Shown: positions 1 through 64,000 of the stretch, piece by piece
How positions within the stretch are numbered: the first letter of the stretch is position 1
Layout of the letters: each line of letters starts with the position of its first letter
From: Candidatus Wallbacteria bacterium
GTDB lineage: Bacteria > Muiribacteriota > JAQTZZ01
Reading direction: 5' to 3'
DNA: 64,000 nucleotides
Assembly: GCA_028687545.1 (NCBI GenBank)
Contig: JAQTZZ010000015.1
Span: forward strand, 1 to 64,000
Notes under the pieces: generated by a model
Database searches by the model: none
Told to the model about the DNA's origin: nothing
What the model saw: only the letters and a program-made list of their open reading frames with translations
Translations under genes and position numbers: made by a program

Positions 1-1
1 C

Positions 2-2362
2 TGCGATCAGATGGAAGACCCGCGCAAGGCGAAGGGCATCGTGAAGCGCGAGGTGATCCGCACGATCACGCCCGGCACGCTGCTGGAAGAGAACCTGCCT
101 GAAGAGAAGAAGCACAATTTCATGCTCAGCATCTGCTCTGGAAATGGGAATCTGGCGATTGCCTACTGCGACATCTCTACCGCCGATTTCTTTTGCACCC
201 AGTTCCCGCTGAGCTATGAGAAGCTGGAGGCAGAGCTTTCACGGCTCAAGCCTGCTGAAGTTCTGCTCTGCGGTCCAGCCGGATCCGATAAAAAAATTCA
301 GAATCTCGTGCGCTATTTAGGATTATGCCGTGCCCGCAGGCCTGACGGCAGGGAAATTGAGGAGCCTGATGCTCAGCTGGTTTTTCAGCGTCATTTCGGG
401 GATCTGGAGGTTTTCAGGGGTAAACCCGAAGCCAGGTCAGCCTCGGGTTTTCTGCTGGATTACCTGAAATCCACCCAGATGTCGGAAATGACCTATCTCC
501 AGAAAGCGGATTATTACGAGGAAAATGAATACATGGTGCTGGACGCCGCTACTTTCCGGAATCTGGAGCTGCTCGATTCGTTTTCAGGGGACAGGCGCGC
601 CACTTTCTGCCATGTGCTGGACAGGACAGTGACAGCGATGGGCGGGAGGCTTCTGAAAAAGTGGATCAGTTTTCCGCTTCTTTCCCGGGAAGCAGTGCTG
701 CAGAGACAAAGGATCATCGCCGAATTCCACGACCTGCCGACACTCCTGCCAGGCATTCAGGAACAGTTGTCCGGAGTTGCCGATCTCGAACGGATCATCT
801 CCAGGCTTGAATCCAGGATTGCAGGTTTACGGGACCTGCTGCTTTTGAAGAAATCGCTGCAGGCGATTCCCAGGGTTGGAAAACTCGTCTCCACGGAGCG
901 GGCTAATGAACTCTGCAGAGGACTGGATCCGCTCCCTGAACTTGCCGGATTGCTCGACCGGGCTCTCTACGATGACGCATCCTCTGTTGAGCGAAGGCAT
1001 TTCATCAGGGACGGGTTTTCCTCAGAACTGGATGAATTCAAGCGGGTGATCACCGAATGCAAGGTTTATCTCGGTACTCTGGAGCAGCGCGAGCGCGACA
1101 AAACTGGGATCAGGAATCTCAAAGTAAAGTTCAACAAGGTGTTTGGTTATTACATCGAAGTTTCCAAAGGCCAGCTCGAGCGGGTGCCGCAGGAATACAT
1201 CCGCAAGCAGACAATTGCCGGCGGTGAACGTTATTATACACAGGAACTGAAGGAAAAAGAATCAGTGATACTGGGATCTGAGGAGCGGATCAAGGAACTG
1301 GAGGACGGCATTTTCCAGGATCTGGTGGTTCAGGTGAAATCATGCGAAGCAGAGATCAGGAAAAACGCCAGAATCCTGGCCGAACTGGATGTGTATCTCT
1401 CGCTGGGACGTGTTTCCTACGAGTACAATTATGTCAGGCCTGAGATCAATGACGGGACCTCCTTTACAGTACGCGGGGGACGCCATCCGGTTGTGGAACG
1501 CATGCTGAGCGATACTCTTTTCACAGGCAATGACACCAGTCTGGATAACGAGCGGGAGCGCCTGGTGATCCTGACCGGACCCAATATGGCCGGGAAATCC
1601 ACTTACATCCGGCAGGTGGCCCTGATCGCCCTGATGGCGCAGATGGGCAGTTTCGTGCCTGCCGAATCTGCAGATCTCTGCCTGGTTGACAGGATACTCA
1701 CCAGGGTCGGTGCTTCAGACAATCTGGCCAGAGGCGAATCCACCTTCATGGTGGAAATGAAGGAAACCGCCAACATTCTGAGGCATGCCACCTCAGCCAG
1801 CCTGATCATACTCGATGAGATCGGCCGTGGCACAAGCACTTTCGATGGACTGGCGATCGCCTGGGCTGTGGCGGAGTATCTCTATTCCTCGCGGCACCTG
1901 GGCGCTAAGACACTGTTCGCCACCCATTATCACGAAATCACTCAATTATCCCAGACCCACGATAAAGTAGTGAATCTTTCCATGGCTGTAGCTGAGGAGA
2001 ATGAGGAAGTGGTGTTCCTGCATAAAGTGGTGCCAGGCAAGGCGAACCGCAGTTACGGCATCGAAGTGGCAAGACTAGCCGGGTTGCCTGAGGAAGTGAT
2101 CAGGCGGGCCAGGGAGCTGCTGCTCGAACTGGAGCGTGAAAAGGCCGGCGGCGTAGCGGAACCTGTGTTCGAGAAGCTGCCTTCGCTCGAGATGGTTTCT
2201 CAGATGGACCTGTTTGGCGGGATCAGCGAGCAGCGCAAGGTCACCACAGAAGATTCCCTGAAATCGATTGCCGAGGATCTGCTGGAAACCAACCCTGACA
2301 AGCTTACTCCCATGCGTGCCCTGGAAAAGATCTACAAGTGGAAAAAGCTGCTCAAGGAGTGA
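2..2362 (+). CDS. mutS: DNA mismatch repair ATPase MutS (5' end outside window)
   Basis: This is MutS, which binds mismatched DNA and recruits MutL in methyl-directed or nick-directed repair. The reading frame is already open at the window edge (codons for C-D-Q precede the first ATG at 11). MutS proteins are usually about 850-880 residues and the conserved CEQMEDP-like stretch lies near residue 95, so roughly the first 95 residues, including the Phe-x-Glu mismatch-reading motif, lie outside. The visible part holds the connector, the lever and clamp domains, and the ATPase with Walker A GPNMAGKST near visible residue 523, Walker B IILDEIGRGTST near 600 and the FATHYHEIT switch. The stop codon abuts the stop codon of the convergent ankyrin gene with no spacer. 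No mutL is in view. Confidence 0.97.
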   Translation, partial: CDQMEDPRKAKGIVKREVIRTITPGTLLEENLPEEKKHNFMLSICSGNGNLAIAYCDISTADFFCTQFPLSYEKLEAELSRLKPAEVLLCGPAGSDKKIQNLVRYLGLCRARRPDGREIEEPDAQLVFQRHFGDLEVFRGKPEARSASGFLLDYLKSTQMSEMTYLQKADYYEENEYMVLDAATFRNLELLDSFSGDRRATFCHVLDRTVTAMGGRLLKKWISFPLLSREAVLQRQRIIAEFHDLPTLLPGIQEQLSGVADLERIISRLESRIAGLRDLLLLKKSLQAIPRVGKLVSTERANELCRGLDPLPELAGLLDRALYDDASSVERRHFIRDGFSSELDEFKRVITECKVYLGTLEQRERDKTGIRNLKVKFNKVFGYYIEVSKGQLERVPQEYIRKQTIAGGERYYTQELKEKESVILGSEERIKELEDGIFQDLVVQVKSCEAEIRKNARILAELDVYLSLGRVSYEYNYVRPEINDGTSFTVRGGRHPVVERMLSDTLFTGNDTSLDNERERLVILTGPNMAGKSTYIRQVALIALMAQMGSFVPAESADLCLVDRILTRVGASDNLARGESTFMVEMKETANILRHATSASLIILDEIGRGTSTFDGLAIAWAVAEYLYSSRHLGAKTLFATHYHEITQLSQTHDKVVNLSMAVAEENEEVVFLHKVVPGKANRSYGIEVARLAGLPEEVIRRARELLLELEREKAGGVAEPVFEKLPSLEMVSQMDLFGGISEQRKVTTEDSLKSIAEDLLETNPDKLTPMRALEKIYKWKKLLKE

Positions 2363-5026
2363 TCACTTTTTCCTCTCTGCCTGCTTTAAAAGTTCGATGA
2401 TGGTCAGCAGATCATTCATCATATAGTCTGAAACCGCCTTTTTTTCAGCCATGGTCAGGGCTACATCCAGCGGGGTTTTTCCCTGCTTGTTTCTGATCAC
2501 CGGGTTGGCGTTTGCCTTGAGCAGCCTCTCCACTGAAGCCTTGATGCACCGGAGGACAGCGTGATGCAGGGCTGAGTCACCGTTTGAGTCCACTGCGTTG
2601 CAGTCTGCCCCGGCAGCGATGAGTTTATCCAGTTTATCTCCGAACATTGACGGTCCCATCAGAACTGTGCGCCCGGTTTTGTCAGTGGCATTCACCGGAA
2701 CTCCCTGTTTGAGGAAGTAATCGGTATACTCTTTCCTGCAGGTCATCAGCAGATTGCAGCCTTTCTTGTCGGTCAGGTCGGCCAGCTTGACACCTTTCCG
2801 GGTTACTGCGGAAACCAGCATTTCCACTGCTTCCTGATTGTTCTCCAGGTCAGCCGCATAAAAAAGCGGGGTCCTGCCCAGGCTGTCAGCGGCAAAAGGA
2901 TCTGCCCCGGCATCAAGCAGCATCCTGACTGGTTTAGGGTACGGCATCATCATCATCAGGGTCATGCCCATTGACTGGAGATCCGGCTTCCCGCCTTTTT
3001 TGAGAAAAATGTCGATCAGCTCGATTCCTTGGCTGATGGCTTCGTCGTGAGATTCCGGGTAAATAGGATTGGCGAGGAATCTGTAACAATCCTCATAAAT
3101 ATGCTTGAAGAAAGGATACCTATACATCCTCTCTTCCATCACCGGCTTGCTTCTTAAAGGGTACTCGGCCAGGATGTCTTCCCCTGATTTTACTGATTTC
3201 AGATATTCCTGAAGGTCTGAGCCGCGCTTCAGATCATTTTTCCGCTTGGCAGTCACTCCCTGATCAGAGAGAAATTTCTGGGACTCAATGCCCACATTTA
3301 CATCTGCGGCATTTTTCCCTTCCAGATTCACTGCTTTAGGGTCAGCACCATGGGCAATCAGAATTTTCAGAATATAAGGCTTTTTGCTCAATCCAAAAAT
3401 GGGAGTTTCGCCTTTCCTGTTCCTGGCGTTCACATCCGCTCCATTTCTGATCAGGAATTCGACGCTTTCAGTATCAAAACTGATTAAATGCAGCGGAGTG
3501 TCACCCGCCTCATTGGTATCATTTGCAGACAGCCCTCTGGACAGCAGCAGTTTCGCCACCTCAGGATCGAAATAGGAGCAGAAGAGCGGTGTATTGCCGG
3601 CCTTGTCCCGGATCTTCGGGTCAGCTCCCCGGTCGAGCAGCAGTTTCGCCACAGGCAGATTGTTCGGCATGCAGAAAATGGGAGTTCTGCCCGAGTTGTC
3701 GCGTTCATTGGGAGAAATCCCGTAATCGAGCAGCATCAAGGCAATTTCACTGGTGATTACTTCACAATGCAGCATTGTGTTGCCGAGAGGCCCCTTTTTT
3801 TTCAGATCCAGGCCGCTCGCGATCAGCAGGTCCGCAATCGCCCGATTCTTGACCCTGCTCAACAGGCAGTCCTTGGTGGCACCAGGGTTTTTCCTGTTGG
3901 AGAGCAGTATGTTCAGGTCAGCGCCATGGGCAAGCAGGGCTCTGGCGACTTCTGGTTCACTGGTGATTGTAAGCGGGACTTCAAAGCCTTCTTCCTGGTC
4001 AGGGTCAAGACCTTTCTCGATCAGGTATTCGGCTGCAGCATAAGTCGACACCGCCTCAATCGCAGCGAGCTTCCGATCCTTAGGCCCTTTCAGCAGCTCG
4101 ATTCTGAGTTTAGCCGCTGTTTCCTTTGTCTTCACTGCAGGCAGCAGTTCGACCTGCAGTTCCACAGTTCCTTTTGCCAGCATCAGATCCAATATTTCCT
4201 CATCCCTGGATCTTTGCACAAGTTCATAAAGAAGAGGATCTTTGGATTTTGTGAAAACATGTGCCTGGAATTCGGAACTGGAAAGCAGATATTTTACGGT
4301 GCGTGTCAGCTCCCTGGAGACTGCTCTGGAAAAAAGGTCTGGAAACAGCCTTCTGAACTCTTCCTGGCAGACCTTTTTCACAACCAGATCCATCAGCTCC
4401 GGGCTGTCCGCCTGCAGGGAAAGGCTCAGCAGCTTTTCAGGCAGCCCGCATTCGGCTGGAAGACTGATGACACCTGCAGCCGATTTCCGGGCCTGATCCA
4501 GATTAACGCTGCAGACAGCCCTGTAAAAACCGCATAGATCAGGACTTCCGCAAAGCAGTTTCAGGATGCCGAAATAATCGGAGGATGCAGCCAGGATCTG
4601 ATCGCCTTTTTTTGACAAGAAAACCGCAGCCTGCTGCAGATCGGAAATTTCGGCTGACGCATCCGGTCCCAGCAGCGGTTTCAGAAAGGTATCCTGAGAA
4701 TTTTCACCAGTCTCGACAGTATCTTTCACAAGCGCCAGAGCCCAGTCTGCGAGGAAAGTCATGGCCCAGGCCTCACCTTTCTCAACAACTTTATTATGCA
4801 CTGTCAGAAGCAGCGGCCAGTTGGAAAGATAGGCCCTGACTTTCAGGTCCTGATAGTCGGCCTGGAGCTTGGCTGCTTCAGCCGTCTGACCCTTTGCCGT
4901 CAATTCCTGCACCTTCTGCTCAGTGATTCTGTCCTTATCTTTGAAATCATAGAATTTCCATTTTTCCGGAGAGGCCTGGAGCTGGGAAAGTGCAAGGCAG
5001 AGAAACAGGCACAGGGTCCGACGCAT
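2363..5026 (-). CDS. Exported ankyrin-repeat protein, 887 aa
   Basis: A Sec signal peptide covers about the first 19 residues (MRRTLCLFLCLALSQLQA), so the mature protein is probably periplasmic or outside the cell. Two blocks of ankyrin repeats are visible, about residues 340-560 and 660-860, with typical units such as GNTPLF, LLLSRGL, NGADVNARN and GETPIF. The N-terminal third has no recognisable domain. Ankyrin repeats bind other proteins; no enzymatic motif is seen, so the partner is unknown. A GAGGTGAT ribosome site precedes the ATG. A promoter with the TGTAACTGG element lies 30-65 bp upstream. The gene is convergent with mutS and not obviously in an operon; the minus-strand gene upstream of it ends in its own terminator. 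Confidence 0.88.
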   Translation of the reverse strand: MRRTLCLFLCLALSQLQASPEKWKFYDFKDKDRITEQKVQELTAKGQTAEAAKLQADYQDLKVRAYLSNWPLLLTVHNKVVEKGEAWAMTFLADWALALVKDTVETGENSQDTFLKPLLGPDASAEISDLQQAAVFLSKKGDQILAASSDYFGILKLLCGSPDLCGFYRAVCSVNLDQARKSAAGVISLPAECGLPEKLLSLSLQADSPELMDLVVKKVCQEEFRRLFPDLFSRAVSRELTRTVKYLLSSSEFQAHVFTKSKDPLLYELVQRSRDEEILDLMLAKGTVELQVELLPAVKTKETAAKLRIELLKGPKDRKLAAIEAVSTYAAAEYLIEKGLDPDQEEGFEVPLTITSEPEVARALLAHGADLNILLSNRKNPGATKDCLLSRVKNRAIADLLIASGLDLKKKGPLGNTMLHCEVITSEIALMLLDYGISPNERDNSGRTPIFCMPNNLPVAKLLLDRGADPKIRDKAGNTPLFCSYFDPEVAKLLLSRGLSANDTNEAGDTPLHLISFDTESVEFLIRNGADVNARNRKGETPIFGLSKKPYILKILIAHGADPKAVNLEGKNAADVNVGIESQKFLSDQGVTAKRKNDLKRGSDLQEYLKSVKSGEDILAEYPLRSKPVMEERMYRYPFFKHIYEDCYRFLANPIYPESHDEAISQGIELIDIFLKKGGKPDLQSMGMTLMMMMPYPKPVRMLLDAGADPFAADSLGRTPLFYAADLENNQEAVEMLVSAVTRKGVKLADLTDKKGCNLLMTCRKEYTDYFLKQGVPVNATDKTGRTVLMGPSMFGDKLDKLIAAGADCNAVDSNGDSALHHAVLRCIKASVERLLKANANPVIRNKQGKTPLDVALTMAEKKAVSDYMMNDLLTIIELLKQAERKK

Positions 5027-5056
5027 CTGATCACCTCATTTTTCGTCTTTGATGTT

Positions 5057-5090
5057 ATTATAAGTAATATACGCTTTTCAGCCAGTTACA
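5057..5090 (-). promoter_or_regulatory. Promoter with TGTAACTGG element, ankyrin gene
   Basis: On the minus strand TGTAACTGG (5090-5082) lies 28 bp upstream of a perfect TATAAT (5062-5057). Transcription would start near 5050, leaving a 5' leader of about 24 nt with the ribosome site. No good TTGACA-type -35 box stands 17 bp from the -10, so the TGTAACTGG element occupies that place. The same element occurs before four other exported-protein genes in the window. Confidence 0.6.
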
Positions 5091-5140
5091 TTTCCCTGCG
5101 TCTGAAAGCCTTCATCTAAAGCTCCCGTTGTATTCCTGGA

Positions 5141-5176
5141 AAAATATAAAAAAAGGGCTGCCATTCCCGGCAGCCC
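5141..5176 (-). terminator. Intrinsic terminator
   Basis: On the minus strand a GGGCTGCC / GGCAGCCC hairpin with a 6-base loop (5155-5176) is followed by a T-rich run (plus-strand A run 5141-5154). It lies 30 bp after the stop of the 214-aa exported protein and separates it from the downstream ankyrin gene. Confidence 0.85.
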
Positions 5177-5207
5177 GAAGCATGAGTATATTGAGAGCGA
5201 ATTGAGC

Positions 5208-5852
5208 CTAAAAAGCTGGCATTTCAACTACTCCGCTCGTTTTCGTGATTTTGACTTCTTTGATTGATTCCTCGTCCAGCTTCCAGATCTGAATGGCTTC
5301 TTCCAGGGCTGATTTAAGCACTTTGTTCATGATGGCAGTCCGCGCCTCTTTCAGGGCTTCGGCTGAGCTGCGGAAATACCCGTTGACAAGGCTGCGGGTG
5401 ATGGATGCAGGGGTTCCTGCAGGAAGACTTTCCAGGGCAATGCTTTCGGGCTTGTCGAGCGTGATTTCAGCTCTGCCGCTGTAGTAAAGAACTCCACTCT
5501 TACTGGTGGAACAATTAACTGCCATGCAGATGGTTGTAGGTCTCAATGTTCTGATTATTTCCGGATATTGATTCAGACCCCAGGCTTTTACTGCAGTGAG
5601 CAAAGCCTGCTCTTCTGCAGCATCCTTGTTCTTCAGGGCCAGAGCCTGGGCCTCACCGGCGGTATTGAAAGAACCTTCCAGAATTTCATAGCAGATTGAA
5701 GTCTCTGAAGCGGCCAGTACCGGCGTAAGAGACAATGGCCTGGGCACAATGACTCTCGTCAGTGCGGCATACTGCCCTGCGGCCATGGCCAGGCTGGCAT
5801 TGAAAAACACAAGCCCAAGCACAAGAACTCCCAATCTGAATTTCCTTTCCAC
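5208..5852 (-). CDS. Exported protein of unknown function, 214 aa
   Basis: Translation probably starts at a GTG with a strong GAGGAGG ribosome site 6 bases upstream. A signal peptide covers about residues 1-25 (cleavage after a LAMAA-type site). The mature part is soluble-looking, with a Cys pair (TTICMAVNCSTSK) that could form a disulfide in the periplasm, and two amphipathic helical stretches in the second half (about 130-195). I do not recognise the family. The overall plan, a signal peptide followed by an alpha/beta domain of about 150 residues, resembles LPP20-like proteins, but no motif proves it. It has its own promoter and terminator, so it is monocistronic. Confidence 0.75.
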   Translation of the reverse strand: MERKFRLGVLVLGLVFFNASLAMAAGQYAALTRVIVPRPLSLTPVLAASETSICYEILEGSFNTAGEAQALALKNKDAAEEQALLTAVKAWGLNQYPEIIRTLRPTTICMAVNCSTSKSGVLYYSGRAEITLDKPESIALESLPAGTPASITRSLVNGYFRSSAEALKEARTAIMNKVLKSALEEAIQIWKLDEESIKEVKITKTSGVVEMPAF

Positions 5853-5912
5853 TTTACCTCCTCGATGAATTCTTTTTTTTCGAATCGATTTGCTGAATCA
5901 GATTCTGAACTG

Positions 5913-5947
5913 ATTATGAAAGCAATCTGCTTTTCAATCCAGTTACA
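5913..5947 (-). promoter_or_regulatory. Promoter with TGTAACTGG element, 214-aa gene
   Basis: On the minus strand TGTAACTGG (5947-5939) stands 29 bp before CATAAT (5918-5913). A GCAGC five bases upstream of the element is also found before the genes starting at 28056 and 29043. The leader to the GTG start is about 55 nt. Confidence 0.55.
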
Positions 5948-6000
5948 GTTAGCTGCATTGTGCAAAAAGAGGTAAACTCATTGGAAGAGATGAAATTTAA

Positions 6001-6063
6001 AAGGAGTCACAATATTCCAAGCTGGAATATCTCGGAGTGCGGGTGGCCTGCGATGAGTTTTAG
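6001..6063 (+). pseudogene. 3' remnant of a SUMF1-like gene
   Basis: The frame ending at the TAG (6061-6063) reads ...KLEYLGVRVACDEF-stop. This matches the C-terminus of the intact SUMF1-like protein ending at 11294 (LKVDYGGVRLACDEF). Third codon positions differ while residues are kept, so this is an old paralogue fragment and not a recent direct repeat. Nothing upstream extends the similarity convincingly. A similar remnant lies at 10216-10281. Confidence 0.6.
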
Positions 6064-6071
6064 GAAATAGT

Positions 6072-6150
6072 CAAAGGGGGGAGTTCGTCCCCCCTTTGCA
6101 AACCCTCCAATCAGGGGGACTTTGTCCCCCTGAATCCCCATGCGGGGTGT
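6072..6150. repeat. Three tandem GC-rich hairpins
   Basis: Three perfect stem-loops follow one another: CAAAGGGGGG / CCCCCCTTTG (6072-6098), TCAGGGGGAC / GTCCCCCTGA with a 3-base loop (6111-6133), and CCCC / GGGG (about 6137-6148). They carry no coding signal and look like interspersed palindromes. Together with the inverted repeat at 6345-6464 they fill most of the gene-free stretch 5853-6664, in which I see no gene apart from the SUMF1 remnant. Confidence 0.6.
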
Positions 6151-6344
6151 CGAGGTGTTTTACTTCTATCACAGTACTTTCTTACCAGATGTTTGATAAC
6201 AGAATTGGTATTCTGACTAAGAGAATTACTGCGTCTTTACCCAGGGTCTGGTGCGACCCTCTCGACCCCACCATATACGGGAGCAGCTGAGAGGGGTTTG
6301 GAAGAGAAGGGGAAAGATGGGGTCATGTCGTGCTCAGCAGAGAA

Positions 6345-6464
6345 CGGGGTCTGGTTGTTCTTTAGAAGCTGTTCCCGAGCATCGCGAGGTATTACAGCTT
6401 CTTAATCCCCTGAGCAAAGCGAAAGGGACCGATCCTTTCTGCCCCAGACCACAACCTGACCCCG
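6345..6464. repeat. REP-like nested inverted repeat
   Basis: CGGGGTCTGGTTGT (6345-6358) is matched in inverse by ACAACCTGACCCCG (6451-6464) with one mismatch. Inside it a perfect 9-bp pair AGAAGCTGT / ACAGCTTCT (6364-6372, 6394-6402) encloses a further CTCG-rich palindrome. GGGGTC-containing palindromes of this kind are often spread by REP-associated tyrosine transposases; no such transposase is in the window. Confidence 0.5.
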
Positions 6465-6664
6465 GCGGTTGGCGTTCATCTGCTCCTGTACAGTTTGTCA
6501 GCAACATATTATAATTGGTTACAATAATTGCTGAAAATGATGAATTTTCAGGCTCGTTAGAAAAACGACGAGGAACACTGTATTTTTGAGTTCGAAGCGC
6601 GTGATTTACCGGGAAACAAGAGCAAAACAAGCAGGCTGGGGTAGAAAATTGGAATTTTTATTTA

Positions 6665-7906
6665 ATGTACCATAGTTTTATTGGTTGCGTTTTTGATTTC
6701 ATATTAGGTCCATTTTTACTACCTCTTTTTTTGCTTTTAATTACTTCGCCTTTCTGGTTTTCAGATAACGAAGAAAAGTCTATAAAGTTTATCTCATCCT
6801 ATGCATTCACAAAATTATCAACTCTCAGTTTAAATCTTATCGGTTTTGTTATTCTAATCATTCTTGTATTGGTCAGAATATTTTTTGCTCAACCTATTAA
6901 AGTAAATGATGATTCTAGACTTAGAAAAGAAGCAATGGAACAAGGTTCTATGAGTCATTCAAATTTTATAAATTTGAAAGATACAAAAGAGAATATCGAT
7001 ATAGCAACAAAGAAACTCTTTTTTGCACAATCATCGGAGGAAGTAATTGGTCTGATAAATCAAGGAGCAAATGTAAATGCCGAAGAAGAATCAGGATATA
7101 CACCCTTAATGTTTGCGATTCTTAACAGGAACAAAGGAGTTGTTGAATCCCTGGTGAGAAATGGAGCGGACGTTAAACACAAAAAATGGAACCTTGAAAC
7201 CATCTTAAGTACTTTGTTTTTTGATTCCGGAGCCGTATTGAATATTTATGGTATTCGGGACCTACCCAAAGGAATGGACTATGATTTACTTGATTTCTTA
7301 ATAAAATCAGGTGCTGACATTGATTCTCTTTTTAGAGATGACTGTAGGAGCACAAATAGTAATTTTATCAAAATCTGCAAAAAATATAATGCCAAAGGAA
7401 GCCAATATATACATGTCCTGGATGATGGGCACGGCAACAAAACGATACAGCAATTGACTGTCTTTGCATATTTAATGCTCTCCCCTTTACTATTTTTTTT
7501 GAATTTTGTCAGAGCTGTCTGGCTGGATATTAATGGGAAAAATTTTATGAAACAATTGCTCCTATCTTGCTTAATATTGATAGCGTTGATGCTTTTCAGT
7601 CCAGTCTATGATTTCATGAACTATTCTGTTTTGATCGTTGGTTTTAGAGATTTGGGCGGTTCTGGAGATTTTGGTGATATTTTAGGTGTTTTCATTATTT
7701 CACTGGCATTTTTAATGCCAAACTTCCTCATGATGCTCATCTTAGCTAACAATTGCAGCAAGATTTCTTTTACACATCTGAAGATACTCAAGGAATACTC
7801 TTCAATTCCAATAACCAGAGGGTTATTTTTTATTCTTTTTATCGTCAGCGTATATGCTTTTCGTTATTACATGTGGGAAGTGACAATTAATAGGATGATT
7901 TACTGA
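6665..7906 (+). CDS. Polytopic membrane protein with inserted ankyrin repeats, 413 aa
   Basis: Two N-terminal membrane segments (about residues 5-30 and 50-77) are followed by a soluble section (about 105-245) with ankyrin units, e.g. INQGANVNAEEESGYTPLMF and SLVRNGADV. Four more membrane segments follow (about 260-285, 293-320, 335-365, 385-408). The membrane parts resemble the 253-aa protein at 61662-62423: FWFSDNEE against FWQNRNEE, and VLVRIFFAQP against AVLRLFFVEP. The two are paralogues, and this one has gained an ankyrin insert between membrane segments 2 and 3. The gene is much AT-richer than its surroundings, lies alone between repeat-filled spacers and lacks a clear ribosome site, all suggesting acquisition by transfer. 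Function unknown. Confidence 0.8.
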   Translation: MYHSFIGCVFDFILGPFLLPLFLLLITSPFWFSDNEEKSIKFISSYAFTKLSTLSLNLIGFVILIILVLVRIFFAQPIKVNDDSRLRKEAMEQGSMSHSNFINLKDTKENIDIATKKLFFAQSSEEVIGLINQGANVNAEEESGYTPLMFAILNRNKGVVESLVRNGADVKHKKWNLETILSTLFFDSGAVLNIYGIRDLPKGMDYDLLDFLIKSGADIDSLFRDDCRSTNSNFIKICKKYNAKGSQYIHVLDDGHGNKTIQQLTVFAYLMLSPLLFFLNFVRAVWLDINGKNFMKQLLLSCLILIALMLFSPVYDFMNYSVLIVGFRDLGGSGDFGDILGVFIISLAFLMPNFLMMLILANNCSKISFTHLKILKEYSSIPITRGLFFILFIVSVYAFRYYMWEVTINRMIY

Positions 7907-7996
7907 TTAAATAAAAACGAGCAATCTGGGGTATGAAAGCCACTTGGAAAGTAGATTTGGAGAAACATTCGGGATCCTGGAAAGGAAGATCTGAGC

Positions 7997-8173
7997 GTGA
8001 AATACAGTATCAATATCGACGAAGTTGGAAATCATGACTTGGGGAATCTGGAGGACAGCTTCGAAAACAATGGAAACCAGGCACATCCGGCAGCGATTTG
8101 TTGTCCTGAACCAGGATTGGATGTATCATTATGTATCAAGAAGGCGGAGATGCAGGCCATCAGATCTATTTAA
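7997..8173 (+). CDS. Possible small protein, 58 aa
   Basis: A GTG-started frame encodes a hydrophilic 58-residue peptide with the stretch HPAAICCPEPG and a basic C-terminal end. A hairpin with a T tail follows 11 bp after the stop, which favours a real transcription unit. No ribosome site is clear and no family is recognised. Part of it (8090-8109) is duplicated at 8601-8620, where the second copy is broken, so it may equally be debris of a decayed gene. Confidence 0.3.
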   Translation: MKYSINIDEVGNHDLGNLEDSFENNGNQAHPAAICCPEPGLDVSLCIKKAEMQAIRSI

Positions 8174-8184
8174 AACGGTCAATT

Positions 8185-8213
8185 AAGCAGATTTACGATT
8201 GATCTGCTTTTAT
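8185..8213 (+). terminator. Possible intrinsic terminator
   Basis: An 8-bp stem AAGCAGAT / ATCTGCTT with a 9-base loop is followed by a short T-rich tail (TTTATT). It stands between the possible 58-aa gene and the antitoxin gene. Confidence 0.45.
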
Positions 8214-8239
8214 TAGGAATTCTGACCTCAGGAGGAAAT

Positions 8240-8428
8240 ATGCCCAGCGTGAAGCAGCAGGTTATCAGCATCATCAGGGGACTTCCAGACAGCGTTACAG
8301 TTGACCAGATCATGGAAAAGCTGTATTTCAAGCTCAAGGTTGAGGCTGGACTGAGGGAACTGGACGAGGGAAAAGGTCTGAACCATGATGAAGTTGCGAA
8401 AAGGCTTGAAAAGTGGACAAAAAACTGA
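8240..8428 (+). CDS. Antitoxin-like protein, 62 aa (orphan)
   Basis: The protein (MPSVKQQVISIIRGLP...TVDQIMEKLYF...GLNHDEVAKRLEKW) has the layout of small antitoxins paired with RelE/ParE-type toxins. It has a helical N-terminal dimerisation part, a TVDQIMEKLY-type motif and a C-terminal (N/S)HDEV-K-RL-KW tail. An AGGAGG ribosome site lies 6 bases upstream of the ATG. No toxin gene of normal length (about 90-100 codons) follows; only a 42-codon frame at 8450 is present. It is either an orphan antitoxin or the surviving half of a toxin-antitoxin pair. The gene sits in the accessory stretch between SUMF1 remnants. Confidence 0.7.
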   Translation: MPSVKQQVISIIRGLPDSVTVDQIMEKLYFKLKVEAGLRELDEGKGLNHDEVAKRLEKWTKN

Positions 8429-8449
8429 GATGGTCCCCACGAAAGGGTT

Positions 8450-8578
8450 ATGGGGTCAGACCTACACATTGCACAGGACACACGAGCGGTGAGGCTTGAT
8501 CTTGTGTCTGTGGAACGACCGTTTATTGTGACGAGACAGTTTAATCCCGACATGTGGAAGGTAAAGACAGATGAGTAA
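8450..8578 (+). CDS. Short frame after the antitoxin, 42 aa
   Basis: An ATG 22 bp after the antitoxin stop opens a 42-codon frame (MGSDLHIAQDTRAVRLDL... ending MWKVKTDE) preceded by AAAGGG. It occupies the place of the expected toxin but is less than half the usual length and not recognisable as RelE/ParE. It may be a toxin remnant. Part of the DNA (GCTTGATCTTGTG) resembles DNA near 10203. Confidence 0.25.
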   Translation: MGSDLHIAQDTRAVRLDLVSVERPFIVTRQFNPDMWKVKTDE

Positions 8579-8701
8579 GGCGTCCCCGAATCTTGTCCCA
8601 GCAGCGTTTTGTTGTCCTGAGTCCTGAATGGATTCTTCTATTTGAAAACATCTTTTAAATCAACTTATTCTTCTTAAAATACCATTTTAGTTAAAATATA
8701 C

Positions 8702-8730
8702 TTGCATTAAATGATGAAATTAAGTATATT
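8702..8730 (+). promoter_or_regulatory. Promoter of the DUF4143-type ATPase gene (leaderless)
   Basis: TTGCAT (8702-8707), a 17-bp spacer and TATATT (8725-8730) form a sigma70-type promoter. The ATG at 8737 starts 6 bp after the -10 box, so the transcript would have essentially no leader, and no ribosome site is seen. An 11-bp inverted repeat (AAAATATACTT / AAGTATATTTT) starts just before the -35 box and overlaps the -10 box, and may be an operator. Confidence 0.55.
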
Positions 8731-8736
8731 TTGACC

Positions 8737-10182
8737 ATGAAGATATCGAGCCAGGAAATAATTTCCATTTTGTCCCAGTTCAATCCATGGTGGAGGAGGG
8801 AAAGCGTGCCTGATCTGCCGAAATGGCGGAGGGCCGTGTTCCGCGATCTTTATACATGGATATACAAGCCTCCTGCTCCCAGGGCGGTGCTGCTGTCCGG
8901 GGCGAGGCAGGTCGGAAAGACCACTCTTCTTCTGCAGGCCATCGAGAAGCTTCTGCAGGACGGTGTGCCTGGAGCAAACATTCTCTACGCCACTTTCGAT
9001 CATCCTGTCCTCAAACTATCCGGAGCGGATGCCGTGATCGAAGCTTGGAGGGAACTGGAACCACGGGTACCGGGAACTGAGTACCTGTTTCTGGATGAAG
9101 CCCAGAATATCCGCGACTTTGGAACCTGGGTCAAACTACAGGTGGATTTCCATAAACATAGGCGGGTCGTTTTCACAGGCTCGTCCCTGCCGGTTCAGGA
9201 AGCTCAGGAATCGGGAGTGGGCCGTTGGCACAACCTCAAACTGACAACACTGTCTTTTTACGAATACATTAAGCTGAAAAAGCTGGAACTGCCTGAGCTG
9301 CCGCGGCTTTCTTCCCTGCGCGACCTGTTTGAATGGCAACAGCATCAATTCGGCCGCATTTCCAGATCCGCAGGGCAGTATGTCGGCCATTTCCACGAAT
9401 ATCTGGTGCGAGGGGGATTTCCTCAGACCGCCCTGGTGGAAAGCGTAACCCAGGCCCAGCGCCTGCTGCGGGAAGACATCATCGACAAAGTCCTGAAGCG
9501 CGACATGACCGCCATGTTCGGCGTGAGAAGGGTCGTGGATCTGGAATACACGTTCCTGTACCTGTGCATGCACGATGGGGGACTTCTGGATATGACGGCG
9601 CTTTGCGCCAGTCTGGAGGTTAAGCGGCCTACAGCCCAGAACTTTATCGAGCTGCTGGAAGCCACGCATCTGATTTACAAGCTACCTCCATATGGCTACG
9701 GTAAATCCATTCTACGAGCCCGCCATAAAATCTACCTGGCTGATGCCGCGATAGCACCGGCTGTCATGCTCAAGGGCAAGATCATGCTGGAAGATCAGAC
9801 CGTTTTGAGCACTGCAACTGAAACCGCTGTTTTCAAGCATCTGTTCGCGCGATATTACAGGCAGAATGTGCGTTTCACCTACTGGAGAGGCAAAAAAGAT
9901 CATGAAGTCGATCTGGTGGCGGAGATTGCCGGACAGATCATTCCGTTTGAAGTCAAATACCGCGCCCAGCACACTGGAGTACGCGATCTCAAGGGACTCG
10001 TCGAACTGATGAAGGACAAGAAGATCGACCATGGTTATGTGATAACCAAGTCCATTGATGATTTCGGATTGCTGGGCGGGACAGATGATGTCACTGGGCG
10101 TATCATGCGCGTTCCTGCACCCCTTCTGTGCTACTGGATGGGACAGGGTGAATTGCATGAAATGGAGGGGGAAGGTGAATAA
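8737..10182 (+). CDS. AAA+ ATPase with DUF4143 domain, 481 aa
   Basis: The N-terminal P-loop domain has Walker A GARQVGKTT near residue 55 and a Walker B-like YLFLDEAQN near 115. The second half carries the DUF4143-type region ending in a restriction-endonuclease-like core (WRGKKDHEVDLVAE... IPFEVKYR, the spaced D, E and K of a PD-(D/E)xK fold). Proteins of this family are common, often solitary, and of uncertain cellular role. The start is taken at ATG 8737; an in-frame TTG lies two codons upstream at 8731. It is probably leaderless. The gene lies in the accessory stretch between two SUMF1 remnants, beside the antitoxin. Confidence 0.88.
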   Translation: MKISSQEIISILSQFNPWWRRESVPDLPKWRRAVFRDLYTWIYKPPAPRAVLLSGARQVGKTTLLLQAIEKLLQDGVPGANILYATFDHPVLKLSGADAVIEAWRELEPRVPGTEYLFLDEAQNIRDFGTWVKLQVDFHKHRRVVFTGSSLPVQEAQESGVGRWHNLKLTTLSFYEYIKLKKLELPELPRLSSLRDLFEWQQHQFGRISRSAGQYVGHFHEYLVRGGFPQTALVESVTQAQRLLREDIIDKVLKRDMTAMFGVRRVVDLEYTFLYLCMHDGGLLDMTALCASLEVKRPTAQNFIELLEATHLIYKLPPYGYGKSILRARHKIYLADAAIAPAVMLKGKIMLEDQTVLSTATETAVFKHLFARYYRQNVRFTYWRGKKDHEVDLVAEIAGQIIPFEVKYRAQHTGVRDLKGLVELMKDKKIDHGYVITKSIDDFGLLGGTDDVTGRIMRVPAPLLCYWMGQGELHEMEGEGE

Positions 10183-10215
10183 TAGGTAGAACAGGCACGG
10201 TGCTTGATTTTGTGA

Positions 10216-10281
10216 CTTTGGAATGTAGAAACTTTCAAGCAGTTTTACCTTGGACTGCGCCTGGCCTGCGACGAGTTTTAG
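10216..10281 (+). pseudogene. 3' remnant of a SUMF1-like gene
   Basis: The frame ending in TAG at 10279-10281 reads LWNVETFKQFYLGLRLACDEF-stop (split here as LWNVETFKQFY and LGLRLACDEF). It matches the tail of the intact SUMF1-like protein downstream (RNVETLKVDYGGVRLACDEF). The intact gene begins 20 bp further on, so the remnant is the end of a lost tandem paralogue. Confidence 0.7.
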
Positions 10282-10301
10282 TCTGAAAAAGGAACAGGTC
10301 A

Positions 10302-11294
10302 ATGAAAAAAATGATGATTGCAGGACTTTTTATCTTCGCCTTCTGTTGCCTGGCTGACGATGAAACCTCCCAGCCAAAGGTACTTTCCACTCCTGTAAAG
10401 CCTCAACTTCTGACTGCAGGAAGCAGTGAAATCAGCTTTGACCTGCCTGGCGGAGTAAAGCTTCAGATGATACATATCCTGCCAGGGGAATTCCTGATGG
10501 GCTGCCCATATTCCCCGCAGGAGATTGAATGGAAATATGATACCGATAACGTCAATTGCGGAAAAACAGCTGCCTGGTTCAAAAACGAGCACCCGCAGCA
10601 TCTGGTGAAGATCACAAAGGGCTTTCTGCTTGGAAAGTACGAGGTTACTCAGGCCCAGTGGAGGGCAGTGATGGGAGATAACCCCAGCATGTACCAGGGC
10701 GACTCCAGGCCTGTGGAATGCGTGTCATTCACAGACTGCCAGCAGTTCACAAAGAGGCTCAGGGAAATGACAGGGAAAAATTTCCGCCTGCCCAGCGAAG
10801 CAGAATGGGAATATTCCTGTCGGGCAGGGACTACTACCGAATGCTTCTGGGGCGATCCTCTGGATGATATGCTTCCTGACAGATATCCCAAAGACATAAC
10901 TGAAAGAAACCTCAAAGAAATAGACAAATACTGCTGGGATGTAAGAAACAATCCCGATAACAGCGGCGCTCACTTCGGGAAGGCCCAGGAAGTGGGGTTG
11001 AAGCAGCCCAATCCCTGGGGTCTGTTTGATATATGCGGAAATGTGGAGGAATGGTGCCAGGATTGGTTCGATGAAAATTATTACAGCGTTTCTCCTGATA
11101 CTGACCCTCAGGGTCCTGCTGAAGGCAACTCGAACTGCTTTAAAATATCCGGCGATAAAAGGCCGGCCCGTGTCATCCGGGGAGGATGCTTCAGCAACAC
11201 GATAGTGGATTGCCGGAGTGCTTGCCGCGTGCGGAATGTCGAAACTCTCAAGGTGGATTATGGCGGAGTCCGCCTGGCCTGCGATGAGTTCTAG
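10302..11294 (+). CDS. Exported SUMF1/formylglycine-generating-enzyme-like protein, 330 aa
   Basis: A signal peptide (about residues 1-18) precedes a full-length SUMF1 (FGE-sulfatase) domain, about 40-330. Landmarks are GEFLMGCP, KYEVTQAQW, MGDNPSMY, RLPSEAEWEYSCRAGTTT, NPWGLFDICGNVEEWCQDWF, RVIRGGC and the final GGVRLACDEF. This fold binds substrates or sugars in many exported proteins. True formylglycine generation needs the Cys pair of the FLCHRSYCNRY type, and here the region reads GGCFSNTIVDCRSACR, so sulfatase activation is not established. AAAGGAACAGG precedes the ATG. Two decayed paralogue tails lie upstream, suggesting a former tandem family. Confidence 0.85.
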   Translation: MKKMMIAGLFIFAFCCLADDETSQPKVLSTPVKPQLLTAGSSEISFDLPGGVKLQMIHILPGEFLMGCPYSPQEIEWKYDTDNVNCGKTAAWFKNEHPQHLVKITKGFLLGKYEVTQAQWRAVMGDNPSMYQGDSRPVECVSFTDCQQFTKRLREMTGKNFRLPSEAEWEYSCRAGTTTECFWGDPLDDMLPDRYPKDITERNLKEIDKYCWDVRNNPDNSGAHFGKAQEVGLKQPNPWGLFDICGNVEEWCQDWFDENYYSVSPDTDPQGPAEGNSNCFKISGDKRPARVIRGGCFSNTIVDCRSACRVRNVETLKVDYGGVRLACDEF

Positions 11295-11328
11295 GATGAT
11301 GTTTTGATCAGATTTCTGTACAAAGTAA

Positions 11329-11356
11329 TTGAGTAAGGTCCGAATCCGGGTATAAT
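11329..11356 (+). promoter_or_regulatory. Promoter of clostripain gene 1
   Basis: TTGAGT (11329-11334), 16 bp, then a perfect TATAAT (11351-11356). The start point would be near 11363, giving a leader of about 26 nt that contains AAGGAGGA. This clostripain gene lacks the TGTAACTGG element seen before the other two. Confidence 0.65.
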
Positions 11357-11388
11357 TATTTTACTACAAAAGTCAAGGAGGAAGTCGG

Positions 11389-12933
11389 ATGAAACTGCTG
11401 GGAATCCTGTTTATGTTCGCTTTCGCTTTCTATGCTTTCGCAGAACAGCCTGCAGGCGGCAAGGAATGGACAATCATGGTCTACATGGCCGGCGATAATG
11501 CCGCAACCGAAGACCTGGAAGGCGACGGACACATCGACATGCTGGAAATGGCTGGAGCCAAGATCGACAATTCCAAAGTCAACCTGGTGCTGCTCGTGGA
11601 CTTCGGCGGCAAGGATTTTGACGGGCTCTATGTCTATAACGGCAAGGATTATGATCTTAAGAAAAAATACGACGAAATCAACATGGGTGATCCGGCCACT
11701 CTCACAGGTTTCATCAAGGACGCTGCAGCCAATTACCCTGCAAAAAAATATCTGCTCCATCTCTGGGGACACGGCAGTGGACTGCTTTCCCTGGCAGGTC
11801 CAGGCACAATCATCGACGATCTGAACAATCAGAACAGCAAATCCGGCAATGCCAAGGCAGCCAGATTACTGGACAATGACTATGCCATGGACAAAGTTTT
11901 TGCCCGCCTGGCTGTAGCCAAACTGATCGGAACAGATCCGCAGTCCAAGTCTTTCGCCTACGATGAATCCTCCAAAGACTGCATTACCATGGTCGAGTTC
12001 AAGAAAGCACTCAATGATTCCAACCTCAAATTCGAGCTGATCAGCTTCGACGCCTGTATCATGAATCAGGTTGAAGTGCTTTATCAGATAAAGGACTACA
12101 CCTCCAATGTAGCCGCTGCTTTCACCTATTTCCCGGGCGGCGGGTACTGGTATACCGGCTGCTTTTCACCGCTTTCTGATAATCCGTCCATCGACGGCCG
12201 CACACTAGCCAAATCCATGCTGGACAACAACAAGAAATTCTACACTACTGAAGACCTGTTCAAACCGGCCTTCGTTGCCACGATCAAGCAGCGGATTCTC
12301 AAGAGCCTGCGTGCCAAAAAAGATCAGGTGCTGCAGGCCATGGCGCAGAACAACATCCCTGCAGACCAGTTTGATGCTTTCATCGACATGTATGCCGACA
12401 AGTATATCAGCGACAACCAGGAAGATGTAGATAACGCCGCTGCCCAGGCTTTCAAGATGCAGGTGCTGAATTTTGGCTACATGGATCTGACCAAGCTTCC
12501 TGATTTCATGAAGAAGCTCGATGAATTCATCAAGACCGCCACTGACCGAACCAGAGCAATGGATGCCAGGAAAAAATCAACCAGTATCAATTCCGCTTTC
12601 GGCGATAAGTACGGTACTTTCTATGTGGACATCCTGAGTTTTGTGAGTCAGTTCGAAACTTTGGCAGACGGCAAACCCAATCAGGCAGCTGATGAACTTC
12701 TGAAAGATATCAAGACTCTGGAGCCTGAGTTCATAGTAGTCGGAACCGACGAGACAATGACCAATGCCCATGTCGGGCTTTTCTTCCCGGAACAGATCGA
12801 TTTGTACAAGGTGCTGGCCAAGTATTACGAACCGCTGGATTTCTGCAGCAACAGCAAATGGCCTGATTTTCTGAAAGGTCTGATCGCTCCAGCTCCGGCA
12901 CCTGCGCCGGCGAAAATGGGCGCACCGAAATAA
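11389..12933 (+). CDS. Exported clostripain-family (C11) cysteine protease 1, 514 aa
   Basis: A signal peptide (about residues 1-19) is followed by the C11 caspase-like domain starting at KEWTIMVYMAGDN. The catalytic His is in LHLWGHGSGL (residue 128) and the catalytic Cys in ISFDACIMN (residue 223). Clostripains cut after basic residues; most act outside the cytoplasm. This one is longer than its two paralogues in the window. It has an Asp/Lys-rich region after residue 300 and an Ala-Pro C-terminal tail (APAPAPAKMGAPK). AAGGAGGA precedes the ATG. It is monocistronic, with its own promoter and a perfect palindrome after the stop. Confidence 0.93.
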   Translation: MKLLGILFMFAFAFYAFAEQPAGGKEWTIMVYMAGDNAATEDLEGDGHIDMLEMAGAKIDNSKVNLVLLVDFGGKDFDGLYVYNGKDYDLKKKYDEINMGDPATLTGFIKDAAANYPAKKYLLHLWGHGSGLLSLAGPGTIIDDLNNQNSKSGNAKAARLLDNDYAMDKVFARLAVAKLIGTDPQSKSFAYDESSKDCITMVEFKKALNDSNLKFELISFDACIMNQVEVLYQIKDYTSNVAAAFTYFPGGGYWYTGCFSPLSDNPSIDGRTLAKSMLDNNKKFYTTEDLFKPAFVATIKQRILKSLRAKKDQVLQAMAQNNIPADQFDAFIDMYADKYISDNQEDVDNAAAQAFKMQVLNFGYMDLTKLPDFMKKLDEFIKTATDRTRAMDARKKSTSINSAFGDKYGTFYVDILSFVSQFETLADGKPNQAADELLKDIKTLEPEFIVVGTDETMTNAHVGLFFPEQIDLYKVLAKYYEPLDFCSNSKWPDFLKGLIAPAPAPAPAKMGAPK

Positions 12934-12956
12934 ATCTGTAAAATGATATAATTACC

Positions 12957-12988
12957 ATATAGGGACGAACGGCCGTTCGTCCCTATAT
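12957..12988. terminator. 32-bp perfect palindrome, probable terminator
   Basis: ATATAGGGACGAACGG is followed at once by its exact inverse complement. The stem would be 16 bp with no free loop, with AT-rich flanks in place of a clear T run. It lies 24 bp after the clostripain stop, so termination, possibly in both directions, is likely; it may equally be an interspersed palindrome used as a terminator. Confidence 0.55.
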
Positions 12989-13061
12989 TATTTAATGCAG
13001 ATTCTTGCAAAACAATCCTTCTTATCATAAAATATTTAAAACCTATGCTGGGGCGAATTTG

Positions 13062-15398
13062 ATGTCAAAAAAGGCACTTTTACTGTTTTTTATAATCTTC
13101 AGCCTGTATTTCTTCTATTCCTGCGCCGGCGGGGGAGGAGGCACGTTCGGAGGCGGCTCTTCCACGGTTTATGGAGATTCAGATACACTTTACATCCAGC
13201 AGGCCATCCCTATCGACGACCGGAAGCTGGCAGTGAAATTTTCCGAACCTGTGACTGCCGGAAGCGCACAGAATGTCCAGTATTATGAATTGTCAGGCAC
13301 GGCTCTGAATGCCCCGGAGCGTGCTGCAGTAAGCCAGAATCCGGCTGCAGCCCAGCTTCTACCCGACAACAGAACCGTTGTGCTGACGCTGCGGCAGGCC
13401 ATGAAAAGGGGTTCGAATTTCACCCTGAAAGCCCAACTGATCACCAACCTGTCGAACCAGACCATCAAGTCTCAGGATCCGATGAAGAGCCAGAAAACAG
13501 TTTCCACGGTTTTCCTGTCCGACGATATTTACTCTCCTGTGATCGAGATCGCCAATGTTTCCCAGGACAGATTTTCCCTGGTTGTCAAATACAGCGAACT
13601 GGTAGACCCGGTTTCCGCTGCAGACACGAATAAATATTATGTGAGGCTTTGCGGCAGCGACCTGGATCTTTCACATGCCGCCTTTTCCTATGAATCGATC
13701 TATGAAAACGACAGCTTCAAGAGCCAGGTGAAATTTTCCATGTCGCAAATGGTTTCGGGCGGCAATGGTGACTCTCTGGAGGTGACGGTCCACAGCATGC
13801 TGGACCTGTCGGATTCCATAAATCACGGAGATTCTACTCTATCCACATGGGTAGACCTTGTGAAACCCCAGGTTGTTCCCGCGAGCTGCATCTTTTTAAA
13901 TCAGACTACCCTGCTGGTCAGATTCAGCGAAATAATGGACCAGGCAAGCGTGGAACAGACTGGGAATTATTTCTTCGATTACGGGCTTAACGTGCTGTCC
14001 TCCAAACTGCAGGGTGATCGAACTTCAGTCCAGCTTTCCACCTCGATCATGACCCCAGGCCGTCTCTACCACGGCGAAGTGCGCACTGTGTTCGACCTGA
14101 CCAGGAATGAAATCGATCCGGCAGGCAAGAATTTTACGATACTGTATGCGCTGAACGAACCTACAAACCTGCAGGCTGAATATCTGCAGAGCCAGGGGAA
14201 GACCAGAATCACCTGGGAGGACGATCCGCTAGGCACCTCTTACAAGGTTTACCGGCACACCCAGAAGATAACTGCCGCAGATGTGGGCCAGCTTACTCCG
14301 ATCGCAACCGGCATCGGGCAGGGAATCGGCCAGTATTTATACACACTGGTTTCCGGCACTGAAGGATATTTTTTTTATGCTGTCGTTTCAGTGCATGCCG
14401 ACGAATCGATTGACAGCGATTTTTCCGGCTCCAATTCCCTTGTGAATTCAATCTTTGAAGACAACGTGGTTCCTGATGAACCAACCAATGTCAGCGCTAC
14501 CTATAATTATCAGACAAATCTCACTACAGTCACCTGGACCGATGTTTCAGCCAACAGCGGGGAGCAATACAAGATCCTGCGCTATAACCAGCAGATCCGC
14601 AGTTCAAACTACGCCCAGGCTTCAGTGATCGGTTCAGGCTTGAGCAGGAATCTGCAGAGTTTCAATTTCAGCGTACCTTCACCCACTTCAGGCACTTATT
14701 ATTATGCAGTCCTGTCCTACGATTCGGTGGGGAACATGAAAACGGATTTTCTCGGCAATACCACCAGTATTTATGAAGACAACCAGAATCAGCTGGCAGG
14801 TCTCTCCATGCTCAAAGTGCTGCCGGTTTCTTCAGGCAGCCTGGAAGTATATTTTAAGACCGCCTCTGCCAACACCGGTAAATATCTGATGCTCAGGCGT
14901 GCGATCTCCGGCTATCCCCAGACCATGACCACTGGAGATTTCGTTTATTCACGGGAGATTTCAGTCAGTACAGAATACAGTTTCCTCGATAATTCAGGAC
15001 TCCAGAGCGGAAGGGAGTATTACTATTCTGCATTTGTATACGATGATTTCGGCCGCAACGCCAAGTCTACTGATATGGCAAAGGTGCAGGCCGTTGTCCC
15101 GACCATGCTGCAACCCTGCAGTTTCACTGGCACGGCTTCCTATTTCGGAACCCAGGCCGCAGCCGGTATGAAAGTACGTGCATTTGATCCGCAGGGTGTT
15201 TTCTGCGGTTTCGTTTCGATCACAAGTATAGGGAGCTATTACATCCTGGTCTATGGCGATGACAGTTCAGCAGGGGATGGCGGCGCTGATCCCGGTGACA
15301 CCATTACTTTCTATCTCAACGGATACCGCGCCACAGCCCTCGGATCGGCAGTCTGGCAGAGCGGGGAGACCAGGAACAGCAATCTTAAGGTGGAATGA
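13062..15398 (+). CDS. Lipoprotein with Ig-like and fibronectin-type repeats, 778 aa
   Basis: The chosen ATG gives a lipoprotein signal: KK, a hydrophobic stretch, then FYSC (Cys at about residue 22) followed by a Gly/Ser linker. An in-frame ATG 19 codons upstream (13005) would spoil this signal. About residues 40-350 hold three Big_5/SbsA-type Ig-like units (e.g. IDDRKLAVKFSEPV). Residues 360-680 hold three fibronectin III-like units rich in Tyr-Tyr-Ala (YYYAVLSYD, EYYYSAFVYDD). The last 90 residues form another beta domain. It is likely a surface or periplasmic binding or adhesion protein, anchored by lipid. Its stop overlaps the next start (TGATG), so it is cotranscribed with the yicC-remA-gmk run. 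Confidence 0.85.
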   Translation: MSKKALLLFFIIFSLYFFYSCAGGGGGTFGGGSSTVYGDSDTLYIQQAIPIDDRKLAVKFSEPVTAGSAQNVQYYELSGTALNAPERAAVSQNPAAAQLLPDNRTVVLTLRQAMKRGSNFTLKAQLITNLSNQTIKSQDPMKSQKTVSTVFLSDDIYSPVIEIANVSQDRFSLVVKYSELVDPVSAADTNKYYVRLCGSDLDLSHAAFSYESIYENDSFKSQVKFSMSQMVSGGNGDSLEVTVHSMLDLSDSINHGDSTLSTWVDLVKPQVVPASCIFLNQTTLLVRFSEIMDQASVEQTGNYFFDYGLNVLSSKLQGDRTSVQLSTSIMTPGRLYHGEVRTVFDLTRNEIDPAGKNFTILYALNEPTNLQAEYLQSQGKTRITWEDDPLGTSYKVYRHTQKITAADVGQLTPIATGIGQGIGQYLYTLVSGTEGYFFYAVVSVHADESIDSDFSGSNSLVNSIFEDNVVPDEPTNVSATYNYQTNLTTVTWTDVSANSGEQYKILRYNQQIRSSNYAQASVIGSGLSRNLQSFNFSVPSPTSGTYYYAVLSYDSVGNMKTDFLGNTTSIYEDNQNQLAGLSMLKVLPVSSGSLEVYFKTASANTGKYLMLRRAISGYPQTMTTGDFVYSREISVSTEYSFLDNSGLQSGREYYYSAFVYDDFGRNAKSTDMAKVQAVVPTMLQPCSFTGTASYFGTQAAAGMKVRAFDPQGVFCGFVSITSIGSYYILVYGDDSSAGDGGADPGDTITFYLNGYRATALGSAVWQSGETRNSNLKVE

Positions 15399-16258
15399 TG
15401 CTCAGAAGCATGACCGGTTTCGCTTACGAAAAATTTGAATACGGCGGTTGCGCCTTTTCTCTCGAATTGAAGAGTTACAATAATAAGGGCAAGGACCTGA
15501 ACACCAGGCTGCCGGAATCCCTGGCCAGAATTGAGCCGGAAGTGAGGGAAATCCTTGGCGAGCGCATCATGCGCGGTAAAGTGTATTTCAATGCCCGAGA
15601 GGAGCGTATCTCAGGCAGCGGGTTCGCACTGAACGAGGAATTCCTGGTTCTGGCTGCTGAACAGCTGGCTGCGGTTGAAAAAAAGATCAAACGCAAGCTG
15701 GACCCTTCGTTTCTGGTGCTCAGAAGCGAAGCTTTCAAGAGCGAGTCTTCCGACAGGGATGAGAAGCTGGAACTGGAATTCAAGAAACATCTTCAGTCCG
15801 TGCTTGATGAGTATGGGAAGTTCCGCGACCGGGAAGGGAAAAAGCATGAGAAAGAGATCAGAAAAGGTCTCTCGATAATGGAAGCGAAAATCGGCGAGAT
15901 CAGGAAGAAAGCTCCGGAATTCAAAGAAAAGCTGCGCCAGAAATTCGAGGAGCGCTGCCATACTTTCAGTTCTGCTGACCAGGGGGCAAGGGAGCGGTTG
16001 TATCAGGAACTGACCTTGATCATGGATCGGCAGGATTTCAATGAGGAGATCGTAAGATTCGATGCGCATCTTCAATTTTTTCTGAAATCTCTTGCAGAGG
16101 ATTCGCCAGGCAAGAAACTCACTTTTATCACCCAGGAACTGCTGCGCGAAATCAACACTCTTGGAGTAAAATGCGGTGATTTTCAAGTTTCATCCCTGGC
16201 TGTGGAGATCAAGGATGAAGTGGAAAAAATCAAGGAACAGCTCCTGAATATAGAATGA
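15398..16258 (+). CDS. yicC: YicC-family endoribonuclease-like protein
   Basis: The protein opens with LRSMTGFAYEKFEYGG and ends with EINTLGVKCGDFQVSSLAVEIKDEVEKIKEQLLNIE-type sequence, the two conserved ends of the YicC family (about 290 residues, as here). YicC of E. coli is a Mn-dependent endoribonuclease-like protein involved in sRNA turnover and stationary-phase fitness. The middle is a charged coiled coil. Two ATGs are possible (15395 and 15398); the second leaves the usual M-x-RSMTG start. The gene overlaps the lipoprotein gene at its start and the next gene by 4 bp. The yicC - remA - gmk order is conserved in many bacteria. Confidence 0.93.
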   Translation: MLRSMTGFAYEKFEYGGCAFSLELKSYNNKGKDLNTRLPESLARIEPEVREILGERIMRGKVYFNAREERISGSGFALNEEFLVLAAEQLAAVEKKIKRKLDPSFLVLRSEAFKSESSDRDEKLELEFKKHLQSVLDEYGKFRDREGKKHEKEIRKGLSIMEAKIGEIRKKAPEFKEKLRQKFEERCHTFSSADQGARERLYQELTLIMDRQDFNEEIVRFDAHLQFFLKSLAEDSPGKKLTFITQELLREINTLGVKCGDFQVSSLAVEIKDEVEKIKEQLLNIE

Positions 16259-16671
16259 AAACCTACCTTTCCAATACAATCGAGGAAGAGATCAGAAATC
16301 TCACGATGCGGATCAGGGGATTCAAGGAAATTGAACCCAAGCTGTCCGATACTGAATTCAAGGAGAAAGTATCTGATCTGATCGGGGGTGTATTTGATTT
16401 TCTTTTCATCCTGGCCCGTCAGATCGACAAGAAGATCCCTGAAACCCAGTTTTTCCAGGAGGGTTTGATCCTTCAGCTTTCCAAACCCGGCCCTTCCAGA
16501 GCTGCGATCATTTCGGAAGCAACAAGTTTCTATCTCAAGCAGCTCCTGGCCCTGGATGAGCACGACCTGCGGGACAGACCCGCTCTGATCGCGATGATTG
16601 AACAGTATTTTAAAGGCTGGAAAATGGATCTGGCCAGATTCCTGAAAAAGCTCCTGAAGGAGGGGGAATGA
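16255..16671 (+). CDS. Unknown helical protein, 138 aa
   Basis: I do not recognise this protein. It is soluble, mostly alpha-helical by composition, with alternating charged and hydrophobic residues and no Cys. It overlaps yicC (ATGA) and remA (ATGA) by 4 bp each, so it is translationally coupled to both. The position between yicC and remA is not a standard part of this cluster, so a role beside RNA turnover or nucleotide metabolism is only a guess. Confidence 0.75.
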   Translation: MKTYLSNTIEEEIRNLTMRIRGFKEIEPKLSDTEFKEKVSDLIGGVFDFLFILARQIDKKIPETQFFQEGLILQLSKPGPSRAAIISEATSFYLKQLLALDEHDLRDRPALIAMIEQYFKGWKMDLARFLKKLLKEGE

Positions 16672-16925
16672 AATACAGCATCCTGAATGTAGGATTCGGC
16701 AATGGCCTGATGCTTCACCGAATTGTGTCGATCCTAAACCCTGATTCCTCTCCCATGAAACGATTGAAGGATGAAGCCCGCGAAAACGGCAAACTGATTG
16801 ACGCTACTTTTGGCCGGAAAACACGCTCGATTTTGATAACAGACAGCGACCATGTGGTCCTGTCAGCCTTGCAGCCTGAGACTCTTTTCAACCGACTGAC
16901 CGAAGGTGGTGAATATGTTGAATGA
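16668..16925 (+). CDS. remA: RemA / DUF370 regulatory protein, 85 aa
   Basis: The sequence has the DUF370 signature throughout: NVGFGNGLMLHRIVSILNPDS near the start, RLKDEARENGKLIDATFGR in the middle and RSILITDSDHVVLSALQPET near the end. In Bacillus subtilis RemA is a DNA-binding activator of biofilm matrix and osmoprotection genes. It almost always precedes gmk, as here. An AGGAGGGGG ribosome site lies inside the preceding gene. Its end overlaps gmk by 11 bp. Confidence 0.95.
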   Translation: MKYSILNVGFGNGLMLHRIVSILNPDSSPMKRLKDEARENGKLIDATFGRKTRSILITDSDHVVLSALQPETLFNRLTEGGEYVE

Positions 16926-17523
16926 AAGAACCAAGAAGCGCGGGATGCTGATGATAGTTTCCGGTCCATCCGGTGCAGGAAAGACTACGCTCTGCCAGCT
17001 CCTGCTCAAGGAAGACAGGAATTTCTCCTATTCGATTTCAGTGACTACCCGCAATCCGAGAAAAAACGAAAAGGACAAGGCTGACTACACTTTCGTGTCA
17101 GACGACATTTTCAAGCAGATGATCGCGGAGAATAAGTTTCTGGAGTGGGCGATTGTGCATGGCGATTATTACGGAACTCCCAAACAGTTTGTACTGGAAA
17201 ACCTGAAAAAAGGGAATGATGTGCTGCTGGAACTGGATGTGCAGGGCGGGCTGCAGATCAAGGGCAAGTATCCCCGGGATACTGTACTTGTTTTCATCAT
17301 GCCTCCTGATCTCAAGGAGCTGGAAGCAAGGCTTAGAAACCGCGCCACAGACAGCGACGAAGTGATCGAGAAGCGCCTGTTCAATGCCAGAACAGAACTC
17401 AAGTTCGTAGACTGCTACGACTATTTTCTGATCAACGACAGCCTGGAAAACGCGTTCAGGAAGCTCAAGACTATTGTATCGACAGAAAATTTGAAGACTT
17501 ACAGATTCCTGGACCTTGAGTGA
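16915..17523 (+). CDS. gmk: Guanylate kinase
   Basis: This enzyme converts GMP to GDP with ATP. The P-loop is VSGPSGAGKTTL near residue 15, followed by FSYSISVTTRNPRKNEKDKADY (GMP-binding region, given in part), LEWAIVHGDYYGT and the lid region RLRNRATDSDEVIEKRL. The length (about 202 aa) is normal. The ATG at 16915 has GGTGGTG before it; a GTG at 16906 in the same frame is possible. It is the last gene of the run beginning at 13062 and overlaps remA. No terminator is seen before the convergent HAD gene 10 bp on. Confidence 0.97.
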   Translation: MLNERTKKRGMLMIVSGPSGAGKTTLCQLLLKEDRNFSYSISVTTRNPRKNEKDKADYTFVSDDIFKQMIAENKFLEWAIVHGDYYGTPKQFVLENLKKGNDVLLELDVQGGLQIKGKYPRDTVLVFIMPPDLKELEARLRNRATDSDEVIEKRLFNARTELKFVDCYDYFLINDSLENAFRKLKTIVSTENLKTYRFLDLE

Positions 17524-17533
17524 TCCTGAAAAT

Positions 17534-18304
17534 TCATAGAATTCCAGCCAGATCCGAAAATCTTTCCAGTTCATGGTCGGCTCGGACGGAATACAAAGCG
17601 CTGGTTTTCAAGGCTTGCTCAGGCAGGTATTTCCCTGTTTTGACCAGAATTCCGCACAAACCGAGCTTCTTCGGCAGCAGCACGTCGAACTCCAGGTCAT
17701 CGCCAACCATGGCCATTTCAGAAAGTTCCACAGAGTAATTTTTCGCGATCAGTTCAAACAGCTGGCGTGATGGTTTTCCCAGTATCGTGGCTTCGCGGTT
17801 GGATGCATATTCCAGGGCGGCTGTGAGCGGACCCATATCCAGCCTTAAAGAGCCCTGCTTACTGAAATAGCGGTTTTTCTGGAGCGTATAGAAGGAGGTG
17901 CCGGGCCTCATCAAAATCGAGAAAGGCCTGTGCAGGTCCTCGAATGTCGTCCCATAGCCCTCGTCGGCGATCAGGACCGACCTTCCCTCAGGGTCTTGCT
18001 TGAACCAGGTGTAATCAGTCAGGATTCGTGGCGGCGCCAGCAGGATTCCGCTCTGATCGCCGCGCAGGCAGAGAAATTCCCTTGCCGCCCGGGAGGCAGT
18101 GTAAAGTTCATCAGGCTGGGCCGGGATTCCCAGAGAGTTGATTTCCGAGCAGATTTCAGAAGCGAGCCTGGAAGTGGTGTTCGTGACAAAGATGATCCGG
18201 TATTTTTTTCTGAGTGCTTCCAGTGTTTCCAGGACTCCCGGATAAAGCCGCTGATCCAGGTACAGTGTGCCGTCCAGGTCCAGGCAGAGGATCTTGATGC
18301 TCAT
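17534..18304 (-). CDS. HAD-superfamily phosphatase (NagD-like), 256 aa
   Basis: HAD motifs are in order: motif I LDLDGTLYLDQ at residues 7-15, motif II VTNTT near 41, motif III Lys in LGKPSRQLFE near 180, and motif IV MVGDDLEFDVLLPKKLG near 205. The layout with a C2-type cap matches the NagD/p-nitrophenyl phosphatase subfamily, which removes phosphate from small phosphorylated metabolites; the substrate is unknown. Its start overlaps the hflX stop by 4 bp, so it is the last gene of the trpS - phosphatase - hflX - HAD operon. Confidence 0.9.
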   Translation of the reverse strand: MSIKILCLDLDGTLYLDQRLYPGVLETLEALRKKYRIIFVTNTTSRLASEICSEINSLGIPAQPDELYTASRAAREFLCLRGDQSGILLAPPRILTDYTWFKQDPEGRSVLIADEGYGTTFEDLHRPFSILMRPGTSFYTLQKNRYFSKQGSLRLDMGPLTAALEYASNREATILGKPSRQLFELIAKNYSVELSEMAMVGDDLEFDVLLPKKLGLCGILVKTGKYLPEQALKTSALYSVRADHELERFSDLAGIL

Positions 18305-19413
18305 TCTCCGCAGCCGGCTTTCTGGAAGATCTTACTCCTGATCAGGCTGATCAGGGAGCTGATTCCTGTTTTTTCTTGGCAGGAAATATAGACATGACCG
18401 GAATTCAGGCTGTTCTGGGAAAGGCGTTTTTCCTGATCGCTCCGATCCAGCAGGTCGAGTTTGTTGTAAACATTAATCCTTGGGATGTTCATGGCTCCCA
18501 GTTGCGAAAGAATTCCCAGAGTGGCATCTTCCTGAACATCATGGCGGGGATCGGAAAAATCGATTACATTCAGCAGCAGCTGCCCTTCCAGGATTTCCTC
18601 AAGCGTGGCGCGGAAGGCGTTGACAAGAAAAGTAGGCAGATTCTTGATGAAACCGACGGTATCGACAAGCAGGAAGGAGCATCCGTCGGGCAGGGTGACT
18701 TTTTTTACATTGGGGTCCAGCGTGGCGAAAAGGCTGTCGGCAATAAATGCTTCACTTTTGGACAACAGGGAAAAAAGCGTGGATTTACCGGCATTGGTAT
18801 AGCCTACCAGCGAGACTATCGGAATTCCCTGCTTTTTGCGGCTTTTGCGTTGCGTCCCGCGCTGCTTGATCAGTTCTTCAAGCTGTTTACTCAGCACAAG
18901 GATTCTTTTGCGGATTTTCCTCTTATCAAGTTCGGACTGGGTTTCACCGATGCCTTTTGACCTGACTGCTCCGGTGCCGCTGGTCTGCTGCATCATGGAT
19001 ATGCCATGGCCTGAAATCATGGTCAGGCTGTATTTCATGCTGGCGATCTCCACCTGCAGCTTGCCTTCGTGGCTCCGGGCTCTTTTGCGGAAGATCTCCA
19101 GAATTACGGCTGTACGGTCCGAAACTTCCAGCTCCAGTTTGTTTCCAAGGTTGCGCTTTTGAGTGGGAGTAAGATTGTTGTCCGAAACCACCAGTTTAAC
19201 TGAATGCTCAGCTGCGATCTGCGCAATTTCCTCCACCTTGCCCTCTCCGATCAGAAAGGCTGGGCTCGGTCGCTCCTTATGCTGGATCACTGTTTCAACC
19301 ACCGAGATATGGAGCGTCTTCAGAAGTTCAGTAAGTTCAAGCAGGGATGCCTTGGTTTCCTCAATTTTTTCGTTTGAACGTCTGAGCCGGAAGATGATTG
19401 CGTTTTTACTCAT
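18301..19413 (-). CDS. hflX: GTPase HflX
   Basis: HflX binds and splits stalled or stressed ribosomes. The N-terminal domain has the family markers HKERPSPAFLIGEGKVEEI and VVSDNNLTPTQKRNLG. A glycine-rich linker follows (MISGHGISMMQQTSGTGAVRSKGIGETQ region, shown only in part as GTGAVRSKGIGETQ), then the G domain: G1 GYTNAGKST, G3 DTVGFIKNLP and G4 NKLDL. The length of 370 is somewhat shorter than the usual 420, with a short C-terminal extension. It overlaps the upstream phosphatase gene by 8 bp and the downstream HAD gene by 4 bp. Confidence 0.96.
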   Translation of the reverse strand: MSKNAIIFRLRRSNEKIEETKASLLELTELLKTLHISVVETVIQHKERPSPAFLIGEGKVEEIAQIAAEHSVKLVVSDNNLTPTQKRNLGNKLELEVSDRTAVILEIFRKRARSHEGKLQVEIASMKYSLTMISGHGISMMQQTSGTGAVRSKGIGETQSELDKRKIRKRILVLSKQLEELIKQRGTQRKSRKKQGIPIVSLVGYTNAGKSTLFSLLSKSEAFIADSLFATLDPNVKKVTLPDGCSFLLVDTVGFIKNLPTFLVNAFRATLEEILEGQLLLNVIDFSDPRHDVQEDATLGILSQLGAMNIPRINVYNKLDLLDRSDQEKRLSQNSLNSGHVYISCQEKTGISSLISLIRSKIFQKAGCGE

Positions 19414-20998
19414 TCGATATCGGCGGTTTTCTCCGCATTAAAATCAGGGTGGCATCATCTGCCTGATCGGCAGTGCCGCAGGAAATCCTGAAATACTGTT
19501 TGAAATCATCGATGGTCTGGTTGAGAGGTTTTTCCTTCTGGTAGTTTTCCTGGAAAAACTGCTTGATGCCGGCTTCGCCGAACATGCCGCCATCGCTTTG
19601 GCGGGCTTCAGAGATGCCGTCAGTGTATAAAATGAGCAGGTCCTCATAGTCGATCTGGATTTCCTGGCTATGATAACTTGCTTCATCGAACAGACCCAGG
19701 ATCATGTCCCCTGTCTTCAGTTCCTGGAACTGGCCTTTCTTCAACAGCAGCGGATAATTGTGCCCTGCATTGGAAAAATAAAATTTTCCGTTATCGCTGT
19801 CCAGTATGCCCATGAAGAGGGTTACGAACATATTCCTGGCTGAGTGCTTGAGCAGGTAATCGTTGAGGTCCTGGAAGACTTTTTCCGGGGAGCCGAGTAC
19901 ATGAAGCTGTGCGGCATAGCAGATAATGCTTCTGATCATTACCATCAGCAGGGAGGCAGGTACGCCTTTACCCGAGACATCCCCGATCAGCAGCGCGCGC
20001 TGGTGATTGTCCAGCTCAAGAAAATCGAAATAATCCCCACCAACCGAATAGCAGGGCTGATAGAAGAAAGTCGCCTCCACATCATGGAGATCAGGATTCT
20101 GCGCGGGCAGCAAGTTGATCTGGATTTCCCTGGCGATCGCCAGCTCTTTGGAAAGCCGTTCTTTTTCCAGCAGTTCATGCGACATCTTGAAGCGTTCAAT
20201 CGTGCCTGAAACCTGGGATGCGATGATTTCCAGAAGTCGTCTGTCGTCGTCATTGAAAGGGGTTAAATCCTGCTTGTCAGTCACATTGATGATGGCTGCC
20301 ACTTCGTTCTTGACCAGGATCGGTACAGACAGGAAGGAATTGGTAGTGTAATAGGACTTCTGATCCTCATCTTCTTTGGGCCAGTTGAGTTTGCTGATAT
20401 CACGCAGCATCAGGGAACTCTTGCGCCTGATAATTTCTCTGGTGACGCGGCCCCGGTATTTGATCTGGAAATTTTCCACCTTTTTCTGGTCTGAACCAAT
20501 CGTACCCTTGACCAGCAGATCGCGCCCTTCCTCCTGGAGGAGTACTACCGAAGCCCTCTGGCATTTCAATACTCTTGTAATCACGTCCACCAGCATTTTC
20601 AACAGTTCGTCCACGATGAAGGTAGTCTTGATGTTTTCTTCAAAGGCATGGATCGTGGAGAGCTCCTGGTCCTTCTTGAACAGTTCGTTGTTGATGTTCT
20701 TGACGATCTCCCTGAGTTTCAGGGCTTCCTCGGCGTTTTTCAGGCGGAAGACGATTTCCCTGGGACCGTGTGCCTTGGTGATGATTTCGAGCGGGACCAG
20801 GTTGTGGAGAAAATCCAGGTCACCGGTTTCCGAATAGATGACAATGTCTTCAAATTTGCCGGAAAGTTCCGGAAGTTCCTCTTCGCTGATCAGGGCGATA
20901 CCGTCACCTTTGCGGTGCTTGCCGAGTGGTTTGTTGCGGATTCCCGTCTGTGAAAGGAGAGTTGAAAGCTGAAAAGTTTTCGGGGATAGATAAAACAT
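19406..20998 (-). CDS. GAF-domain PP2C/SpoIIE-type serine phosphatase, 530 aa
   Basis: The protein has an N-terminal section (1-110) of unknown fold with a coiled coil, a GAF sensor domain (about 125-290; SVVLLQEEGR, FLSVPILVKNEVAAIINV), a linker helix (LSKELAIAREIQINLLP) and a SpoIIE/PP2C domain (about 320-528). The phosphatase metal ligands are visible in GGDYFDF, LIGDVSGKGVPASLLM and LYTDGISEAR. Enzymes of the RsbU type dephosphorylate anti-anti-sigma factors in partner-switching stress pathways. No anti-sigma partner is in the window. It sits 2 bp after trpS and overlaps hflX, an unusual pairing of stress signalling with ribosome rescue. Confidence 0.92.
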   Translation of the reverse strand: MFYLSPKTFQLSTLLSQTGIRNKPLGKHRKGDGIALISEEELPELSGKFEDIVIYSETGDLDFLHNLVPLEIITKAHGPREIVFRLKNAEEALKLREIVKNINNELFKKDQELSTIHAFEENIKTTFIVDELLKMLVDVITRVLKCQRASVVLLQEEGRDLLVKGTIGSDQKKVENFQIKYRGRVTREIIRRKSSLMLRDISKLNWPKEDEDQKSYYTTNSFLSVPILVKNEVAAIINVTDKQDLTPFNDDDRRLLEIIASQVSGTIERFKMSHELLEKERLSKELAIAREIQINLLPAQNPDLHDVEATFFYQPCYSVGGDYFDFLELDNHQRALLIGDVSGKGVPASLLMVMIRSIICYAAQLHVLGSPEKVFQDLNDYLLKHSARNMFVTLFMGILDSDNGKFYFSNAGHNYPLLLKKGQFQELKTGDMILGLFDEASYHSQEIQIDYEDLLILYTDGISEARQSDGGMFGEAGIKQFFQENYQKEKPLNQTIDDFKQYFRISCGTADQADDATLILMRRKPPISNE

Positions 20999-21000
20999 AG

Positions 21001-21990
21001 TCAGACCTTAAATCCTATTTTCATGGCGTCCCTGACTTCAGCCAGAGTGGCTTCAGCAACAATCCGGGCTTTTTTGTTGCCAGCTTCGATTATTTCTCGG
21101 AGAAGAGCGGGATTTTCCATCAGTTTTTTGCGCCTGTCCCTGATCGGGGTGATGAAAGAGCTGATCATTTGATTGAGGTTTTTCTTGCATTGCACGCAGC
21201 CGATTTTAGCAGCGCGGCAATCGGCTTCGATGCCGGAAACCGCAGCACAGTTGAAAATTTTCTGATAGGAAAAAACTGAGCAGACTTCAGGATGCCCGAG
21301 GTCCGTTTTTTTGATCCTGGCCGGGTCAGTCACCATGTTTCTCACTTTTTCCCAGAGCTGGTCCTCTTCTTCGGAGAGCAAAATGGAGTTGTTGTAACTC
21401 TTGCTCATCTTGCGGCCGTCAAGGCCTAGCAGCAGCGGAATTTCGGTGAGTTTTTCCTTGGGCTCAACGAAAACCTCGCGGTTGAATAGGAAGTTGAAGC
21501 GTCTGACAATCTCGCGGGTCAGCTCCAGGTGGGGAAGCTGGTCCTTGCCGATCGGGACAGTGTCCGCTTTGTAGAGGATGATGTCAGTAGTCATGAGTAC
21601 AGGATATCCCAGCAGTCCATAAGTGACATTCGGGCCGAGATCGAGCTGGGCGATCTGGTCCTTGTAAGTGGGGCAGCGCTCCAGCCAGGAAACCGGTGTT
21701 ACCATGGAAAGCAGCAGATGCAGTTCCGAATGGGCAGGAACTGCAGACTGTAGAAAGATCACTGATTTCTGAGGGTCGATGCCGCAGGCCAGATAATCGA
21801 GCGCGAGGTCTACTGAATGGCAGCATACATCCTTTTTTTCAGCGTTTTCTGTGAGCGCGTGCAGGTCGGCGATTTCAAAGAAGCAGTCATATTCAGGCAT
21901 CTGTTTAAGCCAGTTTTCAAGCGCACCGAAATAATGGCCTATGTGGAGCTTGCCGGTCGGTCTCATGCCCGAGAGGATTCTACCTTTCAT
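21001..21990 (-). CDS. trpS: Tryptophanyl-tRNA synthetase
   Basis: This class I synthetase charges tRNA-Trp. The HIGH motif is in PTGKLHIGHYFGAL (residues 11-24) and the KMSKS motif in DGRKMSKSYNNS near 192. The length of 329 is typical of bacterial TrpRS. A CAGGAGC ribosome site precedes the ATG. It is the first gene of the four-gene minus-strand operon and diverges from clostripain gene 2. Confidence 0.97.
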   Translation of the reverse strand: MKGRILSGMRPTGKLHIGHYFGALENWLKQMPEYDCFFEIADLHALTENAEKKDVCCHSVDLALDYLACGIDPQKSVIFLQSAVPAHSELHLLLSMVTPVSWLERCPTYKDQIAQLDLGPNVTYGLLGYPVLMTTDIILYKADTVPIGKDQLPHLELTREIVRRFNFLFNREVFVEPKEKLTEIPLLLGLDGRKMSKSYNNSILLSEEEDQLWEKVRNMVTDPARIKKTDLGHPEVCSVFSYQKIFNCAAVSGIEADCRAAKIGCVQCKKNLNQMISSFITPIRDRRKKLMENPALLREIIEAGNKKARIVAEATLAEVRDAMKIGFKV

Positions 21991-22093
21991 CTATGGCTCC
22001 TGAAATTAATCTGGAAAAAAGTATATCAGAAAAGGGGGACTTATAAAACAAATAATCAAAGTCGCCAGTAAAATCAGTTCTGCTGAAGTATTT

Positions 22094-22140
22094 TGTAACA
22101 ACAATGTAACTGGAAATATTGTGTTTTCAGCGGATATTTA
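22094..22140 (+). promoter_or_regulatory. Promoter with paired TGTAAC elements, clostripain gene 2
   Basis: TGTAACA (22094-22100) and TGTAACTGG (22105-22113) form a direct repeat with 11-bp spacing, one helical turn. The second copy stands 30 bp before TATTTA (22135-22140), the likely -10 box. A leader of about 30 nt contains AGGAGGG before the GTG start. Confidence 0.55.
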
Positions 22141-22175
22141 AAACAGAGAGAACCAGATTCTGCAGGAGGGATTTT

Positions 22176-23438
22176 GTGAGAATTTTGAGCATATATTTTT
22201 TCCTGTTTTGGGCGGGGATTGTTTTTTCGAGCGAAAAAGAGTGGACATTCATGGTTTTCCTGAATGGGGATAATAATCTGGAATCATTTGCGATCCAGGA
22301 TTTCAATGAAATGGAAAAAACAGGGTCAGGAGAAAATCTGAATCTTGTAGTTCAGTTTGACCGCTGTGAATGGTACGACGATTCAAACGGAAACTGGACA
22401 GACACCCGAAGGTATTATGTGGAAAAGGACAGCGATGAGAGTCTGATTTCATCTCCGGAACTGGAAAACCTGGGAGAAGTGGACATGGGGTCTTCTGAAG
22501 AACTGGTGAAATTTGTGGAATGGGCGAAAACAGAATATCCAGCCCGCCATTACTGTCTGGTGCTGTGGGATCATGGGGACGGCTGGAGAAATGAAGCTGA
22601 AAAAAGATATTCCTGTCTGCACAAGGGAATCTCAATTGACATCACCAGTTCATCCCGGATCGACACTCCGGCTCTGGGAGAGGCAGTGAAAAAGATCAGC
22701 GATGTTTTGGGGCAAAAGCTTGATCTGGTGGTTTTTGATGCCTGCCTGATGCAGATGATGGAAATTGCAGCCGAATTAGAGCGATCTGCGGCCATCATGA
22801 TCGGTTCAGAGCACACTGAACCCGGGGAAGGAATACCGTATGACCGGATTCTTCCCGCCTTTCTGGAAGGCAAGTCAGCCCGTGAATGTTCAGTTTCGAT
22901 AGTCAGGGAATACATCAATTTTTACAAAGAGCAGGCGCAGGAAAGTTATTCCGGCAACTGGTGGCTGGAAGCCACATATTCGGCGATTGATCTCGGTAAA
23001 TACAAAGGTCTGCGGGAAGCAACAGATAGACTGGCTCAAGTGCTCTCGGATAATCTGCCTGAAGTGAAAGCTGAGATTCTGAAAGTGCAGCAGAAGGTGC
23101 AGAGATACGACATGAACGATTACATTGATTTATATCATTTCGCTTATCTGCTAAACGGCATCGGGAATCAGAAAATCAGGGACGCCTGTTCCGGGGTAAT
23201 CGATTATTTCAAGGATTCCGGAATCGTGATTGCCAACGGGTACAATGAAACCCGGGTGAAAAATTCATATGGCATTGCCGTGTGGTTCCCTCTTTATACC
23301 AGGTATATCCCGAATTTTCCTGTTTCACTTCAGATCCCGTTCTCGGATGAATTTGCAGCCAGTTACGCAAGATTGAAGCTGGCGCAGGACGGCAGATGGG
23401 ATGAAATGCTTGCCGCATATCATAAAAAAGCGGAATAA
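22176..23438 (+). CDS. Exported clostripain-family (C11) protease 2, 420 aa
   Basis: The start is taken at the GTG with AGGAGGG 7 bases upstream, which gives a clean signal peptide (MRILSIYFFLFWAGIVFSS); the in-frame ATG at 22119 would add 19 residues with no ribosome site. The C11 domain begins KEWTFMVFLNGDNNLES. The catalytic His is in LVLWDHGDGW (residue 133) and the Cys in VVFDACLMQMMEI (residue 190). After the active site come helices and a region ending in SYGIAVWFPLYTRYIPNF, usual for the family. The gene is divergent from trpS and carries the TGTAACTGG-type promoter. Confidence 0.93.
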   Translation: MRILSIYFFLFWAGIVFSSEKEWTFMVFLNGDNNLESFAIQDFNEMEKTGSGENLNLVVQFDRCEWYDDSNGNWTDTRRYYVEKDSDESLISSPELENLGEVDMGSSEELVKFVEWAKTEYPARHYCLVLWDHGDGWRNEAEKRYSCLHKGISIDITSSSRIDTPALGEAVKKISDVLGQKLDLVVFDACLMQMMEIAAELERSAAIMIGSEHTEPGEGIPYDRILPAFLEGKSARECSVSIVREYINFYKEQAQESYSGNWWLEATYSAIDLGKYKGLREATDRLAQVLSDNLPEVKAEILKVQQKVQRYDMNDYIDLYHFAYLLNGIGNQKIRDACSGVIDYFKDSGIVIANGYNETRVKNSYGIAVWFPLYTRYIPNFPVSLQIPFSDEFAASYARLKLAQDGRWDEMLAAYHKKAE

Positions 23439-23442
23439 CAAT

Positions 23443-23471
23443 TTGTCATAACGGCCCTGAAATGTTAAAAT
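23443..23471 (+). promoter_or_regulatory. Sigma70-type promoter of the GGDEF gene
   Basis: TTGTCA (23443-23448), exactly 17 bp, then TAAAAT (23466-23471). The start point would lie near 23478, about 27 nt before the ATG. The -35 box begins 5 bp after the clostripain stop codon. Confidence 0.65.
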
Positions 23472-23504
23472 CCTAAAAAAACAAACGGAAAAGTCAGGTT
23501 TTCT

Positions 23505-25553
23505 ATGCAGAAGTCACTGGGCCTTAAAATCACGGCGCTCTTCCTGGGTCTGATCGTGCTGCCCCTGCTGGTGACATATTTCATTACTGATCAGGAAATC
23601 AAGAAGATCACGCGAGCGGAAAACAGGAATAAGCTGATGCTCGCATATCGCATGGTCAACAACTTCCTGGAATCCAGAAAATCCCAGATGCAGGTCAAGG
23701 TCAGAAATACGGCTGAAAAACTCAGCTACTGCGATACATTTGAGAACAGTCTCAAGAGCCTGCAAAAGGATAATGAATTTACGGGTGTAGTTCTTTTCGA
23801 CGGCAGCAGTGAAATTTCTCTGGGAGAGAAAATCACACTGCCTGAGGGCCTCTCAAGCGCTCTGCTCAGGATGTCGGAGCTGGAGCAATGGAAAAGCCTG
23901 CTTCTCTGCTGCAGCGACTCCCTTCTCCTGGTCGGCGTCTCTCCGGTCACCAGAAGCGGCAAACCCAACGCCACACTTGTCTGTATTAACAGACTGGCTT
24001 CCGACTTTCTGGATCCATTTTTCGAAATCACCAAGATCCAGATCCTGATTTACAACCAGTCAGGAAAAGCGCTGGCTACTACTCTCTTCAGTTATTCCGG
24101 AACCAGGTATCTGGACGAGAAACTCGCTTCTGAGGTGAAATCAGAAGTGGATGCTCAAGGATTCGTAGTGAAATCCCGGAAAATCCTCAACGAGCGTTAT
24201 CTGGCCGGTTTTGACAAGATGCAGATCACTGACGGCAGATTATACATTATGGCAGGATTGCCTGGCATCGCAATCAGCACCACAGACACCCTGCTTTTGA
24301 ATCATCTTCTGCTGATTACCGCAGTAGCCATTACCCTTGCCATCATCGTGGCTTTCCTCCTCTCCAGAAACATAGTGGTGCCTCTGCGCATCTTCTCCCA
24401 CACTGCCAGGACCATTGCTGACGGGAACTTTGACTGCCGCATCAAAATGCGCAGAAAAGACGAGATTGGAGTGCTGGTCTCGTCCTTCAATGAAATGGCG
24501 GGTAAACTAAAGGACAGCTACGATAACCTCAATCGTAAAATCTATGAAATCACAACTCTCTACAAGATCGCGCAGCTCGTGAATTTTGAAAACAACAGTG
24601 AGACTCTTCTGAAAAAAATACTGGCTGAAACATGTATTGCGCTCAAGTCCGAGAAAGCCTCCATCTATCTTTTAAATCCCCAGACCGATGAACTGGGGAT
24701 GCGGATGGTGTTCGGAGTGCCTGAGGGGATGATCAAGCAGAGGGTTTTTCTGCACCTTGGTGAAGGAATCGCAGGCAAAGTCCTGAAGGAAGGTGAAGGG
24801 ATCATCATCAACGAAGGCGAACATCACCCGCTGTTCAAAAAGCCGGAGAACACAGATGTCAAGTTCGAGATCCGGAATCTGATGTGCGTGCCCCTGAAAA
24901 TGAAAGACAGCGCTTTCGGAGTGCTGAACGTCACCAACACCAAAGAAGCGAGCGTATACACAGAAAGCGATTTCAATCTGCTGACAGCGATCGCCTCGCA
25001 GGTTGCGATCAATATCGAGAACACCAAGTTGTACGAATTGTCAGTGACCGATGGGCTGACCCGGCTTCACGTTCATCGTTACATGCAGGTGAGGCTGGAA
25101 GAAGAGATGGTGCGGGCCAGGAGATACAAGCATCAGCTTTCCTTCCTGCTGATGGACATCGATTTTTTCAAGAAATTCAACGATACTTACGGCCATCAGA
25201 CAGGCGACCTGGTACTGAAGGCTGTAGCTGAAGCGGTTAACATCACTGTCCGGCAGAATGTGGATATCACGGCCCGCTATGGAGGCGAGGAATTCGCTGT
25301 GATCGCCCCGGAATGCAACAGCACGGACGCAGTGAATCTCGCAGAACGCATCCGCAAGCGGATCGAGGAGACACCTCTCAAAACCAGCAGATACGGCGAA
25401 CTGAAGATTACGCTCAGTATCGGAGTAGCCACTTATCCGGTCAACTCGCTGAGCAAGTCCGATCTGATCGCTGCAGCGGACGAAGCTTTGTACAAAGCCA
25501 AGCACGAAGGCAGGAACAGGGTCTGTCTGAGCACCGCCACTATCGACGGCTGA
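23505..25553 (+). CDS. Membrane diguanylate cyclase with sensor, HAMP, GAF and GGDEF domains, 682 aa
   Basis: This protein makes cyclic di-GMP from two GTP. It has membrane segment 1 (about 7-25), a periplasmic sensor of Cache type (30-258), membrane segment 2 (262-285), HAMP (286-340; PLRIFSHTARTIADGNFD), GAF (365-510) and GGDEF (515-680). The active-site loop is RYGGEEFAV, so it should be catalytic. The inhibitory I-site, normally RxxD ending five residues before the loop, reads QNVD, with the Arg displaced by one, so product inhibition may be weak. The ATG has AGG nearby. The TTG-started glycosyltransferase follows after 19 bp and may be cotranscribed. Confidence 0.93.
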   Translation: MQKSLGLKITALFLGLIVLPLLVTYFITDQEIKKITRAENRNKLMLAYRMVNNFLESRKSQMQVKVRNTAEKLSYCDTFENSLKSLQKDNEFTGVVLFDGSSEISLGEKITLPEGLSSALLRMSELEQWKSLLLCCSDSLLLVGVSPVTRSGKPNATLVCINRLASDFLDPFFEITKIQILIYNQSGKALATTLFSYSGTRYLDEKLASEVKSEVDAQGFVVKSRKILNERYLAGFDKMQITDGRLYIMAGLPGIAISTTDTLLLNHLLLITAVAITLAIIVAFLLSRNIVVPLRIFSHTARTIADGNFDCRIKMRRKDEIGVLVSSFNEMAGKLKDSYDNLNRKIYEITTLYKIAQLVNFENNSETLLKKILAETCIALKSEKASIYLLNPQTDELGMRMVFGVPEGMIKQRVFLHLGEGIAGKVLKEGEGIIINEGEHHPLFKKPENTDVKFEIRNLMCVPLKMKDSAFGVLNVTNTKEASVYTESDFNLLTAIASQVAINIENTKLYELSVTDGLTRLHVHRYMQVRLEEEMVRARRYKHQLSFLLMDIDFFKKFNDTYGHQTGDLVLKAVAEAVNITVRQNVDITARYGGEEFAVIAPECNSTDAVNLAERIRKRIEETPLKTSRYGELKITLSIGVATYPVNSLSKSDLIAAADEALYKAKHEGRNRVCLSTATIDG

Positions 25554-25572
25554 AAAACTACCGGAGATTCTA

Positions 25573-26643
25573 TTGCATAGCCTTAACTATCTCGGCCTGC
25601 TGCGTTCAGTCGTCTCCTGGGCCAGGATCGGCAGGGAAATCTGTGCGTCCCTGAATCATCTCTGCGACCTTTCCATCGTGGAGCAGAAGGGACATCTGTA
25701 CCAGCCTAACATCAAGCTGTCCCCGGAACTCGAAGCAGCGCTGAAAAAAGAACGGAATCTCGAAGCTGAACTTGCTTTCATCATGCCCCTTTTCTACGAC
25801 AGGTTGGAAGCCAGGTTCAAGATCGGCGGCATGGTCTACGAGACGAGCGAGCTTCCAAAGCAATGGGTTGAGCGCATCAACAGGCATCTGAACCTGCTCT
25901 GGGTGCCCAATCAGTTCAACCGGAAACTCGCCGAGCGCTCAGGAGTTAAAATCCCGCTGCTGATAGCTCCATACGGGGTAAACAGGAAAAACTTCTACCC
26001 TCAGACTGCCCGGCCTGTGCGGGATAAATTTATTTTCGTGACTGTAGCCATGCCCCAGAAGCGGAAAGGGCTGCTGGAACTGATCAATTGTTTTTATCAG
26101 GCTTTTTCCGGCAGGGACGATGTGGAACTCAGAATCAAATTGCCTTACAGAACCGGCAAGTTCCATTTTGAGTACAGGGAAGGGGAGCTGGAGGCTAAAG
26201 TAAGGGACCACAGGGTCAAGATTATTGAAGAGCGGTTTCTGACTGACGACGGCTTGCGCGAATTTCTCTGGCAGGCTGATTGCTACGTGCAGCCCAGCCG
26301 CTCTGAAGGCTTGGGCATGGTGCTCCTGGAAGCCACAGCCTGCGGCCTGCCTGTAATCGCCTGCCCGTATGGCGGACCTGCAGAATTTCTGGGTCCTGAG
26401 AACTCATTCCTGATCGATTATGAACTGCGTGAAGCCGGAGAGATTCAATATGAGAACAGCTCGGCTACTGCAATCATTGCTGAACCGAAATGGGAAGAAT
26501 TGACTCAGGCTTTGTGGAGCGCATCGCAGAACAGGGAACTCTGCTGCCAGAAAATGAGGAACGCGCAAGAAATGCTGCCGCATTTCGACTGGGACCTGAC
26601 CGCAGGGAAACTGATAGCTGCAATCAATGGAGCTGATCGCTGA
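25573..26643 (+). CDS. Group 4 glycosyltransferase, 356 aa
   Basis: This is a GT-B fold glycosyltransferase. The C-terminal half has the GT4 donor-binding motif QPSRSEGLGMVLLEATACGLPVIA (seen as SEGLGMVLLEATACG), with the two Glu of the E-x7-E motif, and PYGGPAEFL. The N-terminal half has WVPNQFNRKLAERSG and APYGVN. A nucleotide-sugar donor is expected; the acceptor is unknown, perhaps LPS or exopolysaccharide. The start is a TTG with CCGGAG 7-8 bases before it. It lies 19 bp after the diguanylate cyclase. A 171-bp inverted-repeat element follows the stop. Confidence 0.87.
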   Translation: MHSLNYLGLLRSVVSWARIGREICASLNHLCDLSIVEQKGHLYQPNIKLSPELEAALKKERNLEAELAFIMPLFYDRLEARFKIGGMVYETSELPKQWVERINRHLNLLWVPNQFNRKLAERSGVKIPLLIAPYGVNRKNFYPQTARPVRDKFIFVTVAMPQKRKGLLELINCFYQAFSGRDDVELRIKLPYRTGKFHFEYREGELEAKVRDHRVKIIEERFLTDDGLREFLWQADCYVQPSRSEGLGMVLLEATACGLPVIACPYGGPAEFLGPENSFLIDYELREAGEIQYENSSATAIIAEPKWEELTQALWSASQNRELCCQKMRNAQEMLPHFDWDLTAGKLIAAINGADR

Positions 26644-26676
26644 ACTTATCTATCTTGGTTAAGTTATTTACTCGAC

Positions 26677-26847
26677 TTTGGCAAATTTTCCAGATCATGC
26701 CGCTGAAACCCTTGTGGGGTGGCCAGGCGTAACTTATTTCTCGATCTGAGCCTTGCGAAGGAGAGAAAAAGTTATGCCAGGACAGGACCCGCCACAAATC
26801 GAGTTTTCCGAACAACCTTTGGCTGTACACCACAAAAATTTGCCAAA
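26677..26847. repeat. 171-bp element with terminal inverted repeats, copy 1
   Basis: The ends are a perfect 13-bp inverted pair, TTTGGCAAATTTT and AAAATTTGCCAAA. The centre can fold into a long imperfect hairpin: TGGGGTGGCCAGGCGTAAC against GTTATGCCAGGACAGGACCC. A second copy of nearly the same length lies at 28241-28413. It has no coding capacity and lies between two converging genes, where it could serve as a bidirectional terminator. It resembles a MITE or a large REP-type element. Confidence 0.75.
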
Positions 26848-26853
26848 CTCAAG

Positions 26854-28056
26854 TTATTTATAATACTCTTGCAGCAGCCTGTCCCAGCCTGAAGTTTTCG
26901 AAAAGGGAAGATCCTCATAAGATTTCAAGTATCTGTTTCCGGTTTCCGGGAAGTAGATCGACATCCCGGTAGCATCCTCGTTTTCATCGCCAACGTGGCC
27001 ACCGTAGATTACAGCTTTGCCGTAATCAAAACGCGCGGCCTGGATCTTTTCCACAAGCACATCGTCTGAATTGCATCTTTTCTCAAGCAGCTGCAGGAAA
27101 AAACCAAGATCTATATAATCAGATTCAGAGAACCAGAGTGAATCATGCCTGGCTCCTGCAAGGGCAGTTTTAAATTTCCCCATGTTTCCAGTAAGTTCCA
27201 GGGCCAGATCCGCAATGGACGATTCCACGGCCCTGATCCGGCTTTCGTCGATCGCGGATTTGGTAACATCGTACCATTTGGCTGGATAGAAGGAGCAATA
27301 TTTTTCTGCGAACAACAATGCCAGGTCGCGACCTCCGGCTTCCGGAGTGAGTGAGGAAAAAATTGAGCAGAGCGGGTCGCCGTCGTCCGGTTCGATCTCC
27401 TCGGAATATGCCAGATAATCTACGCTGTCCTTGAACTGATAAGCCACTTCCAGCATTCCCATCAGGCAGGCGTCGAAATCCAGCACATCGATTTTTTTAC
27501 CTAGGCTGTCAGTAATCTCTGAAAATGCAGATTTCAGTTCTGCAAGAGTCAAAGTATCGCGGTCAGTGTCGTCGCTGCAGACATCGCGCGATTTCGGCGG
27601 ATAAACATATGGCTTCCAGCCGTGGCCGTGGCCCCAGATGATCAGGCAGTATTTCTCTGCCGGGAACATGGCTGCATATTTTTTTACGAAGCCGGTGAGC
27701 GTAGCCGGATCTCCCATGTCCGGTTCTGCAATATCTTCCAGTACGGGTGAAATCACTGTGCCATCGTCCCCGACCTGTGTGGTGTCAGTATCTTTAATCA
27801 CATGAAAGACTTTGCCGCCTGTCCAGTCGCCGTTGCTTGTGTTTTCCCCTGGAATGCGGTCCACGAGAGCCACCATGTCCATCCAGTCGTTTGATCCGAC
27901 TTTCTCCAGCTGGTTCAGGCCGCGGAATGTTGCTCCTTCCAGGTTGCAGTCTCCGTTCATATAGACGAACACTGTCCAGGCCCTGCCCTCTGCAGACAGC
28001 TGTCCGGCCAACCGTAAAATGATCATGAAAATGATGATACTTCTCAGTTTAAGCAT
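26854..28056 (-). CDS. Exported clostripain-family (C11) protease 3, 400 aa
   Basis: A signal peptide (about 1-22, ending QLSAEG) precedes a C11 domain starting at RAWTVFVYMNGDCNLEG. The catalytic His is in LIIWGHGHGW and the Cys in DVLDFDACLMGMLEVAYQF. It is closer to protease 2 than to protease 1 in length and in the region after the Cys (YSEEIEPDDGD against GSEHTEPGEG). A GGGAGGGAATC ribosome site precedes the ATG. The gene is framed by two copies of the 171-bp element and preceded by a copy of the 74-bp hairpin repeat with the TGTAACTTG promoter element. Confidence 0.93.
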   Translation of the reverse strand: MLKLRSIIIFMIILRLAGQLSAEGRAWTVFVYMNGDCNLEGATFRGLNQLEKVGSNDWMDMVALVDRIPGENTSNGDWTGGKVFHVIKDTDTTQVGDDGTVISPVLEDIAEPDMGDPATLTGFVKKYAAMFPAEKYCLIIWGHGHGWKPYVYPPKSRDVCSDDTDRDTLTLAELKSAFSEITDSLGKKIDVLDFDACLMGMLEVAYQFKDSVDYLAYSEEIEPDDGDPLCSIFSSLTPEAGGRDLALLFAEKYCSFYPAKWYDVTKSAIDESRIRAVESSIADLALELTGNMGKFKTALAGARHDSLWFSESDYIDLGFFLQLLEKRCNSDDVLVEKIQAARFDYGKAVIYGGHVGDENEDATGMSIYFPETGNRYLKSYEDLPFSKTSGWDRLLQEYYK

Positions 28057-28083
28057 GATTCCCTCCCTGATTTACGTATTTCC

Positions 28084-28117
28084 ATTATGTCCGGAATCAG
28101 CGCCTGTTCAAGTTACA
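28084..28117 (-). promoter_or_regulatory. Promoter with TGTAACTTG element, clostripain gene 3
   Basis: On the minus strand TGTAACTTG (28117-28109) is 28 bp before CATAAT (28089-28084). The element coincides with the gene-proximal end of the 74-bp repeat 28111-28184. The leader is about 20 nt. Confidence 0.55.
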
Positions 28118-28184
28118 ATCTGCTGCGGCTCTTACGAACTTGTTCGTTAGAGCCGCACATCCACACTGCAAGTGTGGGAGCTGC
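28111..28184. repeat. 74-bp double-hairpin repeat, copy 1
   Basis: By direct reading it is identical at 70 of 74 positions to 29101-29174. It starts AGTTACAAT and contains two stem-loops: TGCGGCTCTTACGAAC / GTTCGTTAGAGCCGCA (15 of 16 pairs) and CCACACT / AGTGTGG. Each copy ends the same distance, about 55-57 bp, upstream of a minus-strand exported-protein gene. Confidence 0.8.
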
Positions 28185-28192
28185 GCTAAAAG

Positions 28193-28218
28193 CAGAAAAC
28201 CCCTGGCGGGGTTTTCTG
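28193..28218. repeat. Perfect 11-bp-stem hairpin
   Basis: CAGAAAACCCC and GGGGTTTTCTG enclose a TGGC loop. It stands between the 74-bp repeat and the second TIR element. Together these fill the 369-bp gene-free stretch 28057-28425; I see no gene in it. Confidence 0.6.
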
Positions 28219-28240
28219 AGTAAACTTCACTATTTATTTG

Positions 28241-28413
28241 CTTTGGCAAATATTACTTTTTAAAACCTGCCAAATCCTTGTGGGGTGGCCAGGTGTAACT
28301 TTTTGGCGCACTGAGCGGAGCGAAGGAGAAAAAAAGTTGCACCAGGACAGGACCCGCCACTAATCAAAGCCTTTGTAAAACATTTGGCTGCACAACACTG
28401 AAATGTGCCAAAG
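28241..28413. repeat. 173-bp element with terminal inverted repeats, copy 2
   Basis: The ends CTTTGGCAAATATT and AATGTGCCAAAG are inverted with two or three mismatches. The core shares long blocks with copy 1 (26677-26847), including CCTTGTGGGGTGGCCAGG and CCAGGACAGGACCCGCCAC. It ends 13 bp from the stop of the Tyr-rich protein gene, as copy 1 ends 7 bp from the stop of the clostripain gene. Confidence 0.72.
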
Positions 28414-28425
28414 TTAAATATTTTT

Positions 28426-29043
28426 TTATACTCCTGACAGCCAGTCTTCTTCAACCGGACCGTTGTGCTGATGATAATAACCATGCTGGTCGTAGTAACC
28501 ATAATTGGTGTAATAGTGATATACGCCGTCCTGGCTGTAATACCCGGATTCGTAATATGAACTGGAGGGATGATAATTCGGGTAGTTTGGATTGTAAGGA
28601 TAGTATGGGTGGAAGACACCATACTGATCGTAGTACCCACCCGGGTAATGTGGACCGTTTGGCCCGTTGAATACAGGCTCTGACTTGTAGCGGATCAGGC
28701 AGCAGTTGATCTGGGCTGCATCCGCTGCGACCGCGATCTTGATCTGCGAGATCTTCTTGTTCACCTGGATGGTGAACATCTGGTTGTCCCCGACCTCCAT
28801 TGTCTTGTAAAGCTGGTTGTCGAAGTAAATCCCTGCCTGGGCAGTGCCGCCCGCATCGGTCCAGCTGATCCAGAGCGACTGTATTTCCCGGTTTGAATCA
28901 GCCTTCTCGATAAAAGTCTGACCTGGTTCGTACCAGTTGAACTGTGTTCCGTTCGCAGTGCTTCCAGTTGTCACGCCGGCGGACCAGACTGCGGTACTGC
29001 AGAGCAGTGCCAGCATTGAACAAATGATGATTCCTTTTTTCAA
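28426..29043 (-). CDS. Exported Tyr/Gly/Pro-rich protein, 205 aa
   Basis: The start is taken at TTG 29043 with AAGGAGGAGAAC just upstream, which gives a clean signal peptide (KKGIIICSMLALLCSTAVWSA); an ATG six codons earlier has no ribosome site. Residues 25-135 form a beta-rich domain (WISWTDAGGTAQAGIYFDNQ). The C-terminal 65 residues are dominated by Tyr, Gly, Pro, His, Ser and Asn, with three related units: YYDQYGVFH, YYSQDGVYH and YYDQHGYYH. Such low-complexity Tyr-rich tails occur in surface, matrix or cross-linked proteins. No family is recognised. Its promoter carries the TGTAACTGG element. Confidence 0.8.
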   Translation of the reverse strand: MKKGIIICSMLALLCSTAVWSAGVTTGSTANGTQFNWYEPGQTFIEKADSNREIQSLWISWTDAGGTAQAGIYFDNQLYKTMEVGDNQMFTIQVNKKISQIKIAVAADAAQINCCLIRYKSEPVFNGPNGPHYPGGYYDQYGVFHPYYPYNPNYPNYHPSSSYYESGYYSQDGVYHYYTNYGYYDQHGYYHQHNGPVEEDWLSGV

Positions 29044-29072
29044 GTTCTCCTCCTTGAGCATTTAATGATTGA

Positions 29073-29107
29073 ATCGTACCTGCTGAACTGGAGGAGAGCC
29101 AGTTACA
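29073..29107 (-). promoter_or_regulatory. Promoter with TGTAACTGG element, Tyr-rich protein
   Basis: On the minus strand TGTAACTGG (29107-29099) lies 29 bp before TACGAT (29078-29073), a weaker -10 match. The element is the gene-proximal end of the 74-bp repeat copy 2, so this case is not independent of the one at 28084-28117. Confidence 0.45.
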
Positions 29108-29174
29108 ATTTGCTGCGGCTCTTACGAACTTGTCCGTTAGAGCCGCACATCCACACTGCAGGTGTGGGTGCTGC
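29101..29174. repeat. 74-bp double-hairpin repeat, copy 2
   Basis: It has the same length and structure as 28111-28184 with four substitutions, two of which lie in the hairpin loops or flanks. It occupies the spacer between the Tyr-rich protein gene and the 45-aa small gene. Confidence 0.8.
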
Positions 29175-29201
29175 ATTCTCAGCTGTCTTTTCCGACCGGA
29201 T

Positions 29202-29339
29202 TCACCAGGTCAGCACATTATAGACCAGGTATTTAAAGGTATTGGCGACAGTAGTGAGCATGCTTCCCGGTTTTTCTGAAGCCTTGGATTCACTGATTTC
29301 ACTGGTGGCTGTGTACTGGGTTCTGATTTTTCTGTGCAT
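29202..29339 (-). CDS. Small protein, 45 aa, coupled to the GGDEF gene
   Basis: An ATG with a strong GGAGG 6 bases upstream opens a 45-codon frame. The ribosome site overlaps the stop codon of the upstream diguanylate cyclase gene (stop at 29342-29344), so the two are almost certainly translationally coupled. The peptide has a polar N-terminal half (MHRKIRTQYTATSEISESK) and a hydrophobic, aromatic C-terminal half (MLTTVANTFKYLVYNVLTW) that could lie on or in the membrane. No family is recognised. A role as a partner or regulator of the cyclase is an inference from coupling only. Confidence 0.6.
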   Translation of the reverse strand: MHRKIRTQYTATSEISESKASEKPGSMLTTVANTFKYLVYNVLTW

Positions 29340-29341
29340 GA

Positions 29342-30598
29342 TTACCTCCGCACTTTTCTTTTTTCCATTTCCACTCGATTGCGACCCTTTTTCTTGGCTC
29401 TGTATAATGCAGCGTCCGCTGACTGCAGCACTTCATCCGGTTCGCTTGAAAAATCGGTACTTTGCGAGATGCCGATGCTGACAGTCAGGGAAACGCGTTT
29501 TCCATAATACTTCGGATTTTTAACCTGGGTCAGCATCAGGCTGCCGGATTCAATCTTCCTGCGCAGAGCTTCTGCCTCGTTTACCACATCCGTGATCCCC
29601 TGCCCGGGAGTGACTATCACGAATTCCTCGCCCCCATAGCGATATCCGGTTCCGAATCCGCAGTTTTTCACTGATTCTGCCACGAATTTCAGGACTTCAT
29701 CGCCTGCCTGATGCCCGAATGTATCGTTGAAACTTTTGAAAAAGTCGATGTCCAGCATGCAGACCGAGTATTCACCTGATAATTTCTGGAGCGCCTCATC
29801 CAGGGCGCGGCGATTCAAAAGCCCAGTGAGCTGATCTGAAAAGACCCTGCCCCAGGTCAGGAAATACAGGCAGAAAAGCATGGTCAGGGCATTGATGGAA
29901 AAAATCAGTGCAGTGCGGTACAGGCAGATTTTACCGCCTGCCCAGGGTTTGTCGAAGTTCAGGGCTAGAAAAAGCAGGACTACCGTAAATGACAGGAAAC
30001 GTCCGGTAGGATTCTGGGTTCTGATCTGGAGCACGATCAGTGTAAGGGCCGTGAAAATCGTCACCGCAGTAGCGATCAGGTTAGTATTGAGCCAGATGGC
30101 TTTCTGAGAAAAAACCGGATATTCTTTTAGAAAGTTAAGAATTGTTTCCTGCGAGCCCAGGAACAGACAGAGGAATCCTCCGAAACCTGAGACCAGAAGC
30201 AGCAGTTTGACGATCCCGGCACGGGTGAGTATGCCTCGTTCTCTTCCCAGAAAAAAGACCAGAATATTCAGGCAGAGCAGAACAGTCAGGCAGGCAAAAA
30301 AGGGTTCGAACAGCAGTCTGTTTCTAAAAAGATCACTTTTCCCGACCGCTTCCACGGCTATGAAATAACCGGCGGCAAGCGCGAGATTGATGAAAGTCAC
30401 CTGACTTTTGTTGAAATTCCACCCTATCAGGGCTCCGGCCAGGAGAAGCAGATAAGGAAGTTTTAAAAAAAAATCCGACATGGAAGGGGAGAAGCGCTCT
30501 GGATTCAGGATTCTGGTGAAGGTTTCCGCATTCAGAAACAGGCTCAGAGCTCCGATCAGGAACAGTATCTGGATCAATCTGTTAATGCTCGTGGACAC
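29342..30598 (-). CDS. Membrane diguanylate cyclase, 418 aa
   Basis: About eight hydrophobic segments fill residues 5-245, followed by a GGDEF domain (about 250-410) with LDIDFFKSFNDTFGHQAGD and the active-site loop RYGGEEFVI, so cyclic di-GMP synthesis is expected. The inhibitory RxxD site before the loop is absent (the place reads NCGFGTGY), so feedback inhibition by the usual mode is unlikely. The N-terminal membrane region resembles multi-pass sensors of the MASE kind without clear identity. The start is a GTG with GGGGGC upstream. The 45-aa gene follows with overlap of its ribosome site. Confidence 0.92.
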   Translation of the reverse strand: MSTSINRLIQILFLIGALSLFLNAETFTRILNPERFSPSMSDFFLKLPYLLLLAGALIGWNFNKSQVTFINLALAAGYFIAVEAVGKSDLFRNRLLFEPFFACLTVLLCLNILVFFLGRERGILTRAGIVKLLLLVSGFGGFLCLFLGSQETILNFLKEYPVFSQKAIWLNTNLIATAVTIFTALTLIVLQIRTQNPTGRFLSFTVVLLFLALNFDKPWAGGKICLYRTALIFSINALTMLFCLYFLTWGRVFSDQLTGLLNRRALDEALQKLSGEYSVCMLDIDFFKSFNDTFGHQAGDEVLKFVAESVKNCGFGTGYRYGGEEFVIVTPGQGITDVVNEAEALRRKIESGSLMLTQVKNPKYYGKRVSLTVSIGISQSTDFSSEPDEVLQSADAALYRAKKKGRNRVEMEKRKVRR

Positions 30599-30676
30599 TG
30601 TAACAGCCCCCGGACAGTTATTGTATTCTATCGGTAGAATCCGGGGATATTTAAATTGAGTTGAGTCACTGTGGGA

Positions 30677-30970
30677 TCAGATTATTTTCTCCAGCTCAAA
30701 TCTGAAAAGCTTGGCCCCGTCATTTTTATACTCCTCTCTAAATCCGGCGAACTCTCCTTCGAATTCCTCCTGCTGAATCGGAGACAGGGCAATCAGAAAC
30801 ATCACGTTACGTCTCGGCCAGACATCGTCTCCATGATGATGACCTGAGGACATGCCGCTCCCTAAAACATCCGGCAATTCGGTATAAGAATTGATTTTCA
30901 ATTTCTGTAAAATACCCACAAACTTTTCCCTCAGACCCTCATAAACCAGGATCAGATTCATTTTTTCCAT
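30677..30970 (-). CDS. PII-like small protein of an efflux operon, 97 aa
   Basis: The protein has the ferredoxin-like alpha/beta pattern of PII-related proteins: a first strand MNLILVYEGL, YTELPDVLGSGMSSG in the place of the T-loop, a His cluster SGHHHGDDVWP and a closing strand FRFELEKII. Similar small proteins occur at the end of RND efflux operons; the His cluster suggests metal binding. Its ATG directly follows the stop of the RND gene, with AGGAGG inside that gene, so it is cotranscribed. Its role is unproven; sensing a metal or a nucleotide that affects the pump is an inference. Confidence 0.72.
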   Translation of the reverse strand: MEKMNLILVYEGLREKFVGILQKLKINSYTELPDVLGSGMSSGHHHGDDVWPRRNVMFLIALSPIQQEEFEGEFAGFREEYKNDGAKLFRFELEKII

Positions 30971-33900
30971 CTATTTTTCCTCCTTTTCAGTAACATAGTA
31001 AATTCCCGGAATGATCAGCAGAGTGGTCACAGTGCTCACCAGCAGTCCCCCGATCATGGTAATACCGATCGGATTGAAGACTTCGGAACTGTCCCCATGA
31101 CCTAAAGCGAGCGGCAGCATCCCGCAGATGGTGGCTAGGGAAGTGATCAGAATCGGGCGCAGCCTCCGCGCACCTGTCTCCACAATGGCTTCCTTGAGTT
31201 TCACTCCACGTTTCCTCATGAAACCGATGTAATCCACCAGCACAATCGCGTTTTTTACCACCACTCCCACCAGCATGATGATCCCGAAAAAGCTCATTAT
31301 GTTCAGGGTGGTGCCGGTAATCAGGAGGGCAATGATCACTCCTGAAAGTGTGAAGGGCAGTGAAAACATGATTAAAAACGGGATTTTAAAGGACTCGAAC
31401 TGGCCTGCCATCACCAGATAAACCAGGATGATTCCAACTATCAGAAGCATGGACAGATCGGTAAAGGATTTTTTTTGCTCCTCCACGTCTCCGCTGTAAT
31501 TGATGCGGATCGTAGCCGGGAGATTCAGCTTTGCCATCCCTGATTTCACGTCAGTCAGCACTGCAGACAGTGGCCGTCCGTATGTGCCGGACATGACACG
31601 CACCATTTTTTCCTGGTCCTTGCGCATGATTTCAGTGGGGGCAGCTGCAAACTCGATCTGCGCCACTTCAGAGAGCGGCACCAGTTCCCCGGACATTGAG
31701 GTAATGTATATTTTTTTCAATGAATCAAGATCTTCCTTAGCTGCTTCAGGGAGAGTCAGGAAAATGTCGAATTCCTCGCCCTGTTCGCGGAAAATGGAGA
31801 CCTTCTTCCCGTAGAAAAAATCGCGGATCGTCTTCCCGGCCAGTGCGGGATTGACTTTCTTGCGCTGGGCAAGCTCCCGATTCAGCCGCACTACCAGTTC
31901 GGGTCTGGGCGGGTCGAATGATTTCACCACGCTGCTGGTGCCAGGGACTTTTTTCATCATTTCAAAGACAGATTCTGCCGCCGTTGTAAGTTCGTTGAAA
32001 TCCGGGCCATACAGTTCCACAGTCACCGGCTTGGCTCCGCCGAACAAAAGCAGCATCAGCAGATCACCGGCATTGACCGTGACGCTGGAAAAGGCAGGGC
32101 AGCGTTTTTTCAGTTCATCCCCGATTGCTTTGCCGACCTCCTGCACGCTCCTTTTCCGCTTCGATTTCTCCACAAGGGATGCATAACAGATGAAGCTTTC
32201 CTTGCCCTCTTTCATTCCTACAATGGCGCCCTTGGCGTCCTTGCTCTGCCCATAGCGGATCGCCATGGCTTTCACTTCAGGGGCAACCTCCCGTATGATA
32301 TCCGCCACCAGCACTGAATAACGGTCGGTTTCTTCCAGCCTGGTTCCGGCGTCAAGATCCGCCTGGATCTGCATTTCCCCCTGGTCCACCAGGGGCATGA
32401 ACTCGGAATTCAGGAGTGGAAACAGGCAGAGGCTTCCCAGAAAAATCAGCAGCATCACTGTAAGAAAAGCCTTTGGCCTGGAAAGCACAGATCTGATCAG
32501 CCCGCGGTAGAAATCCTCCATTTTCTTCAGCCATTTTTCAGTTTTTTGATAAAAATCACCGGTAGGCAGAGTCATGAAGCGTGAGGTAAGCATGGGGGTC
32601 AATGTGACTGAAGTCAGCCAGGAAGCCATGATAGTGAACCCCACGATCAAGGCCAGTTCCTTGAAAAATATCGCTGAAATTCCACCCACAAAAAAGAGAG
32701 GGAAGAATACTACTGCCGTGGTAAGCGCAGAAGCGAGCACTGCAGCCCAGACCTCCCAGGTACCGTAAATGGAGGAGAATTCCCTGCTTTCTCCGCTTTC
32801 CATATGCCTCTGGATGTTTTCCAGAACGACAACTGCATCGTCCACCATCATCCCGATCACGATGCTGATCGACATCAGGGAAATCAGATTGATCGTGCTG
32901 CCCGAAAGATAAAGCACCACAAACGCCCAGATCAGGGAAACAGGCAGGGTCACCATGATGATCAGGCTGGCGGAAATCTGCCGCAGAAACAGGAAGGTCA
33001 CAAGCGCTACCAGGAATGCGCCCAGCAGGACGGCCTCGCTCAGAGTGTTGATTGAATTCCGGATGGATTTCGAGTTATCCGAAACTACATCGATTTCCGT
33101 GCCTGCCGGAAGTCTGGTTTTCAGCTCAGCGATACGTTTCATCACCGCATCCACCACAGTCACAGTATTGGCGCCGGACTGCTTCTGCACGAACAGGATC
33201 AAAGATGGTTTGCCAGAGCCTCCCCGGCTCAACGCGGTTTTTTCTTCGAACCCATCATAGATTTTAGCCACATCCTCCAGATAAACCGCTTTGCCGTCCC
33301 GCTCAGCCAGGATCACCCGTTTGAGTTCTTTCAGATTCTCGATTCTGCCGGCCAGCCTCAGGTTGTAAGAATACTTGCCTGAATTCAGGGTCCCTGCCGG
33401 GACATCAAGATTGGATAAGGCAGTCATCTGCGAAATCTGATCCAGGCTGAGCCCATAAAAACGCAGCCGTTCCGGATCCACCTCGATCCGGATTTCGCGT
33501 TTGCGGAAACCTTCCACTGTACAGGCTCCCACGCCAGGCAATTTTTTCAGCTCCCTGCCGATGATTTTATCCGCTGTAAAATAAAGGTCTTCCGGGTAAT
33601 GATCAGTGGACAGCGAAATCAGCAGGATGGGAAGCGAGGAAGTGCTGAATTTATAGACAACGCTTTTTTCCGCATCCTCAGGCAGGTTGGTTTTGGCCAT
33701 TTCCAGCTGCTGGCGGATATCATTGGCTGCTTCGTCCAGATTAGTTCCCCATTCGAACTGGCACGTGATCATCGAGACATTGTCCTTGGACTTGCTGGTG
33801 ATGTGATTCAGATTGTTCACACTGGCCAGCTTTTCCTCGATGTAGCGGGTGACATTGTTTTCCACGTCCTGGGCATTGGCACCCGGGTAAATAGTAATCA

Positions 33901-34039
33901 CCGACAGGGAAGGCACGTCCAGTGAGGGGAACATGTCAATGGGAAGCTTGTACAAGCAGATACTGCCGAGGATCAGCACTATCAGATAGAAAACAGTCAC
34001 TCCGACAGGACGCTTGACGGAAATTCCGGCTAAACTCAT
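30971..34039 (-). CDS. RND multidrug efflux transporter (AcrB/HAE1 type), 1022 aa
   Basis: This is the inner-membrane pump of a tripartite efflux system, driven by proton flow. The length and pattern are typical: N-terminal segment SVKRPVGVTVFYLIVLILG, two large periplasmic domains, and a central membrane block with SISIVIGMMVDDAVVVLENIQ (the Asp-Asp proton relay, shown as GMMVDDAVVVLENI). The second membrane block includes FFGIIMLVGVVVKNAIVLVDY. It matches HAE1 (hydrophobe/amphiphile) exporters and lacks the residues typical of heavy-metal CusA pumps. It overlaps the adaptor gene by 4 bp. Confidence 0.95.
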   Translation of the reverse strand: MSLAGISVKRPVGVTVFYLIVLILGSICLYKLPIDMFPSLDVPSLSVITIYPGANAQDVENNVTRYIEEKLASVNNLNHITSKSKDNVSMITCQFEWGTNLDEAANDIRQQLEMAKTNLPEDAEKSVVYKFSTSSLPILLISLSTDHYPEDLYFTADKIIGRELKKLPGVGACTVEGFRKREIRIEVDPERLRFYGLSLDQISQMTALSNLDVPAGTLNSGKYSYNLRLAGRIENLKELKRVILAERDGKAVYLEDVAKIYDGFEEKTALSRGGSGKPSLILFVQKQSGANTVTVVDAVMKRIAELKTRLPAGTEIDVVSDNSKSIRNSINTLSEAVLLGAFLVALVTFLFLRQISASLIIMVTLPVSLIWAFVVLYLSGSTINLISLMSISIVIGMMVDDAVVVLENIQRHMESGESREFSSIYGTWEVWAAVLASALTTAVVFFPLFFVGGISAIFFKELALIVGFTIMASWLTSVTLTPMLTSRFMTLPTGDFYQKTEKWLKKMEDFYRGLIRSVLSRPKAFLTVMLLIFLGSLCLFPLLNSEFMPLVDQGEMQIQADLDAGTRLEETDRYSVLVADIIREVAPEVKAMAIRYGQSKDAKGAIVGMKEGKESFICYASLVEKSKRKRSVQEVGKAIGDELKKRCPAFSSVTVNAGDLLMLLLFGGAKPVTVELYGPDFNELTTAAESVFEMMKKVPGTSSVVKSFDPPRPELVVRLNRELAQRKKVNPALAGKTIRDFFYGKKVSIFREQGEEFDIFLTLPEAAKEDLDSLKKIYITSMSGELVPLSEVAQIEFAAAPTEIMRKDQEKMVRVMSGTYGRPLSAVLTDVKSGMAKLNLPATIRINYSGDVEEQKKSFTDLSMLLIVGIILVYLVMAGQFESFKIPFLIMFSLPFTLSGVIIALLITGTTLNIMSFFGIIMLVGVVVKNAIVLVDYIGFMRKRGVKLKEAIVETGARRLRPILITSLATICGMLPLALGHGDSSEVFNPIGITMIGGLLVSTVTTLLIIPGIYYVTEKEEK

Positions 34040-35142
34040 TTTTCCTCCGCGATCTCGCAGTCCATTCCGTGAATCAGCTTGTTCTTGCCTTCAGTGACAA
34101 TCCAATCTCCTGATTCAATGCCCTCAGCAATTTCGATCCATTTCCCCTCGACAGTCCCGGTTTTCACTTTCTGCTCGATTGCCTTGCCGTCCTTGATCTT
34201 GAAAATAAAACTGTCTGCAATGCCCACTTTTTTGAAGATTGAAGACAGCGGAACCACAACCGCTTCCTTTGTTTCCAGAATTAAAGTTCCTGCGAGAAAC
34301 ATCCCTCCGGTAAGAGCTTCGTTCCGGTTTTCCGTTTGACCTTCCAGCGTGAATTCACCTGTTCTGGAGTTCACCTTGGGATTGATCGAAGTGATCACAA
34401 ATTCAAACTCCTGCTCAGGATATGCAGGAGTGCGCATTTCCGCGACCTGACCCACTTTTATCTTCGGCAGAAAGGATTCAGGAAGCCCGAATCTGACTTT
34501 GACAGGCGAGATCTGCTCCAGGATCAGGACCGCTTTGCCGGAGGAGAGAATCTCACCTTCCTCTTTCAGTTTTCCGCTGACAATTCCATCAAAAGGTGCA
34601 CAGATTCTGGTATCTGCCAATTGGATATCCATCAGTGTTTTGTAAGAGCGGGCACTGTCTTCTTCGGCCAGCATTTTTCTGGCACCCTGAAAAGCCGCTT
34701 CAGCGACGGATAGCGCTGTTTCTGCTTTTTCCAGATTCTGCTTGGTGGCAGCTTTGACGTCATAGAGAGTTTTTACCCTTTGATACTCACTGCGTACGTT
34801 TTTATAGGTGGCTTCAGCCTGGACCAGGGCATTTTTCCTGGCTGAGGCCATTTCAAGGGCTGCTCCGGCCTGAGTGACCTGCAGGTTGCGCTCCGTGGTG
34901 TCCAGTAAAAACAGGGGATCTCCCAGTTTCACTTTCTGCCCTTCGGAAACCAGTATTTTATCCAGCTTTCCTCCGATTTTGGGTGCAATTTCTGCCGAAC
35001 GGACAGGTTCCACGCTGGAGCTGACAGGTAATTTATTGGTCAGCAGCATTTTTTGCGCTTTCTGTCCCAGAACCTTTTCCGCTGCTGAAGAGATGAGAAC
35101 TCCGGAAAAAACCAGCAGCAAAAAAACAGTCTTTTTATTCAT
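34036..35142 (-). CDS. RND adaptor (membrane fusion protein), 368 aa
   Basis: This periplasmic adaptor links the RND pump to TolC. The start is taken at the ATG at 35142 with GGGAGG upstream and a signal peptide (MNKKTVFLLLVFSGVLISSA); an upstream in-frame ATG at 35196 lies deep in the tolC gene. Visible parts are the lipoyl half-motifs (GGKLDKILVSEGQKVKLGDPLF), a long coiled coil (about 85-170), ICAPFDGIVSGKLKEEGEIL and the beta-barrel domain. It overlaps the tolC-like gene by 8 bp. Confidence 0.94.
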   Translation of the reverse strand: MNKKTVFLLLVFSGVLISSAAEKVLGQKAQKMLLTNKLPVSSSVEPVRSAEIAPKIGGKLDKILVSEGQKVKLGDPLFLLDTTERNLQVTQAGAALEMASARKNALVQAEATYKNVRSEYQRVKTLYDVKAATKQNLEKAETALSVAEAAFQGARKMLAEEDSARSYKTLMDIQLADTRICAPFDGIVSGKLKEEGEILSSGKAVLILEQISPVKVRFGLPESFLPKIKVGQVAEMRTPAYPEQEFEFVITSINPKVNSRTGEFTLEGQTENRNEALTGGMFLAGTLILETKEAVVVPLSSIFKKVGIADSFIFKIKDGKAIEQKVKTGTVEGKWIEIAEGIESGDWIVTEGKNKLIHGMDCEIAEEK

Positions 35143-36520
35143 CGCATCCTCCCAAAGTGTTGAGTTTATCCGGGAACATTTTTTCCAGTTTTCCAATTGA
35201 CTTCATGAATCTGTAATAAGCCAGATAACAATCATATTCTGTGGAAAACAAATCCGTTTCAGCCTTGTTCAGCTCAAGCTGCGCATCAAGGTAATTGCTG
35301 TTATTGACTGCTCCGCCTTTGTACTGAGCTGTTACCACGCTGAGATTCTTTTTTGCCGCAGCCACTTCGGATTTCCCGCATTCCAGCTGGGAGCGGAATT
35401 TCAGCAGATTGAAGAAATCGCTGCGGATCATGAGCGTAAGCCCTGATTTAACGTCCTGTTCCTGGAATGAAACTGCCCTGGCCTGTTCATGCAGGGCTTT
35501 GGATTTGTGCCCTGATCTGCCGCCGTCGAAGAATTTCCAGTTCAAAACCCAGGTATAGGAATAACCGCCATCATGTTCGGACAGTTCGGTGCCGCTGTGG
35601 TTTTCATACTGCAGGAATACCTGGGGATAATTATCCGCCCGCTCCGCTTTTTCGGCTTCGGCGAGCATTCTGCGGTTAAAGGAAATTAGCTTGAGTTCAG
35701 GGCGTATCCCGGCATAAGAAACGAATCCGTCCGGAGATTCAGGCAGCAGATTTACCAGGATGCTGATTTCTGCTGTAGTTTCAGCGGAATCGGCAGAGAA
35801 GCCGCAGCCAACCAGCCGGTCATTCTCCATCAGTCTGAATTTTTTATCAGTCCCAAGGTTTTTGATCAGGGCAGCCAGCGCCAGATTGCGCCCATTTTTC
35901 ACTTCAATCAGGTTTTTTCTGAGTTCAGCCAGCCTGACATCCACCCTCAGAAGATCAGATTCCAAAGCAGCACCGTTTTCCACGGCCTTTTCCACGTCAT
36001 GGCGGTGCGAATTCACGGTTTCTATCGCTTCCCGGATCACGGTTTCCAGCCGTGCAGCCTTCAGATAGCCCAGATAATTCTCAGATACCTGAAGGATTAT
36101 TTTTTCTCTGGTGAGCACTGCTGAAAATTCAGCAACATTCCTGGCGAGGTCAGCTGCCTTGATCCCTGCTTGGATTTTCCCCCCCATATAAAGAGGCCAG
36201 TTGAGCACCAGCTTATCCAGATCGATTCGTTCGTCTGTGATAGCAGCATGCATAGGGCCGACTGAGAGTTCCATCGGACTGTCCAGTCTGGTTGAGCTTT
36301 TCCGAGCGGAAATCTCCGGCAGATTCAGACCCAGGGCCGCCTTATAATCCTCATCCGCTTTCCCAAGCAAAGCCTGGGAGGCATTTATTTCCGGATTATT
36401 GCAAAGAGCGATGCTCACGGCTTCATTAAGACTGACTGCTACGGTGTCCGAAAAAGCGGTTCCTGCTCCCCAGGATGTGGCGCTGAAAAAAATCATAAAA
36501 GCCAGAATCAGAGTTTCCAT
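35135..36520 (-). CDS. TolC-family outer-membrane efflux protein, 461 aa
   Basis: A signal peptide (about 1-19) is followed by two repeated OEP domains with long helices, for example SLNEAVSIALCNNPEINASQ near residue 31 and VVTAQYKGGAVNNSNYLDAQ near 410 (the conserved Y-x-x-G-x-x-x-x-x-x-x-L pattern). Length is normal. It forms the outer-membrane channel of the pump encoded downstream. Its start overlaps the TetR gene by 13 bp and its end overlaps the adaptor gene by 8 bp. Confidence 0.93.
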   Translation of the reverse strand: METLILAFMIFFSATSWGAGTAFSDTVAVSLNEAVSIALCNNPEINASQALLGKADEDYKAALGLNLPEISARKSSTRLDSPMELSVGPMHAAITDERIDLDKLVLNWPLYMGGKIQAGIKAADLARNVAEFSAVLTREKIILQVSENYLGYLKAARLETVIREAIETVNSHRHDVEKAVENGAALESDLLRVDVRLAELRKNLIEVKNGRNLALAALIKNLGTDKKFRLMENDRLVGCGFSADSAETTAEISILVNLLPESPDGFVSYAGIRPELKLISFNRRMLAEAEKAERADNYPQVFLQYENHSGTELSEHDGGYSYTWVLNWKFFDGGRSGHKSKALHEQARAVSFQEQDVKSGLTLMIRSDFFNLLKFRSQLECGKSEVAAAKKNLSVVTAQYKGGAVNNSNYLDAQLELNKAETDLFSTEYDCYLAYYRFMKSIGKLEKMFPDKLNTLGGCDE

Positions 36521-37101
36521 GTTTTGATTCCTTTCTCAGTCAGAAGACCGATAGAGATAAATTGATGAATGTCATTAAAAACATTTTTTGTCATTTTTAT
36601 ACCCAATCTGATTTCCCGATACAGGAAGATATTGAAGATGCCCAGGATTGATAAAAGTACGGTTTCAGGCTTGACCGGACGAATCAGCCCTTCCCTGACT
36701 TTATCTTCGATCAGATCCACCAGTGAGTGCATTTCTTTAAGATAGAAATCAAAAAAATCGTGGAGCAGCTGTGAGTTTATTTCATTGATCAGGATGAATG
36801 TTTCCTTCCTTTCCCGGAAAAAATCGAAATAGTGCTTCATTACGGCAGTGTAAGTTCCTGAAAAGTCATTTTCATAATTCCTGGTGACCGCACGCAGACT
36901 AACTCTAAGTTCAGTGATCAATATCTGGAAAATCGATCTGAGGATTTCTTCCTTGGAGTTATAGTAGCGGTAGATCGTGCCTTTTCCCACCCCGGCATCG
37001 GCCGCTATTTCATCAACCGTAGCCCGCTCAAAACCGTCGCGGGCGAAAATCTTCACCGCGCTCTCCATGATTCTTTTTTCTTTCAAAAAGTCTTTTTTCA
37101 T
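36508..37101 (-). CDS. TetR-family repressor, 197 aa
   Basis: The N-terminal helix-turn-helix is standard: KIFARDGFERATVDEIAADAGVGKGTIYRYY (key part ATVDEIAADAGVGKGTIYRY), about residues 16-48, followed by NSKEEIL. The C-terminal ligand domain is helical and variable. It is the first gene of the efflux operon (TetR - TolC - adaptor - RND - PII-like) and overlaps the next gene, so it very probably represses its own operon and is released by a pump substrate. GGGAGG precedes the ATG. A strong inverted repeat lies 67-86 bp upstream. Confidence 0.95.
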   Translation of the reverse strand: MKKDFLKEKRIMESAVKIFARDGFERATVDEIAADAGVGKGTIYRYYNSKEEILRSIFQILITELRVSLRAVTRNYENDFSGTYTAVMKHYFDFFRERKETFILINEINSQLLHDFFDFYLKEMHSLVDLIEDKVREGLIRPVKPETVLLSILGIFNIFLYREIRLGIKMTKNVFNDIHQFISIGLLTEKGIKTWKL

Positions 37102-37167
37102 CTAACCTCCCGACAGACGAGCGGACCCGCCCTGCTTTCCCGATCTATATCCAACCACCAGTTCTAG

Positions 37168-37187
37168 CGGACGGACCAGTCCGTCCG
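37168..37187. promoter_or_regulatory. Probable TetR operator
   Basis: CGGACGGAC and GTCCGTCCG are a perfect 9-bp inverted pair separated by CA. On the plus strand TATAAT follows directly (37188-37193); the minus-strand promoter of the TetR operon must overlap or flank the same site. Position and symmetry fit self-repression by the TetR protein. Confidence 0.75.
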
Positions 37188-37326
37188 ATATAATCTTACA
37201 ATTGAATCTACGGATTGTCTACAAAATAAATTATTACCACCAGACCCTGATCCGGGAGTCAGTTGAGGGAAAAAATGCCGATAAAAAATGAGGATCTCTG
37301 TAAATTGATTGCCAGTAGGAGATTTT

Positions 37327-37491
37327 ATGTCAGAGAAAAGCGAAATCACGATCAGGCTTGATCCGGAAAAGCTGCTGAAAAGAAAGCGCAGGGAAAACGA
37401 GCACCTGAAGCCGTCGAGCGGACATAAACTTAAAAAGAAGTATCAGAGGCACGATAAGCACAGGAAAGATATTCCTGATGATGATGACTAG
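37327..37491 (+). CDS. Small highly charged protein, 54 aa
   Basis: An ATG with TAGGAG 6 bases upstream gives a 54-residue protein: MSEKSEITIRLDPEKLLKRK, then a basic section rich in Lys, Arg and His (KKKYQRHDKHRK), then an acidic tail DIPDDDD. The basic body suggests nucleic-acid or ribosome contact. No family is recognised. It is divergent from the TetR operon and shares the spacer with the TetR operator, so it may be co-regulated. It ends 7 bp before the convergent pseudouridine synthase gene. Confidence 0.65.
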   Translation: MSEKSEITIRLDPEKLLKRKRRENEHLKPSSGHKLKKKYQRHDKHRKDIPDDDD

Positions 37492-37498
37492 TGGACCC

Positions 37499-38224
37499 CT
37501 ACCTGGTCAATCCGGTGGATTTCAACAGTCTTTCGATCTCAATCAGGGTGAGATGCCTGAATCTGCCTGGTTCCAGACCGCCCAGTGTGAAAAAGGCGAA
37601 ACCTGTTCTGACGATTTTTTCCACAGGAGTCCCGATCCCTTCACACATCAGTTTAACCTGATGATATTTTCCCTCTGAGATTTTCAGCTCCAGCCAACAG
37701 GTTGACTGGTTTTTTTCGATGATCTTGATCTGTGCCGGCTGGGCCTTGAATTCAGGCAGTCCGATCCCACGCCTGATCTTGTCCAGGTCTTCCTCCCTGG
37801 GATGTCCTGTCACCCTGACCTGATAGGTTTTTAGAGCCTTGTAGCGGGGGTGGATCAGCCGGTTGGCGAGTTCTCCGTGATTAGTAAGGAAAATCAGCCC
37901 TTCCGCGTCGAAATCGAGTCTTCCTACCGGGAAAACCCTCTGTTTCACAGGTCTCAGGCAGTCCATGATCGTCGGCCTCCCACGCGGATCGTCGAGAGTG
38001 GTGAGCATATTGCGGGGTTTGTATAAAAGCAGATAGACGAAGTCCTGGAATTCCAGCTTTTTTCCGTCAACGGAAATTACATTTACTGAAGGATCAGCCT
38101 TGCAGCCCTGCTCAGTGACAGCCAGGCCGTCGACAGTAACTTTACCTTCAGCGATCAGTTCTTCAGCTCTACGCCTTGAACAGACTCCGGCGCGGGAAAT
38201 GATTTTCTGCAGGCGTTCAATCAT
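37499..38224 (-). CDS. rRNA pseudouridine synthase (RsuA/RluB family)
   Basis: This enzyme isomerises uridine to pseudouridine in ribosomal RNA. It has an N-terminal S4 RNA-binding domain (about 1-60; MIERLQKIISRAGVCSRRRA) and the catalytic domain with the Asp in GRLDFDAEGLIFLTNHGEL near residue 104. The length of 241 is typical. RluB/RsuA/RluE cannot be separated by eye, though RluB-like is most likely. No clear ribosome site is seen. The glnA gene ends 11 bp upstream of it, so they may share a transcript. Confidence 0.93.
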   Translation of the reverse strand: MIERLQKIISRAGVCSRRRAEELIAEGKVTVDGLAVTEQGCKADPSVNVISVDGKKLEFQDFVYLLLYKPRNMLTTLDDPRGRPTIMDCLRPVKQRVFPVGRLDFDAEGLIFLTNHGELANRLIHPRYKALKTYQVRVTGHPREEDLDKIRRGIGLPEFKAQPAQIKIIEKNQSTCWLELKISEGKYHQVKLMCEGIGTPVEKIVRTGFAFFTLGGLEPGRFRHLTLIEIERLLKSTGLTR

Positions 38225-38235
38225 GGTGGTCGGGG

Positions 38236-39660
38236 TTAAAAATTATGGTACAGATATATTTCGTAGGGGTGAATCCTTTCCATCACATCCTGGTATTCCC
38301 TGAGCTTCATGTCTATCCAGAGCTTTAGAAAATCCTCTGTGAAGACAGGCAGCAGGTATTCGTGGTCGTTTTTCAGGGCTTCCAGTGATTGCAGCATGGT
38401 CGTAGGGAGGGATCCGATCAGATTTGTTTCCTCTTCCGGAAGTTCGAAGACATTCTTGTCGATCGGTCCGTAATTGTAATCTGCAGGTACCAGCTTCTGT
38501 TTGATCCCGTCGATGCCTGAAAGCAGCATGGCAGGAATTGCAAGATATGGGTTGGAGGTGGCATCTGAGGCTCTGAATTCCACGCTGAGCTTTTCTGTTC
38601 CCAGGCCGTATTTAGGCAATCTGATGATTGCTGAGCGGTTGCCGGAACTGAAGAATTTTTTCACGGGTGCTTCGAAACCAGGCACCAGCCGTTTGTAGGA
38701 ATTTGTGGAAGGGTTGGTAAAAGCCAGCATGGAATCTGCGTGAAAGAGCAGACCGCTTATATAACTCAGAGCGTCTTTGGTCAATGTGCCGTAGCCTGTG
38801 TCATGGGCTGCCTTGCCAGAAGGTTTATTGAAGATATTTTTCCCGCCGGATTTAAGATATTGGTGGAAATGCAGTCCTGACCCTGCTTCTTTGTAAATGG
38901 GTTTTGGGATGAAACTGGCGAGCAGATTGCACTGGTCAGCCAGGTTACGCACGAAATACTTGCCCAGAATGATGTTGTCGGCTGTCTTGAGCAGCGGAGC
39001 ATAGTTCAATTCGATCTCGCACTGGCCCCGTGAGCCGACTTCATGATGGTGATATTTAATCGGGATCGACGCATATTCCTTCATGTATTTGCAGGCCAGG
39101 TTCCTCACCATGGTGGCGCGGTCTTCAGGAGGTGCGGCTTCGTAAGCCTTCTGCTTGAGCAGGTATTTCTCGATCGTCTTGAAGCGGAACGGCTCGTCGC
39201 CTTCTGTGGTAGGGTCGATGCTCTGGACCTCTGAAAAAAGGTAGAATTCAAGTTCAGGCAGCCAGAAGCTCTCTGCTTTCAAGGTTTTTTCCAAGTAATC
39301 TGCGGCTTTTTTCGTCATGCTGCGCGGGTCCAGGGGATAGGGCTTTTTGGTGTCAGCCTCGCAGACTCCGCAGATGAAAGAGAGTACCTGGATGCCTTCT
39401 TCCGGATCAGACTGGAATGGATCGCGGAAGCCCGTGGAAAGATCCGGGATCAGGCACATGTCGCCGCATTCCACAGTCTTGAAAAATGAGGCTGAAGAAC
39501 CATCGAATCCAACTCCGTTTTTCAGCGTATCTTCTGAAAAATAGTCGGTCGGCAGGGTGACATGATGCAGCCTGCCAGGCACGTCGATGTATTTGAGGTC
39601 AATGAAATTGATCTGGTGTTTCTCGATGTAACGCTTGGTTTCGTCGAAATCTTTGAACAT
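38236..39660 (-). CDS. glnA: Glutamine synthetase, type I
   Basis: It condenses glutamate and ammonia with ATP. The start is set at the ATG with AAGGGGG 5 bases upstream; an upstream in-frame ATG at 39711 has none. Visible landmarks: GVGFDGSSASFF (the D-G-S-S loop), LPELEFYLFSE, HHHEVGSRGQCEIELNY, SGLHFHQYLKSGGKN (metal site), NPSTNSYKRLVPGFEAP and RSAIIRLPKYG. The 474-aa length suits GSI. The usual adenylylation Tyr motif near the C-terminus (NLYDLP) is not present, so covalent regulation of the enterobacterial kind is not expected. Confidence 0.95.
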   Translation of the reverse strand: MFKDFDETKRYIEKHQINFIDLKYIDVPGRLHHVTLPTDYFSEDTLKNGVGFDGSSASFFKTVECGDMCLIPDLSTGFRDPFQSDPEEGIQVLSFICGVCEADTKKPYPLDPRSMTKKAADYLEKTLKAESFWLPELEFYLFSEVQSIDPTTEGDEPFRFKTIEKYLLKQKAYEAAPPEDRATMVRNLACKYMKEYASIPIKYHHHEVGSRGQCEIELNYAPLLKTADNIILGKYFVRNLADQCNLLASFIPKPIYKEAGSGLHFHQYLKSGGKNIFNKPSGKAAHDTGYGTLTKDALSYISGLLFHADSMLAFTNPSTNSYKRLVPGFEAPVKKFFSSGNRSAIIRLPKYGLGTEKLSVEFRASDATSNPYLAIPAMLLSGIDGIKQKLVPADYNYGPIDKNVFELPEEETNLIGSLPTTMLQSLEALKNDHEYLLPVFTEDFLKLWIDMKLREYQDVMERIHPYEIYLYHNF

Positions 39661-39774
39661 TAATCCCCCTTGGCGGAAAAGTGAATGAATCAGATCCTGA
39701 AAGTTTAACATTTTGTTGGAAGTATTCCAAGGAGAGGGGTCGCTTTAAAATCGACCCGACTTTGTAAATCACAG

Positions 39775-41052
39775 CTATCCCTTTTTCTGAAGTTCTTTGG
39801 ATTTATACGGCAGGAAATAATCAAGCAGCAGCCATCCGGCGGCGAATCCCCCCAGATGGCAGGCCAGGCTCAGCGGAGCAGGGATATCATAGAAAAAGGC
39901 CATCATGATGTTGCTCAGCACCCAGAAGCCCAGGTATTGAGGCATGGTGATCTTGACCGGGAAAACGAAAATATTCTGAAAAAGCCTGGATTTAGGGAAC
40001 AATTTCCAGTAACTCGCGAGCAGTCCGCTCGCGATCCCGCCTGCACCGACCAGCGGAATCAGAGCTGATGTAATCTCAGGTATTGCTACTTTGCCTGGAA
40101 TTACTGCCACACCTGCTTCAGGCAGGCTGCCGAAAAAGTAGAAGAAAATGCAATGCAGAAAACCGGCTGCCGCAGCCAGAGTCAGGTAAAAACTGATGAA
40201 CAGCAGGGAACCTTTCTGCCTGCCGTGGTCCATGAAGACATCATATACATTGTCGCCGAAGATCCAGATGATGTACATGTTGATCAGGGCGTTGCCCAGG
40301 CTCGGGTGCAGGAAGGAATAAGTCAGGAGCCTGATCAGACCGAAAAAGCTCAACTGCTCCGCAGGAACTGCACCGTAAGTATAGAAGACCATGCTGACGG
40401 TCTGGGAAGGCAGCAGATAGAGCACTATCGAGACCAGCATGTTGATCCCCACCAGGAACAGCAGCCAGTCAGGAAACAGTTTTCTGGGATTGTAGACTTC
40501 CACAGGCGACTGGGTGAGCAGGCAGAAAAAATAGATCCCCATGGAGATTTCCAGGCCTTCAGCGGAGCGTTCGCAGTCGAAAGACCTGTAATGCCTGAGA
40601 ATCGGGTAATCGAAACCGTTGCTGTGCTCGAATACCGGGAGAGGCCTGAAAAAACTCGGTGTGCGGGACTGCAGATACTTTTCCAGTGTGAAGAGCTGTT
40701 CCAGCTCTACTTTATCGAGAAAGAATCCTCTGCATTCCTCGCAATGTTCGATCAGCACCTGAAAACGGTTTTTTCTGTATTCGAGCAGCGTCATTTTGCC
40801 GTGGCAGACAGGACAGGCATGTCCTTCACCTTTGCGGACAAGGCGTGAAAGCATGCGGTCATAGTCGAACTGTTTGCCGAGGGCGGCTTTCAATTCTCCC
40901 GAATCGTACCAGATCCCATCGCAGACAGGGCATTCATCAACAGGTATTGTCCCTATCTTCCGCGATTTCATGACCTTGTGTTCGCACTTCGGGCATTCCA
41001 GCACGCGTTCAGCTGGAAATATGTTCGTGTGAGTCTGCCTTTGTTCGTTCAT
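39775..41052 (-). CDS. Rhomboid-fold membrane protein with N-terminal zinc ribbons; catalytic Ser replaced
   Basis: Two TFIIB-type zinc-ribbon modules open the protein (CPKC...CPVC near residues 18-40 and CPVC...CEEC near 78-105). A rhomboid domain of six membrane segments follows (about 185-415). The rhomboid His is present in CHLGGFAAGWLL. The serine motif, normally GASG, reads GAGG (PLVGAGGIASGLLASY) with a GGC codon, so the expected nucleophile is absent; a Ser stands four residues later. It is probably an inactive rhomboid that binds clients. The gene is likely leaderless: TAAAAT (41065-41060) ends 7 bp before the ATG, and no ribosome site is seen. Confidence 0.85.
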   Translation of the reverse strand: MNEQRQTHTNIFPAERVLECPKCEHKVMKSRKIGTIPVDECPVCDGIWYDSGELKAALGKQFDYDRMLSRLVRKGEGHACPVCHGKMTLLEYRKNRFQVLIEHCEECRGFFLDKVELEQLFTLEKYLQSRTPSFFRPLPVFEHSNGFDYPILRHYRSFDCERSAEGLEISMGIYFFCLLTQSPVEVYNPRKLFPDWLLFLVGINMLVSIVLYLLPSQTVSMVFYTYGAVPAEQLSFFGLIRLLTYSFLHPSLGNALINMYIIWIFGDNVYDVFMDHGRQKGSLLFISFYLTLAAAAGFLHCIFFYFFGSLPEAGVAVIPGKVAIPEITSALIPLVGAGGIASGLLASYWKLFPKSRLFQNIFVFPVKITMPQYLGFWVLSNIMMAFFYDIPAPLSLACHLGGFAAGWLLLDYFLPYKSKELQKKG

Positions 41053-41110
41053 CAATTACATTTTAGCATATCTAAAAAGCAAGTATGAAACGCCAGTCCT
41101 CCGCCGGGTA

Positions 41111-41136
41111 AAAGACATGCCAGGGCATGCCTCTAC
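41111..41136. repeat. Short interspersed palindrome
   Basis: CATGCC / GGCATG with a 2-base loop, inside AGACATGCCAGGGCATGCCT. Related in plan to the palindromes at 53750-53767 and 47095-47201, which share the pattern of a G(T/A)AGRGGCA-type arm. It lies between two divergent genes. Confidence 0.4.
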
Positions 41137-41165
41137 TTGAATTGAACACCGGGCGGATGTAAGAT
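41137..41165 (+). promoter_or_regulatory. Promoter of the YitT-family gene (leaderless)
   Basis: TTGAAT (41137-41142), 17 bp, TAAGAT (41160-41165). The ATG at 41172 begins 6 bp after the -10 box and no ribosome site is present. Confidence 0.55.
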
Positions 41166-41171
41166 ACTCAC

Positions 41172-42041
41172 ATGAAAAAAATTGACCTGAGGCGCAATTT
41201 TCTGAGTTTTGCAGCGATCATGATCGGAGCCGCGATCTCGGCACTTGGCCTGGTTTTCTTCCTGATCCCCTGCAAGATAGTGGCCGGGGGAGTCTCAGGC
41301 ATAGCTACAGTCATCTATTACATGTCAGGCAGGCATTTCCCGGTGGGCGTTTCCATGATCTTCATGAACGTCTTCCTGATCCTGCTGCAGGCGAAGCTGA
41401 TCGGCGGCAAATCCTCTATGAAGACTGTGTTCGTGATCCTGTTACAGCCCGTTTTCATCGATGTGATGATGAAGATCACAGAAAACAAGGGGTTGACCGC
41501 TGACCCGATGCTGGCCTGCCTGTTCGGAGGCGTGCTCTGCGGGATCGGGATCGGAATTGTCTTCAAGTTCGGCGGGACTACAGGCGGCACAGATATCGTA
41601 GCCCAGATAATCTCAAAATACATGCGCTTTTCTGTGGGTGTTTCCCTGACCATGACGGATTTCACAATTTCGCTGATCTCAGGAGCGATCCTTGGCAAGA
41701 TCGAACTTTCCCTATACGGCATCATAACCATTTTCTTCACTTCCAAGATCATCGACGCTGTGCAGCATGGATTTTCATATTCCAAAGTGGTGTTCGTGAT
41801 TTCCGAACAGTATATGTTCATCGCCGAAGAAGTGATGGGCGAACTGGGACGCGGAGTTACCCTGATCGATGCCACAGGCATGTTCACTGACCGGCCCCAC
41901 AAGATGCTGATGATCGTGGTCAACCGGCGGCAGCTGTATGATGTGAAGGAATTCGTGCGGGACATTGATCCGCACGCCTTCATGATCGTCTGCGACGCCC
42001 ATGAAGTGCTGGGCCTGGGATTCCAGAAGATCGAAGAGTAA
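41172..42041 (+). CDS. YitT-family membrane protein (DUF161/DUF2179), 289 aa
   Basis: Five or six membrane segments fill the first 200 residues with the family markers ALGLVFFLIPCKIVAGGVSG and FKFGGTTGGTDIVAQIISKY. A C-terminal cytoplasmic DUF2179 domain follows (about 205-289; EVMGELGRGVTLIDATGMFT, MIVVNRRQLYDVKEFV, DPHAFMIVCDAHEVLGLGF). The DUF2179 part is thought to bind a small ligand. Members are widespread and usually annotated as putative transporters without proven substrate. It is probably leaderless. Confidence 0.92.
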   Translation: MKKIDLRRNFLSFAAIMIGAAISALGLVFFLIPCKIVAGGVSGIATVIYYMSGRHFPVGVSMIFMNVFLILLQAKLIGGKSSMKTVFVILLQPVFIDVMMKITENKGLTADPMLACLFGGVLCGIGIGIVFKFGGTTGGTDIVAQIISKYMRFSVGVSLTMTDFTISLISGAILGKIELSLYGIITIFFTSKIIDAVQHGFSYSKVVFVISEQYMFIAEEVMGELGRGVTLIDATGMFTDRPHKMLMIVVNRRQLYDVKEFVRDIDPHAFMIVCDAHEVLGLGFQKIEE

Positions 42042-42068
42042 CTTGTCGATTCAGTAGAGTTATACCTT

Positions 42069-42125
42069 TGTTACAGATTGTTACAATCTGAAGAGCGGAA
42101 AACCGGTCTGTTACAAATTGTTACA
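42069..42125 (+). promoter_or_regulatory. Four helically phased TGTTACA half-sites
   Basis: TGTTACA occurs at 42069, 42079, 42109 and 42119, i.e. two pairs with 10-bp spacing and 40 bp between pairs. The enclosing 23-bp blocks (TTGTTACAGATTGTTACAATC and CTGTTACAAATTGTTACAATC, read in part) are direct repeats. All sites face one side of the helix. They end 50 bp upstream of the -35 box of the STAND/winged-helix regulator gene. OmpR/PhoB-type winged helices usually bind tandem heptamers at 10-11-bp spacing, so self-regulation is plausible. Confidence 0.6.
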
Positions 42126-42174
42126 ATCAGTTAAACTTTTCCGCCTTTATTTCCAAGGTCTCCGGTTAGGTCGT

Positions 42175-42203
42175 TTTACAAACAGCTGAAAAAACGATAA
42201 AAT
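42175..42203 (+). promoter_or_regulatory. Promoter of the STAND regulator gene (leaderless)
   Basis: TTTACA (42175-42180), 17 bp, TAAAAT (42198-42203). The ATG at 42211 lies 7 bp after the -10 box. There is no room for a ribosome site, so the mRNA should begin at or beside the start codon. Confidence 0.6.
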
Positions 42204-42210
42204 TACTGCC

Positions 42211-44931
42211 ATGCCATACATACCGCCTCCGCCAGGAGAATTCTATGGGAGGCAGCGGGAAATTGCCCGTTTGCTCTCTTTTTTCCCTACCCAGAAGGTG
42301 ATGATCATAGCAGGGCTGGCCGGGATCGGCAAAACTGCGCTTGCCCTGACCTTTGCAGACTCGGTTTCCAGGATGCCCGAATACCAGGACAAGGTGATGT
42401 GGGTCACCTGCCAGCACGGCTGGAATTCGGAGGACCTGTTTGCCCAGATCATCAAGCAGCTGGCGACTTTTGCCGGAAAAATCAAGGAAATTTCGGATAC
42501 GCTTGAAGGTTCGCCTGAAGGCGTGATCAGGCTGATCGAGAAGAACTGCCTGGCGGTTTTCATCGACGATTTCCACCTGGTGGAAAACGAAACTTCCAGG
42601 AGTTTCATCCGCCTGGCCAAGGAATTCCTTTCCAAAGGTAAACTGGTGGTCACAACCAGAAAACGGGTGGCCCTGTCTCCGCTGGACAGAGTGGACCTGT
42701 TTGAACGGCGCCTGGACGGCCTGGCTCTGGAAGACTGCCGCAAGCTGATCGAAAAGCTCCTCAAATTCCATGGTTTCGAAGATCTGACTGAAGAGAAATT
42801 CTCGAAGATCTATTACAAAGTCAAAGGTCACCCTTTTTCCATCAAACTATTTATCAGCCTGATGGTCTCAGGCGGATTCTCCCTGGATTCCCTGCTGGAC
42901 ACTTCATCAGAATTCGAGGAGGAGATGGAGCGCTTCCTGCTCGACAAGGTCTGGGAAATTCTGGAAAAGAGCGAACAGGAAGTTTTGAAGTCCCTGTCCA
43001 TCATCCGGATCCCGATCAAGGCTGAGGAGTATCCCCTGCTTGCCACCCCGATCCTGAAAAAAGCCCTGCGCCAGCTGATCGATAATTATCTGATCGAATA
43101 CAATAAGGAAGGCCGGATTTTCATCCATGACCTTCTGAAGGACTATGCCAGCCATAAGCTGGACGATAAATTCCTGAAAAAACTGCATCTGCAGGCTGCC
43201 GAGTATTTCCACCAGAAAACACCTCCTGAGATTGCAGAGCTCAAGGAAGCGTACTACCATTACCACGAAGCCGGCAAAGTGAGGGAAGCAGTCCAGGTCA
43301 TCATCAAGATCAACGAGCATTTCATCCTGCAGGGTGAAGAGACCGAACACTTCTATCACCTGGTCAACGATGCGATCGCGAACTGTGCCGACAATTTCCG
43401 GGAAGACCTGATCAAGATCAAGATCTGGCTGCTGATATACTGGAATAAGTTCAAGGAGGCCGAGGAACTCGCCGGGGAAGTCAAGAATCCCCAGGACAAG
43501 ATCTTCATCGGTGCCAAGATCAGCCTCCAGAAAGGCCAGTATCACGAAGCATTGAAGGGCTTCACTGAAGCGCAGGATAATCCCAACGGTGATGCTCAGC
43601 AGCTGGAAATCCTCAACGGCATGGCTATCTGTAATTATTATCTGGGCGACTGGAAAAAAGCCGAACAATATTATCTTTCCTCACTGGAACTGCTGAAAAA
43701 GCATGAACGGCCTCTGATGAAAGGCAGGGTACTCTCCAATTTCGCAGTGATGCTGTCTACCACAGGAGATTTATACAGAGCCATCGAATATTATCAGGAA
43801 GCGGAAAAACTCTATCGCCAGACCAACAATCTCAGCCTGCTTTCCAATGTGATCTATAACAAGGCCATGACCTATATCAATATGCAGGAACTGGATCGGG
43901 CGCGGGAAGCGCTTAAAGAATCCATGGAAATCAAGGAAAAGATCGTTGACAACCAGGGAATGATCTACCATCTGAATCTGCTGGGAGGGATCTCTTTCCT
44001 GGAAGGCGAATACGAGGCTTCCCTCCAGCATAACAGGCAGGCTTTGAAACTGGCCGAGAAATGCGGTGAAATCAAGCTCAAGACCGTGATTTATTGCGAC
44101 TTCGGCCGGGCTCTGACCAGAATGGGCAAGCTGGAAGAGGCTGAAGCAAATTTTCACACCGCCTTTGAAATCAGCACTAAAGCGGACAGCCGGCTGTACG
44201 AAGCCATGCTTAAACAGGAATATGCCCAGTACCTGCTGGTCAAAGGAGAGCGTGAGCCTGCCCTTAAGTATCTGGAAGAAGTTCGGGAATTCGCTCTGGC
44301 TGCGACCCATAAGGAGCTTCTGGTCAAATCGCTTTATTTCCTGTACCGGACAGGAGAACTTCTGCAGGATAAACATGCCTGCGACTACTCGGCGGAATAT
44401 CAGAAAAAAATCGCTGAAGTGCCGAATCCCCTTAAAGAACGGGTGGCGCAGCTTTTCAAATGGTATGAGGACTACGTTTTTACCACTGAAGAAAAAGGAT
44501 TCTTCCTGATTACTCCCAAGGGTAAGAAATCCGCAGACACCCGGGATCTCGGCAATACCAGAGCTGAGAGGGATAAATTCGAGATTTTCATAGATTTCAT
44601 CGAGCATGAGCTGCTGATCAGAGGCAAGAAGGTGAAATTCTTCAAGAAGCGCACCCTGGTACCCCTTTTATATGTCCTGGCCGCCGAGCCGGGCAAGATC
44701 TTCGATTTCGCTACTCTCTTCGAAGCTGTCTGGGGCAGAAAATACGATGTGGAGAGCGACGGAGTGACTCTGAGGGTGAACATTTCACGGCTGCGCTCAA
44801 TCATGGGAGAAAAAAAGGGTAAGGAAATCTTTGTCCGCTCGTCTCCGGATGTAGGGGGATATCATTTCAACAGCCAGACCGATTACTGCATCATTATTCC
44901 CAGCAGGAGCGAACGGGAATTCATGGAATAG
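42211..44931 (+). CDS. STAND ATPase - TPR - winged-helix transcription regulator, 906 aa
   Basis: Residues 10-330 form a STAND/NB-ARC ATPase: Walker A GLAGIGKTAL at 35-44, Walker B CLAVFIDDF near 114, sensor LVVTTRKR near 148. About 370-770 hold at least eight tetratricopeptide repeats (e.g. AICNYYLGDWKKAEQYYLSS). Residues 790-890 form an OmpR/PhoB-type winged helix (ELLIRGKKVKFFKKRTLVPL, LRVNISRLRSIMG, GGYHFN). This is the domain set of MalT/SARP-related regulators, with the DNA-binding part at the C-terminus. ATP and a ligand sensed through the TPRs would drive oligomerisation. Target genes are unknown; phased repeats upstream suggest self-control. Confidence 0.9.
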   Translation: MPYIPPPPGEFYGRQREIARLLSFFPTQKVMIIAGLAGIGKTALALTFADSVSRMPEYQDKVMWVTCQHGWNSEDLFAQIIKQLATFAGKIKEISDTLEGSPEGVIRLIEKNCLAVFIDDFHLVENETSRSFIRLAKEFLSKGKLVVTTRKRVALSPLDRVDLFERRLDGLALEDCRKLIEKLLKFHGFEDLTEEKFSKIYYKVKGHPFSIKLFISLMVSGGFSLDSLLDTSSEFEEEMERFLLDKVWEILEKSEQEVLKSLSIIRIPIKAEEYPLLATPILKKALRQLIDNYLIEYNKEGRIFIHDLLKDYASHKLDDKFLKKLHLQAAEYFHQKTPPEIAELKEAYYHYHEAGKVREAVQVIIKINEHFILQGEETEHFYHLVNDAIANCADNFREDLIKIKIWLLIYWNKFKEAEELAGEVKNPQDKIFIGAKISLQKGQYHEALKGFTEAQDNPNGDAQQLEILNGMAICNYYLGDWKKAEQYYLSSLELLKKHERPLMKGRVLSNFAVMLSTTGDLYRAIEYYQEAEKLYRQTNNLSLLSNVIYNKAMTYINMQELDRAREALKESMEIKEKIVDNQGMIYHLNLLGGISFLEGEYEASLQHNRQALKLAEKCGEIKLKTVIYCDFGRALTRMGKLEEAEANFHTAFEISTKADSRLYEAMLKQEYAQYLLVKGEREPALKYLEEVREFALAATHKELLVKSLYFLYRTGELLQDKHACDYSAEYQKKIAEVPNPLKERVAQLFKWYEDYVFTTEEKGFFLITPKGKKSADTRDLGNTRAERDKFEIFIDFIEHELLIRGKKVKFFKKRTLVPLLYVLAAEPGKIFDFATLFEAVWGRKYDVESDGVTLRVNISRLRSIMGEKKGKEIFVRSSPDVGGYHFNSQTDYCIIIPSRSEREFME

Positions 44932-44964
44932 TGGATAATCACAAAATGAAAATGTGTCAGAACC

Positions 44965-46692
44965 TCAGAACTCCGCGCTGAAACCCAACCTCCAGGTTCT
45001 TCTCACTTTCGGGTATTCTTTGACTGTCAAAAGCCCCCTGTTGAAGAGATCGTCGATTTCCAGGAAAGCCCTGTGCCCTGACAGCCTCAGGTCCCAGGTG
45101 CCTGTCCCATTCCTGAAGTCAGGGACTTTTTTCCCCAGAATGTCGAAATTATCCTGCAGCCGTTCCCGGCCTCTGTAATTATATGACAGTGCAGTGCAGG
45201 AATTCTGATAAGAGACTCTGGCTGAACGGAATTCTTTATATAGAAGACGCTCGCCAGTCACCCTGTTTTCCGGCTTGCAGAAATTGCCTTCAGTCGTGAA
45301 ATGTCCTCTTTTGCATGCGAGAGAAACACCGCTGACTCTGGCCGCTCCGACATTGGAGGGAAGCCAGAGCCAGGCATTAACTGGAGCCCACTGGATCAGG
45401 TCCCGATAATCTGTCCTGAAACAGCGGACTGAAAATCCTTTTCCCGAACTGATTCTGGCGCTGCAGCCGCGGCTTTTTTCCTCAGTCAGGTTTGGATTTC
45501 CTCCGCCCGGCCAGTAAAGGTCATTGAAAGTGGGAAGTTTGTAGCCCAGGTATTCAGTCAGAGTCAGAGCTCCGAATTTCAATCCTGCGTTTCCCGAGAA
45601 AATTTTTCCGAAACCTGAGTCATCATCCAGTCTGCCGCTGAGATAAAGGTGAGAGATCACAGTCTCGGAAAAAATAGAATTGCAAAAACAGGATCTGTTG
45701 ATCGAATCGAGTGTATCCACAGGAGGATTCCAGGTAGTTGAATAGTCGTTGTCACTGTGTATTTCCGCGTTCCCGCTGAAATTTTCCCTGGAGATACCGA
45801 TCGCAGTATTGCTTTTTTTCCAGAGAAGTTCACAGTTACTTCTGGTACTGCGGAAAGAGTTGGTGGCCTGCATGCTCGAATCGAGCTGCTTCTGCCTGCT
45901 GTCGAAAAGCCCGAGCGACAATTTCCAATACTCCGTGTAATTTCCGGACCAGGACAGCAGTCTGAGATCGTCCATTTCCCTGTCTCCCAGCGTATTCCAG
46001 AAAAAATTGGAAGTGCTCCCGGGAGTTCCTGTGTTTTTATCGGTGAACAAGGCTGTGAAAGAAGAGGCAGCGTTTTTTTCGCTCAGAAAAAAAGTGTTCT
46101 GCCTGCCGTCAGCTTCCGGCCGGTCTCCTGAATAATCCTTATGCAGGGCCAGGATCGATGATTCTGGAGAAAGCCTATGGCTGACCTGAATCTTCTGATA
46201 ACCGTAACTGCCCAAACTGATCCCTGCGGAATCTTCCAGGCAGTCCGGACTTGCCGCATCGATCACCCCGCCCGGTGCGTCACCGCCATACAGCGAGGAA
46301 GCGCTGCCGTGCACAACCTGCAGGTTACCGATCATTTCCGGCTCCAGCAGGCTCAGGTCGAATGTGCCGTTGAAAAGATCGTTGAGTTTCAGATTGTCGA
46401 ATTTCACCAGCAGATGCCTGGCATCGGTTCCCTCGAGCTTGGCTGTAGCCAAAGCGGATGGTGTGTTGTGAAATGAAAGGTCAAGGTCAGGTATCGTTTT
46501 CAGGGCTGTGGTCAATTCGCCTGCTCCGCTGAAGTCGTTCCTGCCAAGCCGCTGCTTGTAGTAAAACGAGTCCGCAGCAGGAAGGCGGGAGGAATAAACT
46601 GTGATTTCCGGCAGAGTCAGGATTTCTGTGGATGTGGATGCCAGGGCTGGAAGAAGAGGGAAGAGGAGAATCGGAAAAATTGAGAGTCTCAT
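44965..46692 (-). CDS. TonB-dependent outer-membrane receptor (BtuB-like), 575 aa
   Basis: The chosen ATG has GGAGG upstream and gives a clean signal peptide (MRLSIFPILLFPLLPALAS); an upstream ATG at 46764 would add 24 residues and lies in the leader hairpin. The plug domain (about 30-145) has the TonB-box-like TLPEITVYSSR near 27 and GSASSLYGGDAPGGVIDAAS. The remainder is a beta barrel ending in the outer-membrane Phe signature (RLGFSAEF). The cobalamin riboswitch in the leader makes cobalamin or a corrinoid the probable substrate. Size is close to BtuB. No BtuCDF genes are in the window. Confidence 0.9.
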   Translation of the reverse strand: MRLSIFPILLFPLLPALASTSTEILTLPEITVYSSRLPAADSFYYKQRLGRNDFSGAGELTTALKTIPDLDLSFHNTPSALATAKLEGTDARHLLVKFDNLKLNDLFNGTFDLSLLEPEMIGNLQVVHGSASSLYGGDAPGGVIDAASPDCLEDSAGISLGSYGYQKIQVSHRLSPESSILALHKDYSGDRPEADGRQNTFFLSEKNAASSFTALFTDKNTGTPGSTSNFFWNTLGDREMDDLRLLSWSGNYTEYWKLSLGLFDSRQKQLDSSMQATNSFRSTRSNCELLWKKSNTAIGISRENFSGNAEIHSDNDYSTTWNPPVDTLDSINRSCFCNSIFSETVISHLYLSGRLDDDSGFGKIFSGNAGLKFGALTLTEYLGYKLPTFNDLYWPGGGNPNLTEEKSRGCSARISSGKGFSVRCFRTDYRDLIQWAPVNAWLWLPSNVGAARVSGVSLACKRGHFTTEGNFCKPENRVTGERLLYKEFRSARVSYQNSCTALSYNYRGRERLQDNFDILGKKVPDFRNGTGTWDLRLSGHRAFLEIDDLFNRGLLTVKEYPKVRRTWRLGFSAEF

Positions 46693-46760
46693 AACGCCTA
46701 TGCCTCCGTAGGGTTTAATGATGACCTTGCAGAATCGGTTTCCTGGCTTAGAGGCATCCT

Positions 46761-46875
46761 GCATGCGATCTTCTGCGCCTGACTTCGTTGGCCATTCACT
46801 CGCTCCTCACAGTACTTCTATGTACGGCTCGTTCGCTCGTTCATGTCCGCCTCGTCAGGCTTGAATCTCGCATGC
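46761..46875. repeat. Large imperfect hairpin in the btuB-like leader
   Basis: GCATGCGATC...GCGCCTGAC (46761-46782) pairs with GTCAGGCTTG...CTCGCATGC (46854-46875), and the interior continues as an imperfect palindrome (GGCCATTCACTCGCTCC against GAACGAGC...CATGTCCGCC, with CAGTACTTCTATGTAC at the tip). It overlaps the 3' edge of the riboswitch, so it could act as the expression platform, although its plan is also that of an interspersed BIME-type repeat. Confidence 0.55.
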
Positions 46876-47016
46876 AGGCCTGAGTTACTGTTTGATTTCA
46901 CCCAGTATCTACTTGCGGGCCTTCCCCTTTACAGAGTGGCGTTCCGCTTTCGTTCCCCTTACAGTAGCGGGGACTGCACCGGATTTTCACCGGATTTCCC
47001 GATTTCTGCAGGTTTT
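46868..47016 (-). promoter_or_regulatory. Cobalamin (B12) riboswitch
   Basis: Read on the minus strand, the segment has the core of cobalamin riboswitches: GGGAAATCCGGTGAAAATCC, then GGTGCAGTCCCCGCTACTGTAA, then a variable arm with GGAACGCCACT, and near its end a B12-box-like AACTCAGGCCTGC. Its order and spacing match the family well, apart from a poor B12 box. It lies in the leader of the TonB receptor gene, about 175 nt before the ATG, and should turn the gene off when cobalamin is plentiful. Confidence 0.9.
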
Positions 47017-47094
47017 GATTCAAATTAATTCATGTTGGATGCAATTGTCAAACGAATGATAGGAGGCATTTTCACGGAGTCCTTGTTTTATGCT

Positions 47095-47201
47095 GTAGGG
47101 GCACCCCTCGCGGGTGCCCGTTCTCCAGGGGTTGTGTCCTGTACGTTTTCATCGCTGGAGATTGCCTCGGTAGTTCGGGCACCCGCGAGGAGTGCCCCTA
47201 C
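47095..47201. repeat. Inverted repeat with 26-bp arms
   Basis: GTAGGGGCACCCCTCGCGGG... (47095-47120) and its inverse (47176-47201) differ at one position and enclose about 55 bp. Palindromes of the GTAGGGGC type are common interspersed repeats in many phyla. This one fills most of the spacer between the riboswitch and kdsB; there is no gene in 47021-47215. Confidence 0.7.
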
Positions 47202-47215
47202 GGGTGGATTAACCG

Positions 47216-47245
47216 TTGGTACATTCAGTTGATTTCTGATAAAAT
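47216..47245 (+). promoter_or_regulatory. Promoter of kdsB (leaderless)
   Basis: TTGGTA (47216-47221), 18 bp, TAAAAT (47240-47245). The ATG at 47252 follows after 6 bp and there is no ribosome site. Confidence 0.5.
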
Positions 47246-47251
47246 TCCTGC

Positions 47252-47995
47252 ATGGCAAATTATACTGACCGTGATGTTGCAGTGATAATCCCAGCCCGTC
47301 TTTCTTCGACCAGGCTGCCGGAAAAATGCCTGCTGCAGCTTGGAAAATACAATCTGATCCAGCGCGTCTTTCTGAAGGCGAGAGAGGCTTTTCCCCGCGT
47401 GATCGTTGCCTGCGACGATTTACGGATTAAAAAATCAGTGGAAGATATTGACGGGACTGCTGTGCTTACACCTGCGGACTGCAGGAGCGGCACAGACCGG
47501 GTGGCAGTTGTGGCAAAAGACCTGACCGAACGGCTGATTGTGAACGTGCAGGGGGATGAGCCGTTCATCAACCCTGCTGTGATCAGGAAAGCAGTCGAAC
47601 CCTTTTTTTCAGATCAGTCGCTGGAAATGGGGACCATCGCAACCCAGGTCAAAGTTGGCAAGGCCGCAGTCAATCACAACCAGGTGAAAGTGGTGCTGGA
47701 CCAGTCAGGCAATGCCCTCTATTTTTCCCGCAACCTGATTCCTTTTCCCAGGGATTCAGCCGATGTGGAGACTTTAGCACATATCGGGCTGTATGTTTAC
47801 AACAGGAACTTTCTGCTCGAATTCGCAGGCTGGCCTGAGGGGAAACTGGAATCTCTGGAAAAGCTTGAACAGCTCAGAGTACTGGAGAGGGGACACAGGA
47901 TCAGGGTAGTGGTAACTGAATACCAGGGATTCGGGATTGACACCATGGAAGACTATCGGAAAGCCCTGGAAATTATCGTTAAAGAGAAGCTATAG
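47252..47995 (+). CDS. kdsB: 3-deoxy-manno-octulosonate cytidylyltransferase (CMP-Kdo synthetase)
   Basis: This enzyme activates Kdo with CTP for lipid A core assembly, which implies an LPS-bearing outer membrane. The family pattern is clear: IIPARLSSTRLPEKCLLQLG near the start (CTP loop), VIVACDD, TPADCRSGTDRVA, NVQGDEPFI, RNLIPFPRD, HIGLYVYNRNFL, and GFGIDTMEDYRKALE at the end. The length of 247 is normal. It seems monocistronic, with a leaderless promoter and a weak AT-rich hairpin after the stop. Confidence 0.96.
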   Translation: MANYTDRDVAVIIPARLSSTRLPEKCLLQLGKYNLIQRVFLKAREAFPRVIVACDDLRIKKSVEDIDGTAVLTPADCRSGTDRVAVVAKDLTERLIVNVQGDEPFINPAVIRKAVEPFFSDQSLEMGTIATQVKVGKAAVNHNQVKVVLDQSGNALYFSRNLIPFPRDSADVETLAHIGLYVYNRNFLLEFAGWPEGKLESLEKLEQLRVLERGHRIRVVVTEYQGFGIDTMEDYRKALEIIVKEKL

Positions 47996-48021
47996 AAATC
48001 ACGAGAGAATTTATCAAAATC

Positions 48022-48046
48022 CAAGTTTTATATAACTTGATTTTTA
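48022..48046 (+). terminator. Weak AT-rich terminator candidate after kdsB
   Basis: CAAGTT / AACTTG (6-bp stem, 6-base loop) followed by ATTTTT. The stem is short and AT-rich, so function is uncertain. Confidence 0.35.
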
Positions 48047-48091
48047 AGAGAAATCCGGTAATCTTTATTTGTAAATGAAAAGGGAGGTCTC

Positions 48092-51000
48092 GTGAAGTTT
48101 GTTGTTTGTTTTGAGCTTTTATTCGCATTTATATGTTCATCACAGACAACCATTGTTTTCTCTAATTATTATATAGCCGATCAGCATCAAACAGAGATAT
48201 CAAATCCCCGTTTTTCACCTTCTTTTTCTTCCCCCATTATCCTGAACGAATCAGCAGCTTTCTCTTCAGATACTTCTGAAACCGTTTCATGTCTAACCGA
48301 ACTTAAATCCCTGAATGGACTGATCGATACTTCTCTCTGGACTCTTTATCTTTCCAAACAGATCACTGAACAGATGTTCAAGGAGTCCATCGAGCAAATC
48401 TACTCCGCCTCACTCGACGAAATCGACCGCGAATCCACTTCCATAGCCATCAAAATAGCCAAGTCCCTGAAAAACGACGATGATCATCCTTTCCGCGAAT
48501 TCACTGATTTCTTCCACCGTTCAACCGAGAACCAGAAAAGTGGCCTTTCTACTCTAGCAATGAAAATTGATGAAAACCTGCGGAATAAAAATTTGAACCC
48601 CGCTCCTCGTACACCGAACCTCGAACCTTTTCTCCGTGAAATCAAAGAAATCATCTCAGAAGCAAACTCAGCCCAGGTCAGCTTTGCTCCAAGTATCATT
48701 ACCCTGCAGCAGATGCTCGACTGTTACGGCATGCTGATTGTGAATTACCAATCCCAGGCATTGAACGAATTGACTGCCACAAAAAATTTCGCTGATTACG
48801 GAAAAAAACGGAAATTCTTCATCAAAGCTTTTGATCTTTATCATATTCTTGGTCTGTCTTTGGATAAAAGAAATGAAAAGGCAGACACAGTTGCGACTGT
48901 CATGAGTAAAGCCGATAAAGCCAAAAATGAAGGCCGTTATTCGGACGCCATTGGTCTGTATAAACAAGTGCTGAGTGTGGATTACCAGTATGGCATCAAA
49001 CATGACTGCCATCAACGTATCGGAGAATGTTATCGCGAGCTGAACGATTATGATAACGCCATTTTTTATTTCAAGGAAAGCATCGTCAAAGACTCAAGTG
49101 ATTCGACAAAATATTATTCCTATAAATACGGCTTGGATTGGCATCTTGGTGGTAATCTGCCCACGACTGAAGACACTTATCTGAAAGCAGTGAAGTTCTG
49201 CCAGGATGTGATCGGAATTTCACCCTTGCAGGATATGCGTAATGATTGCCGCTACCAGATCGGTGCGATTTACCAGAATTGGCTGGCCTCACTTTCCGGG
49301 ATCAGCGACGAGAAAAAGGAGCTTTATTACAATAAAGCCATCGATGCTTATCGAACTTTCATCGCAGAGTATCAGCAACCTGTGAATACAAACTACAGCA
49401 CTCCTGCCCAATGGAATGCCCGCAGGGAAGCCGGTTACTCTTTCTCACAACTGGGGAGAATTTCAAGCCTGGCCAAAGAAAAACGGATCTCATACTACGA
49501 CCAGGCCGGAGAGGAATACTTGAAAGCAGCCCGTGATTACCCGGAGAGTGGCGATAGTCCTTTGAATTACCATACTGCAGCTTACGTTTATCAATACGAT
49601 GTTCAAGCGATCTTGGACAATCGAGCTGACAAGGACAGATTTTATCTCAAGGCAATCGCTGCTTATAAGGAACTCTACACAAATTATCCTACTAATGCGC
49701 AGTATGATTATACGCTTCTCGATATCGGCGTCTGTTACCGCAACATGGGAAGTTATTATGAAAATGGCATGATGAATTACAGACGTGAATATTTACTGCT
49801 CGCTGTAGAAAGCTGCGACCAGTACCTGAAAGATTTTCCAAACGGAAGATACCGCCCTGCCAGCGCCATGCAGGCAGCTACCAGCTGCAGCGACATAGCC
49901 TTTTCGTATCAAAACGAGAAAGACATAGCCAATGTGGAAAAATACTTTCTGCTCAGTTCGGATTACTGGAAAATGGTTGTAAACATGAATGAAGCTGACG
50001 ACAGTTCCAAGCTGCAGAGCCAGTACCATCTCGGCGAAAACTACAAATACCTGTCCGATGCATTTAATTCGATCGCCAATGACAAGGAAAAACAGCGGAA
50101 ATACGGCTTGATCGCAGTGGACGAATTTGCCAAGGTTCCAGGCTACAGTTCCACTCTTTACGGTTACCGTTATTATTGTGCCGGTAGTTTACGCTCAAGC
50201 GGCGATATCTTCCTGGGGCTTGAAGAGTATGACAAGGCGATCAGTAATTATGATCAGGTCATAGCAGGTTATTCAGACATTACAAGTGATTACCAATACA
50301 GCCACCTGGGAAAAGCGGATTCCCTTTACGGCAAAGCCTCATACACTGAAGCAAAAGACTGGTACAATAAAATTTACGGGTTGAACATCGATAACTTTTC
50401 AAAGCCTTATTTTTACTGTCGCACAGAACTCGGCCTGGCTAAGTGTGAACTCGGCCTCGGCAATCCCCAGGCAGCACACCAGCACCTGGCAAAGGTTGTG
50501 AAAGATTATAACTCAGCCAGCACCTGGTTTGACGAATATGTGCTGGAAGCCAAGGAGCTGACCCTGAGTAAAGTACTGCGTATCAAAATCGACCCCATGG
50601 TAGACACCATCGCTGAAGGTGAAAGCAAAACCTTCACAGCCACCGTAGTTTACCCAGACGACACCCAAGCCATGGTGCCGTCAGGTTCGATCAGGGAATG
50701 GAAATGGGAATGCAGCGGGAATGAAGGCGACAACCACGTTTTTGATTTCACAGGCAACTCCGCGACCTACAAAGGCGGCAGCGGCGATTTCATGGACACG
50801 ATCCTGACAGCCAAGGTCTTGATCGATGCCGGTGGTTATGGTGCCCGTGCAGTTTCTGCTGAGATATGGATTGAAGGCGACAACCAGGTGCCGGTGAGTT
50901 TGGTGAATGAGGATGGGAAGAGGATCAGAAAAGCTCCGATGTATATCCCTTACGATGGTTCTCATTGTGGGCCACCACCTGCCATTGAAACTCCGGTATC

Positions 51001-52384
51001 AAACGCAATTGAATTTCTGACAAAATATACTGACGATTCAGTTGATTCATTCACACTGATTTTTTTGGGAGATGACGATACTCACGAAACTGTTTTAAAG
51101 TTTACGGAAACTGGAAAAGACTCCAGGTTTTTCCAATCTGAGAATGGTTTAAGCACTATTGAGATAATCTATCCCCTGCCAGATATTCAAAGCAATACCC
51201 GCAATATTTTACCCGGACAAGACAAAATTAAATTCAAAATATACTTTTCCGATGCTGTAATGCCAATCGAACTGCCAATCTGGAAAGGCCCGGGCATTGG
51301 TACAAGTGAGATCAGAGATGACCTTTATCTGGCTTCCAATCAGATTATCGACATATCAAGTTGCGGAGATTTAAGTCCTGAAGATTATTCAACAAAAAAT
51401 ACTGTGGTTCATGTTCAAATCAAAGATAGTCTTGCCCGCACTGATTCGGTAAAAGTAAAGATATCAAGCAGTGCTGAATCAGAAAGAGAATTGGAATGCA
51501 AAAAAATCAAACCAGGCACCTATTTATCTGATGGAATAGTCCCGATTGAATGGAACTACGTCAATCCTCAGATAAAATTTCATGGAAAAGAATATACCGT
51601 CTTGAAAGTCAATCCCAGCAACAATACTACTGCCGGTGAAATTGAGTTGAAGTATTCTTCCGGGAAATACAGCATCAATAGAAGAGAATTTTCTGGTAAG
51701 GGCGCGCTTGTGATTTGCGCTTTGCAGAATGACGAAATGCCTTCAGCCTCATCAATATTCTGGGACACTGAGCGGATTTTTTATCATTGCACAGGCAAAT
51801 ATCACCAGGTCATTGAAGGCATTAAGGAAGTGCTCAAAACAGTAAAGGAAATGACTGACTGCAATTACAATGTCACAGTGAACTTCGTGCCTTTTGTCAG
51901 CAACTTTGATAATTTCAGCAAGAATGCTTATGATCTCTCGAAATATGCCGTGATTTACTTTATCGGGCATAGTGCAACTATTTCTGATGTAACAATGTTC
52001 TATGTTTTCAAAGACAAGAGTGATGTCTGGTCAGGAATAGAACCCAAAGGCGAGATTTTCCCTGATACTATTAAGGCTCTGACTTTATTTTTTGAAGATG
52101 AGCAGTGCCCAAAGTTTGTGATAATGAATGCCTGTGAATCTGCATTAGGTGAAAATGGTGGAAAGTGGTTAGAAGTATTTAAATCTAAAGCCCTGGTTGG
52201 CTGGACGGACACTGTCCAAGTTCCAACAGCAGAAGTGTTTTTTACCAGTTTTTTTAAAATAGTGAAAGATGGGTGGAAACAGCAAATACCCACATCCGTG
52301 TATTCTGCATGCGAACAGGCGGGTAGCGAGGTCCCGAACATGCCTTACAAAATCGAGGGGAATGAAAATCTCTTACTCCCATAA
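48092..52384 (+). CDS. Exported TPR protein with C-terminal CHAT/caspase-like domain, 1430 aa
   Basis: A GTG with GGGAGG 6 bases upstream starts a protein with a signal peptide (about 1-25). About residues 270-830 contain many tetratricopeptide-like repeats (e.g. RIGECYRELNDYDNAIFYF). Residues 830-950 look like an Ig-type domain (IDPMVDTIAEGESKTFTATV). The last 230 residues resemble a CHAT/caspase-hemoglobinase fold: AVIYFIGHSA with the His at 1293 and KFVIMNACESALG with the Cys at 1348, followed by LVGWTDTV. CHAT peptidases such as those partnered with TPRs cut specific proteins. The gene is balanced in composition up to about 51.0 kb and AT-rich after, so the C-terminal part seems to have a separate origin. 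Confidence 0.82.
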   Translation: MKFVVCFELLFAFICSSQTTIVFSNYYIADQHQTEISNPRFSPSFSSPIILNESAAFSSDTSETVSCLTELKSLNGLIDTSLWTLYLSKQITEQMFKESIEQIYSASLDEIDRESTSIAIKIAKSLKNDDDHPFREFTDFFHRSTENQKSGLSTLAMKIDENLRNKNLNPAPRTPNLEPFLREIKEIISEANSAQVSFAPSIITLQQMLDCYGMLIVNYQSQALNELTATKNFADYGKKRKFFIKAFDLYHILGLSLDKRNEKADTVATVMSKADKAKNEGRYSDAIGLYKQVLSVDYQYGIKHDCHQRIGECYRELNDYDNAIFYFKESIVKDSSDSTKYYSYKYGLDWHLGGNLPTTEDTYLKAVKFCQDVIGISPLQDMRNDCRYQIGAIYQNWLASLSGISDEKKELYYNKAIDAYRTFIAEYQQPVNTNYSTPAQWNARREAGYSFSQLGRISSLAKEKRISYYDQAGEEYLKAARDYPESGDSPLNYHTAAYVYQYDVQAILDNRADKDRFYLKAIAAYKELYTNYPTNAQYDYTLLDIGVCYRNMGSYYENGMMNYRREYLLLAVESCDQYLKDFPNGRYRPASAMQAATSCSDIAFSYQNEKDIANVEKYFLLSSDYWKMVVNMNEADDSSKLQSQYHLGENYKYLSDAFNSIANDKEKQRKYGLIAVDEFAKVPGYSSTLYGYRYYCAGSLRSSGDIFLGLEEYDKAISNYDQVIAGYSDITSDYQYSHLGKADSLYGKASYTEAKDWYNKIYGLNIDNFSKPYFYCRTELGLAKCELGLGNPQAAHQHLAKVVKDYNSASTWFDEYVLEAKELTLSKVLRIKIDPMVDTIAEGESKTFTATVVYPDDTQAMVPSGSIREWKWECSGNEGDNHVFDFTGNSATYKGGSGDFMDTILTAKVLIDAGGYGARAVSAEIWIEGDNQVPVSLVNEDGKRIRKAPMYIPYDGSHCGPPPAIETPVSNAIEFLTKYTDDSVDSFTLIFLGDDDTHETVLKFTETGKDSRFFQSENGLSTIEIIYPLPDIQSNTRNILPGQDKIKFKIYFSDAVMPIELPIWKGPGIGTSEIRDDLYLASNQIIDISSCGDLSPEDYSTKNTVVHVQIKDSLARTDSVKVKISSSAESERELECKKIKPGTYLSDGIVPIEWNYVNPQIKFHGKEYTVLKVNPSNNTTAGEIELKYSSGKYSINRREFSGKGALVICALQNDEMPSASSIFWDTERIFYHCTGKYHQVIEGIKEVLKTVKEMTDCNYNVTVNFVPFVSNFDNFSKNAYDLSKYAVIYFIGHSATISDVTMFYVFKDKSDVWSGIEPKGEIFPDTIKALTLFFEDEQCPKFVIMNACESALGENGGKWLEVFKSKALVGWTDTVQVPTAEVFFTSFFKIVKDGWKQQIPTSVYSACEQAGSEVPNMPYKIEGNENLLLP

Positions 52385-52391
52385 TAAATCT

Positions 52392-53639
52392 ATGAAAAAA
52401 CTGGTTTTAATTTTCGGAATACTGATATGTGCTGTTTTTATCTGGACAGACAGGACTTGCCGGGAAAATCGGAGATATCTTGAAAATCAGGCAAACACTT
52501 GGATAGAAGATATTGGGTATCTTCCAGACAGTATTGCGTCTCTTTATACATATAAAATTGACATTGCCGATCGCCATCAGTCTCTTGAATGCCAGCTTCT
52601 GAGTTTCTTTCCGAACTGGCGGGTGACCCAGTATCTGATCAAAAACTCCAGGTCGCGAGGCGTCAAATGTCTTTGTCCAGCCCATTCTTTTTTTTCATGG
52701 TCAATATCCGGCATGTCTGAGAAGGAGACTTTGATTGACGCTCTTGAAGACTGGAAATTGAATCCAGACCTGAAATTTGACAATGACAGGGTAGTTAAAT
52801 TGATCTGCAAAACAGATAACTATCAGGAAACAGACCGGAATTTGCGCACTCCGTTGATAATCGCCACTCGATATGAATTAAAAGAAGTAGTAGTCGAATT
52901 GATAAAGAAAGGAGCGGACGTCAATCTATGCGACAAATCCGGTCAAAATGCTCTCCATTATGCCTTGAAAAGAAGAGAATGGCCATTTCATAGAAATTAC
53001 TTTGCCGAAAAAGCTGGTGATAGAAACACAACAGAAGTGATGCTTACTAAATTCACAACCCGAGCAAATCTTGCTGCGTTTGATATAGCGAAAATGCTGA
53101 TCGAAAATGGCGCAGATGTGAATCTCAAAGATGCTAAAACGCAGACACCTCTGATGAATGCAGCGTATGATCAGTATTCTGAAATTGTAGCTCTTTTGAT
53201 TAAAAAGGGAGCAGATGTCAATGCCGTGAACAACGAAGGCGAAACTGCTCTGATGTTCGCTGCAGTTGTCGATAATCCGGATATAGTTGAACTTCTTTTG
53301 AATTCCGGTGCTTCAATAGAGGTAGTGAGTAAAAATGAAGAAACTGCTTTTCATTGTTCGCTTATCAAGGGTAATAACATGTACAAAAAAGCCGGAGAAA
53401 GAAAAACAGCAAAAATATTGATCGAAAAAGGGGCTGATGTCAATGCAAAGTGGAAGAAAATCGCACCTCCAATACTTTTTTTCATCCAAGATGATGATTA
53501 TTCAATGGTTGAACTTATGATTTCAAAAGGAGCCGACTTGAGTTTCAGGAATAAGAATGGAGACAGCTTGGTTGATATCGCAAGTGGGGATGGACACAAC
53601 GAAATTGTTCGCTTACTTTTGCGTGCTGGAGCGAAATAA
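52392..53639 (+). CDS. Membrane-anchored ankyrin-repeat protein, 415 aa
   Basis: The start is placed at the ATG whose product opens with a single membrane anchor or uncleaved signal (MKKLVLIFGILICAVFIWT); an in-frame ATG ten codons earlier (52362) overlaps the upstream gene and has AGGGGA too close to it. About residues 135-410 are ankyrin repeats (LIKKGADVNLCDKSGQNALH, LIENGADVNLKDAKTQTPLM, LIKKGADVNAVNNEGETALM). It begins 7 bp after the TPR-CHAT gene and shares its AT-rich composition, so the two look like a pair: exported protease-like protein and tethered binding partner. A broken copy of its 5' end lies just downstream. Confidence 0.85.
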   Translation: MKKLVLIFGILICAVFIWTDRTCRENRRYLENQANTWIEDIGYLPDSIASLYTYKIDIADRHQSLECQLLSFFPNWRVTQYLIKNSRSRGVKCLCPAHSFFSWSISGMSEKETLIDALEDWKLNPDLKFDNDRVVKLICKTDNYQETDRNLRTPLIIATRYELKEVVVELIKKGADVNLCDKSGQNALHYALKRREWPFHRNYFAEKAGDRNTTEVMLTKFTTRANLAAFDIAKMLIENGADVNLKDAKTQTPLMNAAYDQYSEIVALLIKKGADVNAVNNEGETALMFAAVVDNPDIVELLLNSGASIEVVSKNEETAFHCSLIKGNNMYKKAGERKTAKILIEKGADVNAKWKKIAPPILFFIQDDDYSMVELMISKGADLSFRNKNGDSLVDIASGDGHNEIVRLLLRAGAK

Positions 53640-53658
53640 TATTTACCATCATAAGTCT

Positions 53659-53734
53659 ATGAAAAAAAATATTATTAATTATCGCTGTACTGCTCTGTGC
53701 TATTTTTATCTGGACTTATCGAAATGAAAGATGA
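53659..53734 (+). pseudogene. Frameshifted 5' fragment of an ankyrin-gene paralogue
   Basis: The stretch ATCATAAGTCTATGAAAAAA... repeats the start region of the gene at 52392. With one A removed from the run of eight after ATG, it reads MKK, then LLIIAVLLCAIFIWTYRNER and a stop, matching LVLIFGILICAVFIWTDRTC of the intact protein. As written, the frame is shifted and stops after 22 codons. It is a truncated duplicate, with the rest lost before the VWA gene. Confidence 0.65.
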
Positions 53735-53749
53735 TCGATTAAATATAGT

Positions 53750-53767
53750 GACGCGCCATGGCACGTC
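53750..53767. repeat. Short interspersed palindrome
   Basis: GACGCGCC / GGCACGTC around a central AT, seven of eight pairs. It belongs to the widespread GTA(G/A)AGACG-type palindromes and marks the junction between the AT-rich ankyrin debris and the balanced VWA gene. Confidence 0.45.
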
Positions 53768-53812
53768 TTTACGGGTGGATCGCCATAAAATAAATAATTC
53801 AAGGAGATAAAA

Positions 53813-55510
53813 ATGAAAACGATCGTCTGTTTTTTACTGACTATCACTGCACTGTCACTTCAAGCCCAGTCGATCCTGGTCCATCAGGTGGACACCAAGA
53901 ATTATCCTTATGTGGAGATCAATTTCGCGGTGATGGACGACGAGGGAAAAGCCAAGAGCATCGGGGCAGACGACAAGCTGCTGCTGAGGCTGTGCTCCCC
54001 GATCAGCGATTTTGAGTTGAAACGCCAGTCCGGCCAGGGTTATGTGCTGCTTCTGCTGGACAAGAGCGGCAGCATGCGCGATGAGATTCCGGGCCTCAAA
54101 AAAGCCGCCAAATATTTCATCGACCTGCTGCCCGACAATTTCAAAGTCTCTTTGATCGCCTTTGACCGCACCATGACTCCGCTCTGCGATTTCAGCCAGG
54201 ACAAGACTTATCTCAAGGATGCTGTGGATAAACTTTCTTCTAAGGGAGCGACAGCTTTTTACGACAGTGTTTACAACAGCCTGGAATCGCTCAACCGGAT
54301 GGAAGGCGCGCCGCGTTATCTGATCGCTCTCACAGACGGCATAGATCAGACCTATGACGGTTCGCCGCCGCTTTCCAAGCATACTATGAAGCAGCTGACT
54401 GATTTCATCAAGGAATCTTCGATACCTGTCTATACGATCGCACTGGGAGCCGATTCTGACAAGGACGTGCTGGTGAAGATCTCGGAAGCAGGCGACGGCT
54501 TTTATTATTACATGCCCAAGGGCAAGGATCTCAGCGCATTGTATGGAAAGCTCGCTGACAACCTCTCGCGGGAATATACCCTGCGGTTCTATTCTCCTTA
54601 TCTCGTCTATGACGGCAGAACCCTCAACCTGGGAATGGACCTCACTCAGAAAGACGCTGAGTTTCACACCAGCCGCGAGTTCAAAGTACCTGATTTTGGA
54701 GAGGGGAAGTATTTCAACTATGAGAACGTGATGCCGACAAAGCCGGACCGTGAGCAGGGTGTGAAGGTGATCATCACAGATGCCAACGGGCATCCGGTCA
54801 ACGGCAATTTCAAGGTGCTGGTGAACGGGCAGGTGGCAGGCAAGGGCCGGATCAACGACGGGGAAGGGAACTTCACTCTCGAACCGCATGCTGTGAACGA
54901 GAATTTCACTGCTCTCAGCGACCAGAAAGTCGTGCATGAGCGGCCGCTCGTGAAGCCTTCCAGACTTTATGTATATACAGTCACCAAAGACAATACCTTC
55001 GTCCAATTCGAGGCCAAGCTCAGGGGACGCTACAATCATAAATATTACAATTTCAGCACTACACCCGACGGCCTGGGCGACAATGAGCGGCTGGCCGACG
55101 TGGAGCCGGGCGAGTACATCATGGAAATCGGAGACAACGGGCAGACGATTTATTACGCTGATGTAAATGTGGAAGAAGGGAAACCGCAGGTGCTGAAGTA
55201 CAGATTTTCCAAGGTGATCGTGGCTTATGACGGGAATGAGATTCCGCCTGCAATCAAGATGGGGCTGATGATCAATATCCACGACAGGAAGCAGGACAAA
55301 TACCTGATGAAGGGGAAGCGCCTTTTCTACTTTGTGGGAAACGACTCTGCCGGTTATCTGCCGCCCGGCGATTACGATATTACCCTGACAGACGCCACTC
55401 AGGGTGATGACGTGGAACTGCTGGCTACCCTGAAATACGATTGCACAGTGTTCGGTGAGGAAATAATCTACACCAACATCCCGGCCGACAAACTTGTGCT
55501 GAAAAAGTAA
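53813..55510 (+). CDS. Exported von Willebrand factor A domain protein, 565 aa
   Basis: AAGGAG lies 8 bases before the ATG. A signal peptide (about 1-18) precedes a short beta section and a VWA domain (about 75-265). The metal-ion-dependent adhesion site is complete: DKSGS with the Asp at residue 83, the Thr of GATAFYD and the Asp of LTDGID. The rest (270-565) is predicted beta-sandwich, with an Ig/carboxypeptidase-regulatory-like section (DANGHPVNGNFKVLVNGQVAGKG, seen as GHPVNGNFKVLVNG). VWA domains bind protein ligands through Mg. It is balanced in base composition, unlike the genes on both sides. Its partners are unknown. Confidence 0.88.
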   Translation: MKTIVCFLLTITALSLQAQSILVHQVDTKNYPYVEINFAVMDDEGKAKSIGADDKLLLRLCSPISDFELKRQSGQGYVLLLLDKSGSMRDEIPGLKKAAKYFIDLLPDNFKVSLIAFDRTMTPLCDFSQDKTYLKDAVDKLSSKGATAFYDSVYNSLESLNRMEGAPRYLIALTDGIDQTYDGSPPLSKHTMKQLTDFIKESSIPVYTIALGADSDKDVLVKISEAGDGFYYYMPKGKDLSALYGKLADNLSREYTLRFYSPYLVYDGRTLNLGMDLTQKDAEFHTSREFKVPDFGEGKYFNYENVMPTKPDREQGVKVIITDANGHPVNGNFKVLVNGQVAGKGRINDGEGNFTLEPHAVNENFTALSDQKVVHERPLVKPSRLYVYTVTKDNTFVQFEAKLRGRYNHKYYNFSTTPDGLGDNERLADVEPGEYIMEIGDNGQTIYYADVNVEEGKPQVLKYRFSKVIVAYDGNEIPPAIKMGLMINIHDRKQDKYLMKGKRLFYFVGNDSAGYLPPGDYDITLTDATQGDDVELLATLKYDCTVFGEEIIYTNIPADKLVLKK

Positions 55511-55575
55511 GGCAGCACTGGCCGGAAAAAACCGGACAGTTGCATTACAACCAACACGGGTTGCTTCATACTACG

Positions 55576-55698
55576 GGTTTCCAAAACTCCACCTTATTTT
55601 TACCTGGTTTTTTTGGGTGAATCGGATAAAATTAGTAGTGGCAGGCAAAAAAATCTCAGCTAATCAAAACAACAAGCAAATTGCCGGTCTGAAGAAGA
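55576..55698 (+). repeat. ~125-bp leader repeat, copy A
   Basis: The segment from TTTCCAAAACTCCACCTT to GCAAATTGCCGGTCTGAA closely matches 61305-61430 in the same orientation. Shared inner blocks include TGAATCGGATAAAATTA (a -10-like TAAAAT) and CAAGCAAATTGCCGGTCTGA. Copy A lies before the HEAT gene at 55749 and copy B before its truncated paralogue at 61441, so the repeat is probably their promoter and leader, duplicated together with the genes. Confidence 0.8.
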
Positions 55699-55748
55699 GA
55701 CCGAACAAACGGCCAAAGATTCATTGAAAACAAATCCCTGGAGGATAA

Positions 55749-57059
55749 ATGCACAATCGCTTGAAAATCACCCTGATTGCCATTCTTTTTTCCCTGGGCC
55801 TGTATTTTCTGATCAGGCAGACAGTGGCATGTAAACAGGATGGGCGAGGTGACCTCACACCAAAGGTCACCCAAACCCCGGTGCAGCCGATTAATCAACC
55901 GCAGACAGTATCGTCGCAACCTGGCCAGACGCAGGATACTGGGCAGACACAAGGGTCTGTCCTTACGGTCAGCGCACCAACCATAGAGACAGTGTCTACC
56001 TCTGAAATTGATCTAAACAAGATTGTATGGCTCAGGGATTATCTGAAGAAATATATCGGAAAGATAAAGGATGAATATCTCAAAGCATTGAATGATTTGC
56101 TGCAGGCCATGCAGAATCAAGATCAAAAAGGTTTCGAAAACGGCATGAATTTTCTGGCTCTGCATTATAAAGAGCTGGTAGAACCGCTGATCGATTTTGC
56201 GCAGGATAATACTCTCGGCTATCTCAGAGCTGTGTCCATCGAACTGCTGGGGCGGAGCAAAGATCCGCGTGCGATCGATCCGCTTGTGATACTGAGTGAC
56301 AAAATCGAAGAAAAAGAGATCAGGTCAACAGCAATTCAAGCTTTAGCTGTTTTTGATGATGAGAGATCTGAAGAAAAAATCTTTAAAATTTCGGCAGACA
56401 GAAAAGATAACTTGCGTGAGATAGCCATAACATTAATCGGTGGGAAATATACAAGAGACAAAACAAAAGATCTTTTGCTTGAAATACTTCATAGTAATCC
56501 ACCAGAAAGCGATGAAATTATTACTGCTGCGAGTTATTCATTAAGAGGTTTTAATTCAGATGAAGTAATTGTGAGTTCATTAAAACAAATAATTAGCGAC
56601 AGTAATAACTCCGAAAAAACGAGAGGTGTAGCGATGTTAAGTTTGGCTAAAATCAGCCCATCTGAAGCAATACCATTTATAGAAAGGGGTTTGAAATCTA
56701 ATGAAAGAGTGGTCAGGTTCAATTCTGTAATGGCAGCTTCGTTTTCTAATAATGATCTGATTTACGAAGAATTGTATGGTTTATTAATTAATGTTAGTGA
56801 ATTTCCTCACATCAGAAATGCAGCAGCTAAAGTTATCGAAAAAACCAAGCCAGATACTGTTGTAAAAAAAATCCGTGCAGAATTTTTAAGATTGGATGAT
56901 TTTGGAGCTGGTCTGGTAGCTGATATATTTGTTGCAGCCAACGACATAGACTCAATCGATCTTATGAGGCAGAGATCAAGTAATACTTCTGATACCTATT
57001 TGAAGAAAACTCTAGAAGAAAAAGCACTAAAAATCGAATCCGAAAAGGATAGGAAATGA
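55749..57059 (+). CDS. Membrane-anchored HEAT-repeat protein, 436 aa
   Basis: An N-terminal membrane anchor (about 5-26; LKITLIAILFSLGLYFLIRQ) is followed by a Pro/Gln/Thr linker (40-85) and HEAT-type helical repeats from about 130 to 430 (LRAVSIELLGRSKDPRAIDP, STAIQALAVFDDERSEEKIF). HEAT solenoids bind other proteins; no catalytic motif is present. GGAGGATAA precedes the ATG. The first ~200 codons are balanced in composition and the rest AT-rich, so the gene looks chimeric. It overlaps the next gene by 4 bp. The anchor region resembles the 77-aa product at 61441. Confidence 0.84.
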   Translation: MHNRLKITLIAILFSLGLYFLIRQTVACKQDGRGDLTPKVTQTPVQPINQPQTVSSQPGQTQDTGQTQGSVLTVSAPTIETVSTSEIDLNKIVWLRDYLKKYIGKIKDEYLKALNDLLQAMQNQDQKGFENGMNFLALHYKELVEPLIDFAQDNTLGYLRAVSIELLGRSKDPRAIDPLVILSDKIEEKEIRSTAIQALAVFDDERSEEKIFKISADRKDNLREIAITLIGGKYTRDKTKDLLLEILHSNPPESDEIITAASYSLRGFNSDEVIVSSLKQIISDSNNSEKTRGVAMLSLAKISPSEAIPFIERGLKSNERVVRFNSVMAASFSNNDLIYEELYGLLINVSEFPHIRNAAAKVIEKTKPDTVVKKIRAEFLRLDDFGAGLVADIFVAANDIDSIDLMRQRSSNTSDTYLKKTLEEKALKIESEKDRK

Positions 57060-58021
57060 ACGAAAATTTAAATAAAGAAAACTGCCAACATTGGTTCCCA
57101 ATTCTAGGAATTATCAGCTTGATTTTAAGTTTAGCAGTATTTGCTAACATGATGGATTTATTACTTACTGCAGGAAAAATAATAGATAAGTATCCTTTTT
57201 TAAAATTTTACAAATATTTGTCTCTTCAAGCTAACGATTCATCGCTTTTAAATCTTTGGTATATTTATTTGATTTCAACTGGATTAATTTTCTTGGAATT
57301 TTGTGGGAAGACAGAAAATTTAACTGTTAAGTTTTTAAGAGTAGTAGCTTTAGAATTTGTATATATTGATTTTGCATTATTTCCCCCTTGCGATACTGCT
57401 TATTTTAATCTGAGTACCAATGATTTTGGTGAGAATTCTTTACTATCAATGAATAATTTCAGATTGTTGTTTTGTGTATTCTCGTTGATAATATTGTTTT
57501 ATTTGATCAAAACTCTATACCTTTGGGTGAGTAATTATCCAACAACTTCCGTTGCGGATTTCTACAACAAGGAATTTTCTGACAAGCAGGTATCAATAGT
57601 ACCAAAAAAGCAAGAAATCACTAAATTTTCCTCACAAGATACAAATTCATCTGCAGAAAAAAATTTCTCAGTGATATTGATCTCTAGAATTGTTAACTTT
57701 TTCCACTCAAAAACCATGTTCATCAACGTGTTAACAATAATTACGATTTCAATAACACTATTTATCACTCAATCAATGGCAAATATGGTGTTTATGATTA
57801 CTGCAAATTTTATTGAATATTCGAACCTATTGTACCAGGAACAAGATGCAATCCTGTCGGCGATTTCCACTATAGCTATATTATACATATTTTTAGTCTT
57901 CTTTGACAAGAGGAAAGATAAACGCGAGTTGTTTATAAAATTGAATGGTTTTATTTTGAATTTCGTAAATTTCTCTATTTTTTTTGTTTGCGCGTATATG
58001 CATTCGAAATTTTGGGAGTAA
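57056..58021 (+). CDS. Polytopic membrane protein of unknown family, 321 aa
   Basis: Six or seven hydrophobic segments are visible (about 12-36, 62-82, 90-110, 138-160, 225-253, 262-282, 292-315), with a hydrophilic loop rich in Ser, Asn and Lys from about 165 to 215. No family motif is recognised. It overlaps the HEAT gene by 4 bp (ATGA) and precedes the exported NlpC/P60-like gene by 10 bp, so the three form one transcription unit. It is strongly AT-rich. A role in anchoring or exporting its neighbours is only inferred from position. Confidence 0.78.
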   Translation: MNENLNKENCQHWFPILGIISLILSLAVFANMMDLLLTAGKIIDKYPFLKFYKYLSLQANDSSLLNLWYIYLISTGLIFLEFCGKTENLTVKFLRVVALEFVYIDFALFPPCDTAYFNLSTNDFGENSLLSMNNFRLLFCVFSLIILFYLIKTLYLWVSNYPTTSVADFYNKEFSDKQVSIVPKKQEITKFSSQDTNSSAEKNFSVILISRIVNFFHSKTMFINVLTIITISITLFITQSMANMVFMITANFIEYSNLLYQEQDAILSAISTIAILYIFLVFFDKRKDKRELFIKLNGFILNFVNFSIFFVCAYMHSKFWE

Positions 58022-58031
58022 GGGAGGTAAA

Positions 58032-61000
58032 TTGAAAAAAGGGTGTTTGGTTGTTATGTTGCTTTTTCATTTGTTTTCTGCGAATGCCAAAGGAATTTAT
58101 GCAGATGCAAGCAACCCAGGTGAAATTGGAGATGTTTTATTTAGAGATCTGGCGGCCGGATTTTCCCACATAGATATCCCTAATGGGTCATTTGATCTTT
58201 CTTTCCCTCAATTTGTAGGGCATAATGCAGTATGGATAGGTTACTTTGGTGCATTGTATGGTGATCATGGTTTAAATATTTCTCCTTTATTAAATAAATT
58301 GACTGGTGATTTAAAGACTCCTGGGACAGTGATTGAAAGCACCATAGAAGAAGAACCCAGTGCTGTTCATTATTTAGATCTAATTGACTTCAAGGCACAT
58401 CCATATCGTCATTGGGGACAATCAGAAGGTATGGAGTATTGGGGAGCTGGGTCACAAAGTCTTTCATATGATCAAAGAAAGTTAATCTGTTGTTATTTAA
58501 TGGATAAAGCAGATAGTTATCCTACATGGTTTGAAAGATTACTTATAGGTCCAAGTCATTTTGATAAACCAAACTTTGGAGAGTATATAGATTTTACTGA
58601 TCAAAAAAATAAGTTCAGTTGTGCTTGGTTGGTAGAATATGCATATAGATTCGGTCATTCTTCGATAGTGGCAGTTTCAGAGTTAAATGAGAAGTTTTAT
58701 TTATTATCTCCTCTTGGGATGTGGTTAAATATGGAAGATGCTGTAATTGCACCACCAAAAATAGCATCGATTCAGCCAGATGATAAAACCGTTTTTAAAA
58801 ATGGTGAGAAATTAACTGTTTGCGTTGAAGCTGATGATCAAGATTCAGGTATCTTGAAAGCACAGTTAGAAATACGCCATAGAAATGAAGATGGTACTTA
58901 TTCACTTCTTCAAAAAATGAATTTGAACAACTTATCGATTACAAATAATCATTTATTTATTTTTCCTGATTACCTTTTGACTCAAAATGGAGATTATCAT
59001 TGCACAATTACTGTATGGGACGTTTCATTGAACACTACCTCGCAAGATTTTGCAGTTGAAGTCATATCAGGCACTCTCGGAGTGAAATCCATCAACGGCA
59101 GCGGGGGTAATGGCCCGAACGGCTATTTCGACATTATGAACTGCAACCCTCAATTTTACTGGCTGGTCGACTTTACAAACATTGGGGCTGGTTGGGATTT
59201 TATGCATCGCGTGAATGGATTTTATGCATTGGATGAGTTTCTGACTTATGTCTCAGGATCTTATCCCCCAAAATCAGCCAGCATCAGTAGACCACAAAAA
59301 AGCATGGCTCCCATCAACAGGAATCCGCTCCAAAAAAGCTATGCCTTCAGCCAGCCGCAGAATTCCTTTCTCCCTGTCGGCAGCACTGCCCCCTTTGGCA
59401 CTTATTCCGTCAAGCCAGGCACATACTGGATCAAGTTCAATCCTGTCCAGGGCTGGTCAACTCCTTCGGGCCGGATGGTTACTATCACAACCGGTGAAAC
59501 CACTGTCTACGGAATATACAGGGAAGCTTACTACCCGCTCGCCTGTTACACCAAATGCGGAGGTCTAACCCTTCCCTCAGGCAGATGGAAGATCATTGAA
59601 CCAAAAGGATTCGAGAATCTGGAATTCAAGGATGGTGAAATTGTGCAGCTGCAGGAAGGTACTGCATACACTGTAGTATTCATTGGTGTGACAGGATATA
59701 AAACCCCTGCACCTGTCTCAGGCATTTCCGGGAGCTCAAATTCTCCGATCGGGGAGTATATCCCGAGTTACCGCAACATCACAGTGAGCATCGAACCTCC
59801 TGAAGCGAATCACGCAGGTGCATACTGGTCAGAAACAGTCAGCAGGCCGGACTGGCAGATAAAAAGCGGAGAAACCATCCAGATTCAGGAAGGCCAGCCA
59901 TATACGATTTCATTTAAAAAATTGCTGAAAAATGTCCCCAGATTGAATGACATGTTCTACATGGAAGACGGATATTGGATAACTCCGGATGCTGTATCAG
60001 GCACAATGGAAAACACTGATATCAATATATCTGTCAGTTACGTGCAGATAATGCATAATTCGCAGATCTCAGTCAGCCCTCCCGAAGCTGTGGCAGCAGG
60101 CGGAGCATTCATGCTGGAAAATGTTTATGATTCATGGGAAACAGATAAAAATTATACTTTCCCGCATAAAACTGAGGCCAGAGTAGTTTTCAGAGCTGCG
60201 ACAGGCTGGACAGCTCCTGCTCCAGCGGATCTGATTCTTGATCAGGACAATTCGTATGATTTCAAATATACCCGGAAAATGACAGGACTTTCCATTGTCC
60301 CGTATCCCAGTACATTGCCAAGATCCGATTCTGGAGAAACCAGAGCCTGGAAATTGAGCGCTGATACTATGGAAACAGACTGGATGTCATTCGATCAAAG
60401 CGTGACCCTGCCTGAAGGGACTAATTATCAGATTGTTTTCAAGGATGCAGCCAATGGGTATGCCACTCCAGGTATGATCAGCGGAACCATGACAGGTGCG
60501 GTCTGCTGCGAACACGCCAGTTATCTGCCTAATGCCAAATGGAGCCTTGTTAAAAAAGATTTGCCTTTTTATGAATACCTGCTGCTCGATCCTGATTCAT
60601 TTACAGTTGTCACCAGTAACGCGGTTTACCATAGTAATGATTCAGGCAATACCTGGAATCTTGTCGCAAGCGGCAGCTTCAACAATCTGAGCAACAGTAT
60701 TTATTTTTATCAGGGCCAGGCATATTATGCCACGAATCGCTACCAGCCCGGTACAGGCAATCTGGAATTCGTGCTGGGCCAGGTCGGGTATCCGCCCTCA
60801 TATTTTCCTGCATACGGCGATGTGTCGCTTTCTATGGAGCATTTTGGGACTCCTTCGGATTTCTATCTGCACGGCATCTGCAATGATCAGAGCGATTCGA
60901 CGCATTGCAATCAATATGGACTGCTGCACACCACTGATTACGTCACCTACAAATATGTCGGTCTGCCGATTGAAGGACTTGAACATGCAGGGTTCAATTG

Positions 61001-61367
61001 TCGGTATTCCGGCAGTGGCTGGTATGAATACAGCCCAAGCAGCATCACACCTTTGTGGAACGATTCGGTTCCTGAAACCGGATCGTCTTTCTACGCTGGT
61101 GATCATGGCCTGGTAACATATGTAAATTACAATCATTTCTATCGAGTGACGAGTTTTGAAGCGAGCAAACAACATGGATACAGGCAGGACATTTCCGCCA
61201 TATCCGCTGGTCCGGCCATCAGCGGCTCCATGACTAGGTCAGATGGAAACATATCTCTTGTGACTCAGGGTTATTCAAATCGCAGTATTGGCCGGAGCGA
61301 CTTTGGATTTCCAAAACTCCACCTTTTTTTTCACTGGTTTTTGGGGTTGAATCGGATAAAATTATAA
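58032..61367 (+). CDS. Exported protein: permuted NlpC/P60-like domain plus beta-sandwich repeats, 1111 aa
   Basis: A TTG with AGGGAGGTAA directly upstream gives a signal peptide (KKGCLVVMLLFHLFSANA). Residues 25-230 resemble circularly permuted NlpC/P60 (YiiX/LRAT-like) amidases: GDVLFRDLAAGFSH, a His in FVGHNAVWIGYFGA (residue 64) and a Cys in KFSCAWLVEYAYRFG (residue 197). Residues 240-350 are Ig-like. From about 350 several beta modules repeat a pattern of PPEA...AGGAFMLE and GWTAPAPADL. An Asp-box (SNDSGNTW) near 880 suggests the start of a propeller. The last ~20 residues are encoded by the leader repeat copy B, so the original C-terminus is lost. Composition changes from AT-rich to balanced near 59.05 kb. 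Confidence 0.78.
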   Translation: MKKGCLVVMLLFHLFSANAKGIYADASNPGEIGDVLFRDLAAGFSHIDIPNGSFDLSFPQFVGHNAVWIGYFGALYGDHGLNISPLLNKLTGDLKTPGTVIESTIEEEPSAVHYLDLIDFKAHPYRHWGQSEGMEYWGAGSQSLSYDQRKLICCYLMDKADSYPTWFERLLIGPSHFDKPNFGEYIDFTDQKNKFSCAWLVEYAYRFGHSSIVAVSELNEKFYLLSPLGMWLNMEDAVIAPPKIASIQPDDKTVFKNGEKLTVCVEADDQDSGILKAQLEIRHRNEDGTYSLLQKMNLNNLSITNNHLFIFPDYLLTQNGDYHCTITVWDVSLNTTSQDFAVEVISGTLGVKSINGSGGNGPNGYFDIMNCNPQFYWLVDFTNIGAGWDFMHRVNGFYALDEFLTYVSGSYPPKSASISRPQKSMAPINRNPLQKSYAFSQPQNSFLPVGSTAPFGTYSVKPGTYWIKFNPVQGWSTPSGRMVTITTGETTVYGIYREAYYPLACYTKCGGLTLPSGRWKIIEPKGFENLEFKDGEIVQLQEGTAYTVVFIGVTGYKTPAPVSGISGSSNSPIGEYIPSYRNITVSIEPPEANHAGAYWSETVSRPDWQIKSGETIQIQEGQPYTISFKKLLKNVPRLNDMFYMEDGYWITPDAVSGTMENTDINISVSYVQIMHNSQISVSPPEAVAAGGAFMLENVYDSWETDKNYTFPHKTEARVVFRAATGWTAPAPADLILDQDNSYDFKYTRKMTGLSIVPYPSTLPRSDSGETRAWKLSADTMETDWMSFDQSVTLPEGTNYQIVFKDAANGYATPGMISGTMTGAVCCEHASYLPNAKWSLVKKDLPFYEYLLLDPDSFTVVTSNAVYHSNDSGNTWNLVASGSFNNLSNSIYFYQGQAYYATNRYQPGTGNLEFVLGQVGYPPSYFPAYGDVSLSMEHFGTPSDFYLHGICNDQSDSTHCNQYGLLHTTDYVTYKYVGLPIEGLEHAGFNCRYSGSGWYEYSPSSITPLWNDSVPETGSSFYAGDHGLVTYVNYNHFYRVTSFEASKQHGYRQDISAISAGPAISGSMTRSDGNISLVTQGYSNRSIGRSDFGFPKLHLFFHWFLGLNRIKL

Positions 61368-61430
61368 AGGGCTGGCAAAAAAAAATTCAAGGTTAATCAA
61401 ATCATCAAGCAAATTGCCGGTCTGAAAAGA
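61305..61430 (+). repeat. ~125-bp leader repeat, copy B
   Basis: The sequence matches 55576-55698 in the same orientation (TTTCCAAAACTCCACCTT at the start, GCAAATTGCCGGTCTGAA at the end, TGAATCGGATAAAATTATAA in between). The first 63 bp run through the end of the 1111-aa reading frame, whose stop at 61365-61367 lies inside the repeat. Confidence 0.8.
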
Positions 61431-61440
61431 GGGAATTACC

Positions 61441-61674
61441 ATGAACATTCGCTATAAAGTTTTCCTGTTAGGAATCATCCTGGAAATTGGGCTTCATTTT
61501 TTTATAAGACATGTTTTCACTGCAAGTGAATCCATTCGAGTCGCCATGTCCCAGAAACAAAATGAGATTTCTCAGCCTCAGCCGCCACCAGTAATCGTTG
61601 TAGTATTAAAACGCTATTTATTTTCTGCAAACTCGGGATCTAATAATCATTTGGAGGCTGTGTGGAACTTTTAG
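61441..61674 (+). CDS. Short membrane-anchored protein, 77 aa (truncated paralogue)
   Basis: AGAGGGAATTACC precedes the ATG. The first 27 residues (MNIRYKVFLLGIILEIGLHF) match the anchor of the HEAT protein at 55749, and a QPQPPP linker follows as there; the HEAT domain is missing. The remaining residues (VVVLKRYLFSANSGSNNHLE) may be out-of-frame debris. It overlaps the start of the next gene by 13 bp. It is either a small anchored protein or the stump of a HEAT-type gene that lost its 3' part. Confidence 0.55.
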   Translation: MNIRYKVFLLGIILEIGLHFFIRHVFTASESIRVAMSQKQNEISQPQPPPVIVVVLKRYLFSANSGSNNHLEAVWNF

Positions 61675-62423
61675 GCATTATTAATTTTGGAATAGTATGC
61701 TTATTTTTTTTAGGTGGTAATTATTTGCTTTACTTACTTACTAAATCTTTTTGGCAAAACAGAAATGAAGAAGATAACAGACGTTTTATTGATAAGTTTA
61801 TGTTCCAGAGATTAAGTATTTATAAAGTAAACATTTATATTCTTATTTTAATTTCGCTATTTGCAGTACTACGCCTTTTTTTTGTGGAACCAGTTTCGAC
61901 CGGCAATTTATTTTCTGTTACACCTTATAAATATAATCCTGACACTTTTAATGTGATGCTTAATATTATTACATTAATAATTTATTATGTTTTGGTCAAT
62001 TGGGTGTTAATAATAAATTTTACATATGCTGTGTATAATTGCGTAAATCGGAAAGAATGGAAAAAAATACTTAAATTTTCTTACATGTCATTTATTTTTT
62101 ATGCTGTATTCGGAACTACTTTTATCTCCTTAGATTGTTCTTTGTTAAGCAATAATTTAACGTTTCGCTCTTACTTTACCGAGTATAACTATCTCGTGTT
62201 TATTTTAATTATAATAACTGAAGCTTCTTTTATGACTTTTCCATTTTGTTTTTTTTTGAATGCACTTTGGTATAACACGAAGCATATAAAAACAGAACAG
62301 GCTCGCGATCTAAAATTGGCAATAGGGTTACCAGCAATTTTATGGTACTTCCCAAGTTATGCTAGCTTTATAGGCTATATCATGACTTATATTTTCAACA
62401 TTGATTTTAGATTTAAAATGTAG
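61662..62423 (+). CDS. Polytopic membrane protein, 253 aa, paralogue of 6665-7906
   Basis: Six membrane segments are visible (about 5-28, 48-72, 93-122, 136-158, 172-200, 222-245). The first 75 residues align with the ankyrin-bearing membrane protein at 6665 (FWQNRNEE, FMFQRLSIYKVNIYILILIS, LRLFFVEP), but no ankyrin repeats are present between segments 2 and 3. The start is a GTG just after TTGGAGG (short spacing), inside the end of the preceding gene. It is strongly AT-rich. The subtilase gene follows after 10 bp, so the two are cotranscribed. Function unknown. Confidence 0.78.
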   Translation: MELLGIINFGIVCLFFLGGNYLLYLLTKSFWQNRNEEDNRRFIDKFMFQRLSIYKVNIYILILISLFAVLRLFFVEPVSTGNLFSVTPYKYNPDTFNVMLNIITLIIYYVLVNWVLIINFTYAVYNCVNRKEWKKILKFSYMSFIFYAVFGTTFISLDCSLLSNNLTFRSYFTEYNYLVFILIIITEASFMTFPFCFFLNALWYNTKHIKTEQARDLKLAIGLPAILWYFPSYASFIGYIMTYIFNIDFRFKM

Positions 62424-62433
62424 GAGGGGTTTC

Positions 62434-64000
62434 ATGAAAGTTCCTGGAAAGAAGGCAGTTTTATTAAGTTTATTGTTTACACTTACATTTATCCTTCTAA
62501 TGCAATCTATTCACGCACCTAAAACCATATCTATTACTAGCCGTAAGCCATCATTAGACGGTGGACGAATCCAATCCGTAGAAAATGTTTCTACAGAACG
62601 GAGCCCCCAAAAACCTGCTAACTCACCACAAAAAATACAGAAAAGTCTGGAAAATAGTGCTGCTCATTTCCTGATTAAATGTTCAACTTCCGGTCCATCG
62701 CTCCTGAGCAAAATCTCTATCATTAACGATTCCGGAGAAGTGCAGTGGGAAAAAGGTGTTACTTCTGAATGCAGTGAAAAGGTAAAAGTAATCCCTGGAA
62801 ATTACAAGATAACAGTCAAGAATTTATTCTCCACGGAAGTCAGCGTAAAGGACGACCATGGAAAATTCTTTCATCTTGAAAAAGATCAAATAAAAGAAAT
62901 TCTGATTCAGTTGCAACCTCAGATCTCAGTGACTAAAAAAAAGAGCTACAAAGATTACGATGGTTTTGTGCCTACTCAGATTATGGTAGGCCTTAAAGAC
63001 AGCGATAAATCGAAATATGAGAAGGTTTTGAATAATCACAAGGTGAAATACCGGTTATTTGAGAAGAGACTGCTATTCATCAAGGCTGAGAGCAGCAGCG
63101 TATTAAATGACGCAGTCATAGAGCTTAACAAAGAAAACCTTGTTGTAATGACAGAACCTGATGGGATAGTGAAAGCCTGTTCGGATAATATTGATTTCAG
63201 CCAGTGGAATCTTGCTGCAATTGGCTATAAAAACAGCATGGCTGAGAATCTGAGAAGCACAAAGGAAATCAAGATTGCGGTTTTGGATACTGGCATTGAT
63301 TATAATCATGAGGATTTTGCAGGGAATATACTGCCTGGAATTAATTTCATTACTCCGAATACAGCGCCAATAGATGATAACGGCCATGGGACGCATGTTT
63401 CTGGGATCATAGCTGCTGCGCATAATGGGAAGGGCATTGACGGGATTGCGCCATTTGCCAAGATAATCCCAATCAAAGTGCTTGACCAGGACGGATATGG
63501 TTGCTATTCAATTTTAGCTGAAGGGATCAGATTTGCCGCAGATCTCCAGGTAGACCTTATAAATATTAGCTTAGGTGGCTACGGATATTCGTTCGCCCTG
63601 AAGGATGCCGTAAATTATGCAATATCAAAAGGATGTTTGATCGTGGCTGCTGCTGGGAATGATGGAATTACAGAACCTCTATTTCCTGCTTCATACAACA
63701 ATGTTATTTCTGTTGGAGCTTTGAATAAAGACGGCAGTATCTGGGTAAAATCGAATCAGAACAAAGCAGTGGATTTCTATGCACCGGGTGTGGATATAGT
63801 TTCACTGATTCCCGGAAATAAATATGCAAGTTATTCCGGTACTTCTGCGGCAACAGCACATGTAACAGGAATTGCAGCTTTATTGTTAGATACTCAAACA
63901 GACAGAAATCCATTTCTTCTGAATGAAAAATTGAAACAGCTTGGTTCTGGCTGCTATTTAAGCGGGCAATCGATTAACCTGTTAGGTCTTGATTCTGCAA
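62434..64000 (+). CDS. Exported subtilisin-like serine protease (S8), 3' end outside window
   Basis: The frame is open from an ATG with GTAGGAGGGG upstream to the window edge (522 codons visible). A membrane anchor or signal peptide lies at about 8-28, then a Ser/Pro/Gln-rich linker, a beta domain (about 75-175) and an inhibitor-I9-like prodomain (about 180-250). The S8 domain has the full triad: Asp285 in AVLDTGIDYNHEDF, His318 in DDNGHGTHVSGI, and Ser471 in YSGTSAATAHVTG; AAAGNDG carries the oxyanion Asn. It should be an active exported endopeptidase. It ends the second leader-repeat block (61305 onward), in the place taken by the NlpC/P60-like gene in the first block. Confidence 0.92.
   Translation, partial: MKVPGKKAVLLSLLFTLTFILLMQSIHAPKTISITSRKPSLDGGRIQSVENVSTERSPQKPANSPQKIQKSLENSAAHFLIKCSTSGPSLLSKISIINDSGEVQWEKGVTSECSEKVKVIPGNYKITVKNLFSTEVSVKDDHGKFFHLEKDQIKEILIQLQPQISVTKKKSYKDYDGFVPTQIMVGLKDSDKSKYEKVLNNHKVKYRLFEKRLLFIKAESSSVLNDAVIELNKENLVVMTEPDGIVKACSDNIDFSQWNLAAIGYKNSMAENLRSTKEIKIAVLDTGIDYNHEDFAGNILPGINFITPNTAPIDDNGHGTHVSGIIAAAHNGKGIDGIAPFAKIIPIKVLDQDGYGCYSILAEGIRFAADLQVDLINISLGGYGYSFALKDAVNYAISKGCLIVAAAGNDGITEPLFPASYNNVISVGALNKDGSIWVKSNQNKAVDFYAPGVDIVSLIPGNKYASYSGTSAATAHVTGIAALLLDTQTDRNPFLLNEKLKQLGSGCYLSGQSINLLGLDSA

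Follow-up and report, generated by a model that had tools for sequence, protein, structure and literature searches.

On balance, we favour the reading that an array of four TGTTACA half-sites in the window (the whole stretch of DNA analysed, 64,000 nucleotides) is a tandem operator comparable to those of PhoB/RstA, most likely bound by the adjacent STAND-TPR-winged-helix regulator, which would activate a regulon of secreted enzymes. Judged by its letters, the array belongs to an operator class, called class A here, and is one copy of an element used at dozens of promoters, mostly those of secreted-protein genes, in the genome of the window (G000, 4.54 Mb, an uncultured Candidatus Wallbacteria bacterium). 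What the sequence shows directly is the array, an operator that recurs across the genome at a fixed distance from the -10, targets that are exported, and an operator that goes together with the recognition helix in three genomes. The array and its surroundings comprise:

41172..42041, + strand, YitT/DUF2179 membrane protein gene, upstream of the array and in the same direction as the regulator
42069..42085, - strand, operator pair 1, TGTTACAGATTGTTACA (TGTAACAATCTGTAACA on the minus strand), class A half-sites that lack the trailing TGG
42109..42125, - strand, operator pair 2, TGTTACAAATTGTTACA (minus strand TGTAACAATTTGTAACA)
42175..42203, + strand, predicted regulator promoter TTTACA-17-TAAAAT, its -10 ending 7 nt before the ATG
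42211..44931, + strand, STAND (NB-ARC)-TPR-C-terminal winged-helix regulator of 906 aa, the proposed class A reader
44758..44799, + strand, recognition-helix region DGVTLRVNISRLRS, identical to that of the orthologue in the same-family relative G001 except for one I/V change

Exact copies of TGTTACA lie on the + strand at 42069-42075, 42079-42085, 42109-42115 and 42119-42125, which bears out the four sites at steps of 10, 30 and 10 bp proposed by the first-pass annotation, and the two half-site pairs form a 20-bp direct repeat (95% identity) 40 bp apart. The accompanying proposal that all sites occupy one helix face holds well within each pair; over 40-50 bp, a strict 10-bp period measured against 10.5 bp/turn slips by 70-90 degrees. 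The heptamer occurs 12 times in the whole window against 3.8 expected, a count reached by 0 of 100 shuffles, and the pattern TGTTACANNNTGTTACA has three occurrences in the entire genome, two of them being the window array and the third lying in front of an exported-protein gene on contig C4. Only the central base distinguishes TGTTACA from its reverse complement, and the polarity of the array was therefore taken from the genome-wide consensus TGTAAC, to which all four half-sites conform when read on the minus strand. The array is thus reversed, pointing away from the regulator, and is situated 50-106 bp upstream of the regulator -35. No divergent target gene is present at the array, and its consensus-matching strand carries neither the TGG tail nor a -10 at 19-20 nt; being unlike the other sites in both respects, the array may work differently from them.

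Class A emerged from a search with the array pattern, two mismatches being allowed, and consists of sites of shared polarity with the form TGTAAC-N4-TGTAACT(G/T)G (TGTAACAAATTGTAACTGG), often with a third upstream repeat. The exact TGTAACN4TGTAACTNG is found 11 times in G000 and 13 times in G001, and G002 has a single copy. A sister class B, YGCAG-N5-TGTAACTGG, with about 28 copies in G000, keeps the proximal TGTAACTGG and has GCAG in place of the distal TGTAAC half-site; in G001 it is represented by one near-match, without a -10 in place and without an exported target. A looser pattern covering both classes gave 48 matches versus 7 for the control in G000 and 23 versus 3 in G001, and the operator scan of viral contigs gave 45 matches in 2.9 million, taken as chance level. 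The earlier proposal of direct repeats suited to a winged helix is supported at the genome-wide sites, which repeat directly every 10 bp in the manner of OmpR/PhoB-winged-helix operators. The core that the first-pass annotation considered common to the array and the other elements of the window is indeed the TGTAACTGG core, but most of these elements, namely the TGTAACTGG/TTG elements at 5939, 5082, 29099 and 28109, belong to class B, and the site at 22094 belongs to class A, its spacing being 11 bp. Another paralogue may be the reader of the class B sites. The operators of the window and their target genes are:

22094..22113, + strand, class A operator TGTAACAACAATGTAACTGG, 62 nt before a clostripain-family gene
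22176..23438, + strand, exported clostripain-family (Peptidase_C11) protein, target of the 22094 site
28109..28127, - strand, class B operator CGCAGCAGATTGTAACTTG
26854..28056, - strand, exported clostripain-family protein, target of the 28109 site
29099..29117, - strand, class B operator CGCAGCAAATTGTAACTGG
28426..29061, - strand, exported 205-211-aa protein without Pfam match, target of the 29099 site (205 aa from the TTG start preceded by a Shine-Dalgarno sequence)
5082..5100, - strand, class B operator CGCAGGGAAATGTAACTGG
2363..5026, - strand, exported ankyrin-repeat protein, target of the 5082 site
5939..5957, - strand, class B operator TGCAGCTAACTGTAACTGG
5208..5852, - strand, exported 214-aa protein without Pfam match, target of the 5939 site

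At 49 of the 62 sites, the best TATAAT-like -10 starts 19-20 nt past the 19-mer (3.1% at random positions), which corresponds to 22-23 nt from the end of the pair. With coordinates estimated by placing the -10 at -12 to -7, the proximal TGTAAC falls at about -40 to -35 and the distal one at about -50 to -45, and by this estimate the placement is that of an activator that abuts the -35 contact or takes its place. TGTAAC was discarded as a possible ECF sigma factor -35, because the conserved -10 is TATAAT-like and lies 22-23 nt from TGTAAC. The targets begin like exported proteins, as the first-pass annotation had supposed: by a simple hydrophobicity rule, signal-peptide-like starts were called in 45 of 47 target ORFs preceded by a ribosome-binding site versus 16 of 35 control ORFs. 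By Pfam, the class A targets include C11 (clostripain), M4 (thermolysin-type) and C1 (papain-type) peptidases, alpha-amylase, Amidase_2 and a CBM48 protein. Several class B targets (L163, L164, L044, L031) have a common N-terminal signature after the signal peptide, e.g. SVVNVxVWxKxxPxxxTxYTYLQG, and apparently represent a lineage-specific exported family.

Five class A operators directly precede no ORF but a putative 70-130-nt small RNA, at the following positions:

L066:1553-1676 (C25), G000
L073:1563-1690 (C38), G000
L077:1553-1676 (C69), G000
L089:1563-1680 (C125), G001
L159:1550-1625 (C414), G001

In four of the five, the 5' stem carries compensatory base changes (GUAGAG/CUCUAC, GAAGAG/CUCUUC, GAAAGAG/CUCUUUC); ACCUGUAGUCCACUUAUACUCU is invariant, there is a GC hairpin plus a U-run, and Rfam gave no match. 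Class A putatively drives a new small RNA as well. Pairing of this RNA with mRNA leaders was dropped because the 8 of 122 exported genes that share an 8-mer with its complement are not above the count for shuffled seeds (mean 3.7, max 13).

The regulator matches the Pfam families NB-ARC, TPR and Trans_reg_C, all over the cut-off. NB-ARC (PF00931) scores 46.4 bits against a cut-off of 23.5, with the P-loop GLAGIGKT present, and the best PDB sequence match is PH0952 (E 1.6e-15). Trans_reg_C (PF00486) scores 36.5 bits against 26.2 and covers residues 818-881 of 906, the best PDB sequence match of this winged helix being the RstA DNA-binding domain (E 0.0018). Pfam finds neither a receiver domain nor a BTA match in the regulator, the C-terminus is Trans_reg_C and not a LuxR helix-turn-helix, and RNPP_C stays under its cut-off (24.2 bits, cut-off 26.5). 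The full-length AlphaFold model is confident in the TPR part alone and its fold search speaks for the TPR only, with Rap and NprR among many TPR folds matched; a model of the winged helix from two sequences is poor (pLDDT 42.6).

The only relative of the regulator that a scan of GTDB species genomes turned up belongs to a Candidatus Wallbacteria assembly. The window protein shares 56% identity with its G001 orthologue, and no other between-genome pair in the tree has branches as short (0.34 + 0.39, support 100/99). Among the aligned paralogues, a recognition helix with RVN and then SRLR is present only in these two proteins and in the single G002 member. Across 37 phylum genomes, the exact class A operator with its -10 occurs only in G000 (8), G001 (4) and G002 (1), with 0 matches of the control pattern, and these are the same three genomes that have the RVN-SRLR helix; G010 and G025, which have other STAND members, contain no exact class A operator with a -10. 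The G002 site has the same anatomy as the others and precedes an exported-protein gene. Because the three genomes are relatives, close in the tree, this co-occurrence is supportive and not proof. Beside the gene itself, the upstream region of the G001 orthologue is missing, since the contig ends inside the gene, and YitT was not found in that genome; in G002, a more distant relative with the same recognition-helix core, no array adjoins the gene. We consider the adjacent 906-aa STAND-TPR-winged-helix protein the best candidate reader of class A.

The most serious rival, which we nevertheless regard as unlikely, is that an ordinary OmpR/PhoB-type response regulator reads both the array and class A, and that the STAND regulator is only one of its targets. 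Four such response regulators are encoded in G000 and one in G001, the pair C24/C305 (62% identity) is orthologous and conserved in both genomes, each member beside a histidine kinase, and response regulators of the OmpR type, e.g. RstA, do use tandem direct repeats. However, no class A, B or C site was found near the response-regulator genes, variant repeats of the same anatomy adjoin STAND paralogues instead, and in three genomes the TGTAAC operator accompanies the RVN helix of the STAND protein, which argues against a response regulator as the reader.

G000 has about 29 STAND-TPR-winged-helix paralogues, and several members of the family carry repeats of like anatomy, but with other half-sites, at their own genes: TGAAAC repeats adjoin the C81 gene and its G001 orthologue C178, hence an orthologous pair in two genomes, TATTCAC is found at C96, TGTTAC at G001 C493 and TRCAAC at C46, and TGAAGC/TGAAAC repeats are located after C98. 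When repeat, tail and -10 were scored together, divergent operators were detected in 4 of 40 paralogue upstream regions versus 0.03 in shuffles. Operators lie within 150 bp of STAND genes in 7 of 54 cases versus 0.11 if uniform, a figure that is inflated because those genes are where classes C and E were discovered and because operators are intergenic; when only classes A and B are counted, the cases are C15, C29 and C37. The residue aligned with the V of RVN is V with TGTAAC, M with TGAAAC (in two distant branches), K with TATTCAC and T with TGTTAC, and M is also found there in paralogues without a known operator; the numbers are small, and that this residue tracks the operator type is only a suggestion. 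We tentatively hypothesize that the approximately 29 one-protein activators, each with its own variant of the 10-bp-repeat operator beside its gene, could share control of the secreted proteins of the phylum, that recognition helix and operator could have co-diverged, and that one branch could drive the new small RNA. At one locus of G000 (C31:24807-26947; L185:1908-4048), a STAND paralogue is followed by an OmpR-type response regulator and then directly by a clostripain-family gene. Another phylum genome, G025, contains a denser TGTAACAAAG array near a contig end (C171:16265-16293; L088/L090) with several more TGTAAC/TGTTACA copies, in a layout that is not that of a class A promoter.

With so many paralogues, and with the proximal TGTAACTGG common to classes A and B, another family member such as C37 might read the array, which would make the window regulator one layer in a cascade, without control over its own gene. 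A class B site lies upstream of C37, and three class A sites are no more than 4 kb away from it, yet class A is kept in G001, where C37 is without a clear orthologue and the window regulator has one, and we find this second alternative rather doubtful. It is far less probable that the array is the palindromic operator of an unrelated dimeric repressor, with the 17-bp inverted repeat as the true site: CAGATTGTTACAATCTG (42074-42090) is a perfect palindrome around the central base of TGTTACA, but the second copy in the array retains the symmetry only partially, the TGTWACA core is near-palindromic on its own, and the polarity, the frequent third upstream repeat and the fixed -10 distance of the genome-wide sites speak against such a reading. 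That the segment mainly serves the upstream YitT gene as a terminator (GCGGAAAA...TTTTCCGC), the repeats being incidental, is scarcely credible, for in spite of 8-bp perfect arms (42095-42102 and 42137-42144) and an RNA folding z of -2.2, the gap between the arms is 34 nt, the T tract is poor, the terminator scan did not find it, and identical repeats elsewhere would be left unexplained.

For binding by the adjacent STAND regulator, we infer the following course, in which binding, activation, multimerisation, inducer and autoregulation are all inferred. An inducer would meet the TPR sensor and the regulator would switch to an ATP-bound multimer, which would bind TGTAAC-N4-TGTAACTGG, each 10-bp half-site holding one winged-helix domain and the proximal one lying at about -40 to -35. 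The bound regulator would recruit RNA polymerase to promoters with a -10 but a poor -35, and the regulated set would consist of secreted hydrolases, other exported proteins and the small RNA. At its own gene, the four reversed half-sites end 50 bp upstream of the -35 and are not in activating position; there, autoregulation from a distance through the array, be it activation or repression, would be the simplest reading, because the own-gene regions of several paralogues also carry repeats. The regulator mRNA is probably leaderless because of the short distance between its -10 and the ATG. Among the STAND paralogue genes, a -10-like hexamer lies 4-10 nt before the start codon in 26 of 34 (control ORFs 7 of 45) and a Shine-Dalgarno sequence precedes 3 of 34 (control ORFs 13 of 45); together, these counts suggest leaderless mRNAs across the whole STAND regulator family, as exemplified by window positions 42198-42211.

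Judged by title and abstract, none of the Wallbacteria literature that we found appears to treat gene regulation. If our reading is true, it would provide a regulatory code for Wallbacteria, for which we found none described, and a readable promoter element would predict membership in a secreted degradative programme. Moreover, the family would be a natural collection of paralogous activators that differ in their operators, within which the rules of DNA recognition by the winged helix and of STAND activation could be tested.

MalT and other transcriptional STAND proteins act at multiple repeated DNA sites. MalT ends in a LuxR-type helix-turn-helix, whereas the window regulator ends in an OmpR-type winged helix (PMC4381067, PMC6468293), and the targets here, unlike those of MalT and other transcriptional STAND proteins, are secreted proteins. 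AfsR/SARP of Streptomyces likewise combines a winged helix with a STAND NOD and TPR, and its direct-repeat operator sits at the -35 region, in promoters whose -35 is poor; however, the AfsR winged helix is N-terminal and accompanied by a BTA domain, and the afs box is 22 bp long with two 11-bp repeats at -40 to -19, centred at -29.5, whereas class A has a 10-bp period and a pair centre near -42, as estimated from the -10 (PMC10936776). PimR (SARP-LAL) is alike in its two or three heptameric direct repeats, which it binds cooperatively, but differs by 4-nt spacers (11-bp period) in the main operator and by an N-terminal SARP domain (PMC5930380). RstA is both the nearest PDB sequence for the winged helix and the nearest match for the DNA site, as the RstA box TACA-N6-TACA is contained exactly in each window pair, and the head-to-tail binding of RstA/PhoB/OmpR domains to tandem repeats is predicted here as well (PMC4117788). 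In place of their receiver domain and phosphorelay, the window regulator has a STAND and TPR sensor and switch. With its C-terminal winged helix, the lack of BTA, receiver and LuxR domains and a geometry other than that of the afs box, the regulator is, as far as its sequence tells, a member of none of these groups, and it resembles AfsR, MalT and RstA in separate respects.

What the first reader, a model, noticed from the sequence alone, without database searches (positions are those of the whole stretch)
48092..64000. Cluster of exported protease-like proteins paired with tethered repeat proteins and membrane proteins
Seen: on one strand, a TPR protein ending in a CHAT-like His/Cys pair (1293/1348) followed by an anchored ankyrin protein; then VWA; then anchored HEAT, polytopic membrane protein and an exported permuted NlpC/P60-like protein (His64, Cys197); then a short anchored protein, polytopic membrane protein and an exported subtilase with a complete triad. 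Known: each family separately (CHAT, NlpC/P60, S8, ankyrin, HEAT, VWA). Inference: they form a modular envelope system in which an exported hydrolase is matched with a membrane-bound binding or immunity partner, comparable in plan to polymorphic effector-immunity loci. I know of no named system with this set.
Basis: partly seen in the sequence, partly recalled or inferred. Interest (0 to 1): 0.8.

Follow-up and report, generated by a model that had tools for sequence, protein, structure and literature searches.

The report
Swappable secreted-protease toxins with tethered partners
An uncultured bacterium of the Candidatus Wallbacteria carries arrays of secreted protease genes whose enzyme ends look interchangeable, each beside a gene for an envelope protein that probably protects the producer, so these are probably weapons against competitors, including a mirror-image layout that I did not find described.

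Summary
The genome belongs to Candidatus Wallbacteria. Three pairings in the window recur as paralogues. (1) Exported TPR/pre-tip/CHAT proteins are each followed by an envelope partner. Across two genomes there are 17 CHAT tips and four partner classes (ankyrin, pseudopilin G-like, PepSY-like, one small protein). Partner class follows the tip tree, not the trunk. Pre-tip modules up to 90-94% identical carry tips about 30% identical. Signal-less orphan tip-plus-partner cassettes follow full genes. This is the polymorphic-toxin pattern. (2) Tethered HEAT proteins precede permuted NlpC/P60 heads on giant repeat proteins at 7 loci, plus one remnant. (3) Polytopic membrane proteins precede subtilase heads at 3 loci. 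The window's subtilase is at least 4,145 aa and carries a phospholipase-C-like domain and Kelch repeats. In the window, the NlpC and subtilase proteins share a trunk (82% DNA identity over 2 kb) behind a shared leader, but have unrelated heads and partners: a cassette array in mirror image (partner upstream, enzyme N-terminal). VWA is probably incidental; the short anchored protein is probably a remnant. Toxicity, immunity and delivery are inferred, not shown. Verdict: a new variant of polymorphic toxin-immunity systems.

The parts
48092..52384 (+). Exported TPR / pre-tip module / C-terminal CHAT protease-like tip (1430 aa). Pre-tip module about residues 860-1170; CHAT tip about 1190-1430; His1293, Cys1348
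52362..53639 (+). Membrane-anchored ankyrin partner (start at 52362 or 52392). Proposed immunity protein of the CHAT tip; N-terminal part looks pseudopilin-like by inspection
   Evidence: same gene order at C39, C41 and G001 C181, C221
53646..53715 (+). Decayed remnant of a second anchored partner: 80% DNA identity to the ANK gene's anchor region (52379-52447), no intact frame
53813..55510 (+). Exported VWA-domain protein. Neighbour, probably not part of either pair
   Evidence: not seen beside the recurring pairs
55575..55748 (+). Leader of the upstream cassette: 128 nt repeated at 61305-61431 (83%); its end plus the HEAT anchor-coding region recurs at three other HEAT/NlpC loci (82-88%)
55749..57059 (+). 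Membrane-anchored HEAT-repeat partner (436 aa). Anchor region conserved between loci at DNA level, HEAT part diverged
57056..58021 (+). Polytopic membrane protein, about 6 TM segments, ATGA overlap with the HEAT gene; found only at this HEAT/NlpC locus
58032..61367 (+). Exported protein with a permuted NlpC/P60 (C92-like) head (His64, Glu102, Cys197) on a truncated copy of the giant trunk. The frame ends inside the duplicated leader
59266..61280 (+). Trunk segment duplicated in the subtilase gene (contig C15 65684-67701): 82% DNA identity over 2026 columns, up to 95-98% in 60-nt bins, ending abruptly near 61280
61305..61431 (+). Second copy of the leader, directly after the truncated NlpC trunk
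61441..61674 (+). 77-aa anchor-only protein: probable degenerate remnant of a HEAT-type tethered partner
61662..62423 (+). Polytopic membrane protein, about 5 TM segments, directly upstream of the subtilase. Same position as the membrane proteins before the C70 and C11 subtilases
62434..64000 (+). Start of a giant exported subtilase (Asp285, His318, Ser471). It continues to the contig end (at least 4,145 aa from this ATG) with a Zn-PLC-like domain, Kelch regions and ~80-aa repeats

Best explanation
The locus holds polymorphic protease-toxin / immunity cassettes of a Candidatus Wallbacteria lineage in two layouts. Layout A: an exported TPR trunk with a conserved pre-tip module ends in an exchangeable CHAT cysteine-protease tip. 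The gene after it makes a membrane-tethered or periplasmic partner (ankyrin, pseudopilin-G-like or PepSY-like) that neutralises its own tip on the trans side of the membrane. New tip-plus-partner cassettes replace old ones by recombination in the pre-tip module, and displaced or stocked cassettes lie downstream as signal-less orphans. Layout B is the mirror image: giant secreted repeat proteins carry the hydrolase at the N terminus (C92-type NlpC/P60, or subtilase plus PLC-like), and the partner gene (tethered HEAT, or polytopic membrane protein) lies upstream, so partner and head are again contiguous and can move as one cassette between a conserved leader and a conserved C-terminal trunk. SHOWN here: gene order, recurrence, conserved catalytic residues, CHAT fold prediction, tip/partner co-segregation, trunk and leader duplication, orphan cassettes. 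INFERRED: toxicity, neutralisation, target, delivery route, and that exchange is by homologous recombination.
For: CHAT layout: 17 CHAT tips in two genomes, Cys 17/17 and His 16/17. All 16 tips with a readable downstream gene have a TM-anchored or signal-bearing partner directly after them. Partner class needs 4 changes on the tip tree (minimum 3; 0 of 200 shuffles as low) and the PepSY-partnered tips form one group (98/96); on the pre-tip tree the same class needs 3 changes. G001 C459 and C432: pre-tip 90-94% identical, tips 29-35%; DNA 84.5% over 1052 bp ending at the tip. Orphan array at G001 C181: full CHAT, ANK, orphan CHAT, T2SSG-like, orphan CHAT, T2SSG-like; the first orphan's pre-tip is 88% DNA-identical to C459 over 415 bp; the five orphans show no signal peptide by hydropathy. 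Mirror layout: HEAT then NlpC head at 7 loci in two genomes plus one remnant; membrane protein then S8-PLC at three loci; NlpC and S8 proteins in the window share trunk and leader DNA but not heads or partners. Conserved HEAT anchor DNA with diverged HEAT domain. Logic of contiguous toxin+immunity cassettes: PMC3482391.
Against: No functional data exist, and immunity is inferred from position and co-segregation, which protease-substrate pairs would also show. In the window's own genome no orphan CHAT cassette was found; the orphans are in the relative. Label clustering is strong only for the PepSY class: ankyrin and T2SSG partners interleave on the tip tree, and many branches are long and weakly supported. 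One tip (G001 C459) has Gln for the catalytic His. The mirror layout rests on one clear trunk duplication; trunks at other loci are diverged. The S8-PLC family was found only in the window's genome, so subtilase plus membrane protein could instead be an exoenzyme with a maturation factor.
Confidence: 0.7

Rival explanations
1. Protease-substrate signalling: the exported CHAT or NlpC protease cleaves its own tethered neighbour, releasing a signal or triggering self-killing, as TPR-CHAT (Csx29) cleaves its partner and bacterial gasdermins are cleaved by adjacent proteases.
For: CHAT proteases with a neighbour-encoded target are known (Craspase papers PMC9729208, PMC10028731; gasdermins from general knowledge). 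Co-segregation of tip and partner fits equally.
Against: The proteins are exported, and no CRISPR or sensor genes lie beside them. Orphan tips without signal or trunk but with their own partner make no sense as signalling enzymes but are expected of cassettes. PepSY, a protease-inhibitory propeptide domain (general knowledge), recurs as a partner. No gasdermin-like partner was recognised.
Confidence: 0.15
2. Ordinary secreted nutritional or predatory exoenzymes with accessory chaperones or maturation proteins, expanded by gene duplication; modular repeats reflect adhesion to substrate.
For: Subtilase plus PLC-like enzymes on Kelch/repeat trunks look like degradative exoenzymes. The S8-PLC family occurs only in this genome.
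Against: It does not explain diversity confined to the tip with near-identical pre-tip modules, several unrelated partner families tracking tips, orphan cassettes, or unrelated heads on a shared trunk between duplicated leaders.
Confidence: 0.1
3. Tandem duplication with fast divergence only, without cassette exchange: NlpC and S8 units are old copies whose centres diverged.
For: The units lie in tandem with duplicated leader and trunk.
Against: The centres are different families (C92-like against S8), not diverged copies, while the trunk is up to 95-98% identical at DNA level with an abrupt end near 61280. Gene conversion of flanks alone would still leave unrelated centres to explain.
Confidence: 0.05

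Closest known systems
Polymorphic toxin systems (Zhang et al. 2012, PMC3482391), including CDI and Rhs
   Same: Constant trafficking part plus exchangeable toxin domain; adjacent immunity gene; standalone cassettes; catalogued peptidase toxins (Tox-Caspase, Tox-NLPC/P60) and Imm-Ank/Imm-HEAT immunity proteins; Sec/T2SS-exported toxins with TPR and beta-propeller repeats.
   Different: CHAT is not named in the text held; partners here are membrane-tethered or exported; T2SSG-like and PepSY-like partners do not appear in that text; layout B reverses the near-universal toxin-then-immunity order and puts the variable enzyme at the N terminus of the giant.
TPR-CHAT (Csx29) of type III-E CRISPR, Craspase
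   Same: TPR array followed by a CHAT cysteine protease, with a neighbouring partner protein (PMC9729208, PMC10028731).
   Different: Here the proteins carry signal peptides, have a conserved pre-tip module, belong to a multicopy family with orphan tips, and show no CRISPR genes in the neighbourhoods read.
Peptidase_C92 / YiiX-type permuted NlpC/P60 hydrolases (PF05708)
   Same: His, Glu and Cys in the same order; profile match well above shuffles.
   Different: No hit to the Pfam model itself; fused to long repeat trunks; always with an upstream tethered HEAT protein at the loci read.
Bacillus cereus-type Zn-dependent phospholipase C (PF00882)
   Same: HxxxDxxxPxH-type motif aligned to PDB 1ah7; sub-threshold Pfam match in all three paralogues.
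   Different: Follows a subtilase domain inside a secreted giant; below the gathering score; activity not testable here.

Membership tests
Polymorphic toxin system | Constant trunk with variable terminal toxin domain | tested here: met
   CHAT layout: pre-tip mean column identity 64%, tip 34%; C459/C432 90-94% then 29-35%
Polymorphic toxin system (CHAT layout) | Immunity gene directly 3' of the toxin (TI order) | tested here: met
   16 of 16 readable loci
Polymorphic toxin system (NlpC and S8 layout) | Immunity gene directly 3' of the toxin (TI order) | tested here: not met
   The partner is 5' of the toxin gene at all loci read; hence filed as a variant that works like the family, not as a standard member
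Polymorphic toxin system | Standalone toxin/immunity cassettes | tested here: met
   Five signal-less orphan CHAT tips in G001. For the NlpC layout, a truncated-trunk copy in the window and a head-only 214-aa copy in G001 C223
Polymorphic toxin system | Toxicity neutralised by the cognate partner | not testable with these tools
   needs expression experiments
Polymorphic toxin system | Export by a known route | tested here: inconclusive
   Signal peptides on full-length proteins by hydropathy; the delivery route to a target cell is unknown
CHAT (clan CD) peptidase | Caspase-like fold with His and Cys | tested here: met
   Model pLDDT 81.6, best match 8tl0 SAVED-CHAT; His 16/17, Cys 17/17
CHAT (clan CD) peptidase | Passes the Pfam CHAT cut-off | tested here: not met
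   13.9 bits against 24: divergent
Peptidase_C92 / permuted NlpC/P60 | His/Glu/Cys in permuted order and profile similarity | tested here: met
   Invariant H, E and C in 6 heads; hhalign score 39 against at most 19.5 in 100 shuffles
Peptidase_C92 / permuted NlpC/P60 | Predicted fold brings His and Cys together | tested here: inconclusive
   Single-sequence model pLDDT 36
Subtilase S8 | Asp/His/Ser triad, family profile | tested here: met
   E=6.7e-51; triad positions
Zn-dependent phospholipase C | Zn-ligand motifs and family cut-off | tested here: inconclusive
   HxxxD...H motif aligned to 1ah7; 23.3 bits against 26.8
Imm-Ank / Imm-HEAT | Repeat protein next to a toxin cassette | tested here: met
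   Ank and HEAT_2 above cut-off; neutralisation not tested
Craspase TPR-CHAT | Cytosolic, encoded with Cas7-11 | tested here: not met
   Signal peptides; no cas gene recognised in the neighbourhoods read

The most novel reading that the evidence does not exclude
A mirror-image class of polymorphic toxin: the variable enzymatic domain is at the N terminus of a giant secreted repeat protein, the immunity gene is upstream, and the constant part is the C-terminal trunk, so cassettes of [tethered partner + hydrolase head] are exchanged between a conserved 5' leader/anchor and a conserved 3' trunk, alongside a conventional C-terminal CHAT-tip system in the same cells.
Probability: 0.45. Interest if true: 0.8.

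Novelty: new variant of a known kind. Interest (0 to 1): 0.7.

Why it matters
It would extend interbacterial polymorphic-toxin warfare to an uncultured phylum for which I found no such report, add CHAT proteases as exchangeable tips and pseudopilin-like, PepSY-like and tethered ankyrin/HEAT proteins as candidate immunity families, and show that the accepted toxin-then-immunity order is a consequence of where the variable domain sits: when the enzyme is N-terminal, the partner moves to the 5' side. It also suggests specific protease-inhibitor pairs that can be tested in laboratory strains.

Tried and rejected
Single-sequence structure of the NlpC head gave pLDDT 36 and was discarded. The genome-contig scan with the PLC-like domain found nothing. 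Profile searches of the NlpC and CHAT families against PDB sequences gave nothing useful. PADLOC gave only generic subtilase/HEAT matches and weak IetS matches: not a known defence system. Homology between the membrane proteins: C70 and C11 are related (26%, E about 8e-20), but MEM1 and MEM2 of the window matched neither each other nor them. Treating VWA as a component was rejected: it recurs beside none of the pairs read. Other S8 giants of the genome (C21, C1) belong to a different subfamily and have different neighbours. The leader gave no Rfam match.
Full report
What is there. The window is bases 1-64000 of a 74,868-base contig (C15) in a 4.54-Mb genome. The only other genome of its family held here (G001) is Candidatus Wallbacteria isolate STB_16, so the window belongs to that group. 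Families: TPR, Ank, VWA, HEAT_2 and Peptidase_S8 pass Pfam cut-offs. CHAT is sub-threshold but its predicted structure (pLDDT 81.6) matches SAVED-CHAT 8tl0 first and then caspases. The NlpC-like head matches the C92 profile with His, Glu and Cys in register, score 39 against at most 19.5 in 100 shuffles. The subtilase is a giant: the frame is open for 4,156 codons to the contig end (4,145 aa from the ATG at 62434), with a Zn-phospholipase-C-like domain, Kelch regions and many ~80-aa repeats.

The CHAT layout. Six genes in the window's genome and eleven in G001 share the pre-tip module and/or CHAT tip. All readable ones have a partner gene directly after the tip (16 of 16): ankyrin (C15 window, C39, C41, G001 C181a, C221b), T2SSG-like (G001 C181b, C181c, C432, and by inspection C459), PepSY-like (C16, C22, G001 C221a, C364a, C258, C69) or one small protein (C18). 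The PepSY assignment rests on two sub-threshold Pfam matches plus similarity among most of the six. Every partner starts with a hydrophobic segment by inspection, and the hydropathy scan called one in all but C16, so partners are expected on the same side of the membrane as the exported tips. On a tree of tips, partner class needs 4 changes (minimum 3), fewer than in any of 200 shuffles, and the PepSY-partnered tips form one side of a well supported branch (98/96). On the tree of the pre-tip module the PepSY class needs 3 changes, and G001 C221b, whose pre-tip lies among PepSY-partnered genes, carries an ankyrin partner and an ankyrin/T2SSG-type tip. So partner travels with tip, not trunk.

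Exchange at the tip. G001 C459 and C432 are 90-94% identical in the pre-tip and 29-35% in the tip; the DNA match, 84.5% over 1052 bp, ends at the tip. In G001 contig C181 the order is full CHAT gene, ankyrin partner, orphan tip (with a pre-tip remnant 88% DNA-identical to C459 over 415 bp), T2SSG-like partner, second orphan tip, second T2SSG-like partner. Orphans lack a signal peptide by hydropathy; full-length proteins whose N terminus is readable have one, except C39, whose start is uncertain. This is the template by which polymorphic toxins are recognised (PMC3482391).

The mirror layout. Tethered HEAT proteins precede NlpC-like heads at C15, C13, C26 and C63 and at G001 C223 (twice) and C180, with a broken remnant at G001 C140. 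At C15 a polytopic membrane gene lies between. The HEAT genes share leader and anchor-coding DNA (77-88%) while the HEAT domains have diverged beyond DNA detection. Membrane proteins precede S8-PLC proteins at C15, C70 and C11; those of C70 and C11 are homologous, that of C15 is not detectably so. In the window the NlpC and S8 units carry the same leader (83%, 128 nt) and the same trunk (82% over 2 kb, 95-98% in places, ending abruptly near 61280), yet different partners and unrelated enzyme heads. Flanks conserved and centres unrelated is what cassette exchange leaves. In both layouts the partner gene lies next to the gene end that encodes the enzyme: 3' for C-terminal CHAT tips, 5' for N-terminal heads. 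PMC3482391 explains the toxin-then-immunity order by the need to move both in one event onto a constant 5' body; the mirror layout is what that argument predicts for a constant 3' body.

Mechanism, with what is shown and what is inferred. Most likely the proteins are Sec-exported weapons whose protease or hydrolase domain attacks envelope targets of neighbours, and the tethered or periplasmic partner protects the producer. Shown: pairing, co-segregation, catalytic residues, orphans, duplicated flanks. Inferred: harm, protection, target and delivery. The main rival, protease and substrate, explains pairing but not orphans or exchange. Literature: no held paper joins the phrase 'CHAT domain' with 'polymorphic toxin', and none of the nine that mention Wallbacteria is about toxins, judged by title and abstract; subscription papers are not held, so this is weak evidence of novelty.

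Limits. Two genomes only; G001 is fragmented (510 contigs) and several of its genes are cut by contig ends. The C26 NlpC gene is frameshifted and the C13 giant is interrupted by an IS3-like element, so some copies are broken. No NlpC head or pre-tip relative was found outside the family in 96 and 57 sampled genomes; a few weak PLC-like matches were.

Noticed in passing
L046 (contig C13 78446-79617): An IS3-like transposase pair (orfA/orfB) interrupts a giant NlpC-headed repeat protein; the frame resumes after it (C13 79706 onward).
   Followed up: partly
L047 (contig C26 43585-44442 and 44307 onward): The NlpC-headed giant is split into two overlapping frames close to its catalytic Cys region: pseudogene or assembly error.
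   Followed up: partly
contigs C15, C63, C34: The contigs end inside giant repeat genes, and C26's giant is still open 600 bases from its contig end, so the assembly probably breaks at these repeats and true lengths are unknown.
   Followed up: no
window 46856-47057 (-): Cobalamin riboswitch (Rfam RF00174) upstream of a TonB-dependent receptor with a Plug domain (44965-46764, -).
   Followed up: no
window 2363-5026 (-): Another exported ankyrin-repeat protein (887 aa, signal peptide); no toxin-like neighbour was looked for.
   Followed up: no
window 42211-44931 (+): NB-ARC / TPR / winged-helix transcriptional regulator (906 aa) upstream of the finding.
   Followed up: no
window 28111-28184 and 29101-29174; 25150-25240 and 29667-29757: A 74-nt palindrome-bearing repeat (95% identical) and a 91-nt inverted repeat pair 4.4 kb apart: possible mobile-element traces.
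   Followed up: no
L104 8614-11693 (contig C18): Three tandem exported proteins of about 290 aa downstream of a CHAT locus, each ending in a papain-like 'SWG.SWG..GY' motif: probable C1 cysteine proteases.
   Followed up: no
L011 31-7467 (contig C21): Ankyrin plus Kelch protein, Kelch plus Sel1-like protein and an exported ankyrin protein with a C-terminal membrane anchor, upstream of a different giant subtilase: possibly another system of the same kind.
   Followed up: partly
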